From NCBI GenBank assembly GCA_025350325.1, contig JANXYB010000082.1, positions 1 through 64,000 on the forward strand: 64,000 nt of DNA. The letters are read 5' to 3'. Made by a program: the position numbers and the translations under genes. How positions within the stretch are numbered: position 1 is the stretch's first letter; each line of letters begins with the position of its first letter. Origin of the DNA: Acidobacteriaceae bacterium. GTDB lineage: Bacteria > Acidobacteriota > Terriglobia > Terriglobales > Acidobacteriaceae. Below the pieces are notes generated by a model. The model worked only from the letters and a program-made list of their open reading frames with translations, did not search any database and was not told the origin of the DNA. Of the stretch, positions 1-64,000 are shown piece after piece.

Positions 1-1113
1 CGTACGGGATCGCGGGAACGGCTACTCGGCGTACAAACTAAAAAGCCTAATCACTTACGTATTGAGTTGAACGCTTTGGTAACGTCAGTTCTCTTCGATG
101 ACAGCAATCGTGCCATCGGCGTGCAGTATCTCAAGGGCGACCGACTCTACAAAGCCCATCCAGATTCAAGTACGCCACAAAGCGAGCCGCTGTGCCTGTA
201 TGCGTCGCGCGAAGTGATACTGGCGGCGGGTGCTTTCAATACACCGCAGCTACTGATGCTCTCAGGGATCGGCCCTAAAGAGGAATTAGAACAGCGCGGC
301 GTTCAGGTCAGATTTGACTCACCGGGGGTCGGCAAAAATCTGCAAGACCGGTACGAAGTCGGCGTTGTCAATCGCATGAACTTCGATGAGTGGCATATCT
401 TCAAAGGCGCAAAATTCGACTCGACCGATCCACAATTCACTGAGTGGGAGAAGAAAAAACAAGGTCCGTATATCACGAACGGAAGTGTGCTATCGATGTT
501 CAAGCGGTCGACGCCGGAGCGCGCCCTTCCCGATCTCTTCTGCGTCGCATTTCTAGGCCGCTTTCAAGGATACTTTCCAAACTATTCGAAACTCTTCGCG
601 GAGAATCTTAACTACTTGACTTGGGCTGTACTCAAGGCACACACCAATAATCGTGCCGGAGAGGTAACTCTTCGATCCAACGATCCTCTGGATATGCCTG
701 AAATTAACTTCCACTATTTTGAAGAAGGTACGCGAGATGGCCAAGAGGATTTGGATTCCGTGGTCGATGGAATTCGCTTTGTACGAAAGCTTACAGCGCC
801 CATGATTCGTCAAGGTTCGATTGCGGAAGAGGTGCTGCCAGGCAAGGAGATCGAGACCAACGAACAACTGCGCCAATTTGTTCGCAGCCACGCATGGGGC
901 CATCACGCGTCGTGTAGTTGTGCGATCGGCCCAATCGAACAAAAGGGTGTGCTTGATAGTTCATTTCGCGTTCACGGGACCACGGGGCTTCGCGTCGTCG
1001 ACGCCTCGGTGTTCCCCCGAATTCCTGGATTTTTTATAGTGAGCGCGGTCTACATGATTGGAGAAAAAGCCGCGGATGTGATTCTCGCGGATGCTCGGAA
1101 CAGTCCAGCCTAA
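1..1113 (+). CDS. GMC family oxidoreductase (choline dehydrogenase-like), 5' truncated by window edge
   Basis: Frame is open from base 1 (RTGSRERLLGVQTKKPNHLRIELNALV...) and runs into the listed ORF. GMC motifs: SREVILAAGAFNTPQLLMLSGIGP, PGVGKNLQDR, AWGHHASCSCAIGP, LRVVDASVFPRIPGFF. Confidence 0.93.
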   Translation, partial: RTGSRERLLGVQTKKPNHLRIELNALVTSVLFDDSNRAIGVQYLKGDRLYKAHPDSSTPQSEPLCLYASREVILAAGAFNTPQLLMLSGIGPKEELEQRGVQVRFDSPGVGKNLQDRYEVGVVNRMNFDEWHIFKGAKFDSTDPQFTEWEKKKQGPYITNGSVLSMFKRSTPERALPDLFCVAFLGRFQGYFPNYSKLFAENLNYLTWAVLKAHTNNRAGEVTLRSNDPLDMPEINFHYFEEGTRDGQEDLDSVVDGIRFVRKLTAPMIRQGSIAEEVLPGKEIETNEQLRQFVRSHAWGHHASCSCAIGPIEQKGVLDSSFRVHGTTGLRVVDASVFPRIPGFFIVSAVYMIGEKAADVILADARNSPA

Positions 1114-1281
1114 TTTGGACCTGACGGATGATGATCTGGAACGTCGAAACTTACTTTCGGGATAACACTGTTGACAGGCACGCCGTAGTTTCTCATAGTT
1201 ATTAGTGCTTCTTACGGAGTTTCGCATTCTGGTTTCGCGTCTCAGTTTTTCCCATCGGGTTTTCACCAAGGAGGCATGGGC

Positions 1282-1722
1282 ATGGCATACACGGTGTCGC
1301 AACTTTTGACGCTCTCTCAACAAGACCTTGATGATTTGTTTTCGAAAAGCCCTGCCGGCCAGATCCCAAATGGCGAAGCCAACGGGACTGCAATCATTGC
1401 CCCCGGCACTTCATTTAGCGCTGACATAGCATCGCTAATCAACATCTTTGCCTGGCAAGGCAAGACCTTCGATGGTACGCATGGTACTTTGACAAATCGC
1501 ATTTCTGCATTCGGACTCAATGCAATCGTGGCGGAAGTCTACAAAACGACAAGCTGGTTCGACAGCAAGGAATGTATTGTTCTCGACTATTCCAAGACAT
1601 CCTTCGTCGCGAAGCACATTCGGGATGAGATTCGCCAGATTGAGCCATCGATCTACCTAGGCATTGTCTACTGGGACCAAAAGCAACTCATCCATTTCGC
1701 GCTTGAATTTCCTCATCCGTAA
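1282..1722 (+). CDS. Small uncharacterised protein downstream of GMC oxidoreductase
   Basis: Clear SD AAGGAGG at 1268-1274 favours ATG 1282 (MAYTVSQLL...) over ATG 1276. No family recognised. Confidence 0.75.
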   Translation: MAYTVSQLLTLSQQDLDDLFSKSPAGQIPNGEANGTAIIAPGTSFSADIASLINIFAWQGKTFDGTHGTLTNRISAFGLNAIVAEVYKTTSWFDSKECIVLDYSKTSFVAKHIRDEIRQIEPSIYLGIVYWDQKQLIHFALEFPHP

Positions 1723-1733
1723 CCCGTGACCAG

Positions 1734-2468
1734 TTAGCGACTCGTTGAGATTTGCTTTTGTCCGAGCTCGATTTGCTGAATTACGATGTCTCTGAGCGAC
1801 CGCATCGACGGGTCAGCAAACGGTTCGCTAGAATGCGGATCGCGGATATGGGCTCGAAGCGCCGGGCTAAAAAGTACCTGCTCAGGATTATCGATCAGCG
1901 CTTTTCTAGTGCGCGGAATGAGCACATAGCGGTAGAGCAGCCGATCAAAATATGAGAGCTTGGTGTCGCTATCGATTTCAGCGAAGAGTTCGTCGGCGTT
2001 GAATCGGGAGTCCGTGGCACACTCTGCAACAAAATTGAGTAGAGGCTTGAGATCAGTCGTGCGACCAGGCATTGCTGCCACGATAATCGGCGGCTGATCT
2101 GGACCACCTGGTTGAGAAATGACGTGGCATAGCGCACAGTTACCGGTTACGCGGATGTAGCCGATCCTCTGTTTCGCGAACCCTGCCGGCATCTCTCGTC
2201 CTTCTTCCCAGGAAAGGCCAAGCGAAGCATAGCCGCCTGTACCGGGCATGTGTTCGGGAAAGATACGCGGCATCGCAAGCCATATCCAGTAGGGGATACC
2301 GGTGGCCTTTCCGGCATCGACTGAGCCGTAAAAATAAGTAGTCCGCTGATCGCTGGCAATCCATTTCGGCTGCGCAACCACCCGATTTAGCTTGCTCCAG
2401 ACCAATACCCCGGCCAACAGAACTAACACGATCACGGCAATCAGTAGTGGCTTCAATCTATTTTTCAT
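1734..2468 (-). CDS. Membrane-anchored monohaem c-type cytochrome-like protein
   Basis: N-terminal TM (LLIAVIVLVLLAGVLVW) and CALCH haem motif. The YWIWLAMPRIFPEHMPG segment is similar to YWVWVALPEIFPEYLPD in the adjacent 1116-aa ORF. Confidence 0.8.
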   Translation of the reverse strand: MKNRLKPLLIAVIVLVLLAGVLVWSKLNRVVAQPKWIASDQRTTYFYGSVDAGKATGIPYWIWLAMPRIFPEHMPGTGGYASLGLSWEEGREMPAGFAKQRIGYIRVTGNCALCHVISQPGGPDQPPIIVAAMPGRTTDLKPLLNFVAECATDSRFNADELFAEIDSDTKLSYFDRLLYRYVLIPRTRKALIDNPEQVLFSPALRAHIRDPHSSEPFADPSMRSLRDIVIQQIELGQKQISTSR

Positions 2469-2485
2469 TCGTATTCCTCGCCGGA

Positions 2486-5400
2486 TCAGAAAGTTTTTAG
2501 GTACTCGAGCAGCGCGAGCTTCTTGTCGACCGCCAACTCGGTGCCGTAAGCCGGCCCCTCATGCCCTTGGTTGCCATTCCCCGGCTTTGTCGTATCAAAA
2601 GAGAAGAGTGCGCTGCCATCTTGCGTCGGCGCATCGAAGACAAATCCTACGTTTTGCTGATCGAAGACATCGTTGCCGCGATAGAAGAGCGGAGTTCGGG
2701 CCGCGTGTGGCTCGAGCAGCTGCCGCAGGTTTGGAACAGAGCCATTGTGCAAATATGGCGCGCGCAGCCAGATTCCATCGAGAGGCATGTTGGCATAACC
2801 ACCGGTTTTACGGAATGAATGGAACCGCTGTGGATAAGGCGAATCAAAGCCCCAATCCTTCTCATAACCGGCGTAGAGTGTGCTCTGGTTAACGGCGAGT
2901 TGCCACGTATACGAATCAAGTCGCGAGCGATCCGTACCAATCTTTTCGATCGGAACCACTGTGCCGACACACTGCGCATCCTGGGCAGGCGCATCGCATT
3001 CGTGATTCGTGGCAGTGCGGTTGCGAAACGGCGCCTGCGCAGTGCCGTGGCACCGCGCGCAATGTTCCTCATAGACAGGCTTCCCCTTTGCAACAAGATC
3101 TCCATCGATCGCGTAGGGATACGCCGGCGGCTTCGCCGTTCGCAAATATTTGGCCATGCGCAAAACTCGGTCCGTGTCGAGAATGGGCGGATACGCACCT
3201 GTTCCGAAAGCTGCTGAGAGATTGCGCTCATTCACGGAAGTGTTGTTGCCATCCCAATGAAGCTGCATCCCTTCCCGCGGACCTTGATTCCACACGGACG
3301 GAAAGTCGACGTTGCCCATTAACTCTTTGGGGTCAGCCTTATCCATCGGAAAGTTTAAGAGCGCCTTGGGAGCGTTGAATGTGTCGACGCGTCCCGGCCC
3401 CCATGTGCGGTTATCAATGAAACTCAGGCGCTGACCCAACACAATCAGTTTGTCGCGCATCAGGTAGACGGCATAGTAACGAAAGATCAGCCGGTTGATG
3501 AAGTCCGGCTTGGGCACGAGACGGTGCGGATCATTCTGCATCGCATCGATCTGATCGAGAATTCGTTGCGGAGTAAATTTTTGATCTTTTGGGATCGTAG
3601 TTAGAAACGTGCCCCACGCACCGAGATTGAACTGGTGAGCAGGCATTCCAGCAATCCATCGCGGCTGCGATGTTGGCGTGTCCCTCACTGTGCCGGTATG
3701 GCAAACGGCGCAGTTGAGATATACAACATCAAGACCGCTTACGTTGCGGCGCGACATGCCAAGAGGCAGAGTATACCGCTTGTCGTCACCCTGTTCGTAG
3801 ATCATGCCGAACGAAGAATAACCCTGACCGGCTTTCTTATCTGGCAGGTACTCGGGGAAAATCTCCGGGAGCGCGACCCATACCCAGTATGGAATCCCAT
3901 CCATCTTTTCGCCGCCGGTCGATCCTCGCTCAAAGAACATTACGTCATCGGCGTAATCCACGGGTCGATCGCGGGTGAAGCGATCAACCAGGTAAATTCC
4001 CGCGATGACCACAATTGCGACGACAGCGAAGAGTGCGAAGCTGACCCACCTGCGCTTTCCATGGCGAATGCGATCCACTCGCGAATCGTTCATCGAAGGG
4101 CCTCTTCCATCTGCAGGGCGGGCAGGAACGCTGCTGAAATACCAAGCTAGTCTATGCAAAAAATGATGTTCACGACTCTGGCGTTCCCCTTGGCTCTGTG
4201 AACGGCTCTGAAAACTCGCGGGGTAGGCAAATCGACGCAAGCCCGTGATGAAGCCGAATGGTTCGAAGCCCCGACCCGCGAAAGGATCATAGTGCAGCGC
4301 CTCCTGGTCGATATGAATTTCATTGTCGAAAGCTATCTCGGCAATGGGTGTAAATGATTCCTGTGGCTTGTCTGTGCGCTGCACTTCGACGCGAATGACG
4401 GCATGTCTTGTGCAGGCATCGGTCAGGCCACGTTCCCGTCCGGTGCCATCCTGAGGTGTCGTATGATTCGAATCAACGAGCGGTGTCAGGCGTATCCATA
4501 TCGATATTCCGCTTTGAACAAGCCTGTACGGCACGTCGGCAGAATAGATGTTCTTGATGTAATCGAACTGTTCGAGCCCGTACTTCTTGCCACCCGTCGC
4601 AAGGTTCCAGAGCAGTTTGTAAAGCCGGTCTCCGCCCGCCGTCGCCAGTAAGTCAAAATCACCATCCCGGCATTGCAAGGGAATCTCTTCGACACTCGAG
4701 GCCAAAAAAAATCTAGATGCGATGCTGGGTGCGTCGGGAATGTGATCCGCGACCCAACGCGGCATTCCCTTTTTCATCACTCCCATGCCAATGCGCATCA
4801 GCACGCGGCCAACCAACCGATCGGCCACCAAGGCTAACGTCGCATCCGATGGATTAAGCGATCGAACTGTCCCGAGAAACACTCTGCCATCAGGATGAAA
4901 GGTACGCGCGTTGCGAATGACGCCAGTTACAAACGCGAAATACGACGAAGTCCATCTTCCAATCAAGGGGAGGCTATTCCTTGTTTCTTCAGGGGCGGTA
5001 TCGCTGCGCCATGCTAACCAAGTCCATAGCAAGCCACTTAGATTTATTGCCACAAGTGCCACGGTAAGATTGCCGTCAGTATGAAATTGCCACCAGGCAA
5101 CCAGCAAAGCGACCGAGGTAAACAGACGGCTCAGCAATGAGGCGAAAACAAATTTTCCACCATTCAAGCTCCCACTTACTACGTACAACACTCCAATACC
5201 GCCGACCAGCAGGCCAGCTAGAGAAAGGTAATTTGGGCCGGGCTGCGAATTTGTCGCGAGGTGGAAAAGGGACGTGATGAGCGAAGGGGTGACGAGAAAA
5301 AGAAAGCCGATTCCGACGGAGAGCCAACCGTAGACTTCAATCGAATGCTCCGCCCGCGTCTGCTGTCTTAGGTCGGGACCACCTATATTTTGTCCATGAA

Positions 5401-5836
5401 GCACATCTTCTCGCCAAGCGAGAGCGGTCCACACAAAACCGCCGAAGTCGCTCACAGAAAATGCAAAGGCGAGAGACCCAGGAAGAACACCACGCGACCA
5501 GAGCACCAACATGATGAGCGGCACCAATGGCCGGTCAAGCAACGATGCCACCACAAACGCTTCCTCGTTGAGGCGGCCGTTAATTACGTAAAGCCCTCCG
5601 AGGGTCGCGACCATGACCCCAACAATGCGCAGCCAGTTCGAATCAACAGGCGAAAGCGGGGGCAAGTGGAAGAGTCCTGCCATGAAAACGGGCGCAATCA
5701 GAATGATGCATCCCAGGACGAGGTCTATCCAGCCAAAGAATTTTACCGAGCGGGCGGAGCGCGTCTGTTGCATCGGTCTCAAGATGCTGCCAAACCACAC
5801 GCCAAGCCCAGGTTTAATCATGGCTTCCAATTTCAC
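2486..5836 (-). CDS. Composite protein: duplicated TM units, catalase-like domain, C-terminal dihaem RoxA-like cytochrome c
   Basis: Two similar hydrophobic units (GWIDLVLGCIILIAP... and GWLSVGIGFLFLVTP...). Catalase-like region with FIT-GLRRFAYPASFQSR resembling the catalase proximal-Tyr motif. C-terminal CAVCH and CARCH plus GYANMPLDGIWLRAPYLHNGSVPNL. Possible internal start ATG at 4093 (MNDSRVDRIRHGK). Confidence 0.8.
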   Translation of the reverse strand: MKLEAMIKPGLGVWFGSILRPMQQTRSARSVKFFGWIDLVLGCIILIAPVFMAGLFHLPPLSPVDSNWLRIVGVMVATLGGLYVINGRLNEEAFVVASLLDRPLVPLIMLVLWSRGVLPGSLAFAFSVSDFGGFVWTALAWREDVLHGQNIGGPDLRQQTRAEHSIEVYGWLSVGIGFLFLVTPSLITSLFHLATNSQPGPNYLSLAGLLVGGIGVLYVVSGSLNGGKFVFASLLSRLFTSVALLVAWWQFHTDGNLTVALVAINLSGLLWTWLAWRSDTAPEETRNSLPLIGRWTSSYFAFVTGVIRNARTFHPDGRVFLGTVRSLNPSDATLALVADRLVGRVLMRIGMGVMKKGMPRWVADHIPDAPSIASRFFLASSVEEIPLQCRDGDFDLLATAGGDRLYKLLWNLATGGKKYGLEQFDYIKNIYSADVPYRLVQSGISIWIRLTPLVDSNHTTPQDGTGRERGLTDACTRHAVIRVEVQRTDKPQESFTPIAEIAFDNEIHIDQEALHYDPFAGRGFEPFGFITGLRRFAYPASFQSRSQSQGERQSREHHFLHRLAWYFSSVPARPADGRGPSMNDSRVDRIRHGKRRWVSFALFAVVAIVVIAGIYLVDRFTRDRPVDYADDVMFFERGSTGGEKMDGIPYWVWVALPEIFPEYLPDKKAGQGYSSFGMIYEQGDDKRYTLPLGMSRRNVSGLDVVYLNCAVCHTGTVRDTPTSQPRWIAGMPAHQFNLGAWGTFLTTIPKDQKFTPQRILDQIDAMQNDPHRLVPKPDFINRLIFRYYAVYLMRDKLIVLGQRLSFIDNRTWGPGRVDTFNAPKALLNFPMDKADPKELMGNVDFPSVWNQGPREGMQLHWDGNNTSVNERNLSAAFGTGAYPPILDTDRVLRMAKYLRTAKPPAYPYAIDGDLVAKGKPVYEEHCARCHGTAQAPFRNRTATNHECDAPAQDAQCVGTVVPIEKIGTDRSRLDSYTWQLAVNQSTLYAGYEKDWGFDSPYPQRFHSFRKTGGYANMPLDGIWLRAPYLHNGSVPNLRQLLEPHAARTPLFYRGNDVFDQQNVGFVFDAPTQDGSALFSFDTTKPGNGNQGHEGPAYGTELAVDKKLALLEYLKTF

Positions 5837-6122
5837 CCTTCGCTGGAGTGGTACACGGGAAATTGCAGAGCTTCCCGTCTTGCATACGGCCTGCCGTACT
5901 AACGCAGAATCCTCCGGCTGATGACGATACTATGGCGTGAGCAAAGACAAGCCTTGATGAGTGCGCGGCAGGACATCGGGAAGTAAAAGAGCTCGCTTAA
6001 ATTACATCCCGCTGGTCTTTGAGTTGCTCAAATTAGCGCGGAGAAATTTAAAGACAACTATGCGTGCTGTGTTTTGCCTTGTCAATGGGTAGTTGTCGGC
6101 AAAAGTGGCGAGACCGTAAAAC

Positions 6123-7202
6123 TTAAATATGTGAAAGTCTCGCAATGGACTCATCGATCGATGTTTTCAATCGACCTCCTTGATTCGCTAACTCATGTTG
6201 CAGCAAGCGATACTTCGCCAGCGATTCTTGACGCTTGCCGGCGATCTCGAGGAGATTGGCCTCGATAAAATCGCGGTTCGCTGCTTTGGCGCCTTCATCT
6301 TGTCCGCTATCCTGGTTTTCGCTCAGCCAGAGATACGTTTTCAAGGTTTCATCTTGAGACACAGCCGAGAGCGATTCTACGAGTTCTCGATGATCGGTGA
6401 CGATGGGGTCAAAGCAAAAGCTCAGGATTCGACTTTTGTACGATTCATCAATAGGTTCGCCGGCTTTACGCATGTCGTTTGCTGCTTTGATTTGTGCGGC
6501 TCTTGCGCCGGGTTTGTCGAGGTACTGGAGCCCTCCAAGTTGAAAGATTCTGACAAAGGGCCGCACTTTGCCAGTAGAAACGGCGACGTCGAAATGTCGA
6601 ACCGCTTCGGTAAGGTCCCGCCCATTCTGAAGCATCCAGTTGCCCAGCATCGCATGCGCGTACACGTTTGACGGGTCCAGGAGCAACGCTGCGCGAAGAT
6701 TCTTTTCGGCGGCGGGACCGAACTCCCTCTGTGCGATGTGTTGGTTCAGCCAATGAGCCCAGCCAATGTGGGCCTGTATGTCCGCCGCCTCTGTCCCATG
6801 AACCCTCGTCATAGCCGCGTCGAGAACTGCCATAATCTGGTCGAGTGCCGGTGCGGATGCCGAGCCCTGATCATCGCGTGGCGCGCCGTGAAAATCCTCG
6901 ACCCACTGCACGGTCGTATTTAGCTGCCCGTCCAGAGCTGGTACGTAGAGAGAGTTCGCCTTGAGGATGTCTGCATAAGTCTGAACGGAGGCCTGATACT
7001 CTCCGTGGCTAGCCTGCGTTTGAGCGAGCTCCATCTTCGCACGAAGTTCTTTCTGTTGGCGGTGGTGAGCCACAAACCACGTGACACCACCGGCCAGTGT
7101 GGCAAACAATCCAATAAGCGCAGTGGCTCGGCCGACCCAGCTCATCACATCGGGCCACGCAGATTTTGCGCCTTGCTCTGATTGTTTAACCTGTTTGTCC
7201 AT
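6123..7202 (-). CDS. TPR-like repeat protein with N-terminal TM anchor
   Basis: N-terminal TM (VGRATALIGLFATLAGGVTWFVA) then helical repeats (HGEYQASVQTYADILKANSLYVPALDG). Confidence 0.6.
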   Translation of the reverse strand: MDKQVKQSEQGAKSAWPDVMSWVGRATALIGLFATLAGGVTWFVAHHRQQKELRAKMELAQTQASHGEYQASVQTYADILKANSLYVPALDGQLNTTVQWVEDFHGAPRDDQGSASAPALDQIMAVLDAAMTRVHGTEAADIQAHIGWAHWLNQHIAQREFGPAAEKNLRAALLLDPSNVYAHAMLGNWMLQNGRDLTEAVRHFDVAVSTGKVRPFVRIFQLGGLQYLDKPGARAAQIKAANDMRKAGEPIDESYKSRILSFCFDPIVTDHRELVESLSAVSQDETLKTYLWLSENQDSGQDEGAKAANRDFIEANLLEIAGKRQESLAKYRLLQHELANQGGRLKTSIDESIARLSHI

Positions 7203-7596
7203 GAGACGTTCTCGACGTCAGGATCTTGTACTTTGCTACGATACCTGCTTTTCAGACTTATCCATAGGCCTTTCTCAAGAGTGACAAGAAGGGATTTTAA
7301 AAAGCCGTCCGGCTCTGAGACGGCCCAGACACGTAAAGTTCCAGGTCGTTATTCACTGCCTGGATAGACCGATCGCCCCTGACCGACCGCGACAAGGTGA
7401 GTTCAACAATTCGTCTTAGTGCGAACTTATGGTAGTGTCTTTACGTTCAGTGGTTACGATCCAAAATGGTTTGAATCCGAACGATGTTATTCGATCACTT
7501 CCCCAGAAATTGAAAAGCCGAAACGTCCGTGTGATCAACCATTCAAGCCCCCCATAGGTCACTCAAGATTGGTAGCGTCGCCAAGGAGAGTCCGAG

Positions 7597-8412
7597 ATGA
7601 TCAAGAAAAAAGCTGTTGCTGTACGCACGATTCAGAAGTATGGCTGGAGTCCCGATCTTCCTGACCAGCGAGATTTCGTTTATGCGGCGCCCACCCCGTA
7701 CCAGCAAAATATCCCCAGCTCTGTCGATCTTTCTAAGAAGTGCGCTCCGGTTTACGATCAAGGCCAACTCGGAAGCTGCACCGCAAACGCGATTGCAGCG
7801 GCTGTCGAATTCACCCAGAAAAAGAAATTCATTCCATCACGGCTCTTCATTTATTACAACGAGCGGCTTATGGAAGGGACAGTCGCCAGCGACGCTGGCG
7901 CGCAAATTAGAGATGGCATCAAGAGCGTAGCAACGCAGGGCATTCCGCCAGAAAAGGAATGGCCTTATCAAATTGGAAGTTTCAATCAAAAACCTCCCGA
8001 TCCGGTCTATTCTGCGGCCAAATCCGATTTGGTGACGTTATACCAGCGACTCATTCAGGACTTGAATACCATGCAGGGCTGCCTTGCCTCGGGCTTTCCA
8101 TTTGTGTTTGGGTTTACAGTCTACGAGTCCTTCGAAGGTCCGACAGTAGCAAAAACCGGCATCCTGTCCATGCCTGCTTCTAAAGAGAAAGCGGTAGGTG
8201 GTCACGCCGTTCTGGCTGTCGGATACGACGACGCCACACAAGAATTTCTTGTTCGTAATTCATGGGGTCAAAATTGGGGGTTAAAAGGCTACTTCAAGAT
8301 GCCATACTCCTATCTCATGTCGCCGAAACTCTCGTCGGATTTCTGGACCATTCGAAGCGTGACCGAGAGTGGGGTTCCGTCCAAAGGGCAAGGTAACCGC
8401 AAGAAACGTTAA
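7597..8412 (+). CDS. C1 family (papain-like) cysteine peptidase
   Basis: Catalytic elements DQGQLGSCTANA (Gln/Cys), GGHAVLAVGYDD (His), RNSWGQNWG (Asn). Confidence 0.9.
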   Translation: MIKKKAVAVRTIQKYGWSPDLPDQRDFVYAAPTPYQQNIPSSVDLSKKCAPVYDQGQLGSCTANAIAAAVEFTQKKKFIPSRLFIYYNERLMEGTVASDAGAQIRDGIKSVATQGIPPEKEWPYQIGSFNQKPPDPVYSAAKSDLVTLYQRLIQDLNTMQGCLASGFPFVFGFTVYESFEGPTVAKTGILSMPASKEKAVGGHAVLAVGYDDATQEFLVRNSWGQNWGLKGYFKMPYSYLMSPKLSSDFWTIRSVTESGVPSKGQGNRKKR

Positions 8413-8709
8413 GGCTGGACCTCTGAGTCGCAATTCCGTGCATCCTACTCCACGGTATTACATGGCCTGACGCGTTTGCCGGAATGGTGGTGAATGCGAG
8501 AAGGCAGCAAATCAACCGGTTGTTTACTTAATATTCGATTGTTTACTCGCTCGCTGGCCGCTACGTCACGCCCAGTTACAGAGTCGATGCGTCACATTTC
8601 TTCTATCTCGGCGTTTCATGTACCGCACATATTGGCACCCTTTATTCATAGGTTGAAATAGCAGGTTTTTTGTGGTCGTACGCAGCAATAGCCGCATCAA
8701 TAAACACAA

Positions 8710-10239
8710 ATGGTAAAGAGAACGGTAGTCGTAATAGGCGCGGGACCTGGTGGCTTGGCTTCAGCCATGCTGCTGGCGCGTCGCGGTTATAATGTAAGCG
8801 TCTTTGAGAAGGCTCCTCAGATCGGTGGTCGTACCGCTGAAGTGTTGCTAGGACCCTATCGCTTCGATCTGGGGCCGACATTCCTCATGATGAAGTATGT
8901 GATGGATGAACTGTTCGCTGCTGCGGGCAGAAAGACCAGCGATTATCTCGACTGCCGCCTGCTCGATCCCATGTATCGCCTTAACTTCCCGGATAAGACA
9001 ATGTTAGTCCGGTCGCGACCGTCCGACATGCGGGCTGAGATTGAGCGCGTCTTTCCGGGCGAGGGTGGCGGCCTCGATAAGTTCCTCGCTGCAGAGGGCG
9101 TGCGCTTTAAGAAGCTCTATCCATGCTTGCAAAAGGATTATGGCAGTCCGACCGCATTCTTTGACAAAACATTGCTAGCCGCCGTACCCCATCTTGCCGC
9201 GGGGCGAAGCTTGTACGACGTCCTGTCTACTTACTTCCGTTCTGAGGAACTACGTCTCGCCTTTACTTTCCAGTCAAAGTATCTCGGTATGTCCCCTTGG
9301 GATTGCCCGGGTCTTTTTGCGATGATTCCTTACACCGAGCATGCGCATGGCATCTATCACGTGATGGGAGGATTGTCCCAGATCCCAAAAGCATTCGCCA
9401 AGGTTGCCGTCGAGGAAGGTGCTGAAATCCATACTTCCTGCGGAGTTAAACGTGTACTGCTCAAAGGCCGCAACGCTTGCGGAGTGGAGTTAGAAAACGG
9501 CGACAAGATCGATTGCGACGACGTGGTTATCAATGCTGACTTCGGTCATGCGGTCAGCACGCTGTTCCCGGGCAGCGACTTAGGTAAGTACAATCCGGAG
9601 GCGCTCAAAAAGCGGAAGTACTCCTGTTCGACGTTCATGATGTACCTGGGCCTGGACAGAACCTATCCAGATGCGGAACATCACCTGATCGTCTTCGCGC
9701 AGGATTACAAGCGTTGTTTAGAGAACATTACTAAACACAAGATTCTCTCAGACGATATCTCTATCTATGTTCGCAACGCCGTGACTCTTGACCAGAGTTG
9801 CGCACCGCCGGGGCACTCCGCCCTTTACGTGCTTTGCCCAGTCCCAAACAATACCAGCGGTATCGACTGGGAAAAGCATCGATCCGCCTATCGCGATGTC
9901 ATTCTCAAGCTGCTTGAGGAGAGAACACCTTACAAGAATCTTCGCGATCACATCCAATCAGAGTTGATTGTCACGCCCGCCGACTGGGAGCAAAAGACAT
10001 CGGTGTTCCTTGGGGCGACCTTCAACATGGGACACAGTTGGGATCAGATGCTCTACTTCCGACCGCATAACAAATTCGAACTATTTGGCAATACTTTTCT
10101 GGTGGGAGGCGGAACTCATCCCGGCAGTGGATTGCCTACCATTTTCGAATCGGCGCGCATTTCATCGAACCTGATCTGTGCCAAATACGGCGCACCTGAA
10201 TATTTGCCAAGACCATTTGAAGAACTGGAAATCGCATGA
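8710..10239 (+). CDS. crtN: CrtI/CrtN-family carotenoid desaturase
   Basis: N-terminal FAD motif VVVIGAGPGGLASAMLLARRGYNVSVFEK. C-terminal GGGTHPGSGLPTIFESARISS typical of phytoene/diapophytoene desaturases. Confidence 0.85.
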   Translation: MVKRTVVVIGAGPGGLASAMLLARRGYNVSVFEKAPQIGGRTAEVLLGPYRFDLGPTFLMMKYVMDELFAAAGRKTSDYLDCRLLDPMYRLNFPDKTMLVRSRPSDMRAEIERVFPGEGGGLDKFLAAEGVRFKKLYPCLQKDYGSPTAFFDKTLLAAVPHLAAGRSLYDVLSTYFRSEELRLAFTFQSKYLGMSPWDCPGLFAMIPYTEHAHGIYHVMGGLSQIPKAFAKVAVEEGAEIHTSCGVKRVLLKGRNACGVELENGDKIDCDDVVINADFGHAVSTLFPGSDLGKYNPEALKKRKYSCSTFMMYLGLDRTYPDAEHHLIVFAQDYKRCLENITKHKILSDDISIYVRNAVTLDQSCAPPGHSALYVLCPVPNNTSGIDWEKHRSAYRDVILKLLEERTPYKNLRDHIQSELIVTPADWEQKTSVFLGATFNMGHSWDQMLYFRPHNKFELFGNTFLVGGGTHPGSGLPTIFESARISSNLICAKYGAPEYLPRPFEELEIA

Positions 10240-12125
10240 AAGAAGATTGCCCGGCAAGCCGCATGTCGCGGGCACGAGCAGCGCAAGTCACATGGGCGCG
10301 GCTCTCAGCGTCGCAGCGCGTTAAAGCACTGCGACCTTTACGCCATGCTATTGCGGAACGCATGGACGAGATTGTCAGCGTGATATCGCGTGAAATTGGC
10401 AAGCCCGCGATGGACGCGCTAGCAGGAGATCTGATGGTCTCCCTCGAGCAATTTCGCTACTACGAACGCAATGCAGCGCGCATCCTGCGGCGTTCAAAGA
10501 TTGCCAAGCCATGGTTTCTTTACAGCGGCACCCGCTTTGCCGAGATCAAAGAACCGCACGGCGTCGTGCTCGTCTTCGCGCCCTGGAACTACCCGTTTCA
10601 ACTCGCAGTGATTCCCTTAGCGACCGCGCTGTTTGCCGGCAACGCTGTAATGCTGAAATGCAGCGAACACGCCCCGCGCACGGCGCAACTGATCGCAGAC
10701 CTGTGTAAGAGCGCTTGCCTGCCTGAGGATCTAGTGCAGGTCTCGTGGGAAGATCCGAGCATGGCCGCCTTGCTACTTGAAGCGCGGCCCGATCTCGTCT
10801 TCTTTACCGGCAGCAGCCGTAAGGGCTTGGGGGTCGCAGCCCGAGCAGCGGAGTTACTTATCCCTACGGTGATGGAGTTAGGAGGCAAGGATGCAGCCCT
10901 GGTTTTCGATTCCTGCGATCTCGAAAGAACGGCGAACGGTCTGGCGTATGGCTGCTTCTCAAACGCGGGGCAGGTATGCGTCGGCACCAAACGCATTTAT
11001 GCCCAACAAGGCATCTACGAGAAATTCCTGCAATGCTTTCTGGAGAGCGTGAGTCGGCTTCGCCTGGGCACATCGGTGGAGAGCGACTTAGGTGCCGTGC
11101 ATTTTGAGATGGTGCGGAAACGGATGCACGCTCAAGTAGACGCCGCCGTTGCGAGTGGCGCCAAAATGCATACCCCTTGGTCGAATGAAGAAGAAGTGGG
11201 TGCGCCGTTCATCCTCACCGGGGTCTTACCGGATGCAGCTTTGCTAGTGGAGGAAACCTTTGGTCCGGTCGTTTGCATTGCCCCTTTCGTGACCGAACCC
11301 GACGCGATCGAATTGGCTAACAACTCCTCATTTGCTCTAAGTGCAAGCGTTTGGACAGGTAACAGAGAACAAGGGGATCGGGTCGCAATGCAGTTGCAGA
11401 GCGGCAGTTGCGCCGTGAATGACGTAATTCGTAACATCGGAAATCCTGAAGCCGCCTTCGGCGGAAACAAGTCGAGCGGCTATGGAAGATATCACGGCGC
11501 GGCAGGCTTACTCACTTTCTCACGCGTGAAAACCATCATGACCACCGTCAGCCGGCGTCGAACCGAGATGCATTGGTTCCCGTTCAAAACGCGAACCTAC
11601 AATCGCCTTCGCGCACTGCTCAAGATGCGGCATATCGGCGTTTTGAGAAACCGACTCAAAGCTTTCAAGCAAATATGGGCGATCATGCTAATCCTGACAA
11701 GCGGCCTCGGTTGGGCACAGCCTATATCTGATGCTGAGGGTTCGCTTGCGATCGACGTTGCGCTGCCACCGCATGCGCATGGACAGATTGCTTATATGAT
11801 TTTTGACGCGGCAGATGGTTTTCCCGATAACCGAATCCATGCCGTCAACCACGACTTCGTGCCGGTTGCGCAACCAGATTCTCCAATGCAACACATTGAT
11901 CTTGGTCCTTTGCCACCGGGCCGCTATGCGGTGAGCGTCTACCTTGACGAAAACGGCAATCATAAATTGGACAAGAATTGGATGGGTATTCCAATGGAAG
12001 CGGTTGGAGCCTCGAATAATCCTCAAGCTCGCATGGGTCCCCCAAAGTTTGACGAGTGTGCCTTCGCGCATGGTCGTAAGTCTGAATTAATTTCAATCAA
12101 ACTAGTGCGATGTTGCCGGCAATGA
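10236..12125 (+). CDS. Aldehyde dehydrogenase fused to TM/signal segment and DUF2141-like C-terminal domain
   Basis: ALDH motifs FAPWNYPFQL, MELGGKDAALVF, SNAGQVCVGTKR, EETFGPVVCIAPF. Then hydrophobic IWAIMLILTSGLGWAQP and DUF2141-like LGPLPPGRYAVSVYLDENGNHKLDKNWMGIPMEAVGASNN. Starts with a 4-bp overlap on the upstream gene. Confidence 0.85.
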   Translation: MKEDCPASRMSRARAAQVTWARLSASQRVKALRPLRHAIAERMDEIVSVISREIGKPAMDALAGDLMVSLEQFRYYERNAARILRRSKIAKPWFLYSGTRFAEIKEPHGVVLVFAPWNYPFQLAVIPLATALFAGNAVMLKCSEHAPRTAQLIADLCKSACLPEDLVQVSWEDPSMAALLLEARPDLVFFTGSSRKGLGVAARAAELLIPTVMELGGKDAALVFDSCDLERTANGLAYGCFSNAGQVCVGTKRIYAQQGIYEKFLQCFLESVSRLRLGTSVESDLGAVHFEMVRKRMHAQVDAAVASGAKMHTPWSNEEEVGAPFILTGVLPDAALLVEETFGPVVCIAPFVTEPDAIELANNSSFALSASVWTGNREQGDRVAMQLQSGSCAVNDVIRNIGNPEAAFGGNKSSGYGRYHGAAGLLTFSRVKTIMTTVSRRRTEMHWFPFKTRTYNRLRALLKMRHIGVLRNRLKAFKQIWAIMLILTSGLGWAQPISDAEGSLAIDVALPPHAHGQIAYMIFDAADGFPDNRIHAVNHDFVPVAQPDSPMQHIDLGPLPPGRYAVSVYLDENGNHKLDKNWMGIPMEAVGASNNPQARMGPPKFDECAFAHGRKSELISIKLVRCCRQ

Positions 12126-13645
12126 CAAATCCATCAGCGATACGCGCGGATAAGAAACGGGTGGTTGTGATTGGCGCCGGGCTCGGTGGCATGACGGCTG
12201 CCATTCAACTCGCTCGCGCAGGCTACGCAGTCGATATATTAGAGAAAAATCCCAATGTAGGCGGCAAGCTGAACATCCATCGCGAAGCAGGTTTTAGTTT
12301 CGATTTGGGTCCCTCAATCTTTACCCTTCCGAATGTCTTTCGGCCGATCTTCGAACAGAACGGCAAAACCCTCGACGATTACATCCATCTTGAAAGAGTG
12401 GATCCGCAGTGGCGCAATTTTTTCGAAGACGGGACGGTCGTTGATCTTTGGGAAAATCCAGCTGCCATGCGGCACGAGCTTGAACGACTGAGCCCGGGCG
12501 CGGTCGAGGACTATCAGAAGTTTCTCGAGTACTCAAAGTTGCAGTATGATATCGTCGAACGCGGCTATTTCAAACATGGACTCGACACTTTCTGGGACTT
12601 CGTTAAATTTTACGGAGTGCGAGGTGCCCGCGGCCTCGATTACATGAGGACGATGGCGACCGGTATTGAAACGGTTGTGCACGACCCTTATCTGCGGGAC
12701 ATCCTTGAATACTTCATCAAATACGTGGGATCGTCGGCGTACGATGCGCCGGGCTTTATGAACCTGATGCCCAACATACAGTTGGAGTTTGGCCTTTGGT
12801 ATGTCAGAGGCGGCCTATACGAACTCGCGCGAGCGTTTGAGCAAAGATTACAAGAGACCGGTGTACGCGTATTCCTGAATCATCGCGTTACCGAGATCCT
12901 CAAGGACGGCGCGAACGTGCGCGGAGTGCTTGCTCGCTCTGCGGATGGATCGACCCTAAGCCTCGATGCGGACTTTGTGGTTTCCAATATGGAGGTCATT
13001 CCTGCAAACCAACAGCTCCTGCACAGTTCGCGCAAAGTAATGAAGAAGCTAGAGCGATTTGAGCCAGCCTGTTCCGGAATCGTTGTGCACCTGGGCCTGA
13101 ACCGAATTTACCCGCAGCTCGCACACCACAACTTTTTTTACTCAAGCGACCAGAAGCGCCATTTTCATCGCGTGTTCAAAGAGAAACAACTTCCCGACGA
13201 CCCTACGATCTATCTCGTCGCACCTACGCGCACAGACCCTTCTCAAGCTCCGCCGGGTTGCGACAACATAAAGATCCTTCCCCACATTCCCTATCGCAAT
13301 GATCAACACCCGTATACGCGGGAGGATTGCGTCGATCTCAAGGAGCGATGTCTCGACAAACTCGAGCGCATGGGTCTGACCGACCTGCGTAAACACATCG
13401 TCGTTGAGGATTTTTGGACACCGTTCGATATAGAAGAAAAGTACCTTTCCAACCGGGGCTCTATCTATGGGGTCGTCAGTGACATGCGAAAAAACTTCGC
13501 GTTCAAAGGTCCGAAGAAAAGCCCCGACTTCAAAAATCTCTTTTATGTTGGCGGCAGCGTCAACCCCGGTGGCGGAATGCCGATGGTTACACTAAGTGGA
13601 CTACATGTTGCGCGGCTGATAATGGAGTCAGACGGGCGCCCCTGA
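12110..13645 (+). CDS. crtP: CrtP/CrtNb-like carotenoid oxidase/desaturase
   Basis: VVVIGAGLGGMTAAIQLARAGYAVDILEKNPNVGGK; C-terminal VGGSVNPGGGMPMVTLSGLHVARLI. Start could be 12110 or 12122. Confidence 0.8.
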   Translation: MLPAMTNPSAIRADKKRVVVIGAGLGGMTAAIQLARAGYAVDILEKNPNVGGKLNIHREAGFSFDLGPSIFTLPNVFRPIFEQNGKTLDDYIHLERVDPQWRNFFEDGTVVDLWENPAAMRHELERLSPGAVEDYQKFLEYSKLQYDIVERGYFKHGLDTFWDFVKFYGVRGARGLDYMRTMATGIETVVHDPYLRDILEYFIKYVGSSAYDAPGFMNLMPNIQLEFGLWYVRGGLYELARAFEQRLQETGVRVFLNHRVTEILKDGANVRGVLARSADGSTLSLDADFVVSNMEVIPANQQLLHSSRKVMKKLERFEPACSGIVVHLGLNRIYPQLAHHNFFYSSDQKRHFHRVFKEKQLPDDPTIYLVAPTRTDPSQAPPGCDNIKILPHIPYRNDQHPYTREDCVDLKERCLDKLERMGLTDLRKHIVVEDFWTPFDIEEKYLSNRGSIYGVVSDMRKNFAFKGPKKSPDFKNLFYVGGSVNPGGGMPMVTLSGLHVARLIMESDGRP

Positions 13646-13647
13646 AT

Positions 13648-14727
13648 ATGTTCGCACTCTTGGTGCTATGTGTCGGCGGTATTCTCGCAGGATTTCTTCT
13701 GCTGCGATTCGTACCTCTAGTGCCTGCGCAGCCCGGCACAGCACCAAAACTTCTATCTGTGAGCGTGGTCATTCCAGCCAGAAACGAAGAGAAGAATCTA
13801 CCTGTGCTGTTAGCGTCTTTGAGCGCAGATGCGATTGTGCCCTTTGAGTTGCTGGTTGTAGATGACGGCTCTACCGACCAGACCGCAGCCATAGCCTTTG
13901 AGTACGGCGCTACTGTAATTACCTCTGCGTCTTTGCCCGAGGGTTGGACCGGGAAGACTTGGGCCTGCCATCAGGGCGCGCTTGCGGCGAGCGGCGAAGT
14001 GTTCTTTTTTCTTGACGCTGATACCTGGTTTGTCCCAGGAGGCTACGCACGAATCGTTAATTACTTTGCCACACTGCCGCAAAATACGGCTTTCTCAATT
14101 CTTCCCTTTCACATAACGCGATGCCGGTATGAAAGTCTGTCGTTGTTCTTCAATATCCTCGTGGCCATGGGTGCCGGCGGATTTGGCAAGCTGGATGCGC
14201 CACACCTTTTTGGTCAAAGTCTGATGATTCGGAAAGACATGTATGCCAAGCCCGGTGGGCATGCGGCTGTGAAGCAGCACGTACTTGAGAATCTCCACTT
14301 CGCCGAATGTGTAAAGCGCTCTGGCGGAAATAATATCGCTTTGGGGGGTCGCGGCACACTGGAGATGAGGATGTTCCCCCACGGGCTCGAGCAACTGCGC
14401 GAGAGTTGGCAAAAGGCCTTCGCCACGGGTGCCGGACAAACTTCCCCGCTAGTGCTTTGGCTCTCTGTTTATTGGCTCGCGTGTGGAGTGCTTGCTCCAT
14501 TCATGCTGATTGGACTCTCTGGTGGTCTGTGGCCAATCGCAATTGGAATCTATCTTGTAAACGTTGCTCAGGTCGCGTGGTATGGCAGCCAGCTTGGAAC
14601 CTTGCCGTGGGCAACGCCGTTGCTGTATCCGATTCCGCTCATCTTCTACTTCGCCACTTTCGGGCAATCCTTCTGGCGACAAAAGCGCAAGCAGCCGGCA
14701 ACGTGGCGGGGACGCGAAGTATGGTGA
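13648..14727 (+). CDS. crtQ: GT2 glycosyltransferase, CrtQ-like
   Basis: SVVIPARNEEKNLPVLLASL, LLVVDDGSTDQTA, FFLDADTWF, C-terminal TM segments. Position in carotenoid operon. Confidence 0.8.
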   Translation: MFALLVLCVGGILAGFLLLRFVPLVPAQPGTAPKLLSVSVVIPARNEEKNLPVLLASLSADAIVPFELLVVDDGSTDQTAAIAFEYGATVITSASLPEGWTGKTWACHQGALAASGEVFFFLDADTWFVPGGYARIVNYFATLPQNTAFSILPFHITRCRYESLSLFFNILVAMGAGGFGKLDAPHLFGQSLMIRKDMYAKPGGHAAVKQHVLENLHFAECVKRSGGNNIALGGRGTLEMRMFPHGLEQLRESWQKAFATGAGQTSPLVLWLSVYWLACGVLAPFMLIGLSGGLWPIAIGIYLVNVAQVAWYGSQLGTLPWATPLLYPIPLIFYFATFGQSFWRQKRKQPATWRGREVW

Positions 14728-15251
14728 TCCGGCTGATCCTGATCAACTCTGTGAGTTGGCTCGTGCTGCAACTTTCAATCGCGGCCGCCGTTACCAGAAT
14801 CAGCGCACAACGTTTCGTCAACGACAACGCGCTGTATCATGTTCGCTCGTGGGAAGTTAAATTCTACCGGCGATGGTTGCGCATTCGCCGTTGGAAACGA
14901 CTGCTACCCGACGGGGCTTCGTGGGTAGGAGGCAGATTCAGCAAAAAACGTTTGGAGACTTCCGACCCCGCCTACCTTAGGCAGTTTTCGCTTGAGTCAA
15001 GACGCGGCGAGGCAGCGCATTGGTTGATGTTCTTTTGCTTTCCGCTTTTCTGCTTCTGGAATCCGCCCTGGGCGTGGTTAATTATCGCCTTCTATGCTGC
15101 CGCAGCAAATCTTCCGTGCATCTTTGTGCAGCGTTACAACCGTGAGACGATACGACAACTCTTGATGCGCCGCAGCGCATTTATAAACATAGGTGAGACT
15201 ACAACCATCTTAAGTGATATGCAAGCGGTGCACAGGAAAGCAACCTCATAG
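14721..15251 (+). CDS. crtO: CrtO-like glycosyl-4,4'-diaponeurosporenoate acyltransferase
   Basis: ATG 14721 overlaps the stop of the upstream GT (ATGGTGA). WEVKFYRRWLRIRRWKRLLPDGASWVGGRFSKK and hydrophobic C-terminal half match this small family. The listed ORF start at 14406 lies inside the GT gene. Confidence 0.75.
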   Translation: MVIRLILINSVSWLVLQLSIAAAVTRISAQRFVNDNALYHVRSWEVKFYRRWLRIRRWKRLLPDGASWVGGRFSKKRLETSDPAYLRQFSLESRRGEAAHWLMFFCFPLFCFWNPPWAWLIIAFYAAAANLPCIFVQRYNRETIRQLLMRRSAFINIGETTTILSDMQAVHRKATS

Positions 15252-15289
15252 TTGCGCTTCGCGAACAATCGATCACGAGCAACTCTAGC

Positions 15290-15886
15290 TCAATGGATTG
15301 TTATCGACTCGGTCGCGGGCAAGAGATTGATTGCTACTAGAAATTTCCTCAAGTCCTGGTGCCCCGCCCATACACTGGGCTCCGCTGAGCAATCCGGCTC
15401 TTCGTCTTTCGAAAGGGCGAAGGAAAACGCGACACCATCCATTCCATTACGCACCACGGTAGACAAAAGAGTGATGCTTTCGATGTCTCGATCCGTTTTC
15501 TGAAGCGTAAGGGGCATCTCTGTTCCTGCCGTCCAGCGCTCGTGCGTGATCATGTAGAAACCCGCAGGGCTTATGTCCACAACTTCATAGACCTCAGAGG
15601 TGCGAACGCGTCCGAGGTAAGCAACAAGATGCGGGAGTTGATGGCGGTCACTCTTGCGCTTATCGGGGTAAAGCCAGCGAATGAATCTCTTCATAAGCGG
15701 ATCTCGCTTGCTCTGAAAAGACATCATTTCATTTCGACTTTCTGCTGTAGAGTCGATACCCGCGCGCGGGTCGAAATGTGGCGAACCATGTTGCGCTGAA
15801 GTTTCGGTCGCATTGGCGATTTTTGGAGCTTGGGCAGGAGAGAATTGTTTTCCTGCGTTTAGATTGGTGGCGTGATTTGTTCCCAT
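15290..15886 (-). CDS. PilZ-domain protein
   Basis: KRKSDRHQLPHLVAYLGRV...YEVVDISPAGFYMITHERW...MPLTLQ...GVAFSF pattern. Confidence 0.65.
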   Translation of the reverse strand: MGTNHATNLNAGKQFSPAQAPKIANATETSAQHGSPHFDPRAGIDSTAESRNEMMSFQSKRDPLMKRFIRWLYPDKRKSDRHQLPHLVAYLGRVRTSEVYEVVDISPAGFYMITHERWTAGTEMPLTLQKTDRDIESITLLSTVVRNGMDGVAFSFALSKDEEPDCSAEPSVWAGHQDLRKFLVAINLLPATESITIH

Positions 15887-16437
15887 ACTCTTGCACTCTT
15901 TCCAACTGAAGCCTTAGCCATAGATGACTTGCATTGGGAACCAGAGGTGTGCATGCATTCCCAGTAATCCAACATTAGCAACTGCGCGGTAGCGGAAACT
16001 ATCCCCCAAAAGACAAGCTGTAATCACATCGGAGTGAGGAGATGGTTACGAAAGATTCGCGTTCTAGCATGCAGAGGGTTGCAAAATAGCCGATTCACAA
16101 GAGCGATTTCGCCGCGACAATGCTCCCCAATCATTAACTTAGGGAGCGAGCACACATCGGTCTCAAGAGACGGGCGAAATATGCACAACTACATCCCCTT
16201 CGATCTTCAAACATTCATCCACAGACAAAGATACAATCGGCCGATTTGCCCAAGTCATGAGACCCAATCTGATCGCCGCCTACATAACGTCCGCGCACCG
16301 CGCTTGATTTTCAACCCGGGAATCGCATGCGTACCACACCAGAACGGCAACGGCAGTGATCTGTACCGCCGATCGTCGCGACCAGAGCTCAAGCTTTCAA
16401 CTCAACTGGTCGAAGTATGTTCTAGGAGCTTACTTCG

Positions 16438-17301
16438 ATGAAGCGGTTCATGTTGGTAGTGGGGATAACGCTGGCAGCAGCACCCTTTGCAGGCGCACAA
16501 ATTGTGGCACCCTCCACCGACGTACTCGGCGCGCACCTTAACTACGGTCGCGGATGCACCGCTTGTCATGCGCCACACAGCGGTGCGTCAGGCAACGGCA
16601 ATGCTAAGTCTGCGGATATGGCCTCAGGGCTCACCGCACTTTGGGGTGAAGATACCAGCAGTCTTTTTGGTAAGACCATCACGACTGGAGGCGGCAGGTA
16701 TGTCGAAATCCTGCCGACAAGCATGTCAGCGAACACGCCCGACGTCGCTGGCATGATCACCTGCCTCAGTTGCCACGATGGCAACTATGCCTCGGGCGCA
16801 ATGATGCGCAACAAACTATATGAGACTCTGCCTGCGAGCTACGGCAAGCACAACTCCATCCCCACGCTGCTAGGGAGCAACGGCAGCAGCGCGGGCAGCT
16901 TCATCAACGATCACCCGGTTGGGCTGAACGCGAAAATCAGTTGCGGTGCGCCGCGTTGGGATTGCACGGAGAGCAACGGTGAAATCACCATGAGGGGTGC
17001 AGGATCGAGCCGGTTCGTCTCAAACTACGGCTTTTTTGTGAAACCAGGCAGCTACAACAACACCGCCGTGATTGTATGCACTACCTGCCACAACCCCCAC
17101 GTGATGAACGTAGTGAGTGTTACGAGCGGCTCAAACTCAGGGTTGCCAGCGGGAAATTACGCGACCATGTTTTTCCTGCGCGCTCCCTACAATCCAAATG
17201 ACACAAATCCCATGGCCAACCAGACCGCACAATTTTGCCGCCAATGCCATGCAGACAAATCAAACGAAATGAACGGCAGTACGGCTGGAACCGTGTTCTA
17301 A
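16438..17301 (+). CDS. Tetrahaem c-type cytochrome, exported
   Basis: Signal peptide MKRFMLVVGITLAAAPFAGAQ; CXXCH motifs CTACH, CLSCH, CTTCH, CRQCH. Confidence 0.9.
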   Translation: MKRFMLVVGITLAAAPFAGAQIVAPSTDVLGAHLNYGRGCTACHAPHSGASGNGNAKSADMASGLTALWGEDTSSLFGKTITTGGGRYVEILPTSMSANTPDVAGMITCLSCHDGNYASGAMMRNKLYETLPASYGKHNSIPTLLGSNGSSAGSFINDHPVGLNAKISCGAPRWDCTESNGEITMRGAGSSRFVSNYGFFVKPGSYNNTAVIVCTTCHNPHVMNVVSVTSGSNSGLPAGNYATMFFLRAPYNPNDTNPMANQTAQFCRQCHADKSNEMNGSTAGTVF

Positions 17302-17413
17302 GTTTTCCTATTCTGAGAGTTATGATTTGCTGCCTTGCTTCAGCGTGTGAAAGAATCCATGCCGTAGAGGCTGCTTGTGCTGCCTCGCTCTCAAAATCGC
17401 AAGGAGCCTACTA

Positions 17414-17728
17414 ATGAAAAGATCTCTTCGTTCTCATCTTGTTCTAGCCGTCGTTATTTCTCTGGCCAGTGCTGCGGGTTTTGCCGAGGCCGGCGACGCA
17501 ACCTACAAAGCCAAATGCGCAAGCTGCCACGGCGCAACCGGGACACCCAGCGCAGGCATGGCCAAGATGATGAATATCAAACCCGCATCCGACCCCGATA
17601 TGCAAAAGCTCACCGTCGCCGAGATTGTCACTACTGTGAAAAACGGTAAAGGCAAGATGAAGCCAATCGCCGGACTCAGCGATGAGCAAATCAAGGACGT
17701 GTCAACATACTTCCATGGCCTCAAGTAG
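17414..17728 (+). CDS. Small monohaem class I c-type cytochrome
   Basis: SD AAGGAG at 17401 before ATG 17414; signal peptide; YKAKCASCHGATGTPSAGMAKMMNIKPAS...MKPIAGLSDEQIKDVSTYFHGLK. Confidence 0.9.
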   Translation: MKRSLRSHLVLAVVISLASAAGFAEAGDATYKAKCASCHGATGTPSAGMAKMMNIKPASDPDMQKLTVAEIVTTVKNGKGKMKPIAGLSDEQIKDVSTYFHGLK

Positions 17729-17824
17729 GCTTAGGAGTTTAGCAGTTCGCGTGTGTATCAGCCTCGAGCAGTGTGTTACAGGGCGAGTCTGTGAGGGTTA
17801 ATTCACAGAGAATTGGCGCAGTAT

Positions 17825-17866
17825 GCAGCTCCCCTGGATGACTTCTCGGGGCTGTGCTCTTTTGTA
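17825..17866 (+). terminator. Terminator-like hairpin downstream of monohaem cytochrome gene
   Basis: GCAGCTCCCC ... GGGGCTGTGC imperfect inverted repeat followed by TCTTTTG. Confidence 0.45.
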
Positions 17867-17974
17867 GATAGACTTTGAATTATTTTCTTAATAGCAAGCT
17901 CTCATTCAGCATGAGACCTTGGACTCCTTCTTTATTTCGTGCTCGCGGTCGGAACCGTTTCCTTTGCCTTGCCT

Positions 17975-18628
17975 TCAACGCTTGATGGCTCCGTGCTTCT
18001 TCGCATCGGCTATCAACTGTTGAACCCTATATTTTTGCTGATAGTTCGGGCTAGTCGCCAGCAGCTTTTCCCAATCTGCAACAGCGCCGGCGTTGTCCAT
18101 TTTTCCTTGCGACTTCACTAAGCCGCGGTTGAAAAGTGTATTGGGATTAGTTGGTTCGTAGGTGAGGGCCTTATTGAATTCAGAGATAGCCGCATCGGCA
18201 TTCCCCATGTACCAGTAGGCGGTTGCCATATCTGTGCGTACGGCTGCGTCAGCAGGCCTGCCCTTGAGAGAGCGCCCGTAGTAGTCAACGGCAATCGAAT
18301 ACTGTCGCGCGTCGTAATACAAGTTGCCAACGCCGGCCAGCAATGCAGGGTTATCAGGGTCGGACGTGAGCTTGGCGAGCATGGGCGCGGCCTGTGCGTC
18401 GGCCATCTCTTTCAACCGAGCCGGCGTTGGCACATGAGGCACAGCATTTGCCTCCATGTTAACCGGCGCTGAGACGCTGATTCCGCCACTTGAAGCACTT
18501 GCCGAAAAGCTTTGCAATCCCCGGATGAACCAGCCGCCGGCGATGCCCAATCCAAGGCAGGCAACCGCCAACGTGTTGGAGTGCGCGCGTGTCCACTGCT
18601 CAATTGAGGTTCGATTTTTGACGATCAT
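17975..18628 (-). CDS. Membrane-anchored TPR protein (paralogue 1)
   Basis: N-terminal TM (TLAVACLGLGIAGGWFIRG) and TPR repeats (NTLFNRGLVKSQGKMDNAGAVADWEKLL). Confidence 0.75.
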   Translation of the reverse strand: MIVKNRTSIEQWTRAHSNTLAVACLGLGIAGGWFIRGLQSFSASASSGGISVSAPVNMEANAVPHVPTPARLKEMADAQAAPMLAKLTSDPDNPALLAGVGNLYYDARQYSIAVDYYGRSLKGRPADAAVRTDMATAYWYMGNADAAISEFNKALTYEPTNPNTLFNRGLVKSQGKMDNAGAVADWEKLLATSPNYQQKYRVQQLIADAKKHGAIKR

Positions 18629-19376
18629 TGGCTTGCGCTCCTTGAATTCCCTTCTGATCGCTGAGCATGGTCAGCACCGCGGCCATCAGGCTTTGTACCG
18701 TAGCTCTGCGGTCCTCGCTCAATTGGGGATTTGCATTCAACAACCGCTGCCATGCAGCCAGTGCGCCTTTGCCGTCTCGCTTCCCCTTTAGGCGGATCAT
18801 CCCAAGATCGAATAATGAATTGGCGTCTTTGGGGTCATAGACTAGCGCCTGGTTAAGCTGCGTGATCGCTCCATCGACATCGCCGCTACGGTACAAGCTC
18901 GAAGCGAACCTGGTTCTAAGTGCGACATTCTTCGGGTCGGCCTTGACAGCACGTTCGTAATAGTCCGCGGCTCGCTTGAACTGGTGAGTCGTATGGTAGG
19001 TAGCTGCGACTTGGCTGAGCAGAACGCTATTGTTCGGATCGGTTTTAAGCTTTTCGAGCATCGGACCTGCCTGCGTGTCCGCCATTTGCTTCATGTCTGT
19101 CAAGGTAGGCATCCGCCCGCTTTTGATTGAGGCGGACGGCGCATGGGGAAACTGCTTAAGTGCTCCGATTGTGGTCGAATTTGCAACGCCAATTGAGTTC
19201 GGGGCAGATATTTGTCCTACACTGACCGCCGACCGAGCCGCGGAAGCCGGCGATAGCGATCCGCGCGTCAGGTATCCGGCCGCCAAGCCCACCACAAGGC
19301 AGACTGCTGCCCTGACATATACCGTTATTCGCGATGCTTCACTCGCGGGGGACGCCGCGCTTTGATCGTTTTTCAT
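18600..19376 (-). CDS. Membrane-anchored TPR protein (paralogue 2)
   Basis: N-terminal TM plus TPRs; shares MADTQAGPMLEKLKTDPNNSVLL with MADAQAAPMLAKLTSDPDNPALL of the neighbour. Overlaps it by 29 bp. Confidence 0.75.
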   Translation of the reverse strand: MKNDQSAASPASEASRITVYVRAAVCLVVGLAAGYLTRGSLSPASAARSAVSVGQISAPNSIGVANSTTIGALKQFPHAPSASIKSGRMPTLTDMKQMADTQAGPMLEKLKTDPNNSVLLSQVAATYHTTHQFKRAADYYERAVKADPKNVALRTRFASSLYRSGDVDGAITQLNQALVYDPKDANSLFDLGMIRLKGKRDGKGALAAWQRLLNANPQLSEDRRATVQSLMAAVLTMLSDQKGIQGAQANDRQKSNLN

Positions 19377-19546
19377 TCCGGGTTTTCCTGGTCAGAAGTG
19401 CTTGTGCAGGTCTATCGATGTTCAATATGGGAGCGTCACAGGCACCGTATGTCGCGGGTATGACGAAAAAGGCTATTGGCGCGCCCTGTAACTGCGAATC
19501 CACCATCGTCAGCAACAACAGAAGACCACCCGGCAACGAATCGGGA

Positions 19547-19564
19547 ATGTGATGACGATCACAT
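19547..19564. promoter_or_regulatory. CRP/FNR-family-like palindromic site
   Basis: ATGTGATGACGATCACAT; half sites TGTGAT/ATCACA are exact reverse complements around GACG, in the divergent intergenic region. Confidence 0.6.
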
Positions 19565-19672
19565 GAAAATGAGCAAAGACACTTTAGAACGTAACTAAGG
19601 CCACTGCTTCACAGGCTAACTTTGCCGGTGATGTAACAACCGCCACACAGAGGCAAATCGCCAAATTGAGGG

Positions 19673-19688
19673 AGTGATGACGGTCACA
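19673..19688. promoter_or_regulatory. Second CRP/FNR-family-like site
   Basis: AGTGATGACGGTCACA (GTGA-N6-TCAC), same core as the site at 19547, about 120 bp upstream of the cytochrome start at 19808. Confidence 0.5.
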
Positions 19689-19807
19689 TCAAGACATTCT
19701 AATAAAACTTATCCTCACGAAGACGATCGCCGGACGTGCAGCTTGTTGAGTTGAACCCTTGATCGTTAGAAGTTGAACGCGAAAAACGTTCTTGGAGGCT
19801 TTATTCA

Positions 19808-20695
19808 ATGAAGCGCAATTTTTTAATAATGCTATCGATTCTGGCATCTGCCAGCTTCGCTGGAGCACAGATTGGAGCAGCGCCGTCAACAGACGTCCTC
19901 GGCGCTCACCTCAACTACGGTCGCGGCTGCGCGGCCTGTCATGCACCACATAGCGGCGCACTCGGCAACGGCAACGCTAAAACCGCCGACGCAACCACAG
20001 GCAATATCGCGCTCTGGGGTGAAGATGTTGGCAGCCTCTTTGGCAAAACCATCGCGACTGGAGATGGCGGGCACGGCGGCGGTGGTGTTATCGAAGTGCT
20101 GCCTGGCAGTTGGAATGCCGGAACACCCGACGTCGCCGGCGTGCTGACCTGCCTTAGTTGCCATGACGGCAACTATGCGAGCGGCGCAATGATGAAGAAC
20201 AAGGTTTATGAGACCCTGCCTGCCACCTACGGGACGCTGAACGCAATTCCGACGTTGCTCGGCAATGACGGGACCACTGTAGGCAACTACCTCAACGACC
20301 ATCCGGTGGGCCTCAATGCTGTGATGGGCTGTGGCGGACCCTACGATTGGGATTGCAGCATCAGCGCTACCGGTACGGTTCAGATGAATGGGCTAAACTC
20401 CGCCAGGTTCGTCACCAACTATGGGTTCTTTGTCAGCCCAGGAGCCTACAACAACCTTCCCGTGGTCCTGTGCACAACCTGTCACAACCAGCACTTGATG
20501 AACGTAGTCAAAGTAACCACCGGCGCGAAGTCCGGCCTCACGACCGGTACCTACGCGACGATGTTCTTCGTGAAAGCTCCTTACAATCCTGCCAGCGGCA
20601 CCGCCGGCAGCAACCAGACAGCTCAATTCTGCCGCCAGTGCCACGGTGGAGAAGCTAACGAAATGAATAACGGTACGGCTGTCACCACGTTCTAG
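19808..20695 (+). CDS. Tetrahaem c-type cytochrome, exported (paralogue of 16438-17301)
   Basis: Signal peptide; CAACH, CLSCH, CTTCH, CRQCH. Shares APSTDVLGAHLNYGRGC and other blocks with the first paralogue. Confidence 0.9.
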   Translation: MKRNFLIMLSILASASFAGAQIGAAPSTDVLGAHLNYGRGCAACHAPHSGALGNGNAKTADATTGNIALWGEDVGSLFGKTIATGDGGHGGGGVIEVLPGSWNAGTPDVAGVLTCLSCHDGNYASGAMMKNKVYETLPATYGTLNAIPTLLGNDGTTVGNYLNDHPVGLNAVMGCGGPYDWDCSISATGTVQMNGLNSARFVTNYGFFVSPGAYNNLPVVLCTTCHNQHLMNVVKVTTGAKSGLTTGTYATMFFVKAPYNPASGTAGSNQTAQFCRQCHGGEANEMNNGTAVTTF

Positions 20696-20710
20696 TCTGT
20701 TTCACAGTCT

Positions 20711-20746
20711 GGGGAGGGGGCTACAATCTCCCTCCCCTTTCTTTTC
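20711..20746 (+). terminator. Terminator-like hairpin
   Basis: GGGGAGGG ... CCCTCCCC 8-bp perfect stem followed by TTTCTTTTCC, 16 bp after a cytochrome stop codon. Confidence 0.6.
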
Positions 20747-20761
20747 CTACAAGGTGGGGTC

Positions 20762-21781
20762 ATGAAACACAAATTTTCAAGCTGCGGATTCCTTTTATTG
20801 GCATTCGCGGTGGCCGGTGCGCAGGTAGCTTCCCATGCGCCTACGGTCTTCACGCAAAAGCCTGCACCCCGACTGGCAGCACCAGAGTTGACCAAGCCAG
20901 TAGCGCGGGTAAACGGATCCGTTCTTACCGATGTAGACCTGACCCGCGAAGAGTACGCGATATTTCCCTACGCGCGCCAGCATAACGGAATCCCTAAAGA
21001 CCTGGTGCCACAGATTCGCGACGGCGCTTTGAAGATGCTCATCTTTGAAGAACTGGTTTATCAGGAAGCTGCTCGCCAAAAGATGACGGTGTCGGCGTCA
21101 AAGATGCAGAGTGCAGAAGCGGACTTTCGCAAACAGTTCACCACGCCCGGCGAATTCGATGCGATGCTGCAAAACGAGTTTCATGGATCGCAACAATCAT
21201 TCCGAGACAAGATTCGTCGTTCCCTGCTGATTGAATCGTTATTGAAGACAGAGATCGACACCAAGAGCGCAGTTACTCCTGCCGAGCTTCGAGCCTTTTA
21301 CGAGAAAAATACGGCTCGCTTCCAATATCCCGAGTCGTTTACGTTCCAGACAATTTCGATTCTGCCACCAGGCAAAGCCACTCCCGACCAGTTGAAAGAG
21401 GGCCGCAAGCGAGCAGAGGATGCGCTGCGCCAGGCCAAAGCGACGAAGACGGATGAAGCTTTCGGACTGCTAGCAGAAAAGATTTCCGATGACGATTACC
21501 GGGTGATGATGGGGCAGCACAAGCCCGTGCCGATCGATCAAGTGGCACCCCAGGTCTCAAAGGCGCTACTCACGATGAAGGCTGGCGATGTCAGCGATGT
21601 AATCCAGGTTGAGCAAGCCTTTACCATCGTTCGTTTGCAGAAGCACGCACTCGCAGGCAAGACCAGATTCGAAGAAGTGCGAGCGCAACTAGAAAAAGAA
21701 ATGCAACAGAAAAAGACCAACCAGCTTCGTGCAGCGTTGGATAAGAAGTTGCGCCAGAACGCGAAGATCGAAGAACTGTAA
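20762..21781 (+). CDS. Exported parvulin/SurA-like peptidylprolyl isomerase
   Basis: Signal peptide, SurA-like N-terminal helices, parvulin-like region (ESFTFQTISILP...AEKISDD...VSKALLTMKAGDVSDVIQVEQAFTIVRLQ). Confidence 0.85.
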   Translation: MKHKFSSCGFLLLAFAVAGAQVASHAPTVFTQKPAPRLAAPELTKPVARVNGSVLTDVDLTREEYAIFPYARQHNGIPKDLVPQIRDGALKMLIFEELVYQEAARQKMTVSASKMQSAEADFRKQFTTPGEFDAMLQNEFHGSQQSFRDKIRRSLLIESLLKTEIDTKSAVTPAELRAFYEKNTARFQYPESFTFQTISILPPGKATPDQLKEGRKRAEDALRQAKATKTDEAFGLLAEKISDDDYRVMMGQHKPVPIDQVAPQVSKALLTMKAGDVSDVIQVEQAFTIVRLQKHALAGKTRFEEVRAQLEKEMQQKKTNQLRAALDKKLRQNAKIEEL

Positions 21782-21942
21782 GAGGCTGCGTACGTAGCCG
21801 GAGTTCGAGGCCCAGACCTTAAGCGGAAAGATTCGAAGGACTGGCGGTATCGCTACATTGATACCCAGATACGAAGCCGAGATGTGAGACCGGATTTTCA
21901 GCAGCCTGCTAAATCTCTAAGTGTTTGAGGATGGGATAACAG

Positions 21943-23772
21943 GTGGCAGGTTCTCTGCGAGTCGCGAGTTTTTTGTTGGCGGGATTTTCGCTTCTGGTAT
22001 TGCCTTGCGCGGCGCAAGTGCAGTTCGGCGAGCTTAGCACCGACCTGAGCGGGACCGTCTCGACAGGCTATACCGCTAGCTCAAGCAATCTTACTGGTTC
22101 AAATCATAGCTGGGCGGTCGGTGGCGCAGGCACATTTTCCGGCTCCTTCTACAATCCCAATTTTGTGTCTTTCAATGCCTCGATTTATTTGAATCAATCG
22201 CGCGCGAATTCAACCTTCCAATCCATTTCCAATGCCAGCGGAGTCAACCTCACTACCAATATCTTTGGGGGCAGCCGTTTTCCCGGCTCGATCAGCTACT
22301 CCAAGGCTTATAACAGCGACGGGAATTACGCCGTTCCTGGCCTCGCCAACTACGTGACCCACGGCGATAGCGATTCGTTTGGCATCAATTGGAATGAAAA
22401 TCTTCCCGACGTGCCGAGCTTATCGGCGGGTTTTCAGATGGGCAGCAGCAAATATTCCGTTTACGGAACCAACGACCAGGGAAAGAATGCATTTCATTCT
22501 TTCAATCTCAATTCAGGATATAAATTCACGGGCTTCGCCGTAGGAGCCTACTACTCCGATGGCGGCGGTCACTCTTTGATTCCCGAAGTTGTTTCAGGAC
22601 AAACGTCCGCTCAGATCAAATCGGGAAACAGCGCCTATGGAGCTAATCTCACCCATCTTCTACCTCTACACGGCTCGTTCACTGCCGGTGTGAACCGATC
22701 GCAATTCGATAGCAGTTATCTCGGATTCAGTTCGAGCGGAACCATCGACACGTTCACCAGTGCGGCGGCTATACATCCTACCAACAAGTTGTCGGCCACG
22801 ATGAGTGCGAATTACTCCGACAATCTTAGCGGCCAACTTTACCAGTCAGTACTCGCGGCCGGTGGAGTGATTCCGGGCGCTGACTCGAACGCGTCGTCGA
22901 ATTCCCTTGACCTGATGGCCGTCACCTCTTACACCTTTCTCCCCAGCCTGCAAGGTTCGGGCTTCGCTGAGCGCCGCACGCAGTACTTCCTTGGAAGTAG
23001 TTATGGCGTCAATTCCGTCGGCGGCAGCGCCACTTTTGGGCGGCGACTTCTAGCTGGTTCTTTCAACGGCGCACTGACGATCACCGACAATACAACGGAC
23101 GCAACCGGCGCGAATACTTTGGGTCTTTCTACGAATGCTAATTACTCCAGTCGGGTTTTGGGATGGCAAGTGACGGGGTCGTTCGGCTATGCACAAAACG
23201 TACAGACCTTGCTCGTAACTTACATGAATTCGTTTTATAACTACTCTGGCAATGCAAGGCGGCGCTTTGGGAAATTGAGCCTTGGCGCGGGAGCGGGCGC
23301 ATCGAGAACTGGGTTGACCGAGCAACAAGGAACACTGAGTAGCAGCCAGAGCTACAACGCCAGCCTGGGCTACAGTTCCTTACTATCGGGTTCCGCCAGC
23401 TATTCCAAATCGAACGGGCAGGCATTGATTACGGGAGCAGGGCTGGTGCCGGTGCCTACACCCATTTTGCCTTCGAGTCTGCTGAGCCTGTACGGTGGAG
23501 ATAGCTACTCCTTTGGATTGTCCAGTTCCCCGGCGAAACGGCTCACAATCGCAGCCGACTATGCCAAGTCGACCACCAATACTGCCGGCGCAGCGATTTC
23601 CTCGATGAATGAGAACAGTCAGTACAACGTTCTCATTCAATACCAATTTCGCAAGATGGCGTTCAACAGCGGCTACGCACGCCTTGAGCAAGGATTCAGC
23701 GGAACCGGCACGCAACCAGAAATTGTTTCCTCGTACTACATGGGAATCTCACGTTGGTTCAACTTCTTTTGA
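21943..23772 (+). CDS. Predicted outer-membrane beta-barrel protein (porin-like)
   Basis: GTG start, signal peptide (VASFLLAGFSLLVLPCAAQ), long alternating G/S/Y/N-rich strands and C-terminal aromatic end (SSYYMGISRWFNFF). Confidence 0.75.
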   Translation: MAGSLRVASFLLAGFSLLVLPCAAQVQFGELSTDLSGTVSTGYTASSSNLTGSNHSWAVGGAGTFSGSFYNPNFVSFNASIYLNQSRANSTFQSISNASGVNLTTNIFGGSRFPGSISYSKAYNSDGNYAVPGLANYVTHGDSDSFGINWNENLPDVPSLSAGFQMGSSKYSVYGTNDQGKNAFHSFNLNSGYKFTGFAVGAYYSDGGGHSLIPEVVSGQTSAQIKSGNSAYGANLTHLLPLHGSFTAGVNRSQFDSSYLGFSSSGTIDTFTSAAAIHPTNKLSATMSANYSDNLSGQLYQSVLAAGGVIPGADSNASSNSLDLMAVTSYTFLPSLQGSGFAERRTQYFLGSSYGVNSVGGSATFGRRLLAGSFNGALTITDNTTDATGANTLGLSTNANYSSRVLGWQVTGSFGYAQNVQTLLVTYMNSFYNYSGNARRRFGKLSLGAGAGASRTGLTEQQGTLSSSQSYNASLGYSSLLSGSASYSKSNGQALITGAGLVPVPTPILPSSLLSLYGGDSYSFGLSSSPAKRLTIAADYAKSTTNTAGAAISSMNENSQYNVLIQYQFRKMAFNSGYARLEQGFSGTGTQPEIVSSYYMGISRWFNFF

Positions 23773-24851
23773 GGCGAACGCGAAGGCAACAAGTTGGCGC
23801 AGCCCTGATTATGGCTAGCGTCGCGATGATGCTGTCTCCAATGTGGGCGTCTAGAAAAGTTAAGTTCGCGGCAGAAACCCCTCCCCCAGAAATATTGCTC
23901 GATGGCGGCCGCAAGCTTTCCTGGGAACGCAGCTTCAACTCGGAATTTGAAGTCAAACCCGACCGCGGCTTCTGGAACAAGCTAGTCGATGTAATCGCGG
24001 GCGAGCCTCAATTCCGCTCCCTGGTGCGCCCTTACAGCGTCGTTACAGATTCGCGCGGACGAATCATCGTGACGGATCCCGGCGCGGCGGGCGTACACAT
24101 TTTCGATTTCGCGCAGCACAAGTACAAATTCATCGAACGCAAAAAAGACAAAGACGCGATGCTGACTCCGCAATGCGTCGCGGTAGATGCGCACGACAAT
24201 ATCTACGTAACGGATTCGGATGCGGGCAAGATTTTTGTATTCGAGCCCAGCGGAAAGTATCAACGCGTAATAGGCAGTCTGCGCGGACACGAAGGTTACT
24301 TCAAGCGCCCCACTGGGATCGCAGTGGACTCGGCCGCACAGCGGATTTATGTAACTGACACCCTGCGCAACAAAGTCTTGATGCTTGACATGCAAGGCAA
24401 GGTGCTACAGGCGATCGGCAAGAGAGGCCAAGTTGAAGGCGAATTTAATTTCCCCACGGAGCTGCGGCTCGATGGACAGAACCTGCTGGTCGTCGATGCC
24501 ATGAATTTCCGGGTGCAGGTGTTTGACCGCGCCGGAGCTTTTCAATACGCCATCGGCAAAATCGGCGACCGCACGGGAGCCATGTTCAGGCCCAAAGCTG
24601 TCGGTGTCGATTCAGAGGGCGACCTGTATGTTGTCGACGCTTTGTATGGCGTTGTACAGGTCTTCAATCGGCAAGGCCAATTGCTCTACCATTTCGGCTC
24701 CGAAGGCACGCATCCAGGAGAGTTTCAATTACCAGCCGGCATGAATATCGACCATGACGACCGCATTTTTGTTGTCGATTCGTTTAACCGCCGCGTACAG
24801 GTATTCCATTACTTTGGCTTGAAAGCTCCTGGCAGGGAGGGAATGAAGTGA
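23754..24851 (+). CDS. NHL-repeat beta-propeller protein
   Basis: Repeated FKRPTGIAVDSAAQRIYVTDTLRNKVLMLD / FRPKAVGVDSEGDLYVVDALYGVVQVFNRQG blocks. Start overlaps the barrel gene. Confidence 0.88.
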   Translation: MVQLLLRRTRRQQVGAALIMASVAMMLSPMWASRKVKFAAETPPPEILLDGGRKLSWERSFNSEFEVKPDRGFWNKLVDVIAGEPQFRSLVRPYSVVTDSRGRIIVTDPGAAGVHIFDFAQHKYKFIERKKDKDAMLTPQCVAVDAHDNIYVTDSDAGKIFVFEPSGKYQRVIGSLRGHEGYFKRPTGIAVDSAAQRIYVTDTLRNKVLMLDMQGKVLQAIGKRGQVEGEFNFPTELRLDGQNLLVVDAMNFRVQVFDRAGAFQYAIGKIGDRTGAMFRPKAVGVDSEGDLYVVDALYGVVQVFNRQGQLLYHFGSEGTHPGEFQLPAGMNIDHDDRIFVVDSFNRRVQVFHYFGLKAPGREGMK

Positions 24852-26734
24852 GCCCGAAAGTTTTACTGGCCGGGCTAACCATGATCTTTGCCGGAGCAAC
24901 CCTGCCTGCTCAGATTACCGGCGATGTGATTGGTATGCATGACCTGGGACCAGGCAGCAAATCGCCCATCACCGGCGCTCGCCCTGATTCCTGCAATTAC
25001 TGTCACGCGCCCCACTCCGGCCTGAGCGTAGGCCTTTGGAACCAGAAGCTCTCTACGCAAAACTACACCGTGTACGGCAGCGATACTGAGAAAAACAACG
25101 GGGCACAGCCGAAGCTCGGCGCCAGCAGCAACCACTGCCTGAGCTGTCATGACGGCACCGTCGCTGTCGGCACCACGGTTGTCTCCGGCCAGGTCGTCAC
25201 CAGCGGTTCGATGTATGCGAAAGACATCTTCGGTAGCAACATGCAACTCTCGCATCCGTTCAGCATGGCGCTGCCCTTCAAGGATAGTGCGCATCTAGTC
25301 GCCTCGCTTGCGGCAAGCGGAAAAACCAGCGACACGACTGGAGCGGTGAAGCTGATCAACGGTAATGTCGAATGTCTGTCGTGCCACAATCCTCACGTGC
25401 AAGCGCGTGATCTTGTGTCGCAGAATTTTCTTGCGAAGGATAGTTCGAATGGTCAGATGTGCCTCGCCTGCCACGATCCCACGCGAGTCATGAGCGGTCA
25501 GGTTAATCCGCTGGCCGATTGGGCAACCAGCGCGCACGCGTTGTCGAGCGACAAGATTTCGCCGCAAGCATTGGTGGGCAGCTACGCCACGGTCGCCGCC
25601 GATGCCTGCATCTCATGCCACACGGCGCATAACAGTAGCGGAACGGCGCGGCTGTTGCGCGGTCCGAACGAACAGGATTGCATTGCCTGCCATAACGGCG
25701 GCTCGAATGTATCTCCGCCCGCGCCCAACGTGTTTTCTGAATACGCCACGCCTAAAGTAGGCCATCCATTTCCCACGTCGACCAATCCGCACGACGCCGC
25801 AGAGAACACACTGCTCAACAACAATCGTCATGCAACATGCATCGACTGCCACAGCGGCCACGGTTCGCAGGCAGTTGGGGTATTTCCCCCTCCACCGTTG
25901 CTGCGCATCTCTCAAAAAGACGTAGCAGGCATCAGCGCCACCGACGGAACCAGCGTGCTCACGCCCGCCATCAATCAATTTGAGAATTGCCTGCGGTGTC
26001 ACGGCACCAGTTCGAATAAGCAAGTACAGCCAATCTACGGATACTTTCCGGTGAGAGCCGTTTCTGCGGGCGATGCCTTGAACAACATCCCTCAGTTTGC
26101 AATCACAGCCACGTCGAGCCATCCCGTCATGCACGACCGGAGCAGCGCTCTACCGCAGCCCAGCCTGCTGCCTAACTTGTTGAACCTCGATGGCATCACG
26201 CAGGGCCGGACGATGGGCACCCGCATTCTTTGTACCGACTGCCACAACAGCGATGACAATCGCGAGTCCGGTGGCCCGGGTCCCAACGGTCCCCATGGAT
26301 CGCGATGGACACACATCCTTGAGCGTCGCTATGAATTCAGTCAGACTGTGCTACCAGGTCAAATGATTTCAAACCTTTTTCCCAATCCCGATCTCAGCGT
26401 CAACGGACCCTACGGCCTGTGCGCCAAATGCCACGACTTGGCAAATCAGATTGTAAAGAACACCAGTTGGAGTCAACACAGCAGCCACATCGCCGCCGGC
26501 TTTGCCTGTTCCACCTGCCACACCGCGCACGGCATGGGCGCCACCAGCGGAACCATTAGCGGCGAGCGACTGGTGAATTTCGACATGAATGTTGTGGCCT
26601 CAAATGGCGGCTTACCGACTGCCTACAATCGCGCCTCGAATACCTGCGCACTGGTCTGTCACCAGGTCGCGCACAACGCCAATGGCACCGTCACGGCCGT
26701 CTCTTTGAATCAGCGCATGGGGGTTAAGAGATGA
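24848..26734 (+). CDS. Multihaem c-type cytochrome with 11 CXXCH plus one CXXXCH motif
   Basis: CNYCH, CLSCH, CLSCH, CLACH, CISCH, CIACH, CIDCH, CLRCH, CTDCH, CAKCH, CSTCH and CALVCH read directly from the translation. Signal peptide. GTG start overlaps upstream stop (GTGA). Confidence 0.92.
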   Translation: MSPKVLLAGLTMIFAGATLPAQITGDVIGMHDLGPGSKSPITGARPDSCNYCHAPHSGLSVGLWNQKLSTQNYTVYGSDTEKNNGAQPKLGASSNHCLSCHDGTVAVGTTVVSGQVVTSGSMYAKDIFGSNMQLSHPFSMALPFKDSAHLVASLAASGKTSDTTGAVKLINGNVECLSCHNPHVQARDLVSQNFLAKDSSNGQMCLACHDPTRVMSGQVNPLADWATSAHALSSDKISPQALVGSYATVAADACISCHTAHNSSGTARLLRGPNEQDCIACHNGGSNVSPPAPNVFSEYATPKVGHPFPTSTNPHDAAENTLLNNNRHATCIDCHSGHGSQAVGVFPPPPLLRISQKDVAGISATDGTSVLTPAINQFENCLRCHGTSSNKQVQPIYGYFPVRAVSAGDALNNIPQFAITATSSHPVMHDRSSALPQPSLLPNLLNLDGITQGRTMGTRILCTDCHNSDDNRESGGPGPNGPHGSRWTHILERRYEFSQTVLPGQMISNLFPNPDLSVNGPYGLCAKCHDLANQIVKNTSWSQHSSHIAAGFACSTCHTAHGMGATSGTISGERLVNFDMNVVASNGGLPTAYNRASNTCALVCHQVAHNANGTVTAVSLNQRMGVKR

Positions 26735-28302
26735 GCGCACCCCAGGATCGATTTATTCGCTTCATGGCGAATCTAGTCGAACACTCTTCGTTCGGAGGTT
26801 TTTTGAGATTGCTCCCACAGCGCGTCTGGTCTCGCGAAACGGTCGCTCGCCGCGGTGGGCAGCCGCGTTTGCACCTTTTGATCTTCGCTGCCCTGATGGC
26901 GTTGTTGGTGTCGCGCGCCGACGCTGCGGTTCATCCCGTGCCACTCGATAAAAACACACCTGCCGCCAAGTGCCTTGAATGCCACGACGACAAGAGCAAA
27001 GGCAAGTCCGTGCATTCCGCTATGGCAACTGGCTGTTTGAGCTGCCATGAGATTCGCGTCAATCGAGACGTTACGCGCGTTAAGCTGATCACCGCCACTC
27101 CGGCTGCGCTCTGCTTCACTTGCCACGCCGATAAAAAAGCCGCCGCCATCAAGGGAACGGTACATCCGCCGGCCATCCGCGACTGCATGACCTGTCACGA
27201 TCCGCACAGCAGCGACAATAAGAATCAATTGCTCAAGCCCATGTCAGGCGGAGAGAAAGAAAACCTCTGCAGCAGTTGTCACAAGACGGGATTGAATATG
27301 CCCGAGAAGGGCAGCCATCATGCCGCTCTCGACATCGGTTGTGATACCTGCCATCTCACCCACAAGACAGGCCCAGAGCCGACTGCCGAGAACCGATTCC
27401 ATCTCACCAAGCCTGCGCCCGCACTCTGTGTGGATTGTCATGATCCGAAAGATGCGAACCTGCAGAAGGCTCATCAGAATCAGCCTTTCGGGGCTTCTAA
27501 CTGCGTCGAATGCCATGATCCGCATCAATCAGCTTCACCCAAGCTGATGGCAAAATTCATGCATGCGCCCTTCGCGGCAAAGAGTTGCGAGGCCTGCCAC
27601 GCACCGGCAAAAGATGGGAAAGTAGTGCTGACGCAAACCGACTCCAAAGCGGTTTGCCTGACATGTCACGAAGACAAGGCCACGCAGATCGCTGCGGCCA
27701 AGGTGCCCCATCCCGGCGCCATGGGCGACTGCACCGATTGCCACAGTCCTCACGCCAGCAACCAGCCCGGCTTGCCTAAAACTGACGCAGTAACCATCTG
27801 CCTCGGCTGTCACAGTGACATCGACGAACTGCGTAAGAAGTCAGTGCACCATCAGCCGGCGTTTGTTGAGGGTTGCGCCACATGTCACACGCCCCACGGC
27901 GGTGATAACGGTCATTTGTTGCGCGCCAAAGGCAATGCGCTTTGCCTTGAGTGCCACGGTCCTGATTCTGTTCCGCAAAAAGATGAGGCGCAACATCTCC
28001 TCACCATTTTCAATGGCCAGGTCAAACTGAGCGACGACTATTACAAGAAAAATAAGGTTGCGATCCTGCCGCTGCGATTCGGACTGGGACATCCAGTGGA
28101 ATATCACCCCGTCTCAGACGTGATGGATCCGACCGACCAAAGTAAGGTCGCGACTCCGCTCAGTTGTCTCTCTTGCCATCAGCCGCACGCTTCGGCACAG
28201 GCCGACCTGCTGGTCAAAGATCAGGCCAACAACATGGCGTTTTGCGACAACTGCCACAAGAACCGGCTCAACATGAAGCAGACTACTTCGCCTGGAAAAT
28301 AA
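26731..28302 (+). CDS. 16-haem c-type cytochrome (doubled CXXCH-type)
   Basis: 16 CXXCH motifs counted in the translation, often as CxxCHDPH / CxxCHxPH. ATGA overlap with upstream gene. N-terminal hydrophobic LHLLIFAALMALLVSRADA. Confidence 0.92.
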   Translation: MSAPQDRFIRFMANLVEHSSFGGFLRLLPQRVWSRETVARRGGQPRLHLLIFAALMALLVSRADAAVHPVPLDKNTPAAKCLECHDDKSKGKSVHSAMATGCLSCHEIRVNRDVTRVKLITATPAALCFTCHADKKAAAIKGTVHPPAIRDCMTCHDPHSSDNKNQLLKPMSGGEKENLCSSCHKTGLNMPEKGSHHAALDIGCDTCHLTHKTGPEPTAENRFHLTKPAPALCVDCHDPKDANLQKAHQNQPFGASNCVECHDPHQSASPKLMAKFMHAPFAAKSCEACHAPAKDGKVVLTQTDSKAVCLTCHEDKATQIAAAKVPHPGAMGDCTDCHSPHASNQPGLPKTDAVTICLGCHSDIDELRKKSVHHQPAFVEGCATCHTPHGGDNGHLLRAKGNALCLECHGPDSVPQKDEAQHLLTIFNGQVKLSDDYYKKNKVAILPLRFGLGHPVEYHPVSDVMDPTDQSKVATPLSCLSCHQPHASAQADLLVKDQANNMAFCDNCHKNRLNMKQTTSPGK

Positions 28303-28314
28303 CTGGAGATTACG

Positions 28315-29637
28315 ATGTTTCGCTTGCTCTTCAACTCAACACGAGACCACACGCCACATGCTTTGCTCCTCCTGTTTCTGCTGAGCCTGGCTTTGCCATT
28401 CCATGCTCATGCGCTGAAGAAAAAGAAAGCCGACGCGCCTGTAGTCGCACCGGCAGGCCCGCGCAAGTTTGGGTTTGATCCCACCAAGCTTGTATGGCCC
28501 AGCCCACCAAACATTGCGCGCGTGCGCTGGGTGGATTATTTCGCAGGAACGAAAGTCGACTACTCTACCGCGGCCACCGCGAAGCCCAAAGCAACCTGGA
28601 TGGATCGTCTCGCAGGCGGCCAGTCGCAGACCGAAAAATTTAATCCGAAGACTTTTCCTTTTCAGATGATCGGGCCGTACGGCATTGCGATCGACTCCAA
28701 GGGTCTCGTGTATGTGGCTGATCAAAGAGTCGGCGCTATTTTCATCTTTAATCCTGAAACCCGCGACGCGCAGCTCATCCGTAACGGCTTTGAGGCTCAC
28801 TTTGGATGGGTAAACGGCCTTGCCATCGATGACGACGACCGGCTCTTTGTCTCCGACGGCAAAATGCGGCGCGTCATGATCTTCAATGCCAAGCACGAAG
28901 TTGAAAGTCAGATCACTGAGGGATTATCGGATCCCGTGGGCTTGGCTATTGACACGACAAACCGCTTTCTCTATGTTGTCGATACGCAGCAGGACCAGGT
29001 CATCGTTTATGACGCCGACAGCCTCAAGCTGTTGCGCCGCATCGGAACCGGGGGCAAGAATCATTTCCTCACCACGCCAGGCGACTTCGGCGCTCCGCAG
29101 GGAGTGGCGGTGGACCCGGACGGCAACGTCTACGTGACCGACACTCTCAATAACCGCGTCGAAATTTTCGATGCCGATGGAAATTTCATCAGCCTGTTCG
29201 GCAAACACGGCGATGGTCCCGGCTGCTTCGCGCGCCCCAAGGGAATCGCGGTAGATTCCGATGGCCACATCTGGGTCGCCGACGAGATGGAAGACCGGCT
29301 ACAGGTCTTCGATCGGGACGGCCACTTGCTGACGTACATCGGTACCGGGCATGGAGAGTTGCCCGGCCAGTTCAAAGCTCTCGTGGGGGTCGCGATCGAT
29401 AAGAAGAACAGGGTCTATACGACCGAGCAATTCCCCGGACGCATGCAAATGTTCACTTACATCACCGACGCAGAAGCGGCAGCGGAAAAGGGGAAGCATG
29501 CTGCAGACCTGCAGAAGGCCGCCGATCGCCGTCAGAAAGCTGCAGCACCTCCGAAAGAAAAACCGGCCGTCGATTCTCCGCAGCAGCCTACTGACAAATC
29601 AGTTCAGAAAGACGGCGTAGCGGGCAAACCACAGTAA
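28315..29637 (+). CDS. NHL-repeat beta-propeller protein with Lys/Ala-rich C-terminal tail
   Basis: APQGVAVDPDGNVYVTDTLNNRVEIFDADGNFISLFGKHGDGPGCFARPKGIAVDSDGHIWVADEMEDRLQVF repeats; signal peptide. Confidence 0.9.
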   Translation: MFRLLFNSTRDHTPHALLLLFLLSLALPFHAHALKKKKADAPVVAPAGPRKFGFDPTKLVWPSPPNIARVRWVDYFAGTKVDYSTAATAKPKATWMDRLAGGQSQTEKFNPKTFPFQMIGPYGIAIDSKGLVYVADQRVGAIFIFNPETRDAQLIRNGFEAHFGWVNGLAIDDDDRLFVSDGKMRRVMIFNAKHEVESQITEGLSDPVGLAIDTTNRFLYVVDTQQDQVIVYDADSLKLLRRIGTGGKNHFLTTPGDFGAPQGVAVDPDGNVYVTDTLNNRVEIFDADGNFISLFGKHGDGPGCFARPKGIAVDSDGHIWVADEMEDRLQVFDRDGHLLTYIGTGHGELPGQFKALVGVAIDKKNRVYTTEQFPGRMQMFTYITDAEAAAEKGKHAADLQKAADRRQKAAAPPKEKPAVDSPQQPTDKSVQKDGVAGKPQ

Positions 29638-29658
29638 GTGTGCTGGGATCCCGCACAC
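29638..29658. terminator. Hairpin between convergent genes
   Basis: GTGTGC-TGGGATCCC-GCACAC inverted repeat between stops at 29637 (+) and 29659 (-). No strong T-run. Confidence 0.35.
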
Positions 29659-31857
29659 CTAACGGAGCGCCACAATTTCTAAGGTCCCGGTCCTCCGCAA
29701 TATGTTTACACTCACCGTTTCCGCGTAGCGTTCGAACGATAAATCGACGCACGCATCGCCCACCCGCAGATTACGGATGGTAAGGTGTTGCAGCTTTTCT
29801 GGCAGTGCCGCGTGATGCAAATATAAGCGGGATTCCAAGGCGCGAATCTCCAAGCCTAGACACGCTTGCAGGGCCATGAATACTGAACCTGCGGCCCACG
29901 CCTGCGGGGCGCAAGCTACGGGATAAAGCGTAGGACCTTTACCGGGGCGACGACCAAACCCGCAAATGAGTTCCGGTAGCCGATCCAGCATCACTTCAGC
30001 CGACAAATCGAGCAGACCCGACATCACACGTAACGCAAGCTCCTTGTCAGGGCGAAGCAGTCCACTGTACGCAATCAGCGCATTGTCGTGGGGCCACACT
30101 GAGCCGTTGTGATACGACATCGGGTTGTAGCGCTTCTCGCCCGTCACCAGGGTCCGAATACCCCAGCCCGAAAAAAATGCCGGAGACAGCAGAGCCTTAC
30201 TCACTGAGCGATATTGCGCATCAGAAGCGATGCCGGAAAATAAGCATTGTCCCGCATTTGAACTGCGCACCAGACACTGACGTTTCTTGCCGTCAAGGGC
30301 CAATGCAAACATGGCTATTTCATCTGACCAGAATTTGGCTGTGAACTCCGTGCGTAAATCCGAGGCTTGCCTTAGCAATCGTTCCGACAACTCCGCATGC
30401 CCGAGGCAGTTTGCTACCGCGGCAATTCCCTGCTTGGCCGCGTAGACATACGCCTGCACTTCGCACAGCGCAATAGGGCCAACGGCGAGATCTCCGTTAC
30501 TGTAGAAAATTGAGTCGTTGGAATCTTTCCAGCCCTGCTGCACCAGCCCGTGGTCGGTCTGTCGCGCATACTCCACGAAGCCGTCTCCGTCCTGGTCGCC
30601 GTAGCGATCGATCCACTCGAGCGCAGCCATGATGTTGGGCCAGATCTCACGCAGGAACTCTGCATCCGCTGTGCGCTCGTAGTACGCCGCGGCGAGCACA
30701 ACAAACAGCGGTGTGGCGTCTACGGTCCCGTAATACCGCCCGAATGGAACTTCCCCGAGGCGCGCCATCTCTCCCTTGCGCATTTCATGCAGGATTTTTC
30801 CGGGATCCGCGTCGCGCACAGCATCATGGCTGGTAGCCTGCGTTGCGGCGAGATAGGAGAGCACACCTTTAGCAACAGAGGGCACCAGCCACAGCAATTC
30901 GAGCGCAGTAATAATGCCGTCTCTTCCAAACACTGTGCTAAACCAGGGCACCCCTGCGTATGGATAAAGACCATGCGGCGTGTTCGTCACCATCATCGCT
31001 AGATCCGAACGGGAACGGCGGATCCAGTCATTAAATTGCTCGTTCGAACTTTGTATCTCAATCTCTGCGAGCGGGCTTTTGCTGCGCTTCTGATTCATAA
31101 CCTGCAGGGCTTCGCTGTAGTTGTGAGTCGGATAATTGCTACTGCTGCCCTTACCCTCGCATGTCACATTTATTGTGAATGTCGCCTCCCCATGCGCTTC
31201 AAGATGAACTGGAACAGAGATTCCGCCCGGCCGTGCTGTGCACGCCGGTGCAGAGCATTCCACGCGTGTACTTCTGGGGATGTGATCCAATCCCTCGTAC
31301 CTCTCGGTCACCGAGCAGCCTCGCACTTCTTCGGCGAGCTTGTCGCCGCGGCGAGCGCGCTTCTCTCCGCGGACCTCGAATATATCCGCGAAGTCTGACT
31401 CAAATTCGAATGAAACGTCCACATCATGGGAGAATTCGCTGTAATTGGTCAGCGTGATCTGGTCGTAGCAGACCACGTCCGTCAAAAATTTCGTACGGTA
31501 AATATGCACTGTGCCACGCGGCAACGACGCACCGGAAGCAAGCAGTAAATCCGGGTTGGTCAGGTCCACCGCAAGCAGCACATTGTCTTCGTGAATCGTG
31601 GAACTGAGCAACAGCGGCCGCAACCCGCAAAAGCGCGTTTCCAGGCGCGACAGATGGCGCGTTTCGTTATGGAAAATTCCCTGTTGACCAAATCCCACGG
31701 GCTGAATATCTCCGCTGCGATCGAAGATTGCGAAGGTATCTCCGTTGAGCAGCACCCGCGTGCGATCATCGGCCAGCGCCGACGAAGCCCGAATGTAAAA
31801 TTGGTGCTCGACTTCAATTACATCCCGGTTTTGTACGTTCTCAACTGATGGCATCAA
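29659..31857 (-). CDS. Glycogen debranching enzyme-like / amylo-alpha-1,6-glucosidase family protein
   Basis: HGLYPYAGVPWFSTVFGRDGIITALELLW, PSVAKGVLSYLAATQA, QGWKDSNDSIFYSNG, YHNGSVWPHDNALIAYG-type motifs. Confidence 0.88.
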   Translation of the reverse strand: MMPSVENVQNRDVIEVEHQFYIRASSALADDRTRVLLNGDTFAIFDRSGDIQPVGFGQQGIFHNETRHLSRLETRFCGLRPLLLSSTIHEDNVLLAVDLTNPDLLLASGASLPRGTVHIYRTKFLTDVVCYDQITLTNYSEFSHDVDVSFEFESDFADIFEVRGEKRARRGDKLAEEVRGCSVTERYEGLDHIPRSTRVECSAPACTARPGGISVPVHLEAHGEATFTINVTCEGKGSSSNYPTHNYSEALQVMNQKRSKSPLAEIEIQSSNEQFNDWIRRSRSDLAMMVTNTPHGLYPYAGVPWFSTVFGRDGIITALELLWLVPSVAKGVLSYLAATQATSHDAVRDADPGKILHEMRKGEMARLGEVPFGRYYGTVDATPLFVVLAAAYYERTADAEFLREIWPNIMAALEWIDRYGDQDGDGFVEYARQTDHGLVQQGWKDSNDSIFYSNGDLAVGPIALCEVQAYVYAAKQGIAAVANCLGHAELSERLLRQASDLRTEFTAKFWSDEIAMFALALDGKKRQCLVRSSNAGQCLFSGIASDAQYRSVSKALLSPAFFSGWGIRTLVTGEKRYNPMSYHNGSVWPHDNALIAYSGLLRPDKELALRVMSGLLDLSAEVMLDRLPELICGFGRRPGKGPTLYPVACAPQAWAAGSVFMALQACLGLEIRALESRLYLHHAALPEKLQHLTIRNLRVGDACVDLSFERYAETVSVNILRRTGTLEIVALR

Positions 31858-32947
31858 CAGCCAACTCCTTTGTCAGAAGGTGAGCGGCAGCCCCTCGTTT
31901 TCCTCTCGCCGCGTGCTTCTTTTCCGAGATCCCTCTCTCGTAAGTATCCAGATACTGCTCGCACATGCGTCGCGCGCTAAATCGTTGTTCAAACCGTTCG
32001 CGAACACCTTTTCTATCGATTGATGGAATGCGCCTTACTGCTTCCGCAGCTTCCTGCACGCTTTCAACAATAAATCCCGTCACTCCGTCATCGATTATTT
32101 CCGCAACCGAACCTCCTCGAAACGCAATCACCGGGGTGCCGCAGGCCATCGACTCGATCATGACCAGTCCGAAAGGTTCAGGCCAATCAATTGGAAACAG
32201 CAGTGCAGAAGCATTGCCCAGAAATCTAGTCTTGTCTTGCTCGCCAATCTCACCCAGAAAATCTATGCGCGGTCCGGAAAGAAGGTCGCGAATCTTTACA
32301 TCGAAATACTCTTGGTCCGCCGGATCTACTTTCGCCGCGATGCGCAACGGACACTCTGCTAGCTTGGCGATCTCGATCGCCCTGTCGACACGCTTTTCCG
32401 GCGATATGCGACCAAGAAAAGCCAGGTACTTGCCCGGAGCTTCGTTCGCGACATGCAACTCCGACGGCAATCCATGATGCACTGTGGTGAGCCAGCTCGC
32501 CCACGGCATCGGAGCACGCTGCGCATTCGAGATTGAAATCAAACGCATATCGTCGAATTCTCTAAACAACGGAAAAAGATCGGGAATATCCAGTCGGCCG
32601 TGGAGGGTTGATACTGCTGGAATCTCAAGCCTGCGAATGGTCGAAAACGGCAAGTAGTCGAGATGAAAGTGCACCACGTCGTAAACGTCTGCCTCTTGCG
32701 CGATCCTCTCAACCAGATTCAAGTGATGCGCCAGGGGAGCCAACAAGGTTCCCCCCTCGAGACGCAGCGCGCGTTCGCAGACGGATTCCAAGTGGGCCGA
32801 GGTGCGCGAGTCTCCGCTTGCATACAGCGTGACATCATGGCCCATCTTGACTAATTCTTCTGTTAGGTATGAAACAACTCTTTCAGTACCGCCATATAGG
32901 CGGGGAGGCACACTTTCGTACAAGGGCGCAACTTGCGCTATTTTCAT
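31841..32947 (-). CDS. GT4 family glycosyltransferase
   Basis: PPRLYGGTERVVSYLTEELVKMGHDVTLYASG; FLGRISPEKRVDRAIEIA; WPEPFGLVMIESMACGTPVIAFRGGSVAEIIDDGVTGFIV. Confidence 0.9.
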   Translation of the reverse strand: MKIAQVAPLYESVPPRLYGGTERVVSYLTEELVKMGHDVTLYASGDSRTSAHLESVCERALRLEGGTLLAPLAHHLNLVERIAQEADVYDVVHFHLDYLPFSTIRRLEIPAVSTLHGRLDIPDLFPLFREFDDMRLISISNAQRAPMPWASWLTTVHHGLPSELHVANEAPGKYLAFLGRISPEKRVDRAIEIAKLAECPLRIAAKVDPADQEYFDVKIRDLLSGPRIDFLGEIGEQDKTRFLGNASALLFPIDWPEPFGLVMIESMACGTPVIAFRGGSVAEIIDDGVTGFIVESVQEAAEAVRRIPSIDRKGVRERFEQRFSARRMCEQYLDTYERGISEKKHAARGKRGAAAHLLTKELAVDAIS

Positions 32948-33313
32948 TATGGCGCTCTCCTGAAAAATTTATTGCCGTGCGCTTCCAGCGGTTTTAGATG
33001 CACTTTCCGGCGCGGGGCGTCGCCTGCCCTACGATCCTGACCGGTGAAGCCTCAGCATTACGGATATTATTCTGCCGGCTTGGCTTTTCCTCCGCGATGC
33101 CATAGCTTTCACAAATAAAAGGAGATCGCAGGGCTCTTGACTTACTTTCGTCGATAATCTGGCAAGCCGCCCTCACTGTCCCGTTTGCTTTTTACCGGAC
33201 CGGCTGCGAATATCAACCTATGCATGGTTGCCCCTGTTGTCGCCGCTGTATGCCGCTTCGCGCGCATCGGTGACCTGGGTCTGCAGAGTCTGAACCACAG
33301 TCCAAGGTATATG

Positions 33314-33357
33314 AGCCCGCGAACACAGCTCTCGCTGTCGCGGGCTTTCTGTTTCTA
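33314..33357 (+). promoter_or_regulatory. Strong terminator-like hairpin in the leader of the nitrite/sulfite reductase gene (candidate attenuator)
   Basis: AGCCCGCGA...TCGCGGGCT with additional inner ACAGC-TCTC-GCTGT stem, followed by TTTCTGTTTCT; ends about 20-30 nt before ATG 33378. Confidence 0.65.
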
Positions 33358-33377
33358 TCGGAACTGATGAGGGAAAA

Positions 33378-35075
33378 ATGAATGATGCTGTCGCAGTGAA
33401 AGAGAACAAGACGCAACGAGCTGAGCGCCTAAAGCGTGAAAAGAATCCGTGGGAAGCATTCGATGAAGTGCGCGCCTTTGCACGGGAAGGCCGTGCCAGC
33501 GTCATTCCCGAATGGGCCGCTACTTACTTTAAGTGGTGGGGCATCTACACCCAGGGCGACGGTGTCGGCGTCACCGGCGGCAAAGGCGGCGAGGGACTAG
33601 CTTCTGATTACTTCATGATGCGCATCGGCATTCCCAATGGCATCCTCTCCGCGAGCCAGTTGCGCACCATCGGCGACATTACGCGTAAACATGCGCGCAA
33701 CCTGGCCGACATCACGGTTCGCCAGAACATACAGTTGCACTGGCTGACCATTGAATCGCTGCCTGAAGTCGTTGACGCACTCAGTGCCATCGGCCTTTCT
33801 CCCAAGGGGGCCTGCGGCGATGTGGTGCGCAATGTGACCGGCTGTCCCCTGGCTGGAGTCGCCGACGACGAACTCCTCGACGCTTCTCCCCTGGCCGTCG
33901 AGATCGGGCATTACCTCACGGCTAATCCGGAATTCTACAATCTGCCGCGCAAATTCAAGATCTGCGTTACCGGCTGCCCTGCATGGTGCAGCTATCCCGA
34001 GATCAACGACATCGCCTTAACCCCGGTCAAGCACGATGGCAAAGTCGGCTATTCACTGCGCGTTGGCGGCGGTCTCTCTAATGAGCCTCACCTGGCGCTG
34101 CGACTCGACGCGTTTGTTCTTCCCGAGCAAGGCATGCCCGTCGTCAAAGCCATCACTGAGATCTTTCGCGACCAGCAAGGTCTGCGCGAAAGCCGCGAGC
34201 GAGCGCGTCTCAAATACCTGTTCATGAAAGAGGGCTGGACGGCAGAAAGCTTTTTGGTTGAACTACAGTCCCGACTCGCCTTCAAGCTCCTGCCCGCCGT
34301 CCCCGAACAAGTACCCAACGAAGTCTTTCGCGACCACGTCGGCGTCCATCCCCAGCGTCAGCCCGGATTGAGCTATGTGGGCGCTTCCGTGTTACGCGGC
34401 CGCCTGTCAGGCGAGCAGTTAGAAGCGGCCGCCGGTCTTGCCGAGCGCTTCGGGAGTGGAGCCTTGCGCGCAACCGTTTCGCAGAATCTGGTTTTCATCG
34501 ATGTTCCCAACCCAAAGGCACCCGAACTCGTCCGTGAACTTGGCGCCATCGGCCTGCATGTCGAGGGTTCAACGTTTTGGCGCGGCGCCGTCGCCTGCAC
34601 CGGTACTGAATTCTGCAAGCTCGCCATCACCGAGACCAAAGGCTTTACCCGCTGGCTGGTCGATGAACTCGAGGAACGCCTGCCGCAGTTTGATCAGCAA
34701 CTCCGGCTACACGTCACCGGCTGCCCCAATAGCTGCGGCCAACATTGGATCGCGGACATCGGCATGGAGGGCAAGAAGATCAAGCATGAAGGCAAGCTCA
34801 CCGACGCCTATTACTTCTGCCTTGGCGGTGCGGTCGGCCAGCACGCTTCGATCGCCCGCCCGGTCGGCTATCGCTGCCCCGCGCCCTTGGTGCCTGAAGC
34901 CATCGAACGCCTGCTTCGCCAATATCTCGCCAACCGTCAACCCGACGAAAATCTACGCGCGTGGTTTCTGCGCCACAGCAACGATGAATTGCGCGCCCAT
35001 CTTGCCGGGGAGATTCTCGCGCCGGTCGAGCGCGACCTGCCGACGGGAAGAGTGCCGCACGGCGCGGCTGAATAG
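33378..35075 (+). CDS. nirA: Sirohaem-dependent nitrite/sulfite reductase
   Basis: NVTGCPLAGV, KFKICVTGCPAWCSYPEI, ACTGTEFCKLAITETK, LRLHVTGCPNSCGQHWIADIGM sirohaem/4Fe-4S motifs. Nitrite vs sulfite specificity not resolvable by eye. Confidence 0.85.
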   Translation: MNDAVAVKENKTQRAERLKREKNPWEAFDEVRAFAREGRASVIPEWAATYFKWWGIYTQGDGVGVTGGKGGEGLASDYFMMRIGIPNGILSASQLRTIGDITRKHARNLADITVRQNIQLHWLTIESLPEVVDALSAIGLSPKGACGDVVRNVTGCPLAGVADDELLDASPLAVEIGHYLTANPEFYNLPRKFKICVTGCPAWCSYPEINDIALTPVKHDGKVGYSLRVGGGLSNEPHLALRLDAFVLPEQGMPVVKAITEIFRDQQGLRESRERARLKYLFMKEGWTAESFLVELQSRLAFKLLPAVPEQVPNEVFRDHVGVHPQRQPGLSYVGASVLRGRLSGEQLEAAAGLAERFGSGALRATVSQNLVFIDVPNPKAPELVRELGAIGLHVEGSTFWRGAVACTGTEFCKLAITETKGFTRWLVDELEERLPQFDQQLRLHVTGCPNSCGQHWIADIGMEGKKIKHEGKLTDAYYFCLGGAVGQHASIARPVGYRCPAPLVPEAIERLLRQYLANRQPDENLRAWFLRHSNDELRAHLAGEILAPVERDLPTGRVPHGAAE

Positions 35076-35084
35076 GACTGGGTC

Positions 35085-36470
35085 ATGAGCTTGCTGCCCA
35101 TCTTTTTGAAACTCGAGGGTCGACGAGGATTGTTGGTCGGCGCGGGTAATGTCGCGCTCGAGAAAGTAAGCAGCCTGCTTGGCACAGGCTTGCAACTGCG
35201 CGTTATCGCACCACAGGCTAAGCCAGAAATCGTGCAACTCGCCGACGCGGGAAAGCTTGAGTGGATCGAGCGCACCTTCGACGTTGCAGACCTCGATGGC
35301 AACTACCTCGTCATAGCCGCCACAGATTCAGCAGAGGTCAATGCCTACATCTATAGCAGCGCCGTCGAGCGCGGCATCCTGTGCAACAGCGTCGACGACC
35401 CTCCGCACTGCGACTTTTATTTTGGCTCATTAGTTCGTCGCGGCCCCTTACAGATTGCCATCTCAACCGCCGGTGAAAGCCCCGCTCTGGCGCAGCGCCT
35501 GCGCCGCGAGATCGACGAAATGTTGCCGGCCGACGTGGGTCCGTGCCTTGAAAGTCTTGGCCAGTTGCGCCGCGAGATTCTTGGAACACATCCCCGCGGC
35601 GAATCCCGCAAAGCTCTGCTCCATCAGCTGGCACATCGCGAGATTTGCGAATCAGCTACCTGCCCATCACGCGAACTGGCCCGCGCCAGCCTCAACAACC
35701 ACGCAAACATGGGCGGCAAAGTATATCTCGTCGGCGCAGGTCCCGGAGACCCCGACCTCCTCACCGTCAAAGCTATGCGCCTCATTCAGTCTGCCGACGT
35801 TCTCCTTCACGACGATCTCGTTCCGGCCTCAATCCTTGCGCTTGCCCGCCGTGCTGCCGATGTCTTGAATGTAGGCAAGCGATGCGGCACGAAGCGCATC
35901 ACGCAGCAAGAAATCAATGCGCTGATGATTGAGCATTCGCGAGCAAATCGAAGCGTTGTGCGCCTCAAGAGCGGCGATCCGCTCATCTTTGGCCGCGCGG
36001 CGGAGGAGATGACGGCACTCACCGAGGCTGGCATTCCTTTCGAAGTTGTTCCCGGCATCACCGCTGCATTCGCTGCGGCAGCTTCTATTCCGTGCTCCCT
36101 GACCGACCGTAACAGCGCATCAAACGTCATCTTCTCTACTGGCCATCACGCGCAATCGCACAACCTCTCACCGCTCCCCGAGTTGGAAGACGCCACACGC
36201 GTTGTGTACATGCCGGGACGCGATCTCCAACTGCTCTCACTCGAATGGCTTCAGCAGGGTTTGCCGCCCGACTTCCCCTGCGCCCTCATTTCGCACGCCG
36301 CGCAACCCGGCCAAACCGTGGTGCACACGACCCTTGCCGCGCTAGGAAAAGCCAAGCCCACTCCCGCGCCCAGTCTTCTCATAGCGGGATGGGCCGTCGC
36401 TGCATCCTTGAGCGCTCGTCTGACGCCGAGCGAAACAATCGCCCTTTCGAATAAAGCCGCGCGTCAATAG
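35085..36470 (+). CDS. cysG: Sirohaem synthase (precorrin-2 dehydrogenase + uroporphyrinogen-III C-methyltransferase)
   Basis: N-terminal RRGLLVGAGNVALEKVSSLL Met8-like; C-terminal GKVYLVGAGPGDPDLLTVKAMRLIQSADVLLHDDLV and VVRLKSGDPLIFGRAAEE. Confidence 0.93.
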   Translation: MSLLPIFLKLEGRRGLLVGAGNVALEKVSSLLGTGLQLRVIAPQAKPEIVQLADAGKLEWIERTFDVADLDGNYLVIAATDSAEVNAYIYSSAVERGILCNSVDDPPHCDFYFGSLVRRGPLQIAISTAGESPALAQRLRREIDEMLPADVGPCLESLGQLRREILGTHPRGESRKALLHQLAHREICESATCPSRELARASLNNHANMGGKVYLVGAGPGDPDLLTVKAMRLIQSADVLLHDDLVPASILALARRAADVLNVGKRCGTKRITQQEINALMIEHSRANRSVVRLKSGDPLIFGRAAEEMTALTEAGIPFEVVPGITAAFAAAASIPCSLTDRNSASNVIFSTGHHAQSHNLSPLPELEDATRVVYMPGRDLQLLSLEWLQQGLPPDFPCALISHAAQPGQTVVHTTLAALGKAKPTPAPSLLIAGWAVAASLSARLTPSETIALSNKAARQ

Positions 36471-36635
36471 CCCGCTACTTGCATTTGGCCACACCCCGAG
36501 CCAGCCATTTGAGAGTTGCAGCCCGGCCATGCCTTTATACTGAATGTTTGTTTGGTTGCGTGCCGCAGGTTGGAAATTGGGACTTGCATACCGCGCAGCA
36601 GCGACAGGCAAATCGTTGAGGCAAAAGGAGCGGAT

Positions 36636-37502
36636 TTGGCTCAGGCAGAGATCGGCATTATCGGGGGCAGCGGGCTCTACTCCATGCCCGGCTTCACCAA
36701 TGTGCATGAAGAGCGCGTTGAAACTCCCTTTGGCGACCCATCAGACCCATTCGTCCTTGGCGAATTGGAAGGGCGCAAAGTCGCATTTCTGGCGCGCCAC
36801 GGCCGCGGCCATCGCATCCTCCCGTCCGAGTTGAATTTTCGGGCCAACATCTACGCATTCAAAAAAATCGGCGTAGACCGCATCCTCTCTGCCTCAGCCG
36901 TCGGCTCGCTCAAAGAGGAACACAAGCCGACCGACTTCGTCGTGCCCGATCAATTCATCGACCGCACCTTTCATCGAGTCTCTACATTTTTTGGCGACGG
37001 AATCGTGGGCCACGTTGCTTTCGGCGATCCGGTTTGCGCGACCGTTGCCAAGGCAGCCGCCAAGGCCTGTAGTACCGTCGGGGTGGTCGGCAAGTTTGGC
37101 GGTACATACGTTTGCATGGAAGGTCCGCAATTCTCCACCCGGGCCGAGTCGAATCTCTATCGCAGTTGGGGAGCGGACGTCATCGGCATGACCAACCTGC
37201 AGGAAGCCAAGCTCGCTCGCGAAGCGGAGATCTGCTACGCCACCATCGCCATGGTCACCGATTACGATTGCTGGCGCGAAGGGCACGACTCCGTCACCGT
37301 CGAAGAAATTGTGGCCGTGCTGCATCAAAACGCTGAAAACGCAGCCAAAGTAGTCAAAGCCGCCGTGGCTGCGCTCCCTGCCGCGCGAACCTGTGCCTGC
37401 GCTTCGGCTGCGCGTTTTGCCGTCCTTACGCAGCCCGACGCCATCCCAGACGCTGCAAAACAAAAGTTGAAACTGCTCTTCGGCAAATATTTTGACTGGT
37501 AA
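36636..37502 (+). CDS. mtnP: S-methyl-5'-thioadenosine phosphorylase (PNP family)
   Basis: IGIIGGSGLYSMPGFTNVHEERVETPFGDPSDPF, ARHGRGHRILPSELNFRANIYAFK, MEGPQFSTRAESNLYRSWGADVIGMTNLQEAKLAREAEICYATIAMVTDYDCW. TTG 36636 preceded by AAAAGGAG is preferred over the listed 36516. Confidence 0.92.
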   Translation: MAQAEIGIIGGSGLYSMPGFTNVHEERVETPFGDPSDPFVLGELEGRKVAFLARHGRGHRILPSELNFRANIYAFKKIGVDRILSASAVGSLKEEHKPTDFVVPDQFIDRTFHRVSTFFGDGIVGHVAFGDPVCATVAKAAAKACSTVGVVGKFGGTYVCMEGPQFSTRAESNLYRSWGADVIGMTNLQEAKLAREAEICYATIAMVTDYDCWREGHDSVTVEEIVAVLHQNAENAAKVVKAAVAALPAARTCACASAARFAVLTQPDAIPDAAKQKLKLLFGKYFDW

Positions 37503-37561
37503 ATCTCACTAAGCACTAAGCATCGATAGCGCTCCAATAAACCAACATAGAGAGGAAGTTT

Positions 37562-38497
37562 ATGGCAATCACAGTAGTCGGCAGCGTTGCCTTCGATTCC
37601 ATCGAAACACCAGCAGGCAAGCGCGAACGTTGCCTCGGAGGTGCAGCCACTTACTTCTCCCTGGCTGCGAGTTTCTTTACAGACGTCCGCGTAATCGCCG
37701 TCGTAGGCGAGGACTTTGGCCCCGACGAACAAGCAGTCTTCAATGCGCGAAAAATTGACACTGCCGGTATCGAACATGCCCCAGGCAAAAGCTTTTTCTG
37801 GGAAGGTTCCTACCTCGACAATCTAAACGAAGCCAAGACCCACAACACTGAGTTGAATGTTTTCGGCGCCTTTGAACCTAAAATTCCCGAGGCATATAGC
37901 GACTCTCAGTTTTTATTCCTCGCCAACATCGATCCTGTACTGCAGCGCCGAGTGCGCGAGGCCATGCCCCATGCGCGCCTGGTCGCAGGCGACACCATGA
38001 ATTACTGGATTAAGGATCATCGCCCCGCCCTTATGGAAGTCCTCAAGGGCCTGGACGTGCTGCTCATCAACGATACCGAGACCAAGATGCTCACCGGGAG
38101 CCGCAGTCTCGTTTTATCGGCCGCCAAAATTTTCGCGATGGGCCCCAAGACTCTTGTCGTAAAGCATGGCGAGTACGGCGCTACCGCGTTCTTCAGCCCT
38201 TCAGACTCGAAGACCGCCGAACACGTTGCGCGTCGCGCCTTTCACGTGCCTGCGCTTCCCCTTGAAGAAGTGGTCGATCCCACCGGTGCGGGCGACAGCT
38301 TTGCCGGCGGATTCTTTGGCTATCTCGCTTCGCAAGCAGAACTCTCGCCTAAAGCTTTCCGTCACGCCATGTTTTACGGCAGCGTGATGGGCTCGTTCGC
38401 AGTGGAGCGGTTCGGCACGGAGCGCCTGCAGCAGCTCTCGCGCCAGGATATCGATCATCGCTTCACGCTCTTCCGTGATTTGACCCACCTTGACTGA
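37562..38497 (+). CDS. PfkB-family sugar/nucleoside kinase
   Basis: GGAATYFSLAASFF N-terminal motif and DPTGAGDSFAGGFFGYLA C-terminal PfkB signature. Confidence 0.9.
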   Translation: MAITVVGSVAFDSIETPAGKRERCLGGAATYFSLAASFFTDVRVIAVVGEDFGPDEQAVFNARKIDTAGIEHAPGKSFFWEGSYLDNLNEAKTHNTELNVFGAFEPKIPEAYSDSQFLFLANIDPVLQRRVREAMPHARLVAGDTMNYWIKDHRPALMEVLKGLDVLLINDTETKMLTGSRSLVLSAAKIFAMGPKTLVVKHGEYGATAFFSPSDSKTAEHVARRAFHVPALPLEEVVDPTGAGDSFAGGFFGYLASQAELSPKAFRHAMFYGSVMGSFAVERFGTERLQQLSRQDIDHRFTLFRDLTHLD

Positions 38498-40142
38498 GCA
38501 ACCCGTCTGGCGCCCCGTCAGCCGCAATGAGTGGCTGGCGGTGCTGGGATGCAGCGTCGCAGCCTCCCTCGCGGCCATTGCGTGGAGTTGGCAAAATCAC
38601 GCCCTCCTTAATTACGGCGATGCTGTGGCACACCTGCATATCGCTCGACGCGTCATCGATTCGCACCGCCCGGGCCTTTCGCAGCTCGGTTCCGTCTGGC
38701 TGCCTCTTCCGCATCTGTTGATGATTCCGTTCGTCACCATTTACGCCTGGTGGGCTAACGGGATCGCAGGATTGATTCCGTCAGCACTCTCCTACATCGC
38801 AGGATGCGCAGGCATTTACCGACTCGCGCGTAACTGGCTGCGCCCCGTCGCCGCCGCCGCAGCATTGACCTTCTTCGCGCTGAATGCCAATTTGCTTTAT
38901 CTGCAAACCACGGCGATGACCGAGCCGCTATTCCTCTGCGAGATGATCTGGTTGGCGGTGTGGCTCGTTGAGTGGCGCACCAGCCTGAATAAAGATCCCC
39001 AGCGTGCCGACCGTTTGCTTTGGTGCATTGCAATTGTTCTCGTCGCCGCCGTCTTCACCCGCTATGACGGTTGGATTCTTGCCCTGTTGGCCTGGAGTTC
39101 CATCGGCATTACACAACTGCGCCACGGCACTTTGCGCTGCCGCGCGTTCTGGCTGGCTGGCGCGCTGGTCGTGGCTGCTCCGGTAGTCTGGTTCGTCTAT
39201 AACTCGGTCGTCTTCGGTGACTGGCTCGACTTCGTGCGCGGACCCTACTCCGCCACTGCAATTGAAATGCGCACCGCATCGCCCGGCGGTCCGCCGCATC
39301 CGGGCTGGCACAATCCCTGGGTCTCCTTTTTGTTTTTTATCAAAGCCGCTGAGATGGACGCGGCCGCAGAAGGTTGGGGCAATACACTGCTCATCCTCGC
39401 CCTGCTGGGAACCGCGTGGGCCTGGCTAACAACCCGCCGCCGCGCTTTCCTCTGGACCCTGCTTCTCTGGCTGCCGATTCCGTTCTACGCCTATTCAGTC
39501 GCGTTCGGATCGGTACCGATTTTCTTGCCCGTCTGGTGGCCTCATTCGTTCTACAACACCCGTTATGGCATGGAACTGCTCCCGGCCTTGGCACTTGGGT
39601 TGGCCTTCGCCGCGCACTTCTTCATAGCTGCGGTCCGCGACTTCAAGCCTCGTTGGGCACCGTTTGGCGAGACGCTTATCTATGTGTCGATCGCTCTTAA
39701 CGCTTGGACCGTTCTGCGCGCCCGTCCGCTCACTTATGTTGAAGGCACTAAAAATATAGAGGCGCGCCTCCCCTTCGAGCAGCAGATCCCACCCGTGTTG
39801 CGCTCTCTGCTCGCTTCGCGTCCTGGCGGCATCGTCCTGATGAATACGTCGGTCTATCCACAGATCGTCGCGCTCACTGGCATCCCACTTCGACAGACGG
39901 TAAACTCGAGCGACCGCGAATTTTATAGCGCAGCGTTGACCGCGCCATCATCGCATGCATCAGTAGTGCTCGCCTTTGCGGGCGACGAGATTGACCAAGC
40001 CGTGCACGCTCATCCATCCGGCCTGCGTGCAGTCCAGCGCTTCAATGCTCCTGACCTTCCTGCGGCAACGGTTTACGTCTCCGATACCCTTGCATCAACA
40101 AACAATCAGGCGGTGGTAGCATCGGGCAAGGGGATGCCATGA
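38490..40142 (+). CDS. Polytopic GT39/GT83-like glycosyltransferase
   Basis: Many TM segments, GDAVAHLHIARRVIDSHRPGLSQLGSVWLPLPHLL. TTG start overlaps previous stop. Confidence 0.75.
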   Translation: MTEQPVWRPVSRNEWLAVLGCSVAASLAAIAWSWQNHALLNYGDAVAHLHIARRVIDSHRPGLSQLGSVWLPLPHLLMIPFVTIYAWWANGIAGLIPSALSYIAGCAGIYRLARNWLRPVAAAAALTFFALNANLLYLQTTAMTEPLFLCEMIWLAVWLVEWRTSLNKDPQRADRLLWCIAIVLVAAVFTRYDGWILALLAWSSIGITQLRHGTLRCRAFWLAGALVVAAPVVWFVYNSVVFGDWLDFVRGPYSATAIEMRTASPGGPPHPGWHNPWVSFLFFIKAAEMDAAAEGWGNTLLILALLGTAWAWLTTRRRAFLWTLLLWLPIPFYAYSVAFGSVPIFLPVWWPHSFYNTRYGMELLPALALGLAFAAHFFIAAVRDFKPRWAPFGETLIYVSIALNAWTVLRARPLTYVEGTKNIEARLPFEQQIPPVLRSLLASRPGGIVLMNTSVYPQIVALTGIPLRQTVNSSDREFYSAALTAPSSHASVVLAFAGDEIDQAVHAHPSGLRAVQRFNAPDLPAATVYVSDTLASTNNQAVVASGKGMP

Positions 40143-40858
40143 GCGTGGCTTTGGCACATTTCGCGCAGCCTTTCAACTTTAGCTGGCTGCAACAAGTCGT
40201 GGTGGTTAACGGCGCCATCAGCCGCCTGCTGGTCGCCTGCCTGCTCGGTGGCCTCGTAGGCCTTGAGCGAGAAGCGAATCGTAAAGCCGCCGGCGTCCGC
40301 ACCAACTTGCTCATCTGCATGGGCGCTGCATTTTTTACACTTCTATCCGCTGTGTTGGCCGGCGATGGTAATCCTGACAAAGGGCGCGTCGCTTCAAACA
40401 TCGTGCAGGGAATCGGGTTTCTCGGTGCTGGCCTCATACTTCACAATCGCAGCCGCGTCAGCGGACTGACCAGCGCTGCCAGCGTGTTTGTCGTCGCCTC
40501 AATCGGCATGGCCTGTGGCGCGGGCCTGTTTGCCGCAGCTGCTGTCGCGGCTGTCATTGTTGTGCTGGCACTTGAGGTTGTTGGTTTTCTCGAACGTCGC
40601 GCTAACCTAAAAATTTATTCGCTCGTCTACGAAGCACGCGGCCACGACAAAACTGCGATGCTGCTATCCATCCTGGACGCGATGGATAAAGCCAACGAGC
40701 GTCTCACTGACACGGAAAGCGATCTCATCGGCGACTTGCAGCGCATAAGTTTTCCGCTCATCGCTACCAAAAGACAGCATGAGCGCCTACATAAACAATT
40801 ACTCTCCGAGCCGGCAATCGACGCACTCAAGACCTTCCCGGATCCGGAGGAAGATTGA
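40139..40858 (+). CDS. MgtC/SapB family membrane protein
   Basis: GGLVGLEREANRKAAGVRTNLLICMGAAFFTLLS...GRVASNIVQGIGFLGAGLILHNRSRVSGLTSAASVFVVASIGMACGAGLF. Confidence 0.9.
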   Translation: MSVALAHFAQPFNFSWLQQVVVVNGAISRLLVACLLGGLVGLEREANRKAAGVRTNLLICMGAAFFTLLSAVLAGDGNPDKGRVASNIVQGIGFLGAGLILHNRSRVSGLTSAASVFVVASIGMACGAGLFAAAAVAAVIVVLALEVVGFLERRANLKIYSLVYEARGHDKTAMLLSILDAMDKANERLTDTESDLIGDLQRISFPLIATKRQHERLHKQLLSEPAIDALKTFPDPEED

Positions 40859-41679
40859 TTCCCTTCGTCAAGGCCCATGCATGCGGTAACGATTTTTTGA
40901 TCATTACCGATGAAGCTGCGGCTGATCTTGATCGGGCGCACTTGACTCGGCATCTTTGCGCACGCAACACCGGCGTGGGCGCGGACGGCATTGAGTTTTT
41001 TTCCTGGACCGGCCCCAAATCTGGACGCATTCGCTTGCACAACGCCGACGGCTCGATGGCCGAGATCAGTGGAAATGGAACGCGCTGCGTGGCCGCCTGG
41101 ATGAGCACTTTGATCGATGCGAATACCGGCGACGAACTGCGCATTGAAACCGACGCCGGCCTCCGTGTCTGCCGCATCGACGCAGTCGCTACCGAGGGTA
41201 GTCATGCAGTTGAGGTCACAACGGGCATGGGCGTTCCTATTGCAGCGTTGAAGACGGTGGCTCTCGCAAATGGCATCACGATTCAAGGTGCTGCGGTCGA
41301 CACTGGCAATCCTCACTACGTTGTGCTGGTCGAGAACGCTGAGTTTGCAGTTGCGCACCAACCTTGGCAGGTGGTTGGCGCACGCCTCTGCACCCACATC
41401 GATTTCCAGAACCACACCAACGTTGAATTTTTGCGCATCGTGCATGATGACGAAATCGAGATTCGTATCTTTGAGCGTGGCGTAGGTCCAACCACTTCTT
41501 CCGGCACGGGCAGTTCCGCTGCCGCCACAGCCGCCATCGCATTCCACCACTGCATCTCCCCTCTACGCGTCGTCGCCCCGGGTGGCGCACAGATTGTTAC
41601 TTGGAGTGGTACCGGAACCGAGTTGGAATTGACCGGACCGGCAGCGCTGATTGCGCGCGGCGAGGCGTGGTACCAATGA
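40855..41679 (+). CDS. dapF: Diaminopimelate epimerase
   Basis: KAHACGNDFLII, RLHNADGSMAEISGNGTRCVAAW, VDTGNPHYVV, ERGVGPTTSSGTGSSAAATAA. TTG start. Confidence 0.92.
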   Translation: MIPFVKAHACGNDFLIITDEAAADLDRAHLTRHLCARNTGVGADGIEFFSWTGPKSGRIRLHNADGSMAEISGNGTRCVAAWMSTLIDANTGDELRIETDAGLRVCRIDAVATEGSHAVEVTTGMGVPIAALKTVALANGITIQGAAVDTGNPHYVVLVENAEFAVAHQPWQVVGARLCTHIDFQNHTNVEFLRIVHDDEIEIRIFERGVGPTTSSGTGSSAAATAAIAFHHCISPLRVVAPGGAQIVTWSGTGTELELTGPAALIARGEAWYQ

Positions 41680-42626
41680 GGTCTCTGGCTGAATCGATGC
41701 CTCTGCTGCAGTTGCGGCCCATACCCAACGGTGCTGGTGTCAGCGTACTTTCGCCCGCGTCGTTTGCAAATCACGACCGACTAGACCGTGGACTCACTGG
41801 TCTGCGCAACATCGGTTTCAATCCCATGCTCGGAACGCATACTCAAACATGCGGCCCGCTTTTCTTTGCTGGATCGTCCCAACAGCGCCTCGCTGATTTT
41901 CATGGAGCTTTTGCCGATGCCGACACCGCCTTTGTTGCAGCAGTGCGCGGCGGCTACGGTTCAAACTATCTGCTTACCGACCTCGATCTTGAATTGATTC
42001 GTAATCACCCCAAGCCTTTTTTCGCATATAGTGACATGACCGGCATCCAATTGCACCTTCTGGATAAGCTCGGCCTCCCCGCGTTTCACGGCCCAATGGT
42101 AGCGGCCGATTTTCATCTTGAGGGCGGCGTGCATCTTCCCAGTTTCCTGGCCGCGCTCTCTGGCGAAACCTACCGCCTGGCTTCTGCCGAAGGTCTGCGT
42201 GCTTTGAAGCCCGGCACAGCGCGCGGCACACTTTACGGGGGCTGCCTCAGCATCATCGTTTCTCTCCTGGGGACGCCGTGGGAGCCTGCGACCGAGGGCA
42301 AGTTGCTCTTCCTTGAAGACACCGGTGCGAAGCCTTACCAGATAGACCGAATGCTGTGGCAACTGCGCAATGCAGGTAAGCTCGCTGGCGTTCGCGGTAT
42401 CGTCTTCGGCGAAATGCTCGACTGCTCCTCTCCAGGGGCTCCCCCAAATCTACTCGATGAAGTCATTCTTCGCGCATTCAGCGATTCCGAAATTCCTATC
42501 GCGACCGGCCTGCGCAGCGGGCACGTCTCGCGCGAAAACGTAACCCTCACCTTCGGTGTCGAAGCAGAGATCATCGCAGCGGATGAAGCTAAGCTCAACA
42601 TCCTGCAACCGGCGGTAACATCATGA
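41676..42626 (+). CDS. ldcA: S66 family LD-carboxypeptidase
   Basis: VAAVRGGYGSNYLL, FFAYSDMTGIQLHLLDKLGLPAFHGPM, GTLYGGCLSIIVSLLGTPWEP. Start ATG 41676 overlaps dapF stop. Confidence 0.88.
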   Translation: MRSLAESMPLLQLRPIPNGAGVSVLSPASFANHDRLDRGLTGLRNIGFNPMLGTHTQTCGPLFFAGSSQQRLADFHGAFADADTAFVAAVRGGYGSNYLLTDLDLELIRNHPKPFFAYSDMTGIQLHLLDKLGLPAFHGPMVAADFHLEGGVHLPSFLAALSGETYRLASAEGLRALKPGTARGTLYGGCLSIIVSLLGTPWEPATEGKLLFLEDTGAKPYQIDRMLWQLRNAGKLAGVRGIVFGEMLDCSSPGAPPNLLDEVILRAFSDSEIPIATGLRSGHVSRENVTLTFGVEAEIIAADEAKLNILQPAVTS

Positions 42627-44053
42627 AGCCGCAACCCCGCCACATCCATCTCAGCGGTATTTGTGGCACTGCCATGGCGTCGCTTGCCGGATTGCTTCAA
42701 TTGCAGGGCCACCACATCACCGGCTCCGACAACACCGCCTACCCGCCCATGAGTGACCTGCTGCGTAGCTTGGGAATCCCGATACTTGAGCCCTACAGCG
42801 CATCCAATCTCAATCCCGCACCCGACCTCGTCGTCATTGGCAATGCCCTTTCGCGCGGCAATCCTGAAGTGGAGCACGTGCTTGATCAACGCCTTCATTT
42901 CACTTCGATGGCCGCCCTTGTGCACGAAGAATTTCTTGTCGGCCGTGAGTCGCTTGTCGTCGCCGGCACCCACGGCAAAACCACAACCACCAGCATGCTT
43001 GCTTGGATCTACCAGGTCGCAGCCCGCGAGAATTCCGCACTCGATCCCTCTTTCCTTATTGGTGGAGTCGCAGAAAATTTCGATACCAGCTTTCAACTTC
43101 GTCCCACACGCACCTTCATCATCGAGGGCGATGAATACGATACCGCCTTCTTCGACAAAGGCCCAAAGTTCCTCCACTATTTTCCCGACGCGCTCATTCT
43201 CACTCATGTTGAATTTGATCATGCCGACATTTACGCCGACCTCGACGCGGTCAAGGTTGCATTCAAACGCCTGGTCAATCTAGTGCCGCGCCGCGGGTTC
43301 CTGGTCGCGTATGATGGCAGCGAAAATGTGACCGAATGTATCAGCCGCGCATTTTGCCGCGTCGAGCGCTATGGCTTCGGCGGTCAAGCCGACTGGCAGA
43401 TGCGCAATCTTCGCCATGCAGATGGCCGCTCTCGCTGGGAAGTGTGGCGCCACGACGCTCTCTGGGCCGATTTGGAAATGCACCTCGCCGGCGAGCACAA
43501 CGCGCTCAATGCCACCGCAGCGGCGGCTCTTGCTGCCGGCCGGGGCATCGCTAAAGAAGCAATACAGACTGCTCTCGCCACTTTCAAAAGCGTCAAACGG
43601 CGTCTCGAAGTCTGCGACGAAATCAACGGAATCACCATCATCGACGACTTCGCTCATCATCCTACCGCGATTCGCGAAACATTGCGCGCGCTGCGCTCTG
43701 TCTATCCCCAATCGCGTTTGTGGGCCGTGCTCGAGCCACGCTCAAACACGCTTCGCCGCAAAATACTCGAGACTGAATTAGTCGAGAGCCTTCGCCTCGC
43801 CGACCGCGTTGTGCTTGCCGGTGTCTATCAGCAACAGCGCATCCCCGACCAGGAGCGGCTCCATCCTGAAGACGTCGTGCAAGCCCTGATTGCAGCGGGA
43901 ACTCCGGCTGAGTTGCAGCCGGATGTCGAAGCTATCATCGATTGCATCGTTCCACAGTTGCAACCTGGCGATGTTGTCGCGATCTTGTCAAATGGCGGCT
44001 TCGGCGCAATCTATGACAAGCTTCCGGCGCGGCTTCGAGCACGCCAAAACTAA
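42623..44053 (+). CDS. mpl: UDP-N-acetylmuramate:L-alanyl-gamma-D-glutamyl-meso-diaminopimelate ligase
   Basis: HIHLSGICGTAMASLAGLLQLQGHHITGSDNTAYPPMSDLL, VAGTHGKTTTTSMLAWI, GEHNALNATAAAALA, DDFAHHPTAIRETLRALR, LEPRSNTLRR. Confidence 0.93.
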   Translation: MKPQPRHIHLSGICGTAMASLAGLLQLQGHHITGSDNTAYPPMSDLLRSLGIPILEPYSASNLNPAPDLVVIGNALSRGNPEVEHVLDQRLHFTSMAALVHEEFLVGRESLVVAGTHGKTTTTSMLAWIYQVAARENSALDPSFLIGGVAENFDTSFQLRPTRTFIIEGDEYDTAFFDKGPKFLHYFPDALILTHVEFDHADIYADLDAVKVAFKRLVNLVPRRGFLVAYDGSENVTECISRAFCRVERYGFGGQADWQMRNLRHADGRSRWEVWRHDALWADLEMHLAGEHNALNATAAAALAAGRGIAKEAIQTALATFKSVKRRLEVCDEINGITIIDDFAHHPTAIRETLRALRSVYPQSRLWAVLEPRSNTLRRKILETELVESLRLADRVVLAGVYQQQRIPDQERLHPEDVVQALIAAGTPAELQPDVEAIIDCIVPQLQPGDVVAILSNGGFGAIYDKLPARLRARQN

Positions 44054-44068
44054 TCTCGAAAGACTGCC

Positions 44069-44779
44069 ATGATTTCTTCTATCGTATTGCTGGCCACGAT
44101 TATTATTCTCAGCATTCCGTCTGCTGTGATTTTTATTCCCTGGGCAATCATTACCGGCAACGTGGACCCGCTTTACAACGCGGCAAAGATGATCGTCCGC
44201 ATCGGATATTTTCTCGCCGGCATTCGCGTTGATGTCGTCGGCAGTGAACTCGTTCCTCCGCATACGGCTTGCATCTTCATGGCGAACCACGTTTCAAATC
44301 TCGACCCGCCAGCTCTTCTTCCGCACATTCCCGGACGCGCTTCTGCCTTTCTCAAACGATCTCTGATGAGTATCCCCGTGCTGGGCTGGGGGTTCAAGCT
44401 GGGGCAGTTTGTTCCTGTGGATCGCGATGGCCGTCGAGACAGCGCACAGGAAAGCATCAAGGCCGCACGCCAAGTCTTGACCAGCGGGGTGCACATCATG
44501 ACGTTCGTTGAGGGCACACGATCCAAAGACGGGCGACTGCTGCCGTTCAAAAAGGGGCCGTTCTATTTAGCCAAGGAAACGGGCGCCCCCTGCATCCCAG
44601 TCTCGATATCGGGCACTGAAACGATGATGGCCAAAGGGAGCTTGCGCATCCATCCCGGCATCGCGCACATTACGTTTCATGCGCCGATTCTTCCTGAAGA
44701 CTTTGCGACGCGCGAGGAATTGATGGGGGCTGTACGAACAGCAATCGCGTCGGCTCTGCCCGATTGGATGCGAAGTTAA
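44069..44779 (+). CDS. plsC: 1-acyl-sn-glycerol-3-phosphate acyltransferase
   Basis: FMANHVSNLDPPALLP (NHxxxxD-type motif), FVEGTRSKDGRLLPFKKGPFYLAKETGAPCIPVSISG. Confidence 0.9.
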   Translation: MISSIVLLATIIILSIPSAVIFIPWAIITGNVDPLYNAAKMIVRIGYFLAGIRVDVVGSELVPPHTACIFMANHVSNLDPPALLPHIPGRASAFLKRSLMSIPVLGWGFKLGQFVPVDRDGRRDSAQESIKAARQVLTSGVHIMTFVEGTRSKDGRLLPFKKGPFYLAKETGAPCIPVSISGTETMMAKGSLRIHPGIAHITFHAPILPEDFATREELMGAVRTAIASALPDWMRS

Positions 44780-44785
44780 AGCTAA

Positions 44786-45475
44786 CTACGGCTGCACGAC
44801 GGCGTTGTATCCATCATTCAGCAGTTTCTGTCGAACCGCGTTAGCCTGATTACGATTTGCTAGAGGCCCGATCTGCACGTGCGTCAAGCTATCCGAACCC
44901 CCGCGACTCACCACAACCGCGTACCCGCGCCGGCGCAGAGCATTCACCAGCACATCCGCATCTTCGGGCCGAGACACTGCAGCAATTTGAACCATGAACG
45001 ACTCACCGGGTGACAGAGCTGATTGCACCGGCTTTGTTATCACGGGCTGAGCTGCGTTGGTTATCGGAGGCAACGCGGATCGGATCGCGGATTCCTCAAC
45101 CGGCTTCGCACGCGGCTGCAGCGCACTGCCGTTTTCGACGGGTGTTGGAGCCGCTGGCGTGTCCGCAGCGGTGGTCGATGCAGATGCATCCGTCGCAACT
45201 ACATCCGCCGTTTGAGTCTCAGCTTGTCTCGAGGCCATTGGCTTCGAGGTGACTCCGCCTGTCGGTGCCGTTGTCTGCGTCGCCGTGTTGATGATCGCAC
45301 TCGAAGGCTCGTTGGAGTAGTGACGCCCCGTCGCATAACCAATGCCGAAGCATAAACTGCAAAGCAGGATCAGACATGCGGCAGCGCCGAGCAACATCAA
45401 CGGGCTGATCGTCATTTCCGTATCGCGCCGGGTCTCTGTCTGCTCCCACTCCTCTTCTTCAATGCCCAGGCTCAT
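44786..45475 (-). CDS. SPOR-domain membrane protein
   Basis: Single TM segment, Pro/Ala/Thr linker and C-terminal FMVQIAAVSRPEDADVLVNALRRRGYAVVVSR...VQIGPLANRNQANAVRQKLLNDGYNAVVQ. Confidence 0.85.
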   Translation of the reverse strand: MSLGIEEEEWEQTETRRDTEMTISPLMLLGAAACLILLCSLCFGIGYATGRHYSNEPSSAIINTATQTTAPTGGVTSKPMASRQAETQTADVVATDASASTTAADTPAAPTPVENGSALQPRAKPVEESAIRSALPPITNAAQPVITKPVQSALSPGESFMVQIAAVSRPEDADVLVNALRRRGYAVVVSRGGSDSLTHVQIGPLANRNQANAVRQKLLNDGYNAVVQP

Positions 45476-45564
45476 GCTTTGTCCTCAATTTGATCATGTC
45501 TGACGATGCATCGGATGTTCGATATCTGCGCGCAACGCATGCGTGAACCTCGCGCTACTACCGC

Positions 45565-46398
45565 TCAAGCTTGTTTTGCGCTTGCATCATCCGCAGCGGC
45601 CTTATCCGTCACCGCTTTTTCTGTTCTTGCTCTGGCGGCCGCCCCCGGCGTATTGAGCAGTGAAAGCAACTCGACCGGGAGCGGGAAGACAATGGTCGTG
45701 TTTTTCTCGACGCCGATCTCAGTCAGTGTTTGCAGGTAGCGCAACTGCAGCGTGATTGGCTCCGTAGCCAGCAACGCAGCCGCATCTACCAGTTTCTGGG
45801 CAGCATTGAATTCGCCTTCGGCGTGGATAATCTTGGACCGCTTTTCGCGTTCCGCTTCGGCTTGCTTGGCCATCGCGCGCAACATCTGCTCAGGCAGGTC
45901 AACCTGCTTGACTTCTACTGAAATAACCTTTACCCCGAACGGCTCAGTCCGCAGATCGATGATGGTCTGGATCTTCAAATTCAGTTTGTCGCGGTGACTA
46001 AGCAATTCATCCAGTTCCACCTCGCCAAGCACCGAGCGCAGCGTGGTCTGGGCGAATTGCGAAGTTTGATAAACGTAATTGGCCACCTTGATTGCGGCCG
46101 CGTTTGGATCGACCACGTAAAGCGTAACGACTGCATTCACCTTGAGCGTCACGTTGTCGCGGGTGATCACGTCTTGCGCCGGCACTTCAAGCACGTCCTG
46201 GCGCAGCGAGATGCGCACCATCTGGTCCAGCGGCCTGAATACAAAAATGATTCCCGGGCCCTTGGGCGGAGTCAGTGCGCGACCCAAACGGAAAATAACC
46301 GCGCGCTCGTAGTCGCGCAGAATCTTGATGGAATTGAGCAGGTAGAGCACCAAAATAGCAACGACCACCACTACTGGAGTTAACATTCTTTCCCCCAT
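45565..46398 (-). CDS. SPFH/Band 7 slipin (stomatin-like)
   Basis: [68 protein letters not shown]. Confidence 0.93.
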
Positions 46399-46425
46399 TC
46401 AGCACGGATTGTACTCCTGCATCCG

Positions 46426-47766
46426 CTATATAACTGTCTTTTGCGTACACTCCAGGCTCAGAGGGACTACGCGCAATAAATACTCTTCGTGGCCAACAAC
46501 GCGCACTTTCGCGCCTGCGGCCACTGGCTCGCTGGTGATTGCGCGCCAGATTTCGCCCTCCACCAGCACGTGACCCTCCGGGTCGAGCCGTTCCATCGCC
46601 GAGGCTGCGCTACCGACCAATGCATCGGCGCCCAAGCGCGCTTTCATGCGTCGTGCGCGCACTGCCAGTCTCACCAGGAAAACCGTGATCGCTCCAAATG
46701 CTACGCTGATCGCGATTGCCAACCAAAGATGAATGCGCATCTCCGGTATCGGTCCGGCCACCAGCGTCAGCGTTCCAAACGCCAGGCATAGAATTCCAGC
46801 AATCGCCAGCACTCCGTGGCCGCCGAACTTCGCCTCAAGCATTATCAGTACGAGTGCCGCCAAGAGCAGCAGCACAGCGGTAAATCGTATTGGAAGCAGA
46901 TCGAGCGCAAAGATTGCGAGCAGCACCATCAACGTACCCAAAGCACCAGGCACAATCGTTCCCGGTGCGTTGAATTCGAGATAGATCAGCAGCGCTCCGC
47001 CTACCAGCAGCAACATCGCGATGTTGGGATTCACCAGCCAGCCAAGAAGGTCCTCACGCAGGGTGGATGGCAACAATTCGATGCGTGCATTTTTCAGGTG
47101 CAGTGTCAGCTTGGATCCATCCATGCGCGTAATTTCTCGACCATCGAGCGCGGCCAGCAATTGCGCATCGTTCGGTGCGGTGAGATCGATGAGATGCTGT
47201 GTGAGCGCCTCCTCTGCCGTGTAGGAGTGCGACGATGCGACTGCCGCGATCGCTGCGTCGGTGTTCCGACCGCGTCGCGTTACGTACGAACGCAAAAAAG
47301 CTTCGGCGTCGTTTTCTGCCTTCTGACTCATCGTCTCGTCCGGCTTACCGCCCTCAAACACCACGTGCGCCGCGCCGGCATTCGTTCCCGGCGTCATAGC
47401 TGCTACGTCCGCCGCTTCCATTAAAAAAAATCCTGCTGAGCCCGCACGTGCGCCCGCCGGAGCTACAAACACAATGACCGGCACGCGTGACGAAAGAATC
47501 GCGCCAGCCATGGTGCGCATTGAGGTAACGAGGCCGCCCGGCGTGTCCATTTGTATCAGCAGCGCGGCGGCCCCATCGCTGTTGGCATGCGCAACAGCCC
47601 TCTCAAGCATGCCCGCGCTGATCGGTTGAATCGTGCCATCGAGAACAATTTTTTCTACTACGGGCTGTTGCGCGCGCCCCTCACCAAGCATCACAAAAGG
47701 CAACGCTACGATGCAAAAGGCTCTGGCAATTGTGCGCCGATTAAGCTGCGACACGTATTGAAGCAT
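46426..47766 (-). CDS. NfeD/ClpP-class membrane serine protease
   Basis: AALLIQMDTPGGLVTSMRTMAGAILSSRVPVIVFVAPAGARAGSAGFFLMEAADVAAMTPGTNAGAAHVV; NfeD TM and C-terminal OB-like domain. Confidence 0.93.
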   Translation of the reverse strand: MLQYVSQLNRRTIARAFCIVALPFVMLGEGRAQQPVVEKIVLDGTIQPISAGMLERAVAHANSDGAAALLIQMDTPGGLVTSMRTMAGAILSSRVPVIVFVAPAGARAGSAGFFLMEAADVAAMTPGTNAGAAHVVFEGGKPDETMSQKAENDAEAFLRSYVTRRGRNTDAAIAAVASSHSYTAEEALTQHLIDLTAPNDAQLLAALDGREITRMDGSKLTLHLKNARIELLPSTLREDLLGWLVNPNIAMLLLVGGALLIYLEFNAPGTIVPGALGTLMVLLAIFALDLLPIRFTAVLLLLAALVLIMLEAKFGGHGVLAIAGILCLAFGTLTLVAGPIPEMRIHLWLAIAISVAFGAITVFLVRLAVRARRMKARLGADALVGSAASAMERLDPEGHVLVEGEIWRAITSEPVAAGAKVRVVGHEEYLLRVVPLSLECTQKTVI

Positions 47767-47798
47767 GGCTTGCTCCTATATAGGTCTCGACTGAGGAC

Positions 47799-49472
47799 TT
47801 ACTGTTTAGCACCGGTCCTCAACTCGATCTGTCGGCTGAGTTCTTGGGCTGCGCGGCTTTGCGGGTCGAGCTTAAGCGCCTCGCCGATTTCCTTGCTCGC
47901 CTCGTCCAAGTGGTTAGCCGCAAGGTCAAGCCTGCCCAACACAAGATACGCATCCGCCGATGGGGCAAGTTGCAGCGAAGCATTGGCCTCTTTACGCGCC
48001 GCCGCTACATCCCCCGTTCGTTCACGTACCGCGGCCAGTCCGGCATGCGCATCTGCAACTTTTTCGTCTGCCATTGCCGCCGCCTGGTAAAGACGTTCGG
48101 CTTCGAGTAGCAATCCGCGCTCAAGGTAGTCCTTGGCTTGCGCTATCAGCTTCACTGCACGCTGATGCGGAGTAAGCGCAGCAAGCCGCGTCGCCTCCAT
48201 CTGGTCCATCATCAACGCCGCTTGGCGAAAGGCACCCGCGTCGAAGGTTCGGACAATGCGTTCCAGCGGCTCGACTAATGCTTCGGGATCAGCCACCGAT
48301 TTCGGTGACTTCCACTGCGTCAGTAATCGCTGCACTTCAACGTCGTTCGGCCGAAGTTTCAGGCATTGCGCGAGTTCGTTTTGTGCTCCTGCAGCCTGAC
48401 TGTGCCGCTTGAGACTCAGGGCTAGATTGAAGTGATAGTCAGCCGCATTCGGGTCCGCTGCCGCTGCCCGCACAAACAATCCAGTGCCGTCGTGCCCTTG
48501 CCGGCTAATCGCGACACCCTGATTATTTAACACTTCCGCCAAAGGCAAAATACGCGCTACTTCGCTGAATGCTTGTTCGGCTTTTGGATAGTCGCCTGAA
48601 AACAAGAGCGCAAGTCCCCTGTAAAATCCGGCCTCAAGCGCATCAGGGTCGTTGCGTCCCACCTTGGCAAAAGCCGTGGCAGCCTGCTCGTATTGCTGGC
48701 CGTTGAAGTCCTCTCGCCCGAGCGCCATCCATGCCGGCCCAAAACTCGGACTGAGCGCAACCGACTGTTTCAAATGCCGCTGACGTTCCTGCTGATCGGG
48801 CTCCGAGATTCCGCGAATGTACTGTTCGAATGCATCGAGCCTCAACCCCGCCCCCGCAGCCACAAACGTCTCCTGCGCCACGTTGAACTTGGGATCCATC
48901 AGACGCGTCAACTTCCACGCCAGCGTGTCAAAGATCGCTATCAGATCATGCTTCTCGCCGCGTGCCGTCACTGGCTCGCTCATCTTGAGGTGAGGCACAT
49001 TGACCACGCGCGCTTCGGCGACGATGTCATTGCCGTCTGTCAAATAACTTCCCACGACTATCGAATCCGCATCCAGCGTTTGCGCCAGTTTTAGCGAACT
49101 CGCCCGCGAAGGCTGAAACTGCTGCGGCAGCCCAAGATGATCCAATGCATACATTCGGTCGGGTCTGCTCATCGGCGCGAAACCGGCTGCGGCAAAACGT
49201 GCATCGAGGACTTCCGGCGCCGCCTCGCGCATCCACTCAAGGTTCGGCTGGCCGGTTCCATTATCAAAAGGCAGCACCAGCAAAATGCGACCACGGTCCG
49301 CCGCTGCGGCCTCATCTGTCGCTGGCATCTGGGCATGGATCGCCGCTGCACAAAACAATAACGCTACTGCCGCAGCCCAAACACAGAGCCGCGCGCCTTT
49401 GCGCATGCGAAATATAAAAAAGAAAGGCACAACACCCTGATTATAGGTTGTCCGGCTTGAGTTCGGCCGCAA
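47799..49472 (-). CDS. Exported TPR protein with TolB/FlgO-like N-terminal region
   Basis: Signal peptide; RILLVLPFDNGTGQPNLEWMREAAPEVLDARFAAAGF; multiple TPRs. Confidence 0.75.
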   Translation of the reverse strand: MRPNSSRTTYNQGVVPFFFIFRMRKGARLCVWAAAVALLFCAAAIHAQMPATDEAAAADRGRILLVLPFDNGTGQPNLEWMREAAPEVLDARFAAAGFAPMSRPDRMYALDHLGLPQQFQPSRASSLKLAQTLDADSIVVGSYLTDGNDIVAEARVVNVPHLKMSEPVTARGEKHDLIAIFDTLAWKLTRLMDPKFNVAQETFVAAGAGLRLDAFEQYIRGISEPDQQERQRHLKQSVALSPSFGPAWMALGREDFNGQQYEQAATAFAKVGRNDPDALEAGFYRGLALLFSGDYPKAEQAFSEVARILPLAEVLNNQGVAISRQGHDGTGLFVRAAAADPNAADYHFNLALSLKRHSQAAGAQNELAQCLKLRPNDVEVQRLLTQWKSPKSVADPEALVEPLERIVRTFDAGAFRQAALMMDQMEATRLAALTPHQRAVKLIAQAKDYLERGLLLEAERLYQAAAMADEKVADAHAGLAAVRERTGDVAAARKEANASLQLAPSADAYLVLGRLDLAANHLDEASKEIGEALKLDPQSRAAQELSRQIELRTGAKQ

Positions 49473-49492
49473 AGCTCGGGGCGCCTACACCC

Positions 49493-51190
49493 TTAGCGCA
49501 ATCTGTTTTGCGACGTAAGAGATGCCTCAAACTGGCGGTTAAATCGGATCAGCGCGACCCATTGTTCCTGGTCTTCACGCTCCCACACCAGTGTGCCGCC
49601 CAGCCGCGCTGCGATTGCCTCCGGCATCATGTCGTGGTGCAGGCCAAAATACCGCCTATCCATTGCCTCACTCTTCGGCCCCAGGCTCAGTCGCAGCGAC
49701 GGAGGATCGTACTTCGTTGAAAAAACCAGCGCCGTCGAGAACTTCCCCGGCTCATCCGCCGCTCGATCGATCTGCTGCACCGTAAAATCCTCAAGCCGAT
49801 AGACCTCGTATGGCTGCTTGAGATAGCCGAGTTCGGGCCGAGTCAGTTCATCGCTCATCGGCCATGCAGTCAACACCGTCGAGCCCGGAAACCTCTTGTT
49901 CAATTGCGCAATCCCTGCCAAATGCAAACGCACCACGCGCGCATACGCCAGATTGTCCTCCGGCGCAAACCGATATGGTGGGTTGAAAAACAGACCCACC
50001 CCAAATGCCACTGCCGACAATCCCGCGAGTGCCTGCCAGTACGGTACCCGGCGACAAAACGTTGCAACCGCCACCAGCAGCACCAGCGGATACATCGGCA
50101 ACAAGTACCGCGTTAGCAGCGCTCCACCGAGCACGCTGAACAAGAACGCATTCACCAGCAGCAGCACCAGAATCCTCTGCAAAATTGATGTGCTGATGTG
50201 GGCCCGGTCATGCCCCTGCGCATCGAGTTTAGGGGTGAGCATCAACGCCGCAATCGTCAACAGCGTCGGAACAAACATGTTCATGTGCGCGGTTAAATGC
50301 AGCAGACGATGTCCAAATGCCGCCAGTATCCGCACCGGCTCCACGTTTGCCTGCGCGTTGTAGCGCAGGTATTCCGGGTTCCCAAACACAAATCCCGTTT
50401 TGCTGTAGTGCCACGCGAACCAACCCATCAAAGGAACTGCGCAACTCGCTAGCCACGCCGCCTCGCGCCAGAGCCGCAGCCGCAGCCGCGCAGACGTATG
50501 CACACGCGCTCCAGAAACAATACACAGCGCCGCAAGCGTCAGCGGCACGACAATCGCTGTCTCTTTGCATAACGCTGCAGCCGTAAACCACAGCGCCGCC
50601 ACCATTGGCTTTCTATCGCGATCAGGCAGTGCATACACCAGGCCCCACAGCGTGCACGCCGCCGCAAATATGTCCGCATGTGCCAGTGTGCTCTGGGCAA
50701 ACCAGATTGGATAAATGGCCGTCAACGCTACGGTCCAGAAAGCCACTTCTCCCGATTCCACCACCCGCTGTGCCAGACGCCACACTGCCAGTAATCCCAG
50801 ACTTGCCACCATCAGCACAGCTTCTCGCGTTACCTCGGGATGAAACCCGGAAAGCTTCCACCAAAACGCAAGATAAATACTCGGCAGCGGAGGATGAGCA
50901 TTCGACAGCGTGGTCACCGGGATCAATGTCCCGGTCCGGAAGAAATCCCAAGCAGCCGGGATATAGTAACCCGCTTCGTCCCAGAAGTACGGCAGCCGTA
51001 GGAAAGTGAAATGGCTCGCATACAGGGCAGCGAAAATGACCGGAAACACCATCCACCCGGGAAAGGCTGATTCTCTTCGCAGCACCAACAACCGTCGCAA
51101 GCGCAAACGTCTGCTCCTCAAATATGTCGGTAATGCGGGCTTGTCGCTAGTTGACGGGACCCTGCTGAAAGCTTGGGTTCTGCGGTTCAA
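49493..51190 (-). CDS. Polytopic GT39-like glycosyltransferase
   Basis: YFWDEAGYYIPAAWDFFRTG...SNAHPPLPSIYLAFWWKLSG; many TM helices. Listed start overlaps the upstream ORF by 44 bp and may be too long. Confidence 0.8.
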   Translation of the reverse strand: MNRRTQAFSRVPSTSDKPALPTYLRSRRLRLRRLLVLRRESAFPGWMVFPVIFAALYASHFTFLRLPYFWDEAGYYIPAAWDFFRTGTLIPVTTLSNAHPPLPSIYLAFWWKLSGFHPEVTREAVLMVASLGLLAVWRLAQRVVESGEVAFWTVALTAIYPIWFAQSTLAHADIFAAACTLWGLVYALPDRDRKPMVAALWFTAAALCKETAIVVPLTLAALCIVSGARVHTSARLRLRLWREAAWLASCAVPLMGWFAWHYSKTGFVFGNPEYLRYNAQANVEPVRILAAFGHRLLHLTAHMNMFVPTLLTIAALMLTPKLDAQGHDRAHISTSILQRILVLLLVNAFLFSVLGGALLTRYLLPMYPLVLLVAVATFCRRVPYWQALAGLSAVAFGVGLFFNPPYRFAPEDNLAYARVVRLHLAGIAQLNKRFPGSTVLTAWPMSDELTRPELGYLKQPYEVYRLEDFTVQQIDRAADEPGKFSTALVFSTKYDPPSLRLSLGPKSEAMDRRYFGLHHDMMPEAIAARLGGTLVWEREDQEQWVALIRFNRQFEASLTSQNRLR

Positions 51191-51452
51191 GATGCAGCGT
51201 CCCGAAGGCCTGCTCGTACTGCGACAGATTTTGGCCTAGCACGTTCCAAAGTGCCTTTGCCTGTTGCGGACTGAGAAAAACGGCATGGTGATTGCGGATC
51301 GTCACCTGGTCTGGGCTCTCGCTTGATGCCAAGCCAAAAACGAGCATGAAATCCCACACGCTCACACGTACTTGCACGCTGTTGGCATAAGACTCGCGAT
51401 AATCGGGAGTCTGAACGAGATTCATTTGTGGTTGTTGCGGCGTTGGACTCAT
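51147..51452 (-). CDS. DUF3467-type small protein
   Basis: RESYANSVQVRVSVWDFMLVFGLA...VTIRNHHAVFLSPQQAKALWNVLGQNLSQYEQAFGTL. Confidence 0.7.
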   Translation of the reverse strand: MSPTPQQPQMNLVQTPDYRESYANSVQVRVSVWDFMLVFGLASSESPDQVTIRNHHAVFLSPQQAKALWNVLGQNLSQYEQAFGTLHLEPQNPSFQQGPVN

Positions 51453-51614
51453 AATTTCAATAGATTACTCGGTGGGAGCCATGCCTGGGACGGTTCGCCC
51501 TCGTCCCAGACAAATTCTCTCCCACGGCGTTCGCAGCTTATCAGACGCTGGACGCAGCATCTTCGTCACTGCGCTCTCGCGGGCAGCATCTAAAGAATGC
51601 ATTTACACTGAGTC

Positions 51615-52592
51615 GTGGGGGCTCTCAATTCAATGACCATCGGTGGGACACTCAAACAGCTTGTCCGGGTTCTATCGAGGCCAAAAAATCCCGAAAGCGT
51701 GTCCATCACGCCCGGCGATAAAGCTACCTGCGGCGATTTTCTGGGCCGCTTCCGAGAGATCGTTTCCGATCCCATCAACCTGCTCATCGAGCGCGATCCG
51801 CGAGCCGGTATGGTCGAGGGTGGCATGGTCTGGCTGCACAATGGCAACCAGGTCGCCCTGCGCGGACGCGGCGCCTACTATGGCCCTTTCAGCGACGTGC
51901 TGATCATCAATCGCGGGGTCCACGAACCTCTTGAGGAATACGTCTTCCAGGAAGTGCTGCGTCTCATGCCAGACGAGCCCATCATGCTCGAACTGGGCGC
52001 CTACTGGGGCCATTACTCCATGTGGATGAAGAGCCGTCGTCCTCGCTCCCAGGTCTTTCTGGTCGAGCCCGATGTCAAAAATCTTGAAGCCGGTCGCATC
52101 AACTTCGCACATCACGGCTACGACGGCACATTCATCCAGGCGCTGGTCGGAAAAGGCAATTTTGAAGTAGACAACTTCATGGCTGAACACGGCTACCCGA
52201 GACTGAACGTTCTCCACGCCGACATCCAGGGACACGAAGTTTTCATGCTCGACGACTGTACTGAAACCTTTCGCCGCGGCCTCATTGACTACATCTTCGT
52301 TTCAACCCATTCGCAGAGTCTTCACGACGAAGTCATTCAACGGTTATCCGCCGCGTCGTTGCGCGTTGAAGTTTGCTCCGGCTTCAATTTTGAATCGACT
52401 TCCTTTGATGGGTTGGTTTTTGCTTCGCGCGCCGCTCTACCCCCAGTTTTTCCGGGGTTCGCGCCCCTTGGACGTCGCGACATCCTACGCAGCCGGCCCG
52501 ACCAGCTCGTGGCCTACCTGGCCTCCGTAATCCGCGACCACGACGAATCCGCTCAAGCCGCTGAAGTCCGCTCCACTGCCCTCACCGAATAA
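51615..52592 (+). CDS. FkbM-family methyltransferase-like protein
   Basis: PIMLELGAYWGHYSMWMKSRRPRSQVFLVEPDVKNLEAGRINFAHHGY...LNVLHADIQGHEVFMLDD. Confidence 0.7.
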   Translation: MGALNSMTIGGTLKQLVRVLSRPKNPESVSITPGDKATCGDFLGRFREIVSDPINLLIERDPRAGMVEGGMVWLHNGNQVALRGRGAYYGPFSDVLIINRGVHEPLEEYVFQEVLRLMPDEPIMLELGAYWGHYSMWMKSRRPRSQVFLVEPDVKNLEAGRINFAHHGYDGTFIQALVGKGNFEVDNFMAEHGYPRLNVLHADIQGHEVFMLDDCTETFRRGLIDYIFVSTHSQSLHDEVIQRLSAASLRVEVCSGFNFESTSFDGLVFASRAALPPVFPGFAPLGRRDILRSRPDQLVAYLASVIRDHDESAQAAEVRSTALTE

Positions 52593-52689
52593 TCTTCGTC
52601 TCAACTCACGATTTCCCCTAAGTGTCTTTCGCGACGATCTGCAACTGTTGGGCTTCACTGAGAGTGGACTGATCGCGTAGTGTTTCCTA

Positions 52690-54054
52690 GTGAGCGAATC
52701 CGGAAAATTTAATTACGTGGTTTTCCTGGGGTGTACGGCGGCCTTGGGCGGTCTGCTCTTTGGATTTGACATCGCGATCATCACGGGCGCGGGGCCATTT
52801 CTTGCAAAGGAATTTGCGCTCGGTGATCTGGGGCTGGGATGGGCCTTCAGCTCCCTGCTATTTGGTTGCGCGCTGGGATGTGTTGTTGCAGGGAGACTGA
52901 CGGACCGTTGGGGGCGCAAGAAGCTGCTGGTGTTGATCGCAGTGCTATTTGCGCTAACGTCGATTGCGACGGCTCTAGCGCCGAACTTTACGGCCTTTGT
53001 TACGGCTAGATTTCTGGCAGGGCTGGCGGTAGGTGGGGTCTCGCTGCTGTCGCCGATGTACCTGGCAGAGGTTTCTCCGGCTGCTATTCGCGGGCGCTTG
53101 GGAACGATGTACCAGCTATCGATTATTGTCGGCATTCTAATTTCGTTCGGATTGAATTACCTGCTGAGAAATACGGGCACGAATAATTGGCGATGGATGT
53201 TTCTGACCGGCATCGTGCCGTCAGCGGTGTTTTTGCTGTTCGTCGTCATGGCGCCTGAAACGCCGCGATTCTTGGCCATGAAGGGCAAAGAGCGCGATGC
53301 TTTTGCGGTGCTGGAGCGGATCGGGGGGACGGCCAAGGCGCAGGTGCAACTGGACGACATCTTGGCCAGCATGCGGCACGAAGCTCGAAGCTGGCGCGGC
53401 CTTTTGCGGCCCGGGGTGAGCCGTGCAGTGGCGGTCAGCGTGGTGCTGGCGATCTTGATTCATGTGTCAGGTATCAATACGATCATTGATTACGCGCCGG
53501 TTATTTTTCAATCGGCGGGATGGAAAATGGACAGTGCATTGGCTTCGACGTTCATCGTGGGAGTCACGGAGTTTTTATTCACCCTCGTCTCGTTTTGGGT
53601 TATCGACAGGTACGGGCGTAAGCCGCTCTATATCGTGGGATCGTTCGGCATGGGCGTGTCGCTGATGTTGCTGGTGGTTGCGGTGTTGGCGGACAAGTTT
53701 CATGGCGTCGTGGTGCTGGCGCTGATTTTAACTTATCTTGCTTTTTTTGCCTCATGCATTGGACCGGTCTTCTGGACGCTTTTGCCAGAAATATTTCCCA
53801 ACGATATGCGCGGCTTAGCCATGACGTTTCCAGTGTTAACGCAGTGGATTGCGAATGCATTTGTTGTGCTTCTCTTTCCGCTGGCATTTCATGTCATCGG
53901 CAAATCATTGACGTTTGGTTTTCTGGCGACGATGGCGCTGGGGCAAGGCATTTTTACCTGGCTGTGCGTGCCGGAGACTCGGAATAAGTCCCTGGAGGAA
54001 ATGGAAAGCCATTGGGCTGGTGCTGAGGTTGCGACCAAGAATGCCCCTAGCTAA
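52690..54054 (+). CDS. MFS sugar porter family transporter
   Basis: GGLLFGFDIAIITGA, GRLTDRWGRKKLL, RFLAGLAVGGVSLLSPMYLAEVSPAAIRGRLGTMYQL, DRYGRKPL, PETRNKSLEEME. Confidence 0.93.
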   Translation: MSESGKFNYVVFLGCTAALGGLLFGFDIAIITGAGPFLAKEFALGDLGLGWAFSSLLFGCALGCVVAGRLTDRWGRKKLLVLIAVLFALTSIATALAPNFTAFVTARFLAGLAVGGVSLLSPMYLAEVSPAAIRGRLGTMYQLSIIVGILISFGLNYLLRNTGTNNWRWMFLTGIVPSAVFLLFVVMAPETPRFLAMKGKERDAFAVLERIGGTAKAQVQLDDILASMRHEARSWRGLLRPGVSRAVAVSVVLAILIHVSGINTIIDYAPVIFQSAGWKMDSALASTFIVGVTEFLFTLVSFWVIDRYGRKPLYIVGSFGMGVSLMLLVVAVLADKFHGVVVLALILTYLAFFASCIGPVFWTLLPEIFPNDMRGLAMTFPVLTQWIANAFVVLLFPLAFHVIGKSLTFGFLATMALGQGIFTWLCVPETRNKSLEEMESHWAGAEVATKNAPS

Positions 54055-54183
54055 TTGGAACGTCGATGAATAAGAGTATTGTGATCGAAGAGGCGTGGAT
54101 AACGAGTTGGACGCTGGCTACTGCAGCGTTTTTCGTCCGGGCAGACAATGTCTTAGTGGGTCGGCGAAGCGGTGGAGGTAGAT

Positions 54184-55032
54184 ATGAACTCGAATCAACT
54201 GACTGAGAGCCAATTGAAGGCGTACGCGGAAGACGGGTACGTGCTAGTGCCTGGCATGCTGGACCCAAAAGAGGTAGGAATGCTGGGCAGGACGGCGCGA
54301 GAAGATCGTGTGCTCGACCAGCATTCGTTTGGCAGAGCGGATGGCGAAGGCGGCACGGTTCGCTTGTCTCTGTGGAACCATCCGACCGAGACGATCTATG
54401 GAATGATTGCGCGCAGTGAGTCGCTGGTTGGGTGCGCTGAACAAATATTGGGCGGCGAGGTTTACCACTACCACTCAAAGATGATCATGAAAGACGCCAA
54501 GATCGGTGGGGCGTGGGCATGGCACCAGGATTACGGCTACTGGTATCAGAACGGCATTCTGTTTCCGGACCTGACGAGTGCCTCGATCGCGGTAGATAAG
54601 GCTACCAAAGAGAACGGCTGCCTGCAGGTAATTCGCGGCTCCCACAAGATGGGTAGAGTTGACCATGTCCTGACCGGCGACCAGGCCGGTGCGGACATGG
54701 AACGCGTAACGAAGTGCCTGGAACGGCTGGAACTGGTCCACGTGGAGATGGAGCCCGGAGATGCGTTGTTCTTCCATGCGAATTTGCTGCACCGAAGCGA
54801 TCAGAACAAGTCTGAGCAGCCGAGATGGTCGATGATTTGCTGCTATAACGCAGCGCGCAATGACCCATACAAGGAATCGCATCATCCCCGCTACACTCCA
54901 CTGCAGAAGGTGGCGGACGCGGAGGTATTGAAGGCGGGAACAAAGCGATTTGGCGACAATTCAGACAGCGATGCAGCTTGGCTAGTGGCGGAAAAAGATA
55001 CCAGCGCGACGAGCCTCGACAAACAGGCATAG
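54184..55032 (+). CDS. Phytanoyl-CoA dioxygenase family protein
   Basis: AYAEDGYVLVPGMLDPKEV, WAWHQDYGYWYQNG, ENGCLQVIRGSHKMGRVDH, GDALFFHANLLHRSDQN (HxD...H). Confidence 0.9.
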   Translation: MNSNQLTESQLKAYAEDGYVLVPGMLDPKEVGMLGRTAREDRVLDQHSFGRADGEGGTVRLSLWNHPTETIYGMIARSESLVGCAEQILGGEVYHYHSKMIMKDAKIGGAWAWHQDYGYWYQNGILFPDLTSASIAVDKATKENGCLQVIRGSHKMGRVDHVLTGDQAGADMERVTKCLERLELVHVEMEPGDALFFHANLLHRSDQNKSEQPRWSMICCYNAARNDPYKESHHPRYTPLQKVADAEVLKAGTKRFGDNSDSDAAWLVAEKDTSATSLDKQA

Positions 55033-55058
55033 TACTCACGAATGTCGGGTCCGTTTTT

Positions 55059-56276
55059 TCAACTGACGATCAAAGCTAGCAGTTTTCCCAAGTCAATCGC
55101 CTGGCTGGATTTGCTGCCTTTAGGCAGAAACGGGGCAATCGCGACCGCCTGACTGTGACCCTCAAACCACGCAAGGAACGAAGACCGCTCTGAAGCGAAC
55201 AGCCTCTGCTGGTTGATCCAATGATAATAGGCGGCCAGATCCGCATCCACCAGCGAACCTTCTAGATCCAACGCAGCGGGATCGAGGGTCCCGGACAAAA
55301 GCTCATTCATTGGTAGCTGCCGTTGCCGAGGGGCGTATCGCACGAGCAGTGTAAGTGCCTGCGCCCGTCGCAGCACCTCGCGCGTCGCCCACTGCGCAAA
55401 TGTAGTGCTGAATATCTGGGTTCCAGAACCTTCAGTGAATAGTTTCAAGCGGAAGCGTTCTAGAACACTGTCATTTTTTGCATCCATGCCGACATCCGCT
55501 GGTGTCAGCCGCGCCATGTGTGTGCGCAATTCTTCAGGTCCCATACCCGGCCGATCAATATCAGCCTGCATTAACTTAAGCAGTGTGCGGCGAACCGGTT
55601 CCAGTTCTTTGTAAGAGACGGAAGTCAACAACGGACTGCTTGCGACCCCTTCACCGCCGTCGATGTACCAGTGGGCATAGGGAATGGAATGCGCCTTTGC
55701 GCGCTCTGTCACGGCGTCCAGCAGCAAGCGAAAACCATCATCAGGCTTTACGTGGTCGAAGTAGGTACCGTGCTCGCGCAGATGCCGAAATAATTTTCCG
55801 TCAAAGGACGCCATGCCCTGGCCAATTACCGCAATGCCCAGCCTATGGATTGGAATGGGACCAGGGGGGACCAGAACCTGCAAGCGGGCACCGTATTCGG
55901 TCGCTGCAATTCGGAAAGCATCCAGTTGATGGGTCGTCCACAAGTACGCTGACTGCTGTTCGACAAACTGCGCTGGATGGTTTATCCAGTCAGATTGTTC
56001 GAGTTCTAAAGAGAGAGAAATCTCAGCGAATGGACGAAAACGGGCTTTGATCTCCGCCGGCGAGAGTGAGCTAACGTTGGCAAGTTCACTATCAATCGCC
56101 AACCGCTCGGCCGGAAACTTATAGTCGTAGTCGATGATCTCGCGGAGCAGGCTGGGAACGAAGCTAAGCGGAAGCTCCCGCAGCGCTGCCAGATGAGATT
56201 CGACGACCTTCCTCGCTTGGGGAGGATAACCTGCGAATTGCTTGGCTTGGAGATTGTTCGGCCGCATCGAATTCAC
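55059..56276 (-). CDS. Conserved-looking protein of unknown function
   Basis: Long ORF overlapping the preceding gene by 4 bp (56273-56276); no family recognised. Confidence 0.75.
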   Translation of the reverse strand: MNSMRPNNLQAKQFAGYPPQARKVVESHLAALRELPLSFVPSLLREIIDYDYKFPAERLAIDSELANVSSLSPAEIKARFRPFAEISLSLELEQSDWINHPAQFVEQQSAYLWTTHQLDAFRIAATEYGARLQVLVPPGPIPIHRLGIAVIGQGMASFDGKLFRHLREHGTYFDHVKPDDGFRLLLDAVTERAKAHSIPYAHWYIDGGEGVASSPLLTSVSYKELEPVRRTLLKLMQADIDRPGMGPEELRTHMARLTPADVGMDAKNDSVLERFRLKLFTEGSGTQIFSTTFAQWATREVLRRAQALTLLVRYAPRQRQLPMNELLSGTLDPAALDLEGSLVDADLAAYYHWINQQRLFASERSSFLAWFEGHSQAVAIAPFLPKGSKSSQAIDLGKLLALIVS

Positions 56277-57481
56277 AACAACTCTCGTATGGGCTTTCCT
56301 TGTGCTTGAGCGGGCGAGAATCCCATGATAGCGCCGAGGGTGGGGACAAGATCGACCGATTGGATCGGATTGTCGTACAGCACTCCCTGCCGAACTCCCG
56401 CACCCAGGGCCATCATCCAGGTGGTGCGGCTGGCTGCGTCGCCGGTGCGGTGGTGTTGAAATCCGTTGCCGCCAGCGTCAAAATCAGAGTCTCTTCCGAA
56501 ATCCGGAAGAATAAAGAGGGTCGTGTTTCCTGCATATTCAGGGTCGCTTTGCGCCGCATGCCAGATCTCGCTGCACAGGCGATCGGTGCGCCGAATCGCG
56601 TCAACGTAGAGCGAGTACGCGCCGGTGTGGGCAACGTCAATGTCGTGCATCGTGACCCAGAGCAGGCTGGGGGCGTCCTGCTTCATCAAGCGCTTCGCAA
56701 TGTAGACCGACAATTCATCGGGGCTAGACAATGTCCGCGCGTGCGCCACGAAGTCATCGACTGACAGCTTTAAGATCATCTCCAGTTGGTGAAGTTCTAA
56801 GTCGCCGCTGATTTGCGGAGTATAAAGCGGGGTCTCGTAGTTATCGCGGAGCAGGTGCCCATAGTCCGCAGAGGCACCGGGTTTTGCCGCACTGAGAAGA
56901 TGCTTAGGGAGAATGACCCTTGCCCCCTGGCCTCGACCATACGATCGGCATTCGCTCTCGCCAATTCGGTTGAAGCCATTGCTGGGCGCTACGACCCAGG
57001 CGTCTGAAGAGGGTCGCTTCAGGTCCTTACGAAAATACTCGAAGACGGTAGGATGTTGGGGCGCAACTGCGGAAAAATTATTGAGAGTTTCGTAGACTCC
57101 TGTGGCCAAACTTGCGGTAGCCACGTAATGGCCCAGGATTCCCTGGTTGGTGACGTGCGTAAAAAAGCTCGATTGAGGAATGAGATCGTGCAGCAGGTTG
57201 GGAATATTTTCCTGGCCCTCGGGTGCAAATGTCTCCTGGTCACGAGCCCCGCCCCCAAAGGTTATTACGATAACTTTTCGATTCTTTCTAGCCGCTTCGC
57301 CGCGGACGAATGGGCTGGCCCCCATGAGTGCCGATCCTAACGCCACTCCCGCTGCGTCGCGCAAAAACTCACGACGTGTACGACCGATGCGAGACGCAAG
57401 TTGTCGCATACAAGACTGGTCGTACGAAACGTGTTCATTCCCGATTTCTCGGCGAAATAGTGACAGGTCCATCAAACCCAC
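56273..57481 (-). CDS. Tat-exported alkaline-phosphatase/DUF1501-like protein
   Basis: Twin-arginine-like signal RTRREFLRDAAGVALGSALMGA; KVIVITFGGGARDQETFAPEGQENIPNLLHDLIPQSSFFTHVTNQGILGHYVATASLATG; SVDLVPTLGAIMGF. Real start probably nearer MRQLASRIGRTRREF. Confidence 0.7.
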   Translation of the reverse strand: MGLMDLSLFRREIGNEHVSYDQSCMRQLASRIGRTRREFLRDAAGVALGSALMGASPFVRGEAARKNRKVIVITFGGGARDQETFAPEGQENIPNLLHDLIPQSSFFTHVTNQGILGHYVATASLATGVYETLNNFSAVAPQHPTVFEYFRKDLKRPSSDAWVVAPSNGFNRIGESECRSYGRGQGARVILPKHLLSAAKPGASADYGHLLRDNYETPLYTPQISGDLELHQLEMILKLSVDDFVAHARTLSSPDELSVYIAKRLMKQDAPSLLWVTMHDIDVAHTGAYSLYVDAIRRTDRLCSEIWHAAQSDPEYAGNTTLFILPDFGRDSDFDAGGNGFQHHRTGDAASRTTWMMALGAGVRQGVLYDNPIQSVDLVPTLGAIMGFSPAQAQGKPIRELL

Positions 57482-57524
57482 TTGTCGAAATCCACTCGCC
57501 GCAAACTTTTACGCGGAATAGCTT

Positions 57525-58940
57525 TCACGGCTTCGCTAAATCAGGTACCTTGGCAGCGGAAACGAACTGCTGCACTTCGGCCCTCTCTTTATCAACCTCG
57601 GCCAGGTGATCCGCGCGAAGCTTTTGATATACGGCAAATTCGGCTTGGGCGCTGTCTTTCTTTCCAACGTGAACGAAATCGGTGGCGAGCCGATAATGCG
57701 CATCTGCCAGGTTCGGATTGAGGTTCAACGCGCGCGCGTAATGAGAAATTGACTGCTCGTATTTATGTTGGTCTGCGTACAGATTTCCCAACTGCACATG
57801 CGCTTCGGCAAGAGAATCGTCCAATGCGATTGCTTTCAGCAAGAGGGATTCAACAGCGCCCAGTTCTAACCCTGCATCGCCGGCGCGCTTTCCTTTCCAC
57901 ATACTGATCGCATAGTAATATTGGGCCAACGCATTCGTCGGTTGCATTTCAGCATAGCGGCGAAATCTCTGTATCACTTCGTCGGCTTGCAGTGGGGAAC
58001 TGTTGTAAGCCTTGGAAAGAAAAAGATAACAGCGCGCATCGGATGGATCCAGATCAGCCGCAGCGATCAGGGCCTTGACCGCGTCATCGTATTTTCCTCG
58101 CGAGTAGAGTGCAAGACCCAGACCAATTTGAATCCGTGGCGACTTCGGATAAAGCTCAGCCCCGCGTTTAAAGATCGAGATGGCCGGCTCGTAGGTTCTG
58201 TGCAGGAGCATCTCGCTTCCCCAATCGAACAGGTTCCCCTCACTAGGATCGAGGTGCGCAGCCGCTTCGTATTCATTGGCTGCAGGCAGATATTGCCCGT
58301 CCTTCTCGTCGATCTGGCCGAGCAGGTTGTGCAGCTCCCCGGCGTCTTTGTGCGTGATTAAAGTCTGCACGACTTGCCGCGCATCCTCGAGCTTGCCCAA
58401 AACGAAATCCGCCATTGCCAAGTCGTAGCCGTTGTCATAAGCATCAGGCTTAACCTGCTGGGCGCGCGCGAGGAATGGCTGCCCGTCAGCAACCTTCCCC
58501 AATCGAATGTAGAACTCCCCCAGGTTGTGGTTGACGTCATAGCTGTTTGGCTCCAGGGTAAGCGCTTTACGAAACTGCTCGCCGGCCAACGCAGCTTTAC
58601 CTGAATGAAGAAGGCTTGCCCCCAGGTTGGTTCTGGCTTCACCTGAATCTGGATTCAACTGAACCGCAGCCTTAAGGTGTTCTATTGCCTTGTCGTCTCT
58701 CGACGTAGACGCATACAACATGCCCAGGAGTTCGTGGATCTCGTAGCTCTTCGGCGCGAACGGCAAAAGTTGTTCCAGTTTGATCACGGCCTCTCGATAA
58801 CGACCGGCGTCATAGTCCGCCACCGCCGATTGATATTGCCGATCCAACTTCTGCTTCTGCGCGTCTTCTGCCGCCGCAAGCGAGCCACAAGCCAGAGCAC
58901 AAGCGATGATCAACGAGCCGAACCGAGGCTTCCTCCTCAC
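57525..58940 (-). CDS. Exported TPR protein
   Basis: Multiple TPRs. GTG at 58940 has an SD (GGAGG-TGGACA-GTG) and leads into SLIIACALACGSLAAAED signal peptide; the listed start 58997 lies by a terminator hairpin. Confidence 0.8.
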   Translation of the reverse strand: MRRKPRFGSLIIACALACGSLAAAEDAQKQKLDRQYQSAVADYDAGRYREAVIKLEQLLPFAPKSYEIHELLGMLYASTSRDDKAIEHLKAAVQLNPDSGEARTNLGASLLHSGKAALAGEQFRKALTLEPNSYDVNHNLGEFYIRLGKVADGQPFLARAQQVKPDAYDNGYDLAMADFVLGKLEDARQVVQTLITHKDAGELHNLLGQIDEKDGQYLPAANEYEAAAHLDPSEGNLFDWGSEMLLHRTYEPAISIFKRGAELYPKSPRIQIGLGLALYSRGKYDDAVKALIAAADLDPSDARCYLFLSKAYNSSPLQADEVIQRFRRYAEMQPTNALAQYYYAISMWKGKRAGDAGLELGAVESLLLKAIALDDSLAEAHVQLGNLYADQHKYEQSISHYARALNLNPNLADAHYRLATDFVHVGKKDSAQAEFAVYQKLRADHLAEVDKERAEVQQFVSAAKVPDLAKP

Positions 58941-58969
58941 TGTCCACCTCCGTGATCGCCGCGTGAGCA

Positions 58970-59021
58970 AATGCAAAAGAGAACCCCGGAAAGGCACCCA
59001 GCAGGCGCGCCTTTCCGGGGT
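58970..59021 (-). terminator. Intrinsic terminator of the TonB-dependent receptor gene
   Basis: Minus strand: ACCCCGGAAAGGC-13 nt-GCCTTTCCGGGGT (13-bp perfect stem; arms 59009-59021 and 58983-58995) followed by TCTCTTTTGC. Confidence 0.8.
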
Positions 59022-59034
59022 GGTCTCATCTTAG

Positions 59035-62000
59035 CTAGTAGTACAGTTTCAGAGCAAATTGAATCTGCCTTGGGGCATTGGGAGCGTTGCGGGTCGATCC
59101 AATCGCGCCGAAGTTATTGGCGTTGGTGAAGTCGGTTGATCCGCCGATTGACACCACACCGTTGCCTCCAAATCCGGGCGCGTTGAAGTTCGGATGATTG
59201 AGGATGTTGAAGAATTCGGCCCGGAACTGCGCCGAGAAGCGTTCGTTGAACTTAAAGGCCTTGAAACTCGAGAAGTCGAAATTGTGAAATCCTGGCGTCA
59301 CGGTCTGGCCTGGTTTGTCGCCTAGAATAGCCGCCCCGGTCAACGGTATGCATCCTGGTGCAATCTTGGGGTCAGCCCCCAGAGGACACGCCTGTTGGAA
59401 AGCTGCAGGATTGCCAAACCAATACGGAAGATTTGTTCCAGAGCTATTGACCCTGGTATGAATACCAAGTTTTTGACTTTGGCCGGGAACCTTGATGGCG
59501 TTGCAGCCAGTGCCCTCAGTCACGCTGGTTGGACAGCCGATATTAAGCGGCTGGCCGCCTTGAAGCACCACAATCCAGTTGACTGCCCAGCCACCGAGAA
59601 CTGCGTCCCCCATACCTCCGGTATGCATATAGCGCCGACCCTTGCCAAACGGGAGTTCGTACCCGCCGCTGAAGTGCAGCACGGACCGAATATCAAAGTT
59701 GGCCAGAGCCCAGTCGAATTTAGGACCGAGACCTGGTACCTCCGGCGCACGGTATCCACCCTGACTCCCGCCGTTGAGCAAGTCACCCGCGTCGGACATT
59801 GTCTTCGAATAGGTGTAGGCAAGAAGAAAGGTCAGTCCGTTTGAGAATTGCTGTTCGAGCTTCGTCTGCAGGCCGTTGTAGTTGCTTGCGCCTACCGTTT
59901 TTTGGTAACTGGAGCTACGTCCGAAGTCTGGAAAGGGGACCTCATTGTTTGGGTACGGATCTGACAGGGAATGCCCCTTAGGCCAGAGTTGCCGCACGTT
60001 GTTGGTGCCGACACCTGTCTGGAGATCCTGTCCGTCCGTAAACACGTACGAGGCCTGTGCCGACAGGGTGCGCCTCAACGAGTATTGAACGGTGAGGTTG
60101 GCGCTTAGAGTGCGGGGGGTCTGGTAATCAAATTGAAGTCCCTGCAAATTTAATCCCTTAGCGTTTACAGCAAGAGGTGTCAGACCAATGCAACTGAATC
60201 CGGATTCGAAGGTTGCGGTACCACCTGGACCTCCTGTACCGCAGCCGGCGAACGGAGTATTAATGCTCACCGGATTGACCTGGCTGTCAGTTCCCTGCGG
60301 AACATAATTGAAGTTGAAAACAAAAGGATAATTCTCACCGATGTTGGGCCCGTATCCCTGGTTCTCGAACGAGTTATAGAAGAGACCAAAGCCGCCACGA
60401 GTCACTAATTTTGGGGTCACTTCATAAGCAAAACCGACACGGGGCGCAAAATTATTCTTTTGCGTTCTGAGGAGCCCTTGACCGTACTTGTTGGTTGGGG
60501 TAAGCGCAATGCCATCCTTAGTCAACAGGTCGGTAAAGCTTGTGGACAGGCCGCGATTGTCTTTGCCTGAAGCTGGGATTAGGTATTCGGGCTTGTTATC
60601 AGGAACGCCACTCGGAACGAAGTTGGCCTGCCCGCCGTTTTGTTCGTTAATCGGGCCGAAGTAATCCCAGCGCAGGCCGAGGTTGAGGGTCAGCTTCGGA
60701 TTGACCTTCCAATCGTCCTGAACGTACGAAGCAAAGTACATTTTTTCATCGTAGGTCTTGTTGATATTCGAGGCGTATACCTGGTCAGCACCGCCGGAGT
60801 AATTGATGCCGTTCGCCACGGTCGCCGCTTCAGGTTGTAGCAAGAATTGCGCGATACCGGTGGTGCCAGACTTTCCGACAACATCTGTAAAAGAGCCGTT
60901 GTAGTCGAATTGACCGCGTGACCACGCCGGCTGCAATGTAGAGAACTTTACGTGCTGATATTCAATGCCCGCCTTGAAGTTGTGCTTACCGTAAACTTTT
61001 GAGAAGTCATCGGTAACCTGGAGAGTCTGGCTGACCTCATCGGATGGCAGGAAGTTGTTGCTTCCGAGAGTGGCTAGTCCGCCGAAGCCGAACGCCGGCA
61101 GACCGCCGTTTTCCGCCACCTGCGGGATGCCTTGAATTCCGAATTTCGCCGGTATATCTAAAACGGAGCCGACCGGGCCGAAGCGCGTGGTGTGAAGGTG
61201 GTTGAAGCCTCCGCGAACCTGATTGACGGTGCTTGGACTAAACACGTGGGTCCAAGCAGCGACAGCCTGATCCGACTTCGCAGTCTGGAGGCCTTGCTGG
61301 AAGCTGCCACCGTCGGCTATGCCTCCGAACGGGCCCGGAATATACTGCGGGTCATCTGAATAGCTGAAACGGAAGAATATTTGTTCTTTTTCGTTGGGAT
61401 TGAAGTCGGCCCGGGTATCGAAGGTGTTTTCATGCTCATAAAGTTTAGGGCTCGATGTGAAATTGTTGTTGGGACTGGAATTGGTTGGGGCTGGATAAAG
61501 GTTCAGGAGGGCAACGGCTGCGGGATCGACTCTACCGGCCGGAAGAATGTTGAGGCCGCAGGCACCGGCGGTGAAGAGTAACGTTGACGCGGCACAAGTT
61601 CCAAATGGATCGCGGACATAGCCAGTAGCCGTTGCGGCGAGGCCCGACACCGGATCGGTTTGACCAGCTGTCACCGTGCGCGTAGTAGCAGGATCCATCA
61701 CAGTGCCCTTCGGTACTGTTCGACCTAGATTATCGGTTTCGGTCGAACCCTGATTGGCAGCGAGGATGGCGGTGAGGTCAGTGTACCCGCTCGCACGCTC
61801 GGTCGCGGTTGGAACGGTCGCGCTACCGGACGTGTTGCCTTGGACGCGCCGCTTTCCTTCGTAATCGCCGAAGAAAAATACCTTGTTCTTAATGATGGGG
61901 CCGCCGCCGGAAACACCGAATTGATTCAGGCGCAATTTGCCCTTGAAGGGTATGGGTGAGTTGCTTTCGAACCAGTCTGTAGCGTCGAGTTTGTCATTGC

Positions 62001-62817
62001 GGAAAAACTCCCACGCCGCACCATGAAGACTGTTAGTTCCGGATTTGATGGTCGCGTTGAGAACAGCTCCAGCAGACCGACCAAGCTCGGCGCTGAAGTC
62101 CGCGGTCTGAACCTTGAACTCCTGGATCGCATCGACCGGAGGAAGGATGATGAAATTGGTTCCGTTTAAGAAATCGACGGCGTTTGAGTTGTTATCGATA
62201 CCATCGAGAAGGTAGTTATTTTGCGCGGGGCGAAGGCCATTGGCTGAGAAAGCACCTGAGGCCGCATTGCCTCTGGTATCGGCCTGCGGGGTTTGCATGC
62301 CGGCTCCGAGTTGGGCCAGAAATGTGAAGTTGCGTCCGTTCAGAGGAAGGGCGTTCACTTCTTCGCCGCCGATGACCTGCCCTACAGAAGCTTCCTCGGT
62401 TTGCAGCAGGGGAGGCGCAGTATTGACTTCAACCGTCTCAGTAGTAGCGCCAAGCTTCAAACTCACGTTGATCTGCAAGACCTGCGCGACGCTTACAGTG
62501 ACGTTTTTCTGCGTAGTCTTAGCGAAACCTTGAGCCGTGACCGTTACGGTGTAGTGCCCCGTCCTGACCGGTGAGAATGTGTATGAGCCGTTGCTATTCG
62601 ATTTGACTTCCAAAGTCATTCCCTGGTCGATATTTTGGAGGGTAACTTGCGCATTAGGCACCACTGCGCCACTCGAATCCAGAACGGTTCCGGTGATAGC
62701 TCCTTCGTCTACCTGACCGAACGCGCACTGCCTCGAGGAGAGCAAAACACACAGACAAAAGACGGCCAGGACACTAGAAGCCCTCAACCACGCAAATTTT
62801 CCTTGTTCGATGCCCAT
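59035..62817 (-). CDS. TonB-dependent receptor with carboxypeptidase-regulatory-like N-terminal domain (Oar-like)
   Basis: GAITGTVLDSSGAVVPNAQVTLQNIDQGMTLEVKSNSNGSYTFSPVRTGHYTVTVTAQGF, plug-like LNGRNFTFLAQL, large beta-barrel, C-terminal RQIQFALKLYY. Confidence 0.93.
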   Translation of the reverse strand: MGIEQGKFAWLRASSVLAVFCLCVLLSSRQCAFGQVDEGAITGTVLDSSGAVVPNAQVTLQNIDQGMTLEVKSNSNGSYTFSPVRTGHYTVTVTAQGFAKTTQKNVTVSVAQVLQINVSLKLGATTETVEVNTAPPLLQTEEASVGQVIGGEEVNALPLNGRNFTFLAQLGAGMQTPQADTRGNAASGAFSANGLRPAQNNYLLDGIDNNSNAVDFLNGTNFIILPPVDAIQEFKVQTADFSAELGRSAGAVLNATIKSGTNSLHGAAWEFFRNDKLDATDWFESNSPIPFKGKLRLNQFGVSGGGPIIKNKVFFFGDYEGKRRVQGNTSGSATVPTATERASGYTDLTAILAANQGSTETDNLGRTVPKGTVMDPATTRTVTAGQTDPVSGLAATATGYVRDPFGTCAASTLLFTAGACGLNILPAGRVDPAAVALLNLYPAPTNSSPNNNFTSSPKLYEHENTFDTRADFNPNEKEQIFFRFSYSDDPQYIPGPFGGIADGGSFQQGLQTAKSDQAVAAWTHVFSPSTVNQVRGGFNHLHTTRFGPVGSVLDIPAKFGIQGIPQVAENGGLPAFGFGGLATLGSNNFLPSDEVSQTLQVTDDFSKVYGKHNFKAGIEYQHVKFSTLQPAWSRGQFDYNGSFTDVVGKSGTTGIAQFLLQPEAATVANGINYSGGADQVYASNINKTYDEKMYFASYVQDDWKVNPKLTLNLGLRWDYFGPINEQNGGQANFVPSGVPDNKPEYLIPASGKDNRGLSTSFTDLLTKDGIALTPTNKYGQGLLRTQKNNFAPRVGFAYEVTPKLVTRGGFGLFYNSFENQGYGPNIGENYPFVFNFNYVPQGTDSQVNPVSINTPFAGCGTGGPGGTATFESGFSCIGLTPLAVNAKGLNLQGLQFDYQTPRTLSANLTVQYSLRRTLSAQASYVFTDGQDLQTGVGTNNVRQLWPKGHSLSDPYPNNEVPFPDFGRSSSYQKTVGASNYNGLQTKLEQQFSNGLTFLLAYTYSKTMSDAGDLLNGGSQGGYRAPEVPGLGPKFDWALANFDIRSVLHFSGGYELPFGKGRRYMHTGGMGDAVLGGWAVNWIVVLQGGQPLNIGCPTSVTEGTGCNAIKVPGQSQKLGIHTRVNSSGTNLPYWFGNPAAFQQACPLGADPKIAPGCIPLTGAAILGDKPGQTVTPGFHNFDFSSFKAFKFNERFSAQFRAEFFNILNHPNFNAPGFGGNGVVSIGGSTDFTNANNFGAIGSTRNAPNAPRQIQFALKLYY

Positions 62818-63220
62818 ACGAAAACCTCCGATCGTTTCAGCCAGCGGCCTGCGCCCGCTTGGGGGCGGAATTCAACTGTGTAACGGGAATGACCGTATCA
62901 TGTAAACGGTTTCAGCCGAATTCGACCCGAAGGTAGCCGATACCCACGATGTTTGTCAACTAAAAGGTGGAGACGACCGAATTTCGCAAACTTTTGGCGG
63001 TTGCCGCTGCTGTCACAGGTAGTGATTTCTATGCGAATATCACCCGAGTGCCATTGGTTAGTCCCCTCGACTAGGCAAACTCGTTGAGGCACCTGCACGG
63101 CAGCGAGCCGATACCTATCGCTTCTTGGTTTTCGGAATACCCAGGAGGACATCCTCCAAACAGTTTCCTTGGCGAATGCTATTATTTGGCCATCTTGCTC
63201 GCCCCGAGAAGTTCTTTCAA

Positions 63221-64000
63221 ATGACGTCCCACTCACAGGTTGATAAACGGTTGATCTCGCGGCGAGCCATTCTTAAAGCATTTCGGTTTGCGCCACTGTT
63301 ATTTCGGGCCGCACCACTTTGCGCGTTCGCTCATTCGAACGAGCCTGTCGCAGGCGCCATTCAACATGGCGAATTATTTCCTTTTTCTGAAATTCGCCTA
63401 AAGCCAAATTATCCGTCGCCTTCTCCTTTAGCGGATGTGCTGGCGCTGGTGGATCCGGGCACGGATGAATACATCACAGAGAAATACGCTTTAGAAATTG
63501 AGACGGTGTTGAAACAGTGGGGGGAGGCTCTTAAAGCACCTACGGGCAATAATTCCGCGTTAGCGAGCGCACTGAATACAACACTTGAAGCAACACCGCT
63601 GATTGCGGTGAAGGAAACCACTGTACGTTCTGCGCAAGGGTTCAATGTTTTGAGGCGTGAATTCGGCCCGGATCGAGTCGCCGGCCGAGAACGCTTTGTT
63701 GCAAGCGTGGTTGAATGGTTGGGGCAGGCGACGCGCGTCGAGACAGCGGAATTCGAAATTTTCGACATAGAAGAACTTGGCGCCAACCCGCTCTCCGTTC
63801 GCACCGACGTACGCTACGACATTGTTTGCAGTCGCGGCCATGATCAACGCGAAGAGCGCGTTGGATCGTGGCGCATCGAATGGTCGTACAACGAGTCATC
63901 GCGATGGAAAGCCGTGAGGTGGGATGCGGGCGAAGAGACGGTCTGCGCTGCAAGTGGCCCAGTCTTCATCGACATCACCGCGGAGGCGCTTGGCGCAGTC
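63221..64000 (+). CDS. N-terminal part of a CRTAC1/ASPIC-UnbV-like protein, truncated by window edge
   Basis: Open frame from ATG 63221 to the window end (MTSHSQVDKRLISRRAILKAFRFAPL...GPVFIDITAEALGAV), absent from the ORF track because it has no stop. Family assignment rests on remembered resemblance of the N-terminal region. Confidence 0.6.
   Translation, partial: MTSHSQVDKRLISRRAILKAFRFAPLLFRAAPLCAFAHSNEPVAGAIQHGELFPFSEIRLKPNYPSPSPLADVLALVDPGTDEYITEKYALEIETVLKQWGEALKAPTGNNSALASALNTTLEATPLIAVKETTVRSAQGFNVLRREFGPDRVAGRERFVASVVEWLGQATRVETAEFEIFDIEELGANPLSVRTDVRYDIVCSRGHDQREERVGSWRIEWSYNESSRWKAVRWDAGEETVCAASGPVFIDITAEALGAV

Follow-up and report, generated by a model that had tools for sequence, protein, structure and literature searches.

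Genes and haem motifs of the cluster

The window analysed here, a stretch of 64,000 nucleotides from an Acidobacteriaceae bacterium, contains between positions 16438 and 29637 a cluster of genes for multihaem cytochromes and associated envelope proteins. It begins on the plus strand with tetA (16438..17301), encoding a second OmcE-like tetrahaem cytochrome with four CXXCH motifs (profile family A1) that is a lineage-level accessory copy; OmcE is a cytochrome of Geobacter whose polymers form nanowires. The next gene, for an exported mono-haem class I cytochrome c (17417..17728, plus strand; Pfam Cytochrome_CBB3, 1.6e-13), had been called at 17375-17728, and the ATG at 17417 proved a better start, giving a protein of 103 aa with 60% identity to the mono-haem cytochrome adjoining the second conduit of this genome (C78). 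Two accessory TPR proteins are encoded on the minus strand, TPR protein 2 (17975..18628), which has an N-terminal membrane anchor or signal, and TPR protein 1 (18600..19376).

All the remaining features are on the plus strand: tetB (19808..20695), the core OmcE-like tetrahaem cytochrome with four CXXCH motifs, assigned with a family profile against the PDB and proposed as the wire subunit; an intrinsic-terminator-like hairpin with a T-rich tail (20711..20737); a periplasmic SurA-like PPIase gene (20762..21781; Pfam Rotamase_2 1.1e-14, SurA_N_3 9.2e-9); the gene of a predicted outer-membrane beta barrel (21943..23772); NHL1, an exported beta propeller of the six-bladed type (23754..24851; Pfam DUF5128 2.3e-23, NHL 7.9e-21), whose gene is overlapped by that of the barrel; the dodecahaem cytochrome c12 (24848..26734); the hexadecahaem cytochrome c16 (26731..28302); and NHL2, another exported propeller (28315..29637; Pfam NHL 2.2e-29).

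Translation of the five exported cytochromes gave, in gene order, 4, 1, 4, 11 plus one CX3CH, and 16 haem motifs, that is 36 CXXCH and one CX3CH, in agreement with the 37 haem-type motifs of the original prediction. About 0.006 CXXCH would be expected by chance in their 1850 aa, composition-matched shuffles contained 0.19 on average and never more than two, and the rest of the window held three in 15,456 aa. The PPIase (SurA-like N-terminus and rotamase domain), the two NHL proteins and the two minus-strand TPR proteins, predicted likewise, were all recovered with Pfam.

Conservation of the gene unit

Comparison of homologous loci delimited a conserved core at 19808-29637, which is spread over the class of the host: the barrel was found in 43 of 399 genomes, belonging to 26 genera. 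The usual order of the cassette is c16 - NHL2 - tetrahaem - PPIase - barrel - NHL1 - c12, with essentially constant haem counts (16/4/12 for c16, the tetrahaem protein and c12). Among the 40 loci compared, in which barrel, NHL, PPIase and cytochromes are co-inherited, barrel and c12 occurred together in every one, the PPIase gene and NHL1 were each present in 39, and NHL2 followed c16 in 30. The other genes lie outside the core, the TPR genes being frequent neighbours (26/40), a tetA-type second tetrahaem gene being found near about 10/40, mostly on the opposite strand, and the mono-haem gene being rare (3/40).

The architecture had been predicted to be lineage-specific. This found no support: the same gene order is met again in other loci of the phylum, and a related layout surrounds omcE in Geobacter, Nitrospirae and Betaproteobacteria; the restriction to the lineage is limited to the barrel sequence. 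The order NHL - tetrahaem - (PPIase) - barrel - NHL - multihaem of OmcE-type loci is also that of window-type loci, and omcE loci in other phyla have NHL, (PPIase), barrel, c12-like and c16-like neighbours. The same or nearly the same order was seen in OmcE-like clusters elsewhere in the Acidobacteriota and in Nitrospirae and Betaproteobacteria (L108, L114, L120, L145-L148), those of the phylum itself including PPIase, barrel, NHL1 and c12; however, their tetrahaem protein is closer to OmcE and their c16-like cytochrome has 7-9 haems instead of 16.

Relationship of the tetrahaem proteins to OmcE

The tetrahaem family profile matched PDB entry 9yuq (4e-11) and OmcE (7TFS, 2.8e-6), the next chain scoring 0.011, and the profiles of both the tet proteins and c12 matched the OmcE nanowire far above other multihaem PDB chains. 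Family profiles were needed for this, since single tetrahaem sequences searched directly against the PDB did not find OmcE; a literature search on 9yuq found no paper. TetA and tetB are 65% identical and fall in one profile family (A1). In 34 sequences of the tetB family all the CXXCH motifs and the distal histidines H34, H48, H165 and H229 were invariant, and in the tetB/OmcE alignment the four haem motifs line up in an OmcE-like order with the distal histidines kept. A bridge is formed by other loci of the phylum that share this gene order: their tetrahaem proteins match OmcE by BLASTP (25-35% identity) and also belong to the family of the window, tetB occupying the position that the OmcE-type gene holds in them. 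The tet family and the N-terminus of c12 are thus well supported by sequence profiles as OmcE homologues.

TetB has extra loops relative to OmcE, and its N-terminal His is conserved on an arm of 7 residues versus about 21 in OmcE, a shortening shared with the relative L147; inter-subunit haem ligation may therefore differ from that of OmcE. The tetrahaem AlphaFold model was poor (pLDDT 63.5), and Foldseek of this model against the PDB gave no fold match; OmcE itself has been reported to lack Foldseek matches except for close homologues (PMC9473688).

Hairpin downstream of the tetrahaem gene

The stem of the hairpin between tetB and the PPIase gene has 10 bp, eight of them GC pairs. Of 39 homologous loci, 31 have a terminator-like hairpin after the tetrahaem gene, compared with 6% in shuffles, and a similar one follows 17 of 18 omcE genes of Geobacteraceae and Desulfuromonadaceae. 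The hairpin region of the window itself reached a z of only -1.9 against its shuffles, and the covariation count was negative on a column alignment in which loops of varying length put the columns out of register, so that this count is uninformative and the hairpin is claimed on the shuffle and neighbour-gene controls. An Rfam scan of the region found no element. We propose 20711-20737 as a candidate partial terminator, its conservation behind the subunit gene suggesting that the subunit is made in excess.

Large cytochromes and outer-membrane barrel

The atypical motif of c12, C600-X3-C604-H605, together with H609, did not vary in an alignment of 35 homologues, and each of the 40 homologues scored had 11 CXXCH and one CX3CH, showing that the seemingly 11-haem protein really carries 12 motifs. 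Its profile matched OmcE (7TFS) at 3.7e-27 over residues ~11-212. The signal peptide is plain, TIGR03507 was not matched, no lipobox was seen, and a search of c12 against plasmids gave no match. We propose c12 as a candidate outer cytochrome or wire cap.

The doubled-CXXCH, DmsE/MtrA-like cytochrome c16 scored 182 bits against TIGR03508, below the cut-off of 192. Sixteen motifs were counted in 29 of 30 homologues, and relatives with 8-10 haems adjoin omcE in Geobacter. This protein is proposed as a candidate periplasmic entry cytochrome.

AlphaFold2 modelled the predicted barrel (C-terminal RWFNFF) as a single one of 28 strands with a mean pLDDT of 79 from a 39-sequence alignment. Pfam and NCBIfam gave no match, and the best Foldseek match in the PDB was MtrB of the Mtr complex (6r2q_B, E 1.2e-8, TM 0.46-0.49), which has 26 strands. 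The protein models as a large plug-less porin fold and not as a non-porin. In local profile-profile comparison the barrel reached 97% with other omcE-locus barrels (reversed controls 1.6%), whereas homology to the Geobacter omcE-locus barrels was undetected (4%).

Proposed function of the locus

The MtrB-like barrel model and the co-inheritance of barrel, NHL, PPIase and cytochrome genes support the porin-cytochrome type originally predicted. The kinship of the tet proteins and the c12 N-terminus with OmcE had been missed: because of it, the locus most likely encodes an extracellular wire plus a conduit, beyond a mere path across the membrane. We consider it probable that it is the host lineage's divergent branch of OmcE-type nanowire-plus-conduit clusters. 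To what was computed (tet/c12-OmcE homology, shared gene order, barrel fold, fixed haem counts and conserved hairpin) we add by inference the polymerisation, the electron direction and the substrate. Exported tetB, and also tetA, would be produced in excess of the other cassette proteins and assemble extracellularly into a polymeric haem wire. The outer-membrane conduit would consist of the 28-strand barrel together with c12 and with c16, the latter on the periplasmic side; either cytochrome may fill the barrel. OmcE-like in its first 200 residues, c12 may also connect with the wire as its anchor or cap. Folding of the barrel and the cytochromes would be the task of the PPIase, the NHL propellers may be assembly or docking scaffolds, and electrons would by default flow outward to minerals or humics.

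Counted against a wire were the short tetB arm, the extra loops, the poor tetrahaem model and the undetected homology to the Geobacter barrels, as well as the probable respiration of oxygen by the host. A barrel with multihaem proteins is enough for a conduit of the Mtr kind, so that barrel, c16 and c12 alone could cross the outer membrane while tetB, with its short arm and extra loops, served as an extracellular or periplasmic shuttle that descends from OmcE but stays monomeric; the close kinship and equal gene position of tetB and OmcE, and the excess of subunit suggested by the hairpin, make this unlikely, at perhaps one chance in several. A purely periplasmic pathway of the nitrite/nitrate type with an unrelated barrel is very improbable. 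The weak NrfH/NrfB profile echoes in the cytochromes are expected of many multihaem proteins, whereas the cassette gave no match to a catalytic reductase family in Pfam or NCBIfam, the barrel gene overlaps that of NHL1 and accompanies c12 in all the loci, and tet and c12 are homologous to OmcE. Denitrification was likewise rejected, the catalytic families of nitrite and nitrate reductases being absent from the cassette in the same searches.

Inward use, in which Fe(II), Mn(II), a mineral or a partner cell would supply electrons to aerobic respiration, concerns direction only and is compatible with the parts of a wire and conduit. The host genome encodes three COX1 homologues, and Gallionellaceae and Geoalkalibacter, for which oxidation was proposed (PMC12016550), likewise have omcE-like loci; against it, OmcE is known from outward transfer and the genome has a NapC/NrfH-like quinol-linked cytochrome, and we regard this direction as improbable, slightly more so than a conduit lacking a wire.

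Secretion, anchoring and feeding of cytochrome nanowires through the outer membrane are still called speculative (PMC12307469). The small set of co-inherited genes described here, for the subunit, the barrel, the 16-haem protein, the 12-haem protein and its OmcE-like module, the PPIase and two propellers, is matched in outline by OmcE loci in other phyla. It points to a candidate anchor and to an expression ratio that can be tested, and would, if the reading of wire, conduit and terminator is true, be a parts list for the attachment of OmcE-type wires to cells. More tentatively, with the chances somewhat below even, a widespread soil lineage, probably Terriglobia, may possess nanowires of the OmcE family and, for them, a dedicated co-inherited conduit, with the wire fold inside c12 as cap or anchor and a wire:conduit ratio set by the conserved partial terminator. 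In an earlier metagenome survey of peat, omcE/S/Z were looked for without success (PMC3669403). The genes described here suggest that common soil bacteria may have extracellular wires; some of these bacteria may thus move electrons outside their cells, which would be relevant to the redox cycling of iron and humics in soil.

Comparison with known conduits

The Geobacter-type OmcE locus (7TFS) shares with the window a homologous tetrahaem subunit, whose gene has an NHL gene in front and a barrel gene behind, c16-like cytochromes of 8-10 haems alongside and a terminator-like hairpin behind the subunit gene. In contrast, the window has a PPIase, a dodecahaem cytochrome bearing an OmcE-like module and a single 16-haem protein, sequence kinship of the barrels was undetected, and the window subunit has a shorter N-terminal arm and extra loops.

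The OetABI/SEEP-SRB1 cluster of ANME-partner bacteria comprises a porin, a six-bladed propeller, a PPIase, a 16-haem cytochrome and candidate wire cytochromes (PMC5539420, PMC10553843), and resembles the window in composition only, by having 16-haem cytochrome, propeller and PPIase together (PMC5539420). Its second large cytochrome has 26 haems, OetB is a lipoprotein and the wires are OmcS/OmcX-like (PMC5539420, PMC10553843), whereas the window, compared by description, has largest counts of 16 and 12 with no 26-haem protein, no lipobox seen, and an OmcE-like subunit. A PPIase-guided search of five Geobacter-type genomes yielded no Oet locus, but an omcE-like cluster in one (L169) and otherwise unrelated loci.

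Geobacter Omb-Oma-Omc and Ext conduits also combine porin and multihaem cytochromes in one operon, but the gene set differs and no NCBIfam or Pfam match was above cut-off, the porins being compared via models only. With MtrCAB and PioAB the window shares a large plug-less barrel, best matched in fold by MtrB, and a c16 near the DmsE/MtrA model. Unlike MtrCAB, it has no MtrB family match in Pfam or NCBIfam, no decahaem lipoprotein of the MtrC/OmcA type (c12 has 12 motifs) and no MtrA/DmsE decahaem partner, c16 having 16 haems and falling under the TIGR03508 cut-off. A separate DmsE/MtrA-type locus is present elsewhere in the host genome.

Gene content and haem motifs of the cassette

Translation of the 16438-29637 region reproduced exactly the genes and haem motif counts of the original prediction: a tetrahaem cytochrome (tetA, 16438-17301), a mono-haem cytochrome (17417-17728) assigned by Pfam to class I, a second tetrahaem cytochrome (tetB, 19808-20695), c12 (24848-26734), with 11 motifs plus one atypical CX3CH, and c16 (26731-28302), with 16. 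The 36 CXXCH motifs observed in these proteins compare with about 0.006 expected by chance. Pfam also confirmed the peptidyl-prolyl isomerase (PPIase, 20762-21781), the two NHL propellers (NHL1, 23754-24851, and NHL2, 28315-29637) and the two TPR proteins. The atypical C-X3-C-H and the His after it were invariant among 35 aligned c12 homologues, and CX3CH was present in 40/40 homologues scored; therefore, the "11-haem" protein of the window is most likely a dodecahaem cytochrome. Consecutive genes overlap from the barrel (21943-23772) into NHL1, from NHL1 into c12 and from c12 into c16, an argument for a single transcription unit.

Relationship of the tetrahaem and c12 cytochromes to OmcE

When the tetrahaem family profile was compared with the whole PDB, the matches were 9yuq (4e-11) and the Geobacter nanowire cytochrome OmcE (7tfs, 2.8e-6), the next chain being at 0.011. 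The closest solved relative, 9yuq, is a recent 16-chain entry under the name 'Putative multiheme cytochrome c' that shares 39% identity with OmcE; our literature search found no paper describing it. The c12 profile matched 7tfs (3.7e-27) and 9yuq (1.7e-21) within its first ~200 residues. Each of the four haem motifs, together with the His residues of CxxCHxPH, DHP and CxxCHxxH, lined up between OmcE and the tetrahaem family; the remaining invariant His, the fourth, is on the N-terminal side of haem 1. In the OmcE polymer, a His from the adjacent subunit serves as a ligand to one haem (PMC9473688, PMC12307469). The distance from the N-terminal His to the haem motif is 7 residues in the window family versus ~21 in OmcE, and this short arm is the weak point; the protein of L147, a locus from the host's own family, has the same short arm, yet it is a clear OmcE homologue (32% identity).

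The outer-membrane barrel

No match to the barrel was found in family models or PDB sequences. An AlphaFold2 model built with 39 homologues predicted a single 28-strand barrel with no plug (pLDDT 79). Compared with 350,542 chains of solved structures, the model was closest to MtrB from the Mtr complex (E 1.2e-8, 12% identity), and other large barrels ranked behind it; the TM score of 0.46-0.49 is just below 0.5, so this match is a fold-class resemblance and not a proof. Profile-profile comparison with the barrels of non-Geobacter omcE loci gave 97%, versus 1.3-1.6% for reversed controls, but only 19% with the betaproteobacterial set alone and 4% with the Geobacter barrels. Kinship to the omcE-locus barrels is good at the locus level and moderate at the sequence level.

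Conservation and related loci

The barrel was found in 43/399 genomes of the host's class (Terriglobia), belonging to 26 of 135 genera, and almost nowhere outside it in a profile search of a phylum sample. Among forty regions read around barrel homologues, c12 was present in all 40, NHL1, PPIase and the tetrahaem gene in 39 each, c16 and NHL2 in 30 (several absentees fall beyond the ends of short contigs), TPR genes in 26 and the mono-haem cytochrome in 3. The commonest order was c16 - NHL2 - tetrahaem - PPIase - barrel - NHL1 - c12; in members of the host's own genus the c16-NHL2 pair is downstream instead, as it is in the window, and a second tetrahaem gene of the tetA type often lies in between on the opposite strand in these genomes. 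Haem numbers were constant in the tetrahaem (4 in 45/45 near-full-length proteins) and c12 (11+1 in 40/40) homologues, and 29/30 c16 homologues had 16. Pairwise identities correlated between families at 0.75-0.90, with lower values for c16 (0.56-0.73).

With OmcE as the query, 52 loci were recovered across named genomes. The omcE gene of Geobacter and its relatives has an NHL gene before it, c16-like cytochromes of 8-10 haems beside it and a barrel of ~740 aa after it, often along with another NHL gene. The Nitrospirae and Betaproteobacteria loci read NHL - OmcE - PPIase - barrel - NHL - OmcE-like or 11-haem genes, and an uncultured acidobacterium (L108) has NHL - OmcE - barrel - NHL - c12. 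Two loci from another family of the host's phylum (L145, L146) have the window's gene order, and two from the host's family (L147, L148) have it without the PPIase, L147 also lacking a full c16-like gene. The tetrahaem proteins of L145-L148 were recognisable as members of both OmcE and the window family, and the c12 tree placed the window within a host-class clade adjoining these loci with strong support. The trans-outer-membrane conduit proposed originally agrees with a barrel fold nearest to MtrB, but its lineage-specific character is not supported, because the gene order is found again in other loci of the phylum and, in a related version, at omcE loci of Geobacter, Nitrospirae and Betaproteobacteria. 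Judged from its genes, the locus is most likely a divergent member of the OmcE type, encoding putative nanowires and their conduit in what is probably a major soil lineage; its membership among OmcE loci is a stronger claim than wire formation.

Scattered reports place omcE next to NHL genes, for example in Geoalkalibacter (PMC12016550), and the SEEP-SRB1/Oet cluster contains a propeller, a PPIase, 16-haem and 26-haem cytochromes and a porin (PMC5539420, PMC10553843). A peat metagenome is reported to contain decahaem-type and 16-haem cytochromes from Terriglobia-type bacteria, the 16-haem one from Koribacter; the same study looked for omcE/S/Z and found none (PMC3669403).

The c12-type protein appears to be wider than the host lineage. 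Proteins of 700-920 aa with 11 haems and an OmcE-like start were seen in L123, L126, L130 (Aromatoleum), L133, L139 (Gallionellaceae) and, in Gammaproteobacteria, L124, L125 and L136; some adjoin 24-haem cytochromes and NHL genes.

Terminator-like hairpin downstream of the tetrahaem gene

At 20711-20737, 15 nt past the tetB stop and 24 nt ahead of the PPIase start, lies a GC-rich hairpin whose tail is rich in T; little space remains for a new promoter before the PPIase gene. Such a hairpin follows the tetrahaem gene in 31/39 homologous loci (6% in shuffles) and the PPIase gene in only 2/40. Among the omcE genes sampled, 17 of the 18 from Geobacteraceae/Desulfuromonadaceae are also followed by it, as are 29/55 of all OmcE-like tetrahaem genes (9% in shuffles), compared with 8/59, 1/14 and 4/29 in neighbour-gene controls. 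A column-based covariation count was negative but carries no information, since the loops differ in length and the alignment columns were mis-registered. A putative partial terminator after the wire subunit and before the conduit genes would yield many subunits per conduit, and the hairpin, which is conserved in two distant groups, may be a general stoichiometry switch of nanowire loci.

Proposed electron path and other genes

The most likely route would take electrons from carriers in the periplasm to c16, then by way of the barrel, occupied by c16 or by a portion of c12, to c12; the OmcE-like module of c12 could then deliver them into a tetB polymer. The PPIase and propellers may have an assembly role. 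Three haem-copper-oxidase homologues in the genome point to an aerobic host, so electrons might also flow inward. The only NapC/NrfH-like membrane cytochrome of the genome is on contig C78, beside a second conduit candidate (L091:3971-9835). In this candidate, the DmsE/MtrA-type decahaem cytochrome scores 266 bits with TIGR03508 (cut-off 192); behind it come a long barrel-like ORF with no Pfam match and two mono-haem cytochromes, one of which is 60% identical to the protein at 17417. On contig C126, a C554/DmsE-like octahaem cytochrome (L092:2071-3282) lies close to a ferritin-like-domain protein.

On the minus strand of the window, 1734-5836 encodes two adjoining proteins with a single CXXCH-type motif each, one being a RoxA-like cytochrome (PF21419, 9.7e-15), a family that includes rubber dioxygenases and di-haem peroxidase relatives. 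Next to the cassette, 8710-14727 encodes two CrtI/amine-oxidase-type desaturases, a glycosyltransferase and an aldehyde dehydrogenase with a fused DUF2141, by appearance a cluster for a carotenoid or terpenoid glycoside. Placement of the host in Acidobacteriota, class Terriglobia, agrees with the many related species of its class and with a long TonB-receptor-like gene of the window, which had its best named plasmid relatives in Granulicella and Acidisarcina (28-30% identity).
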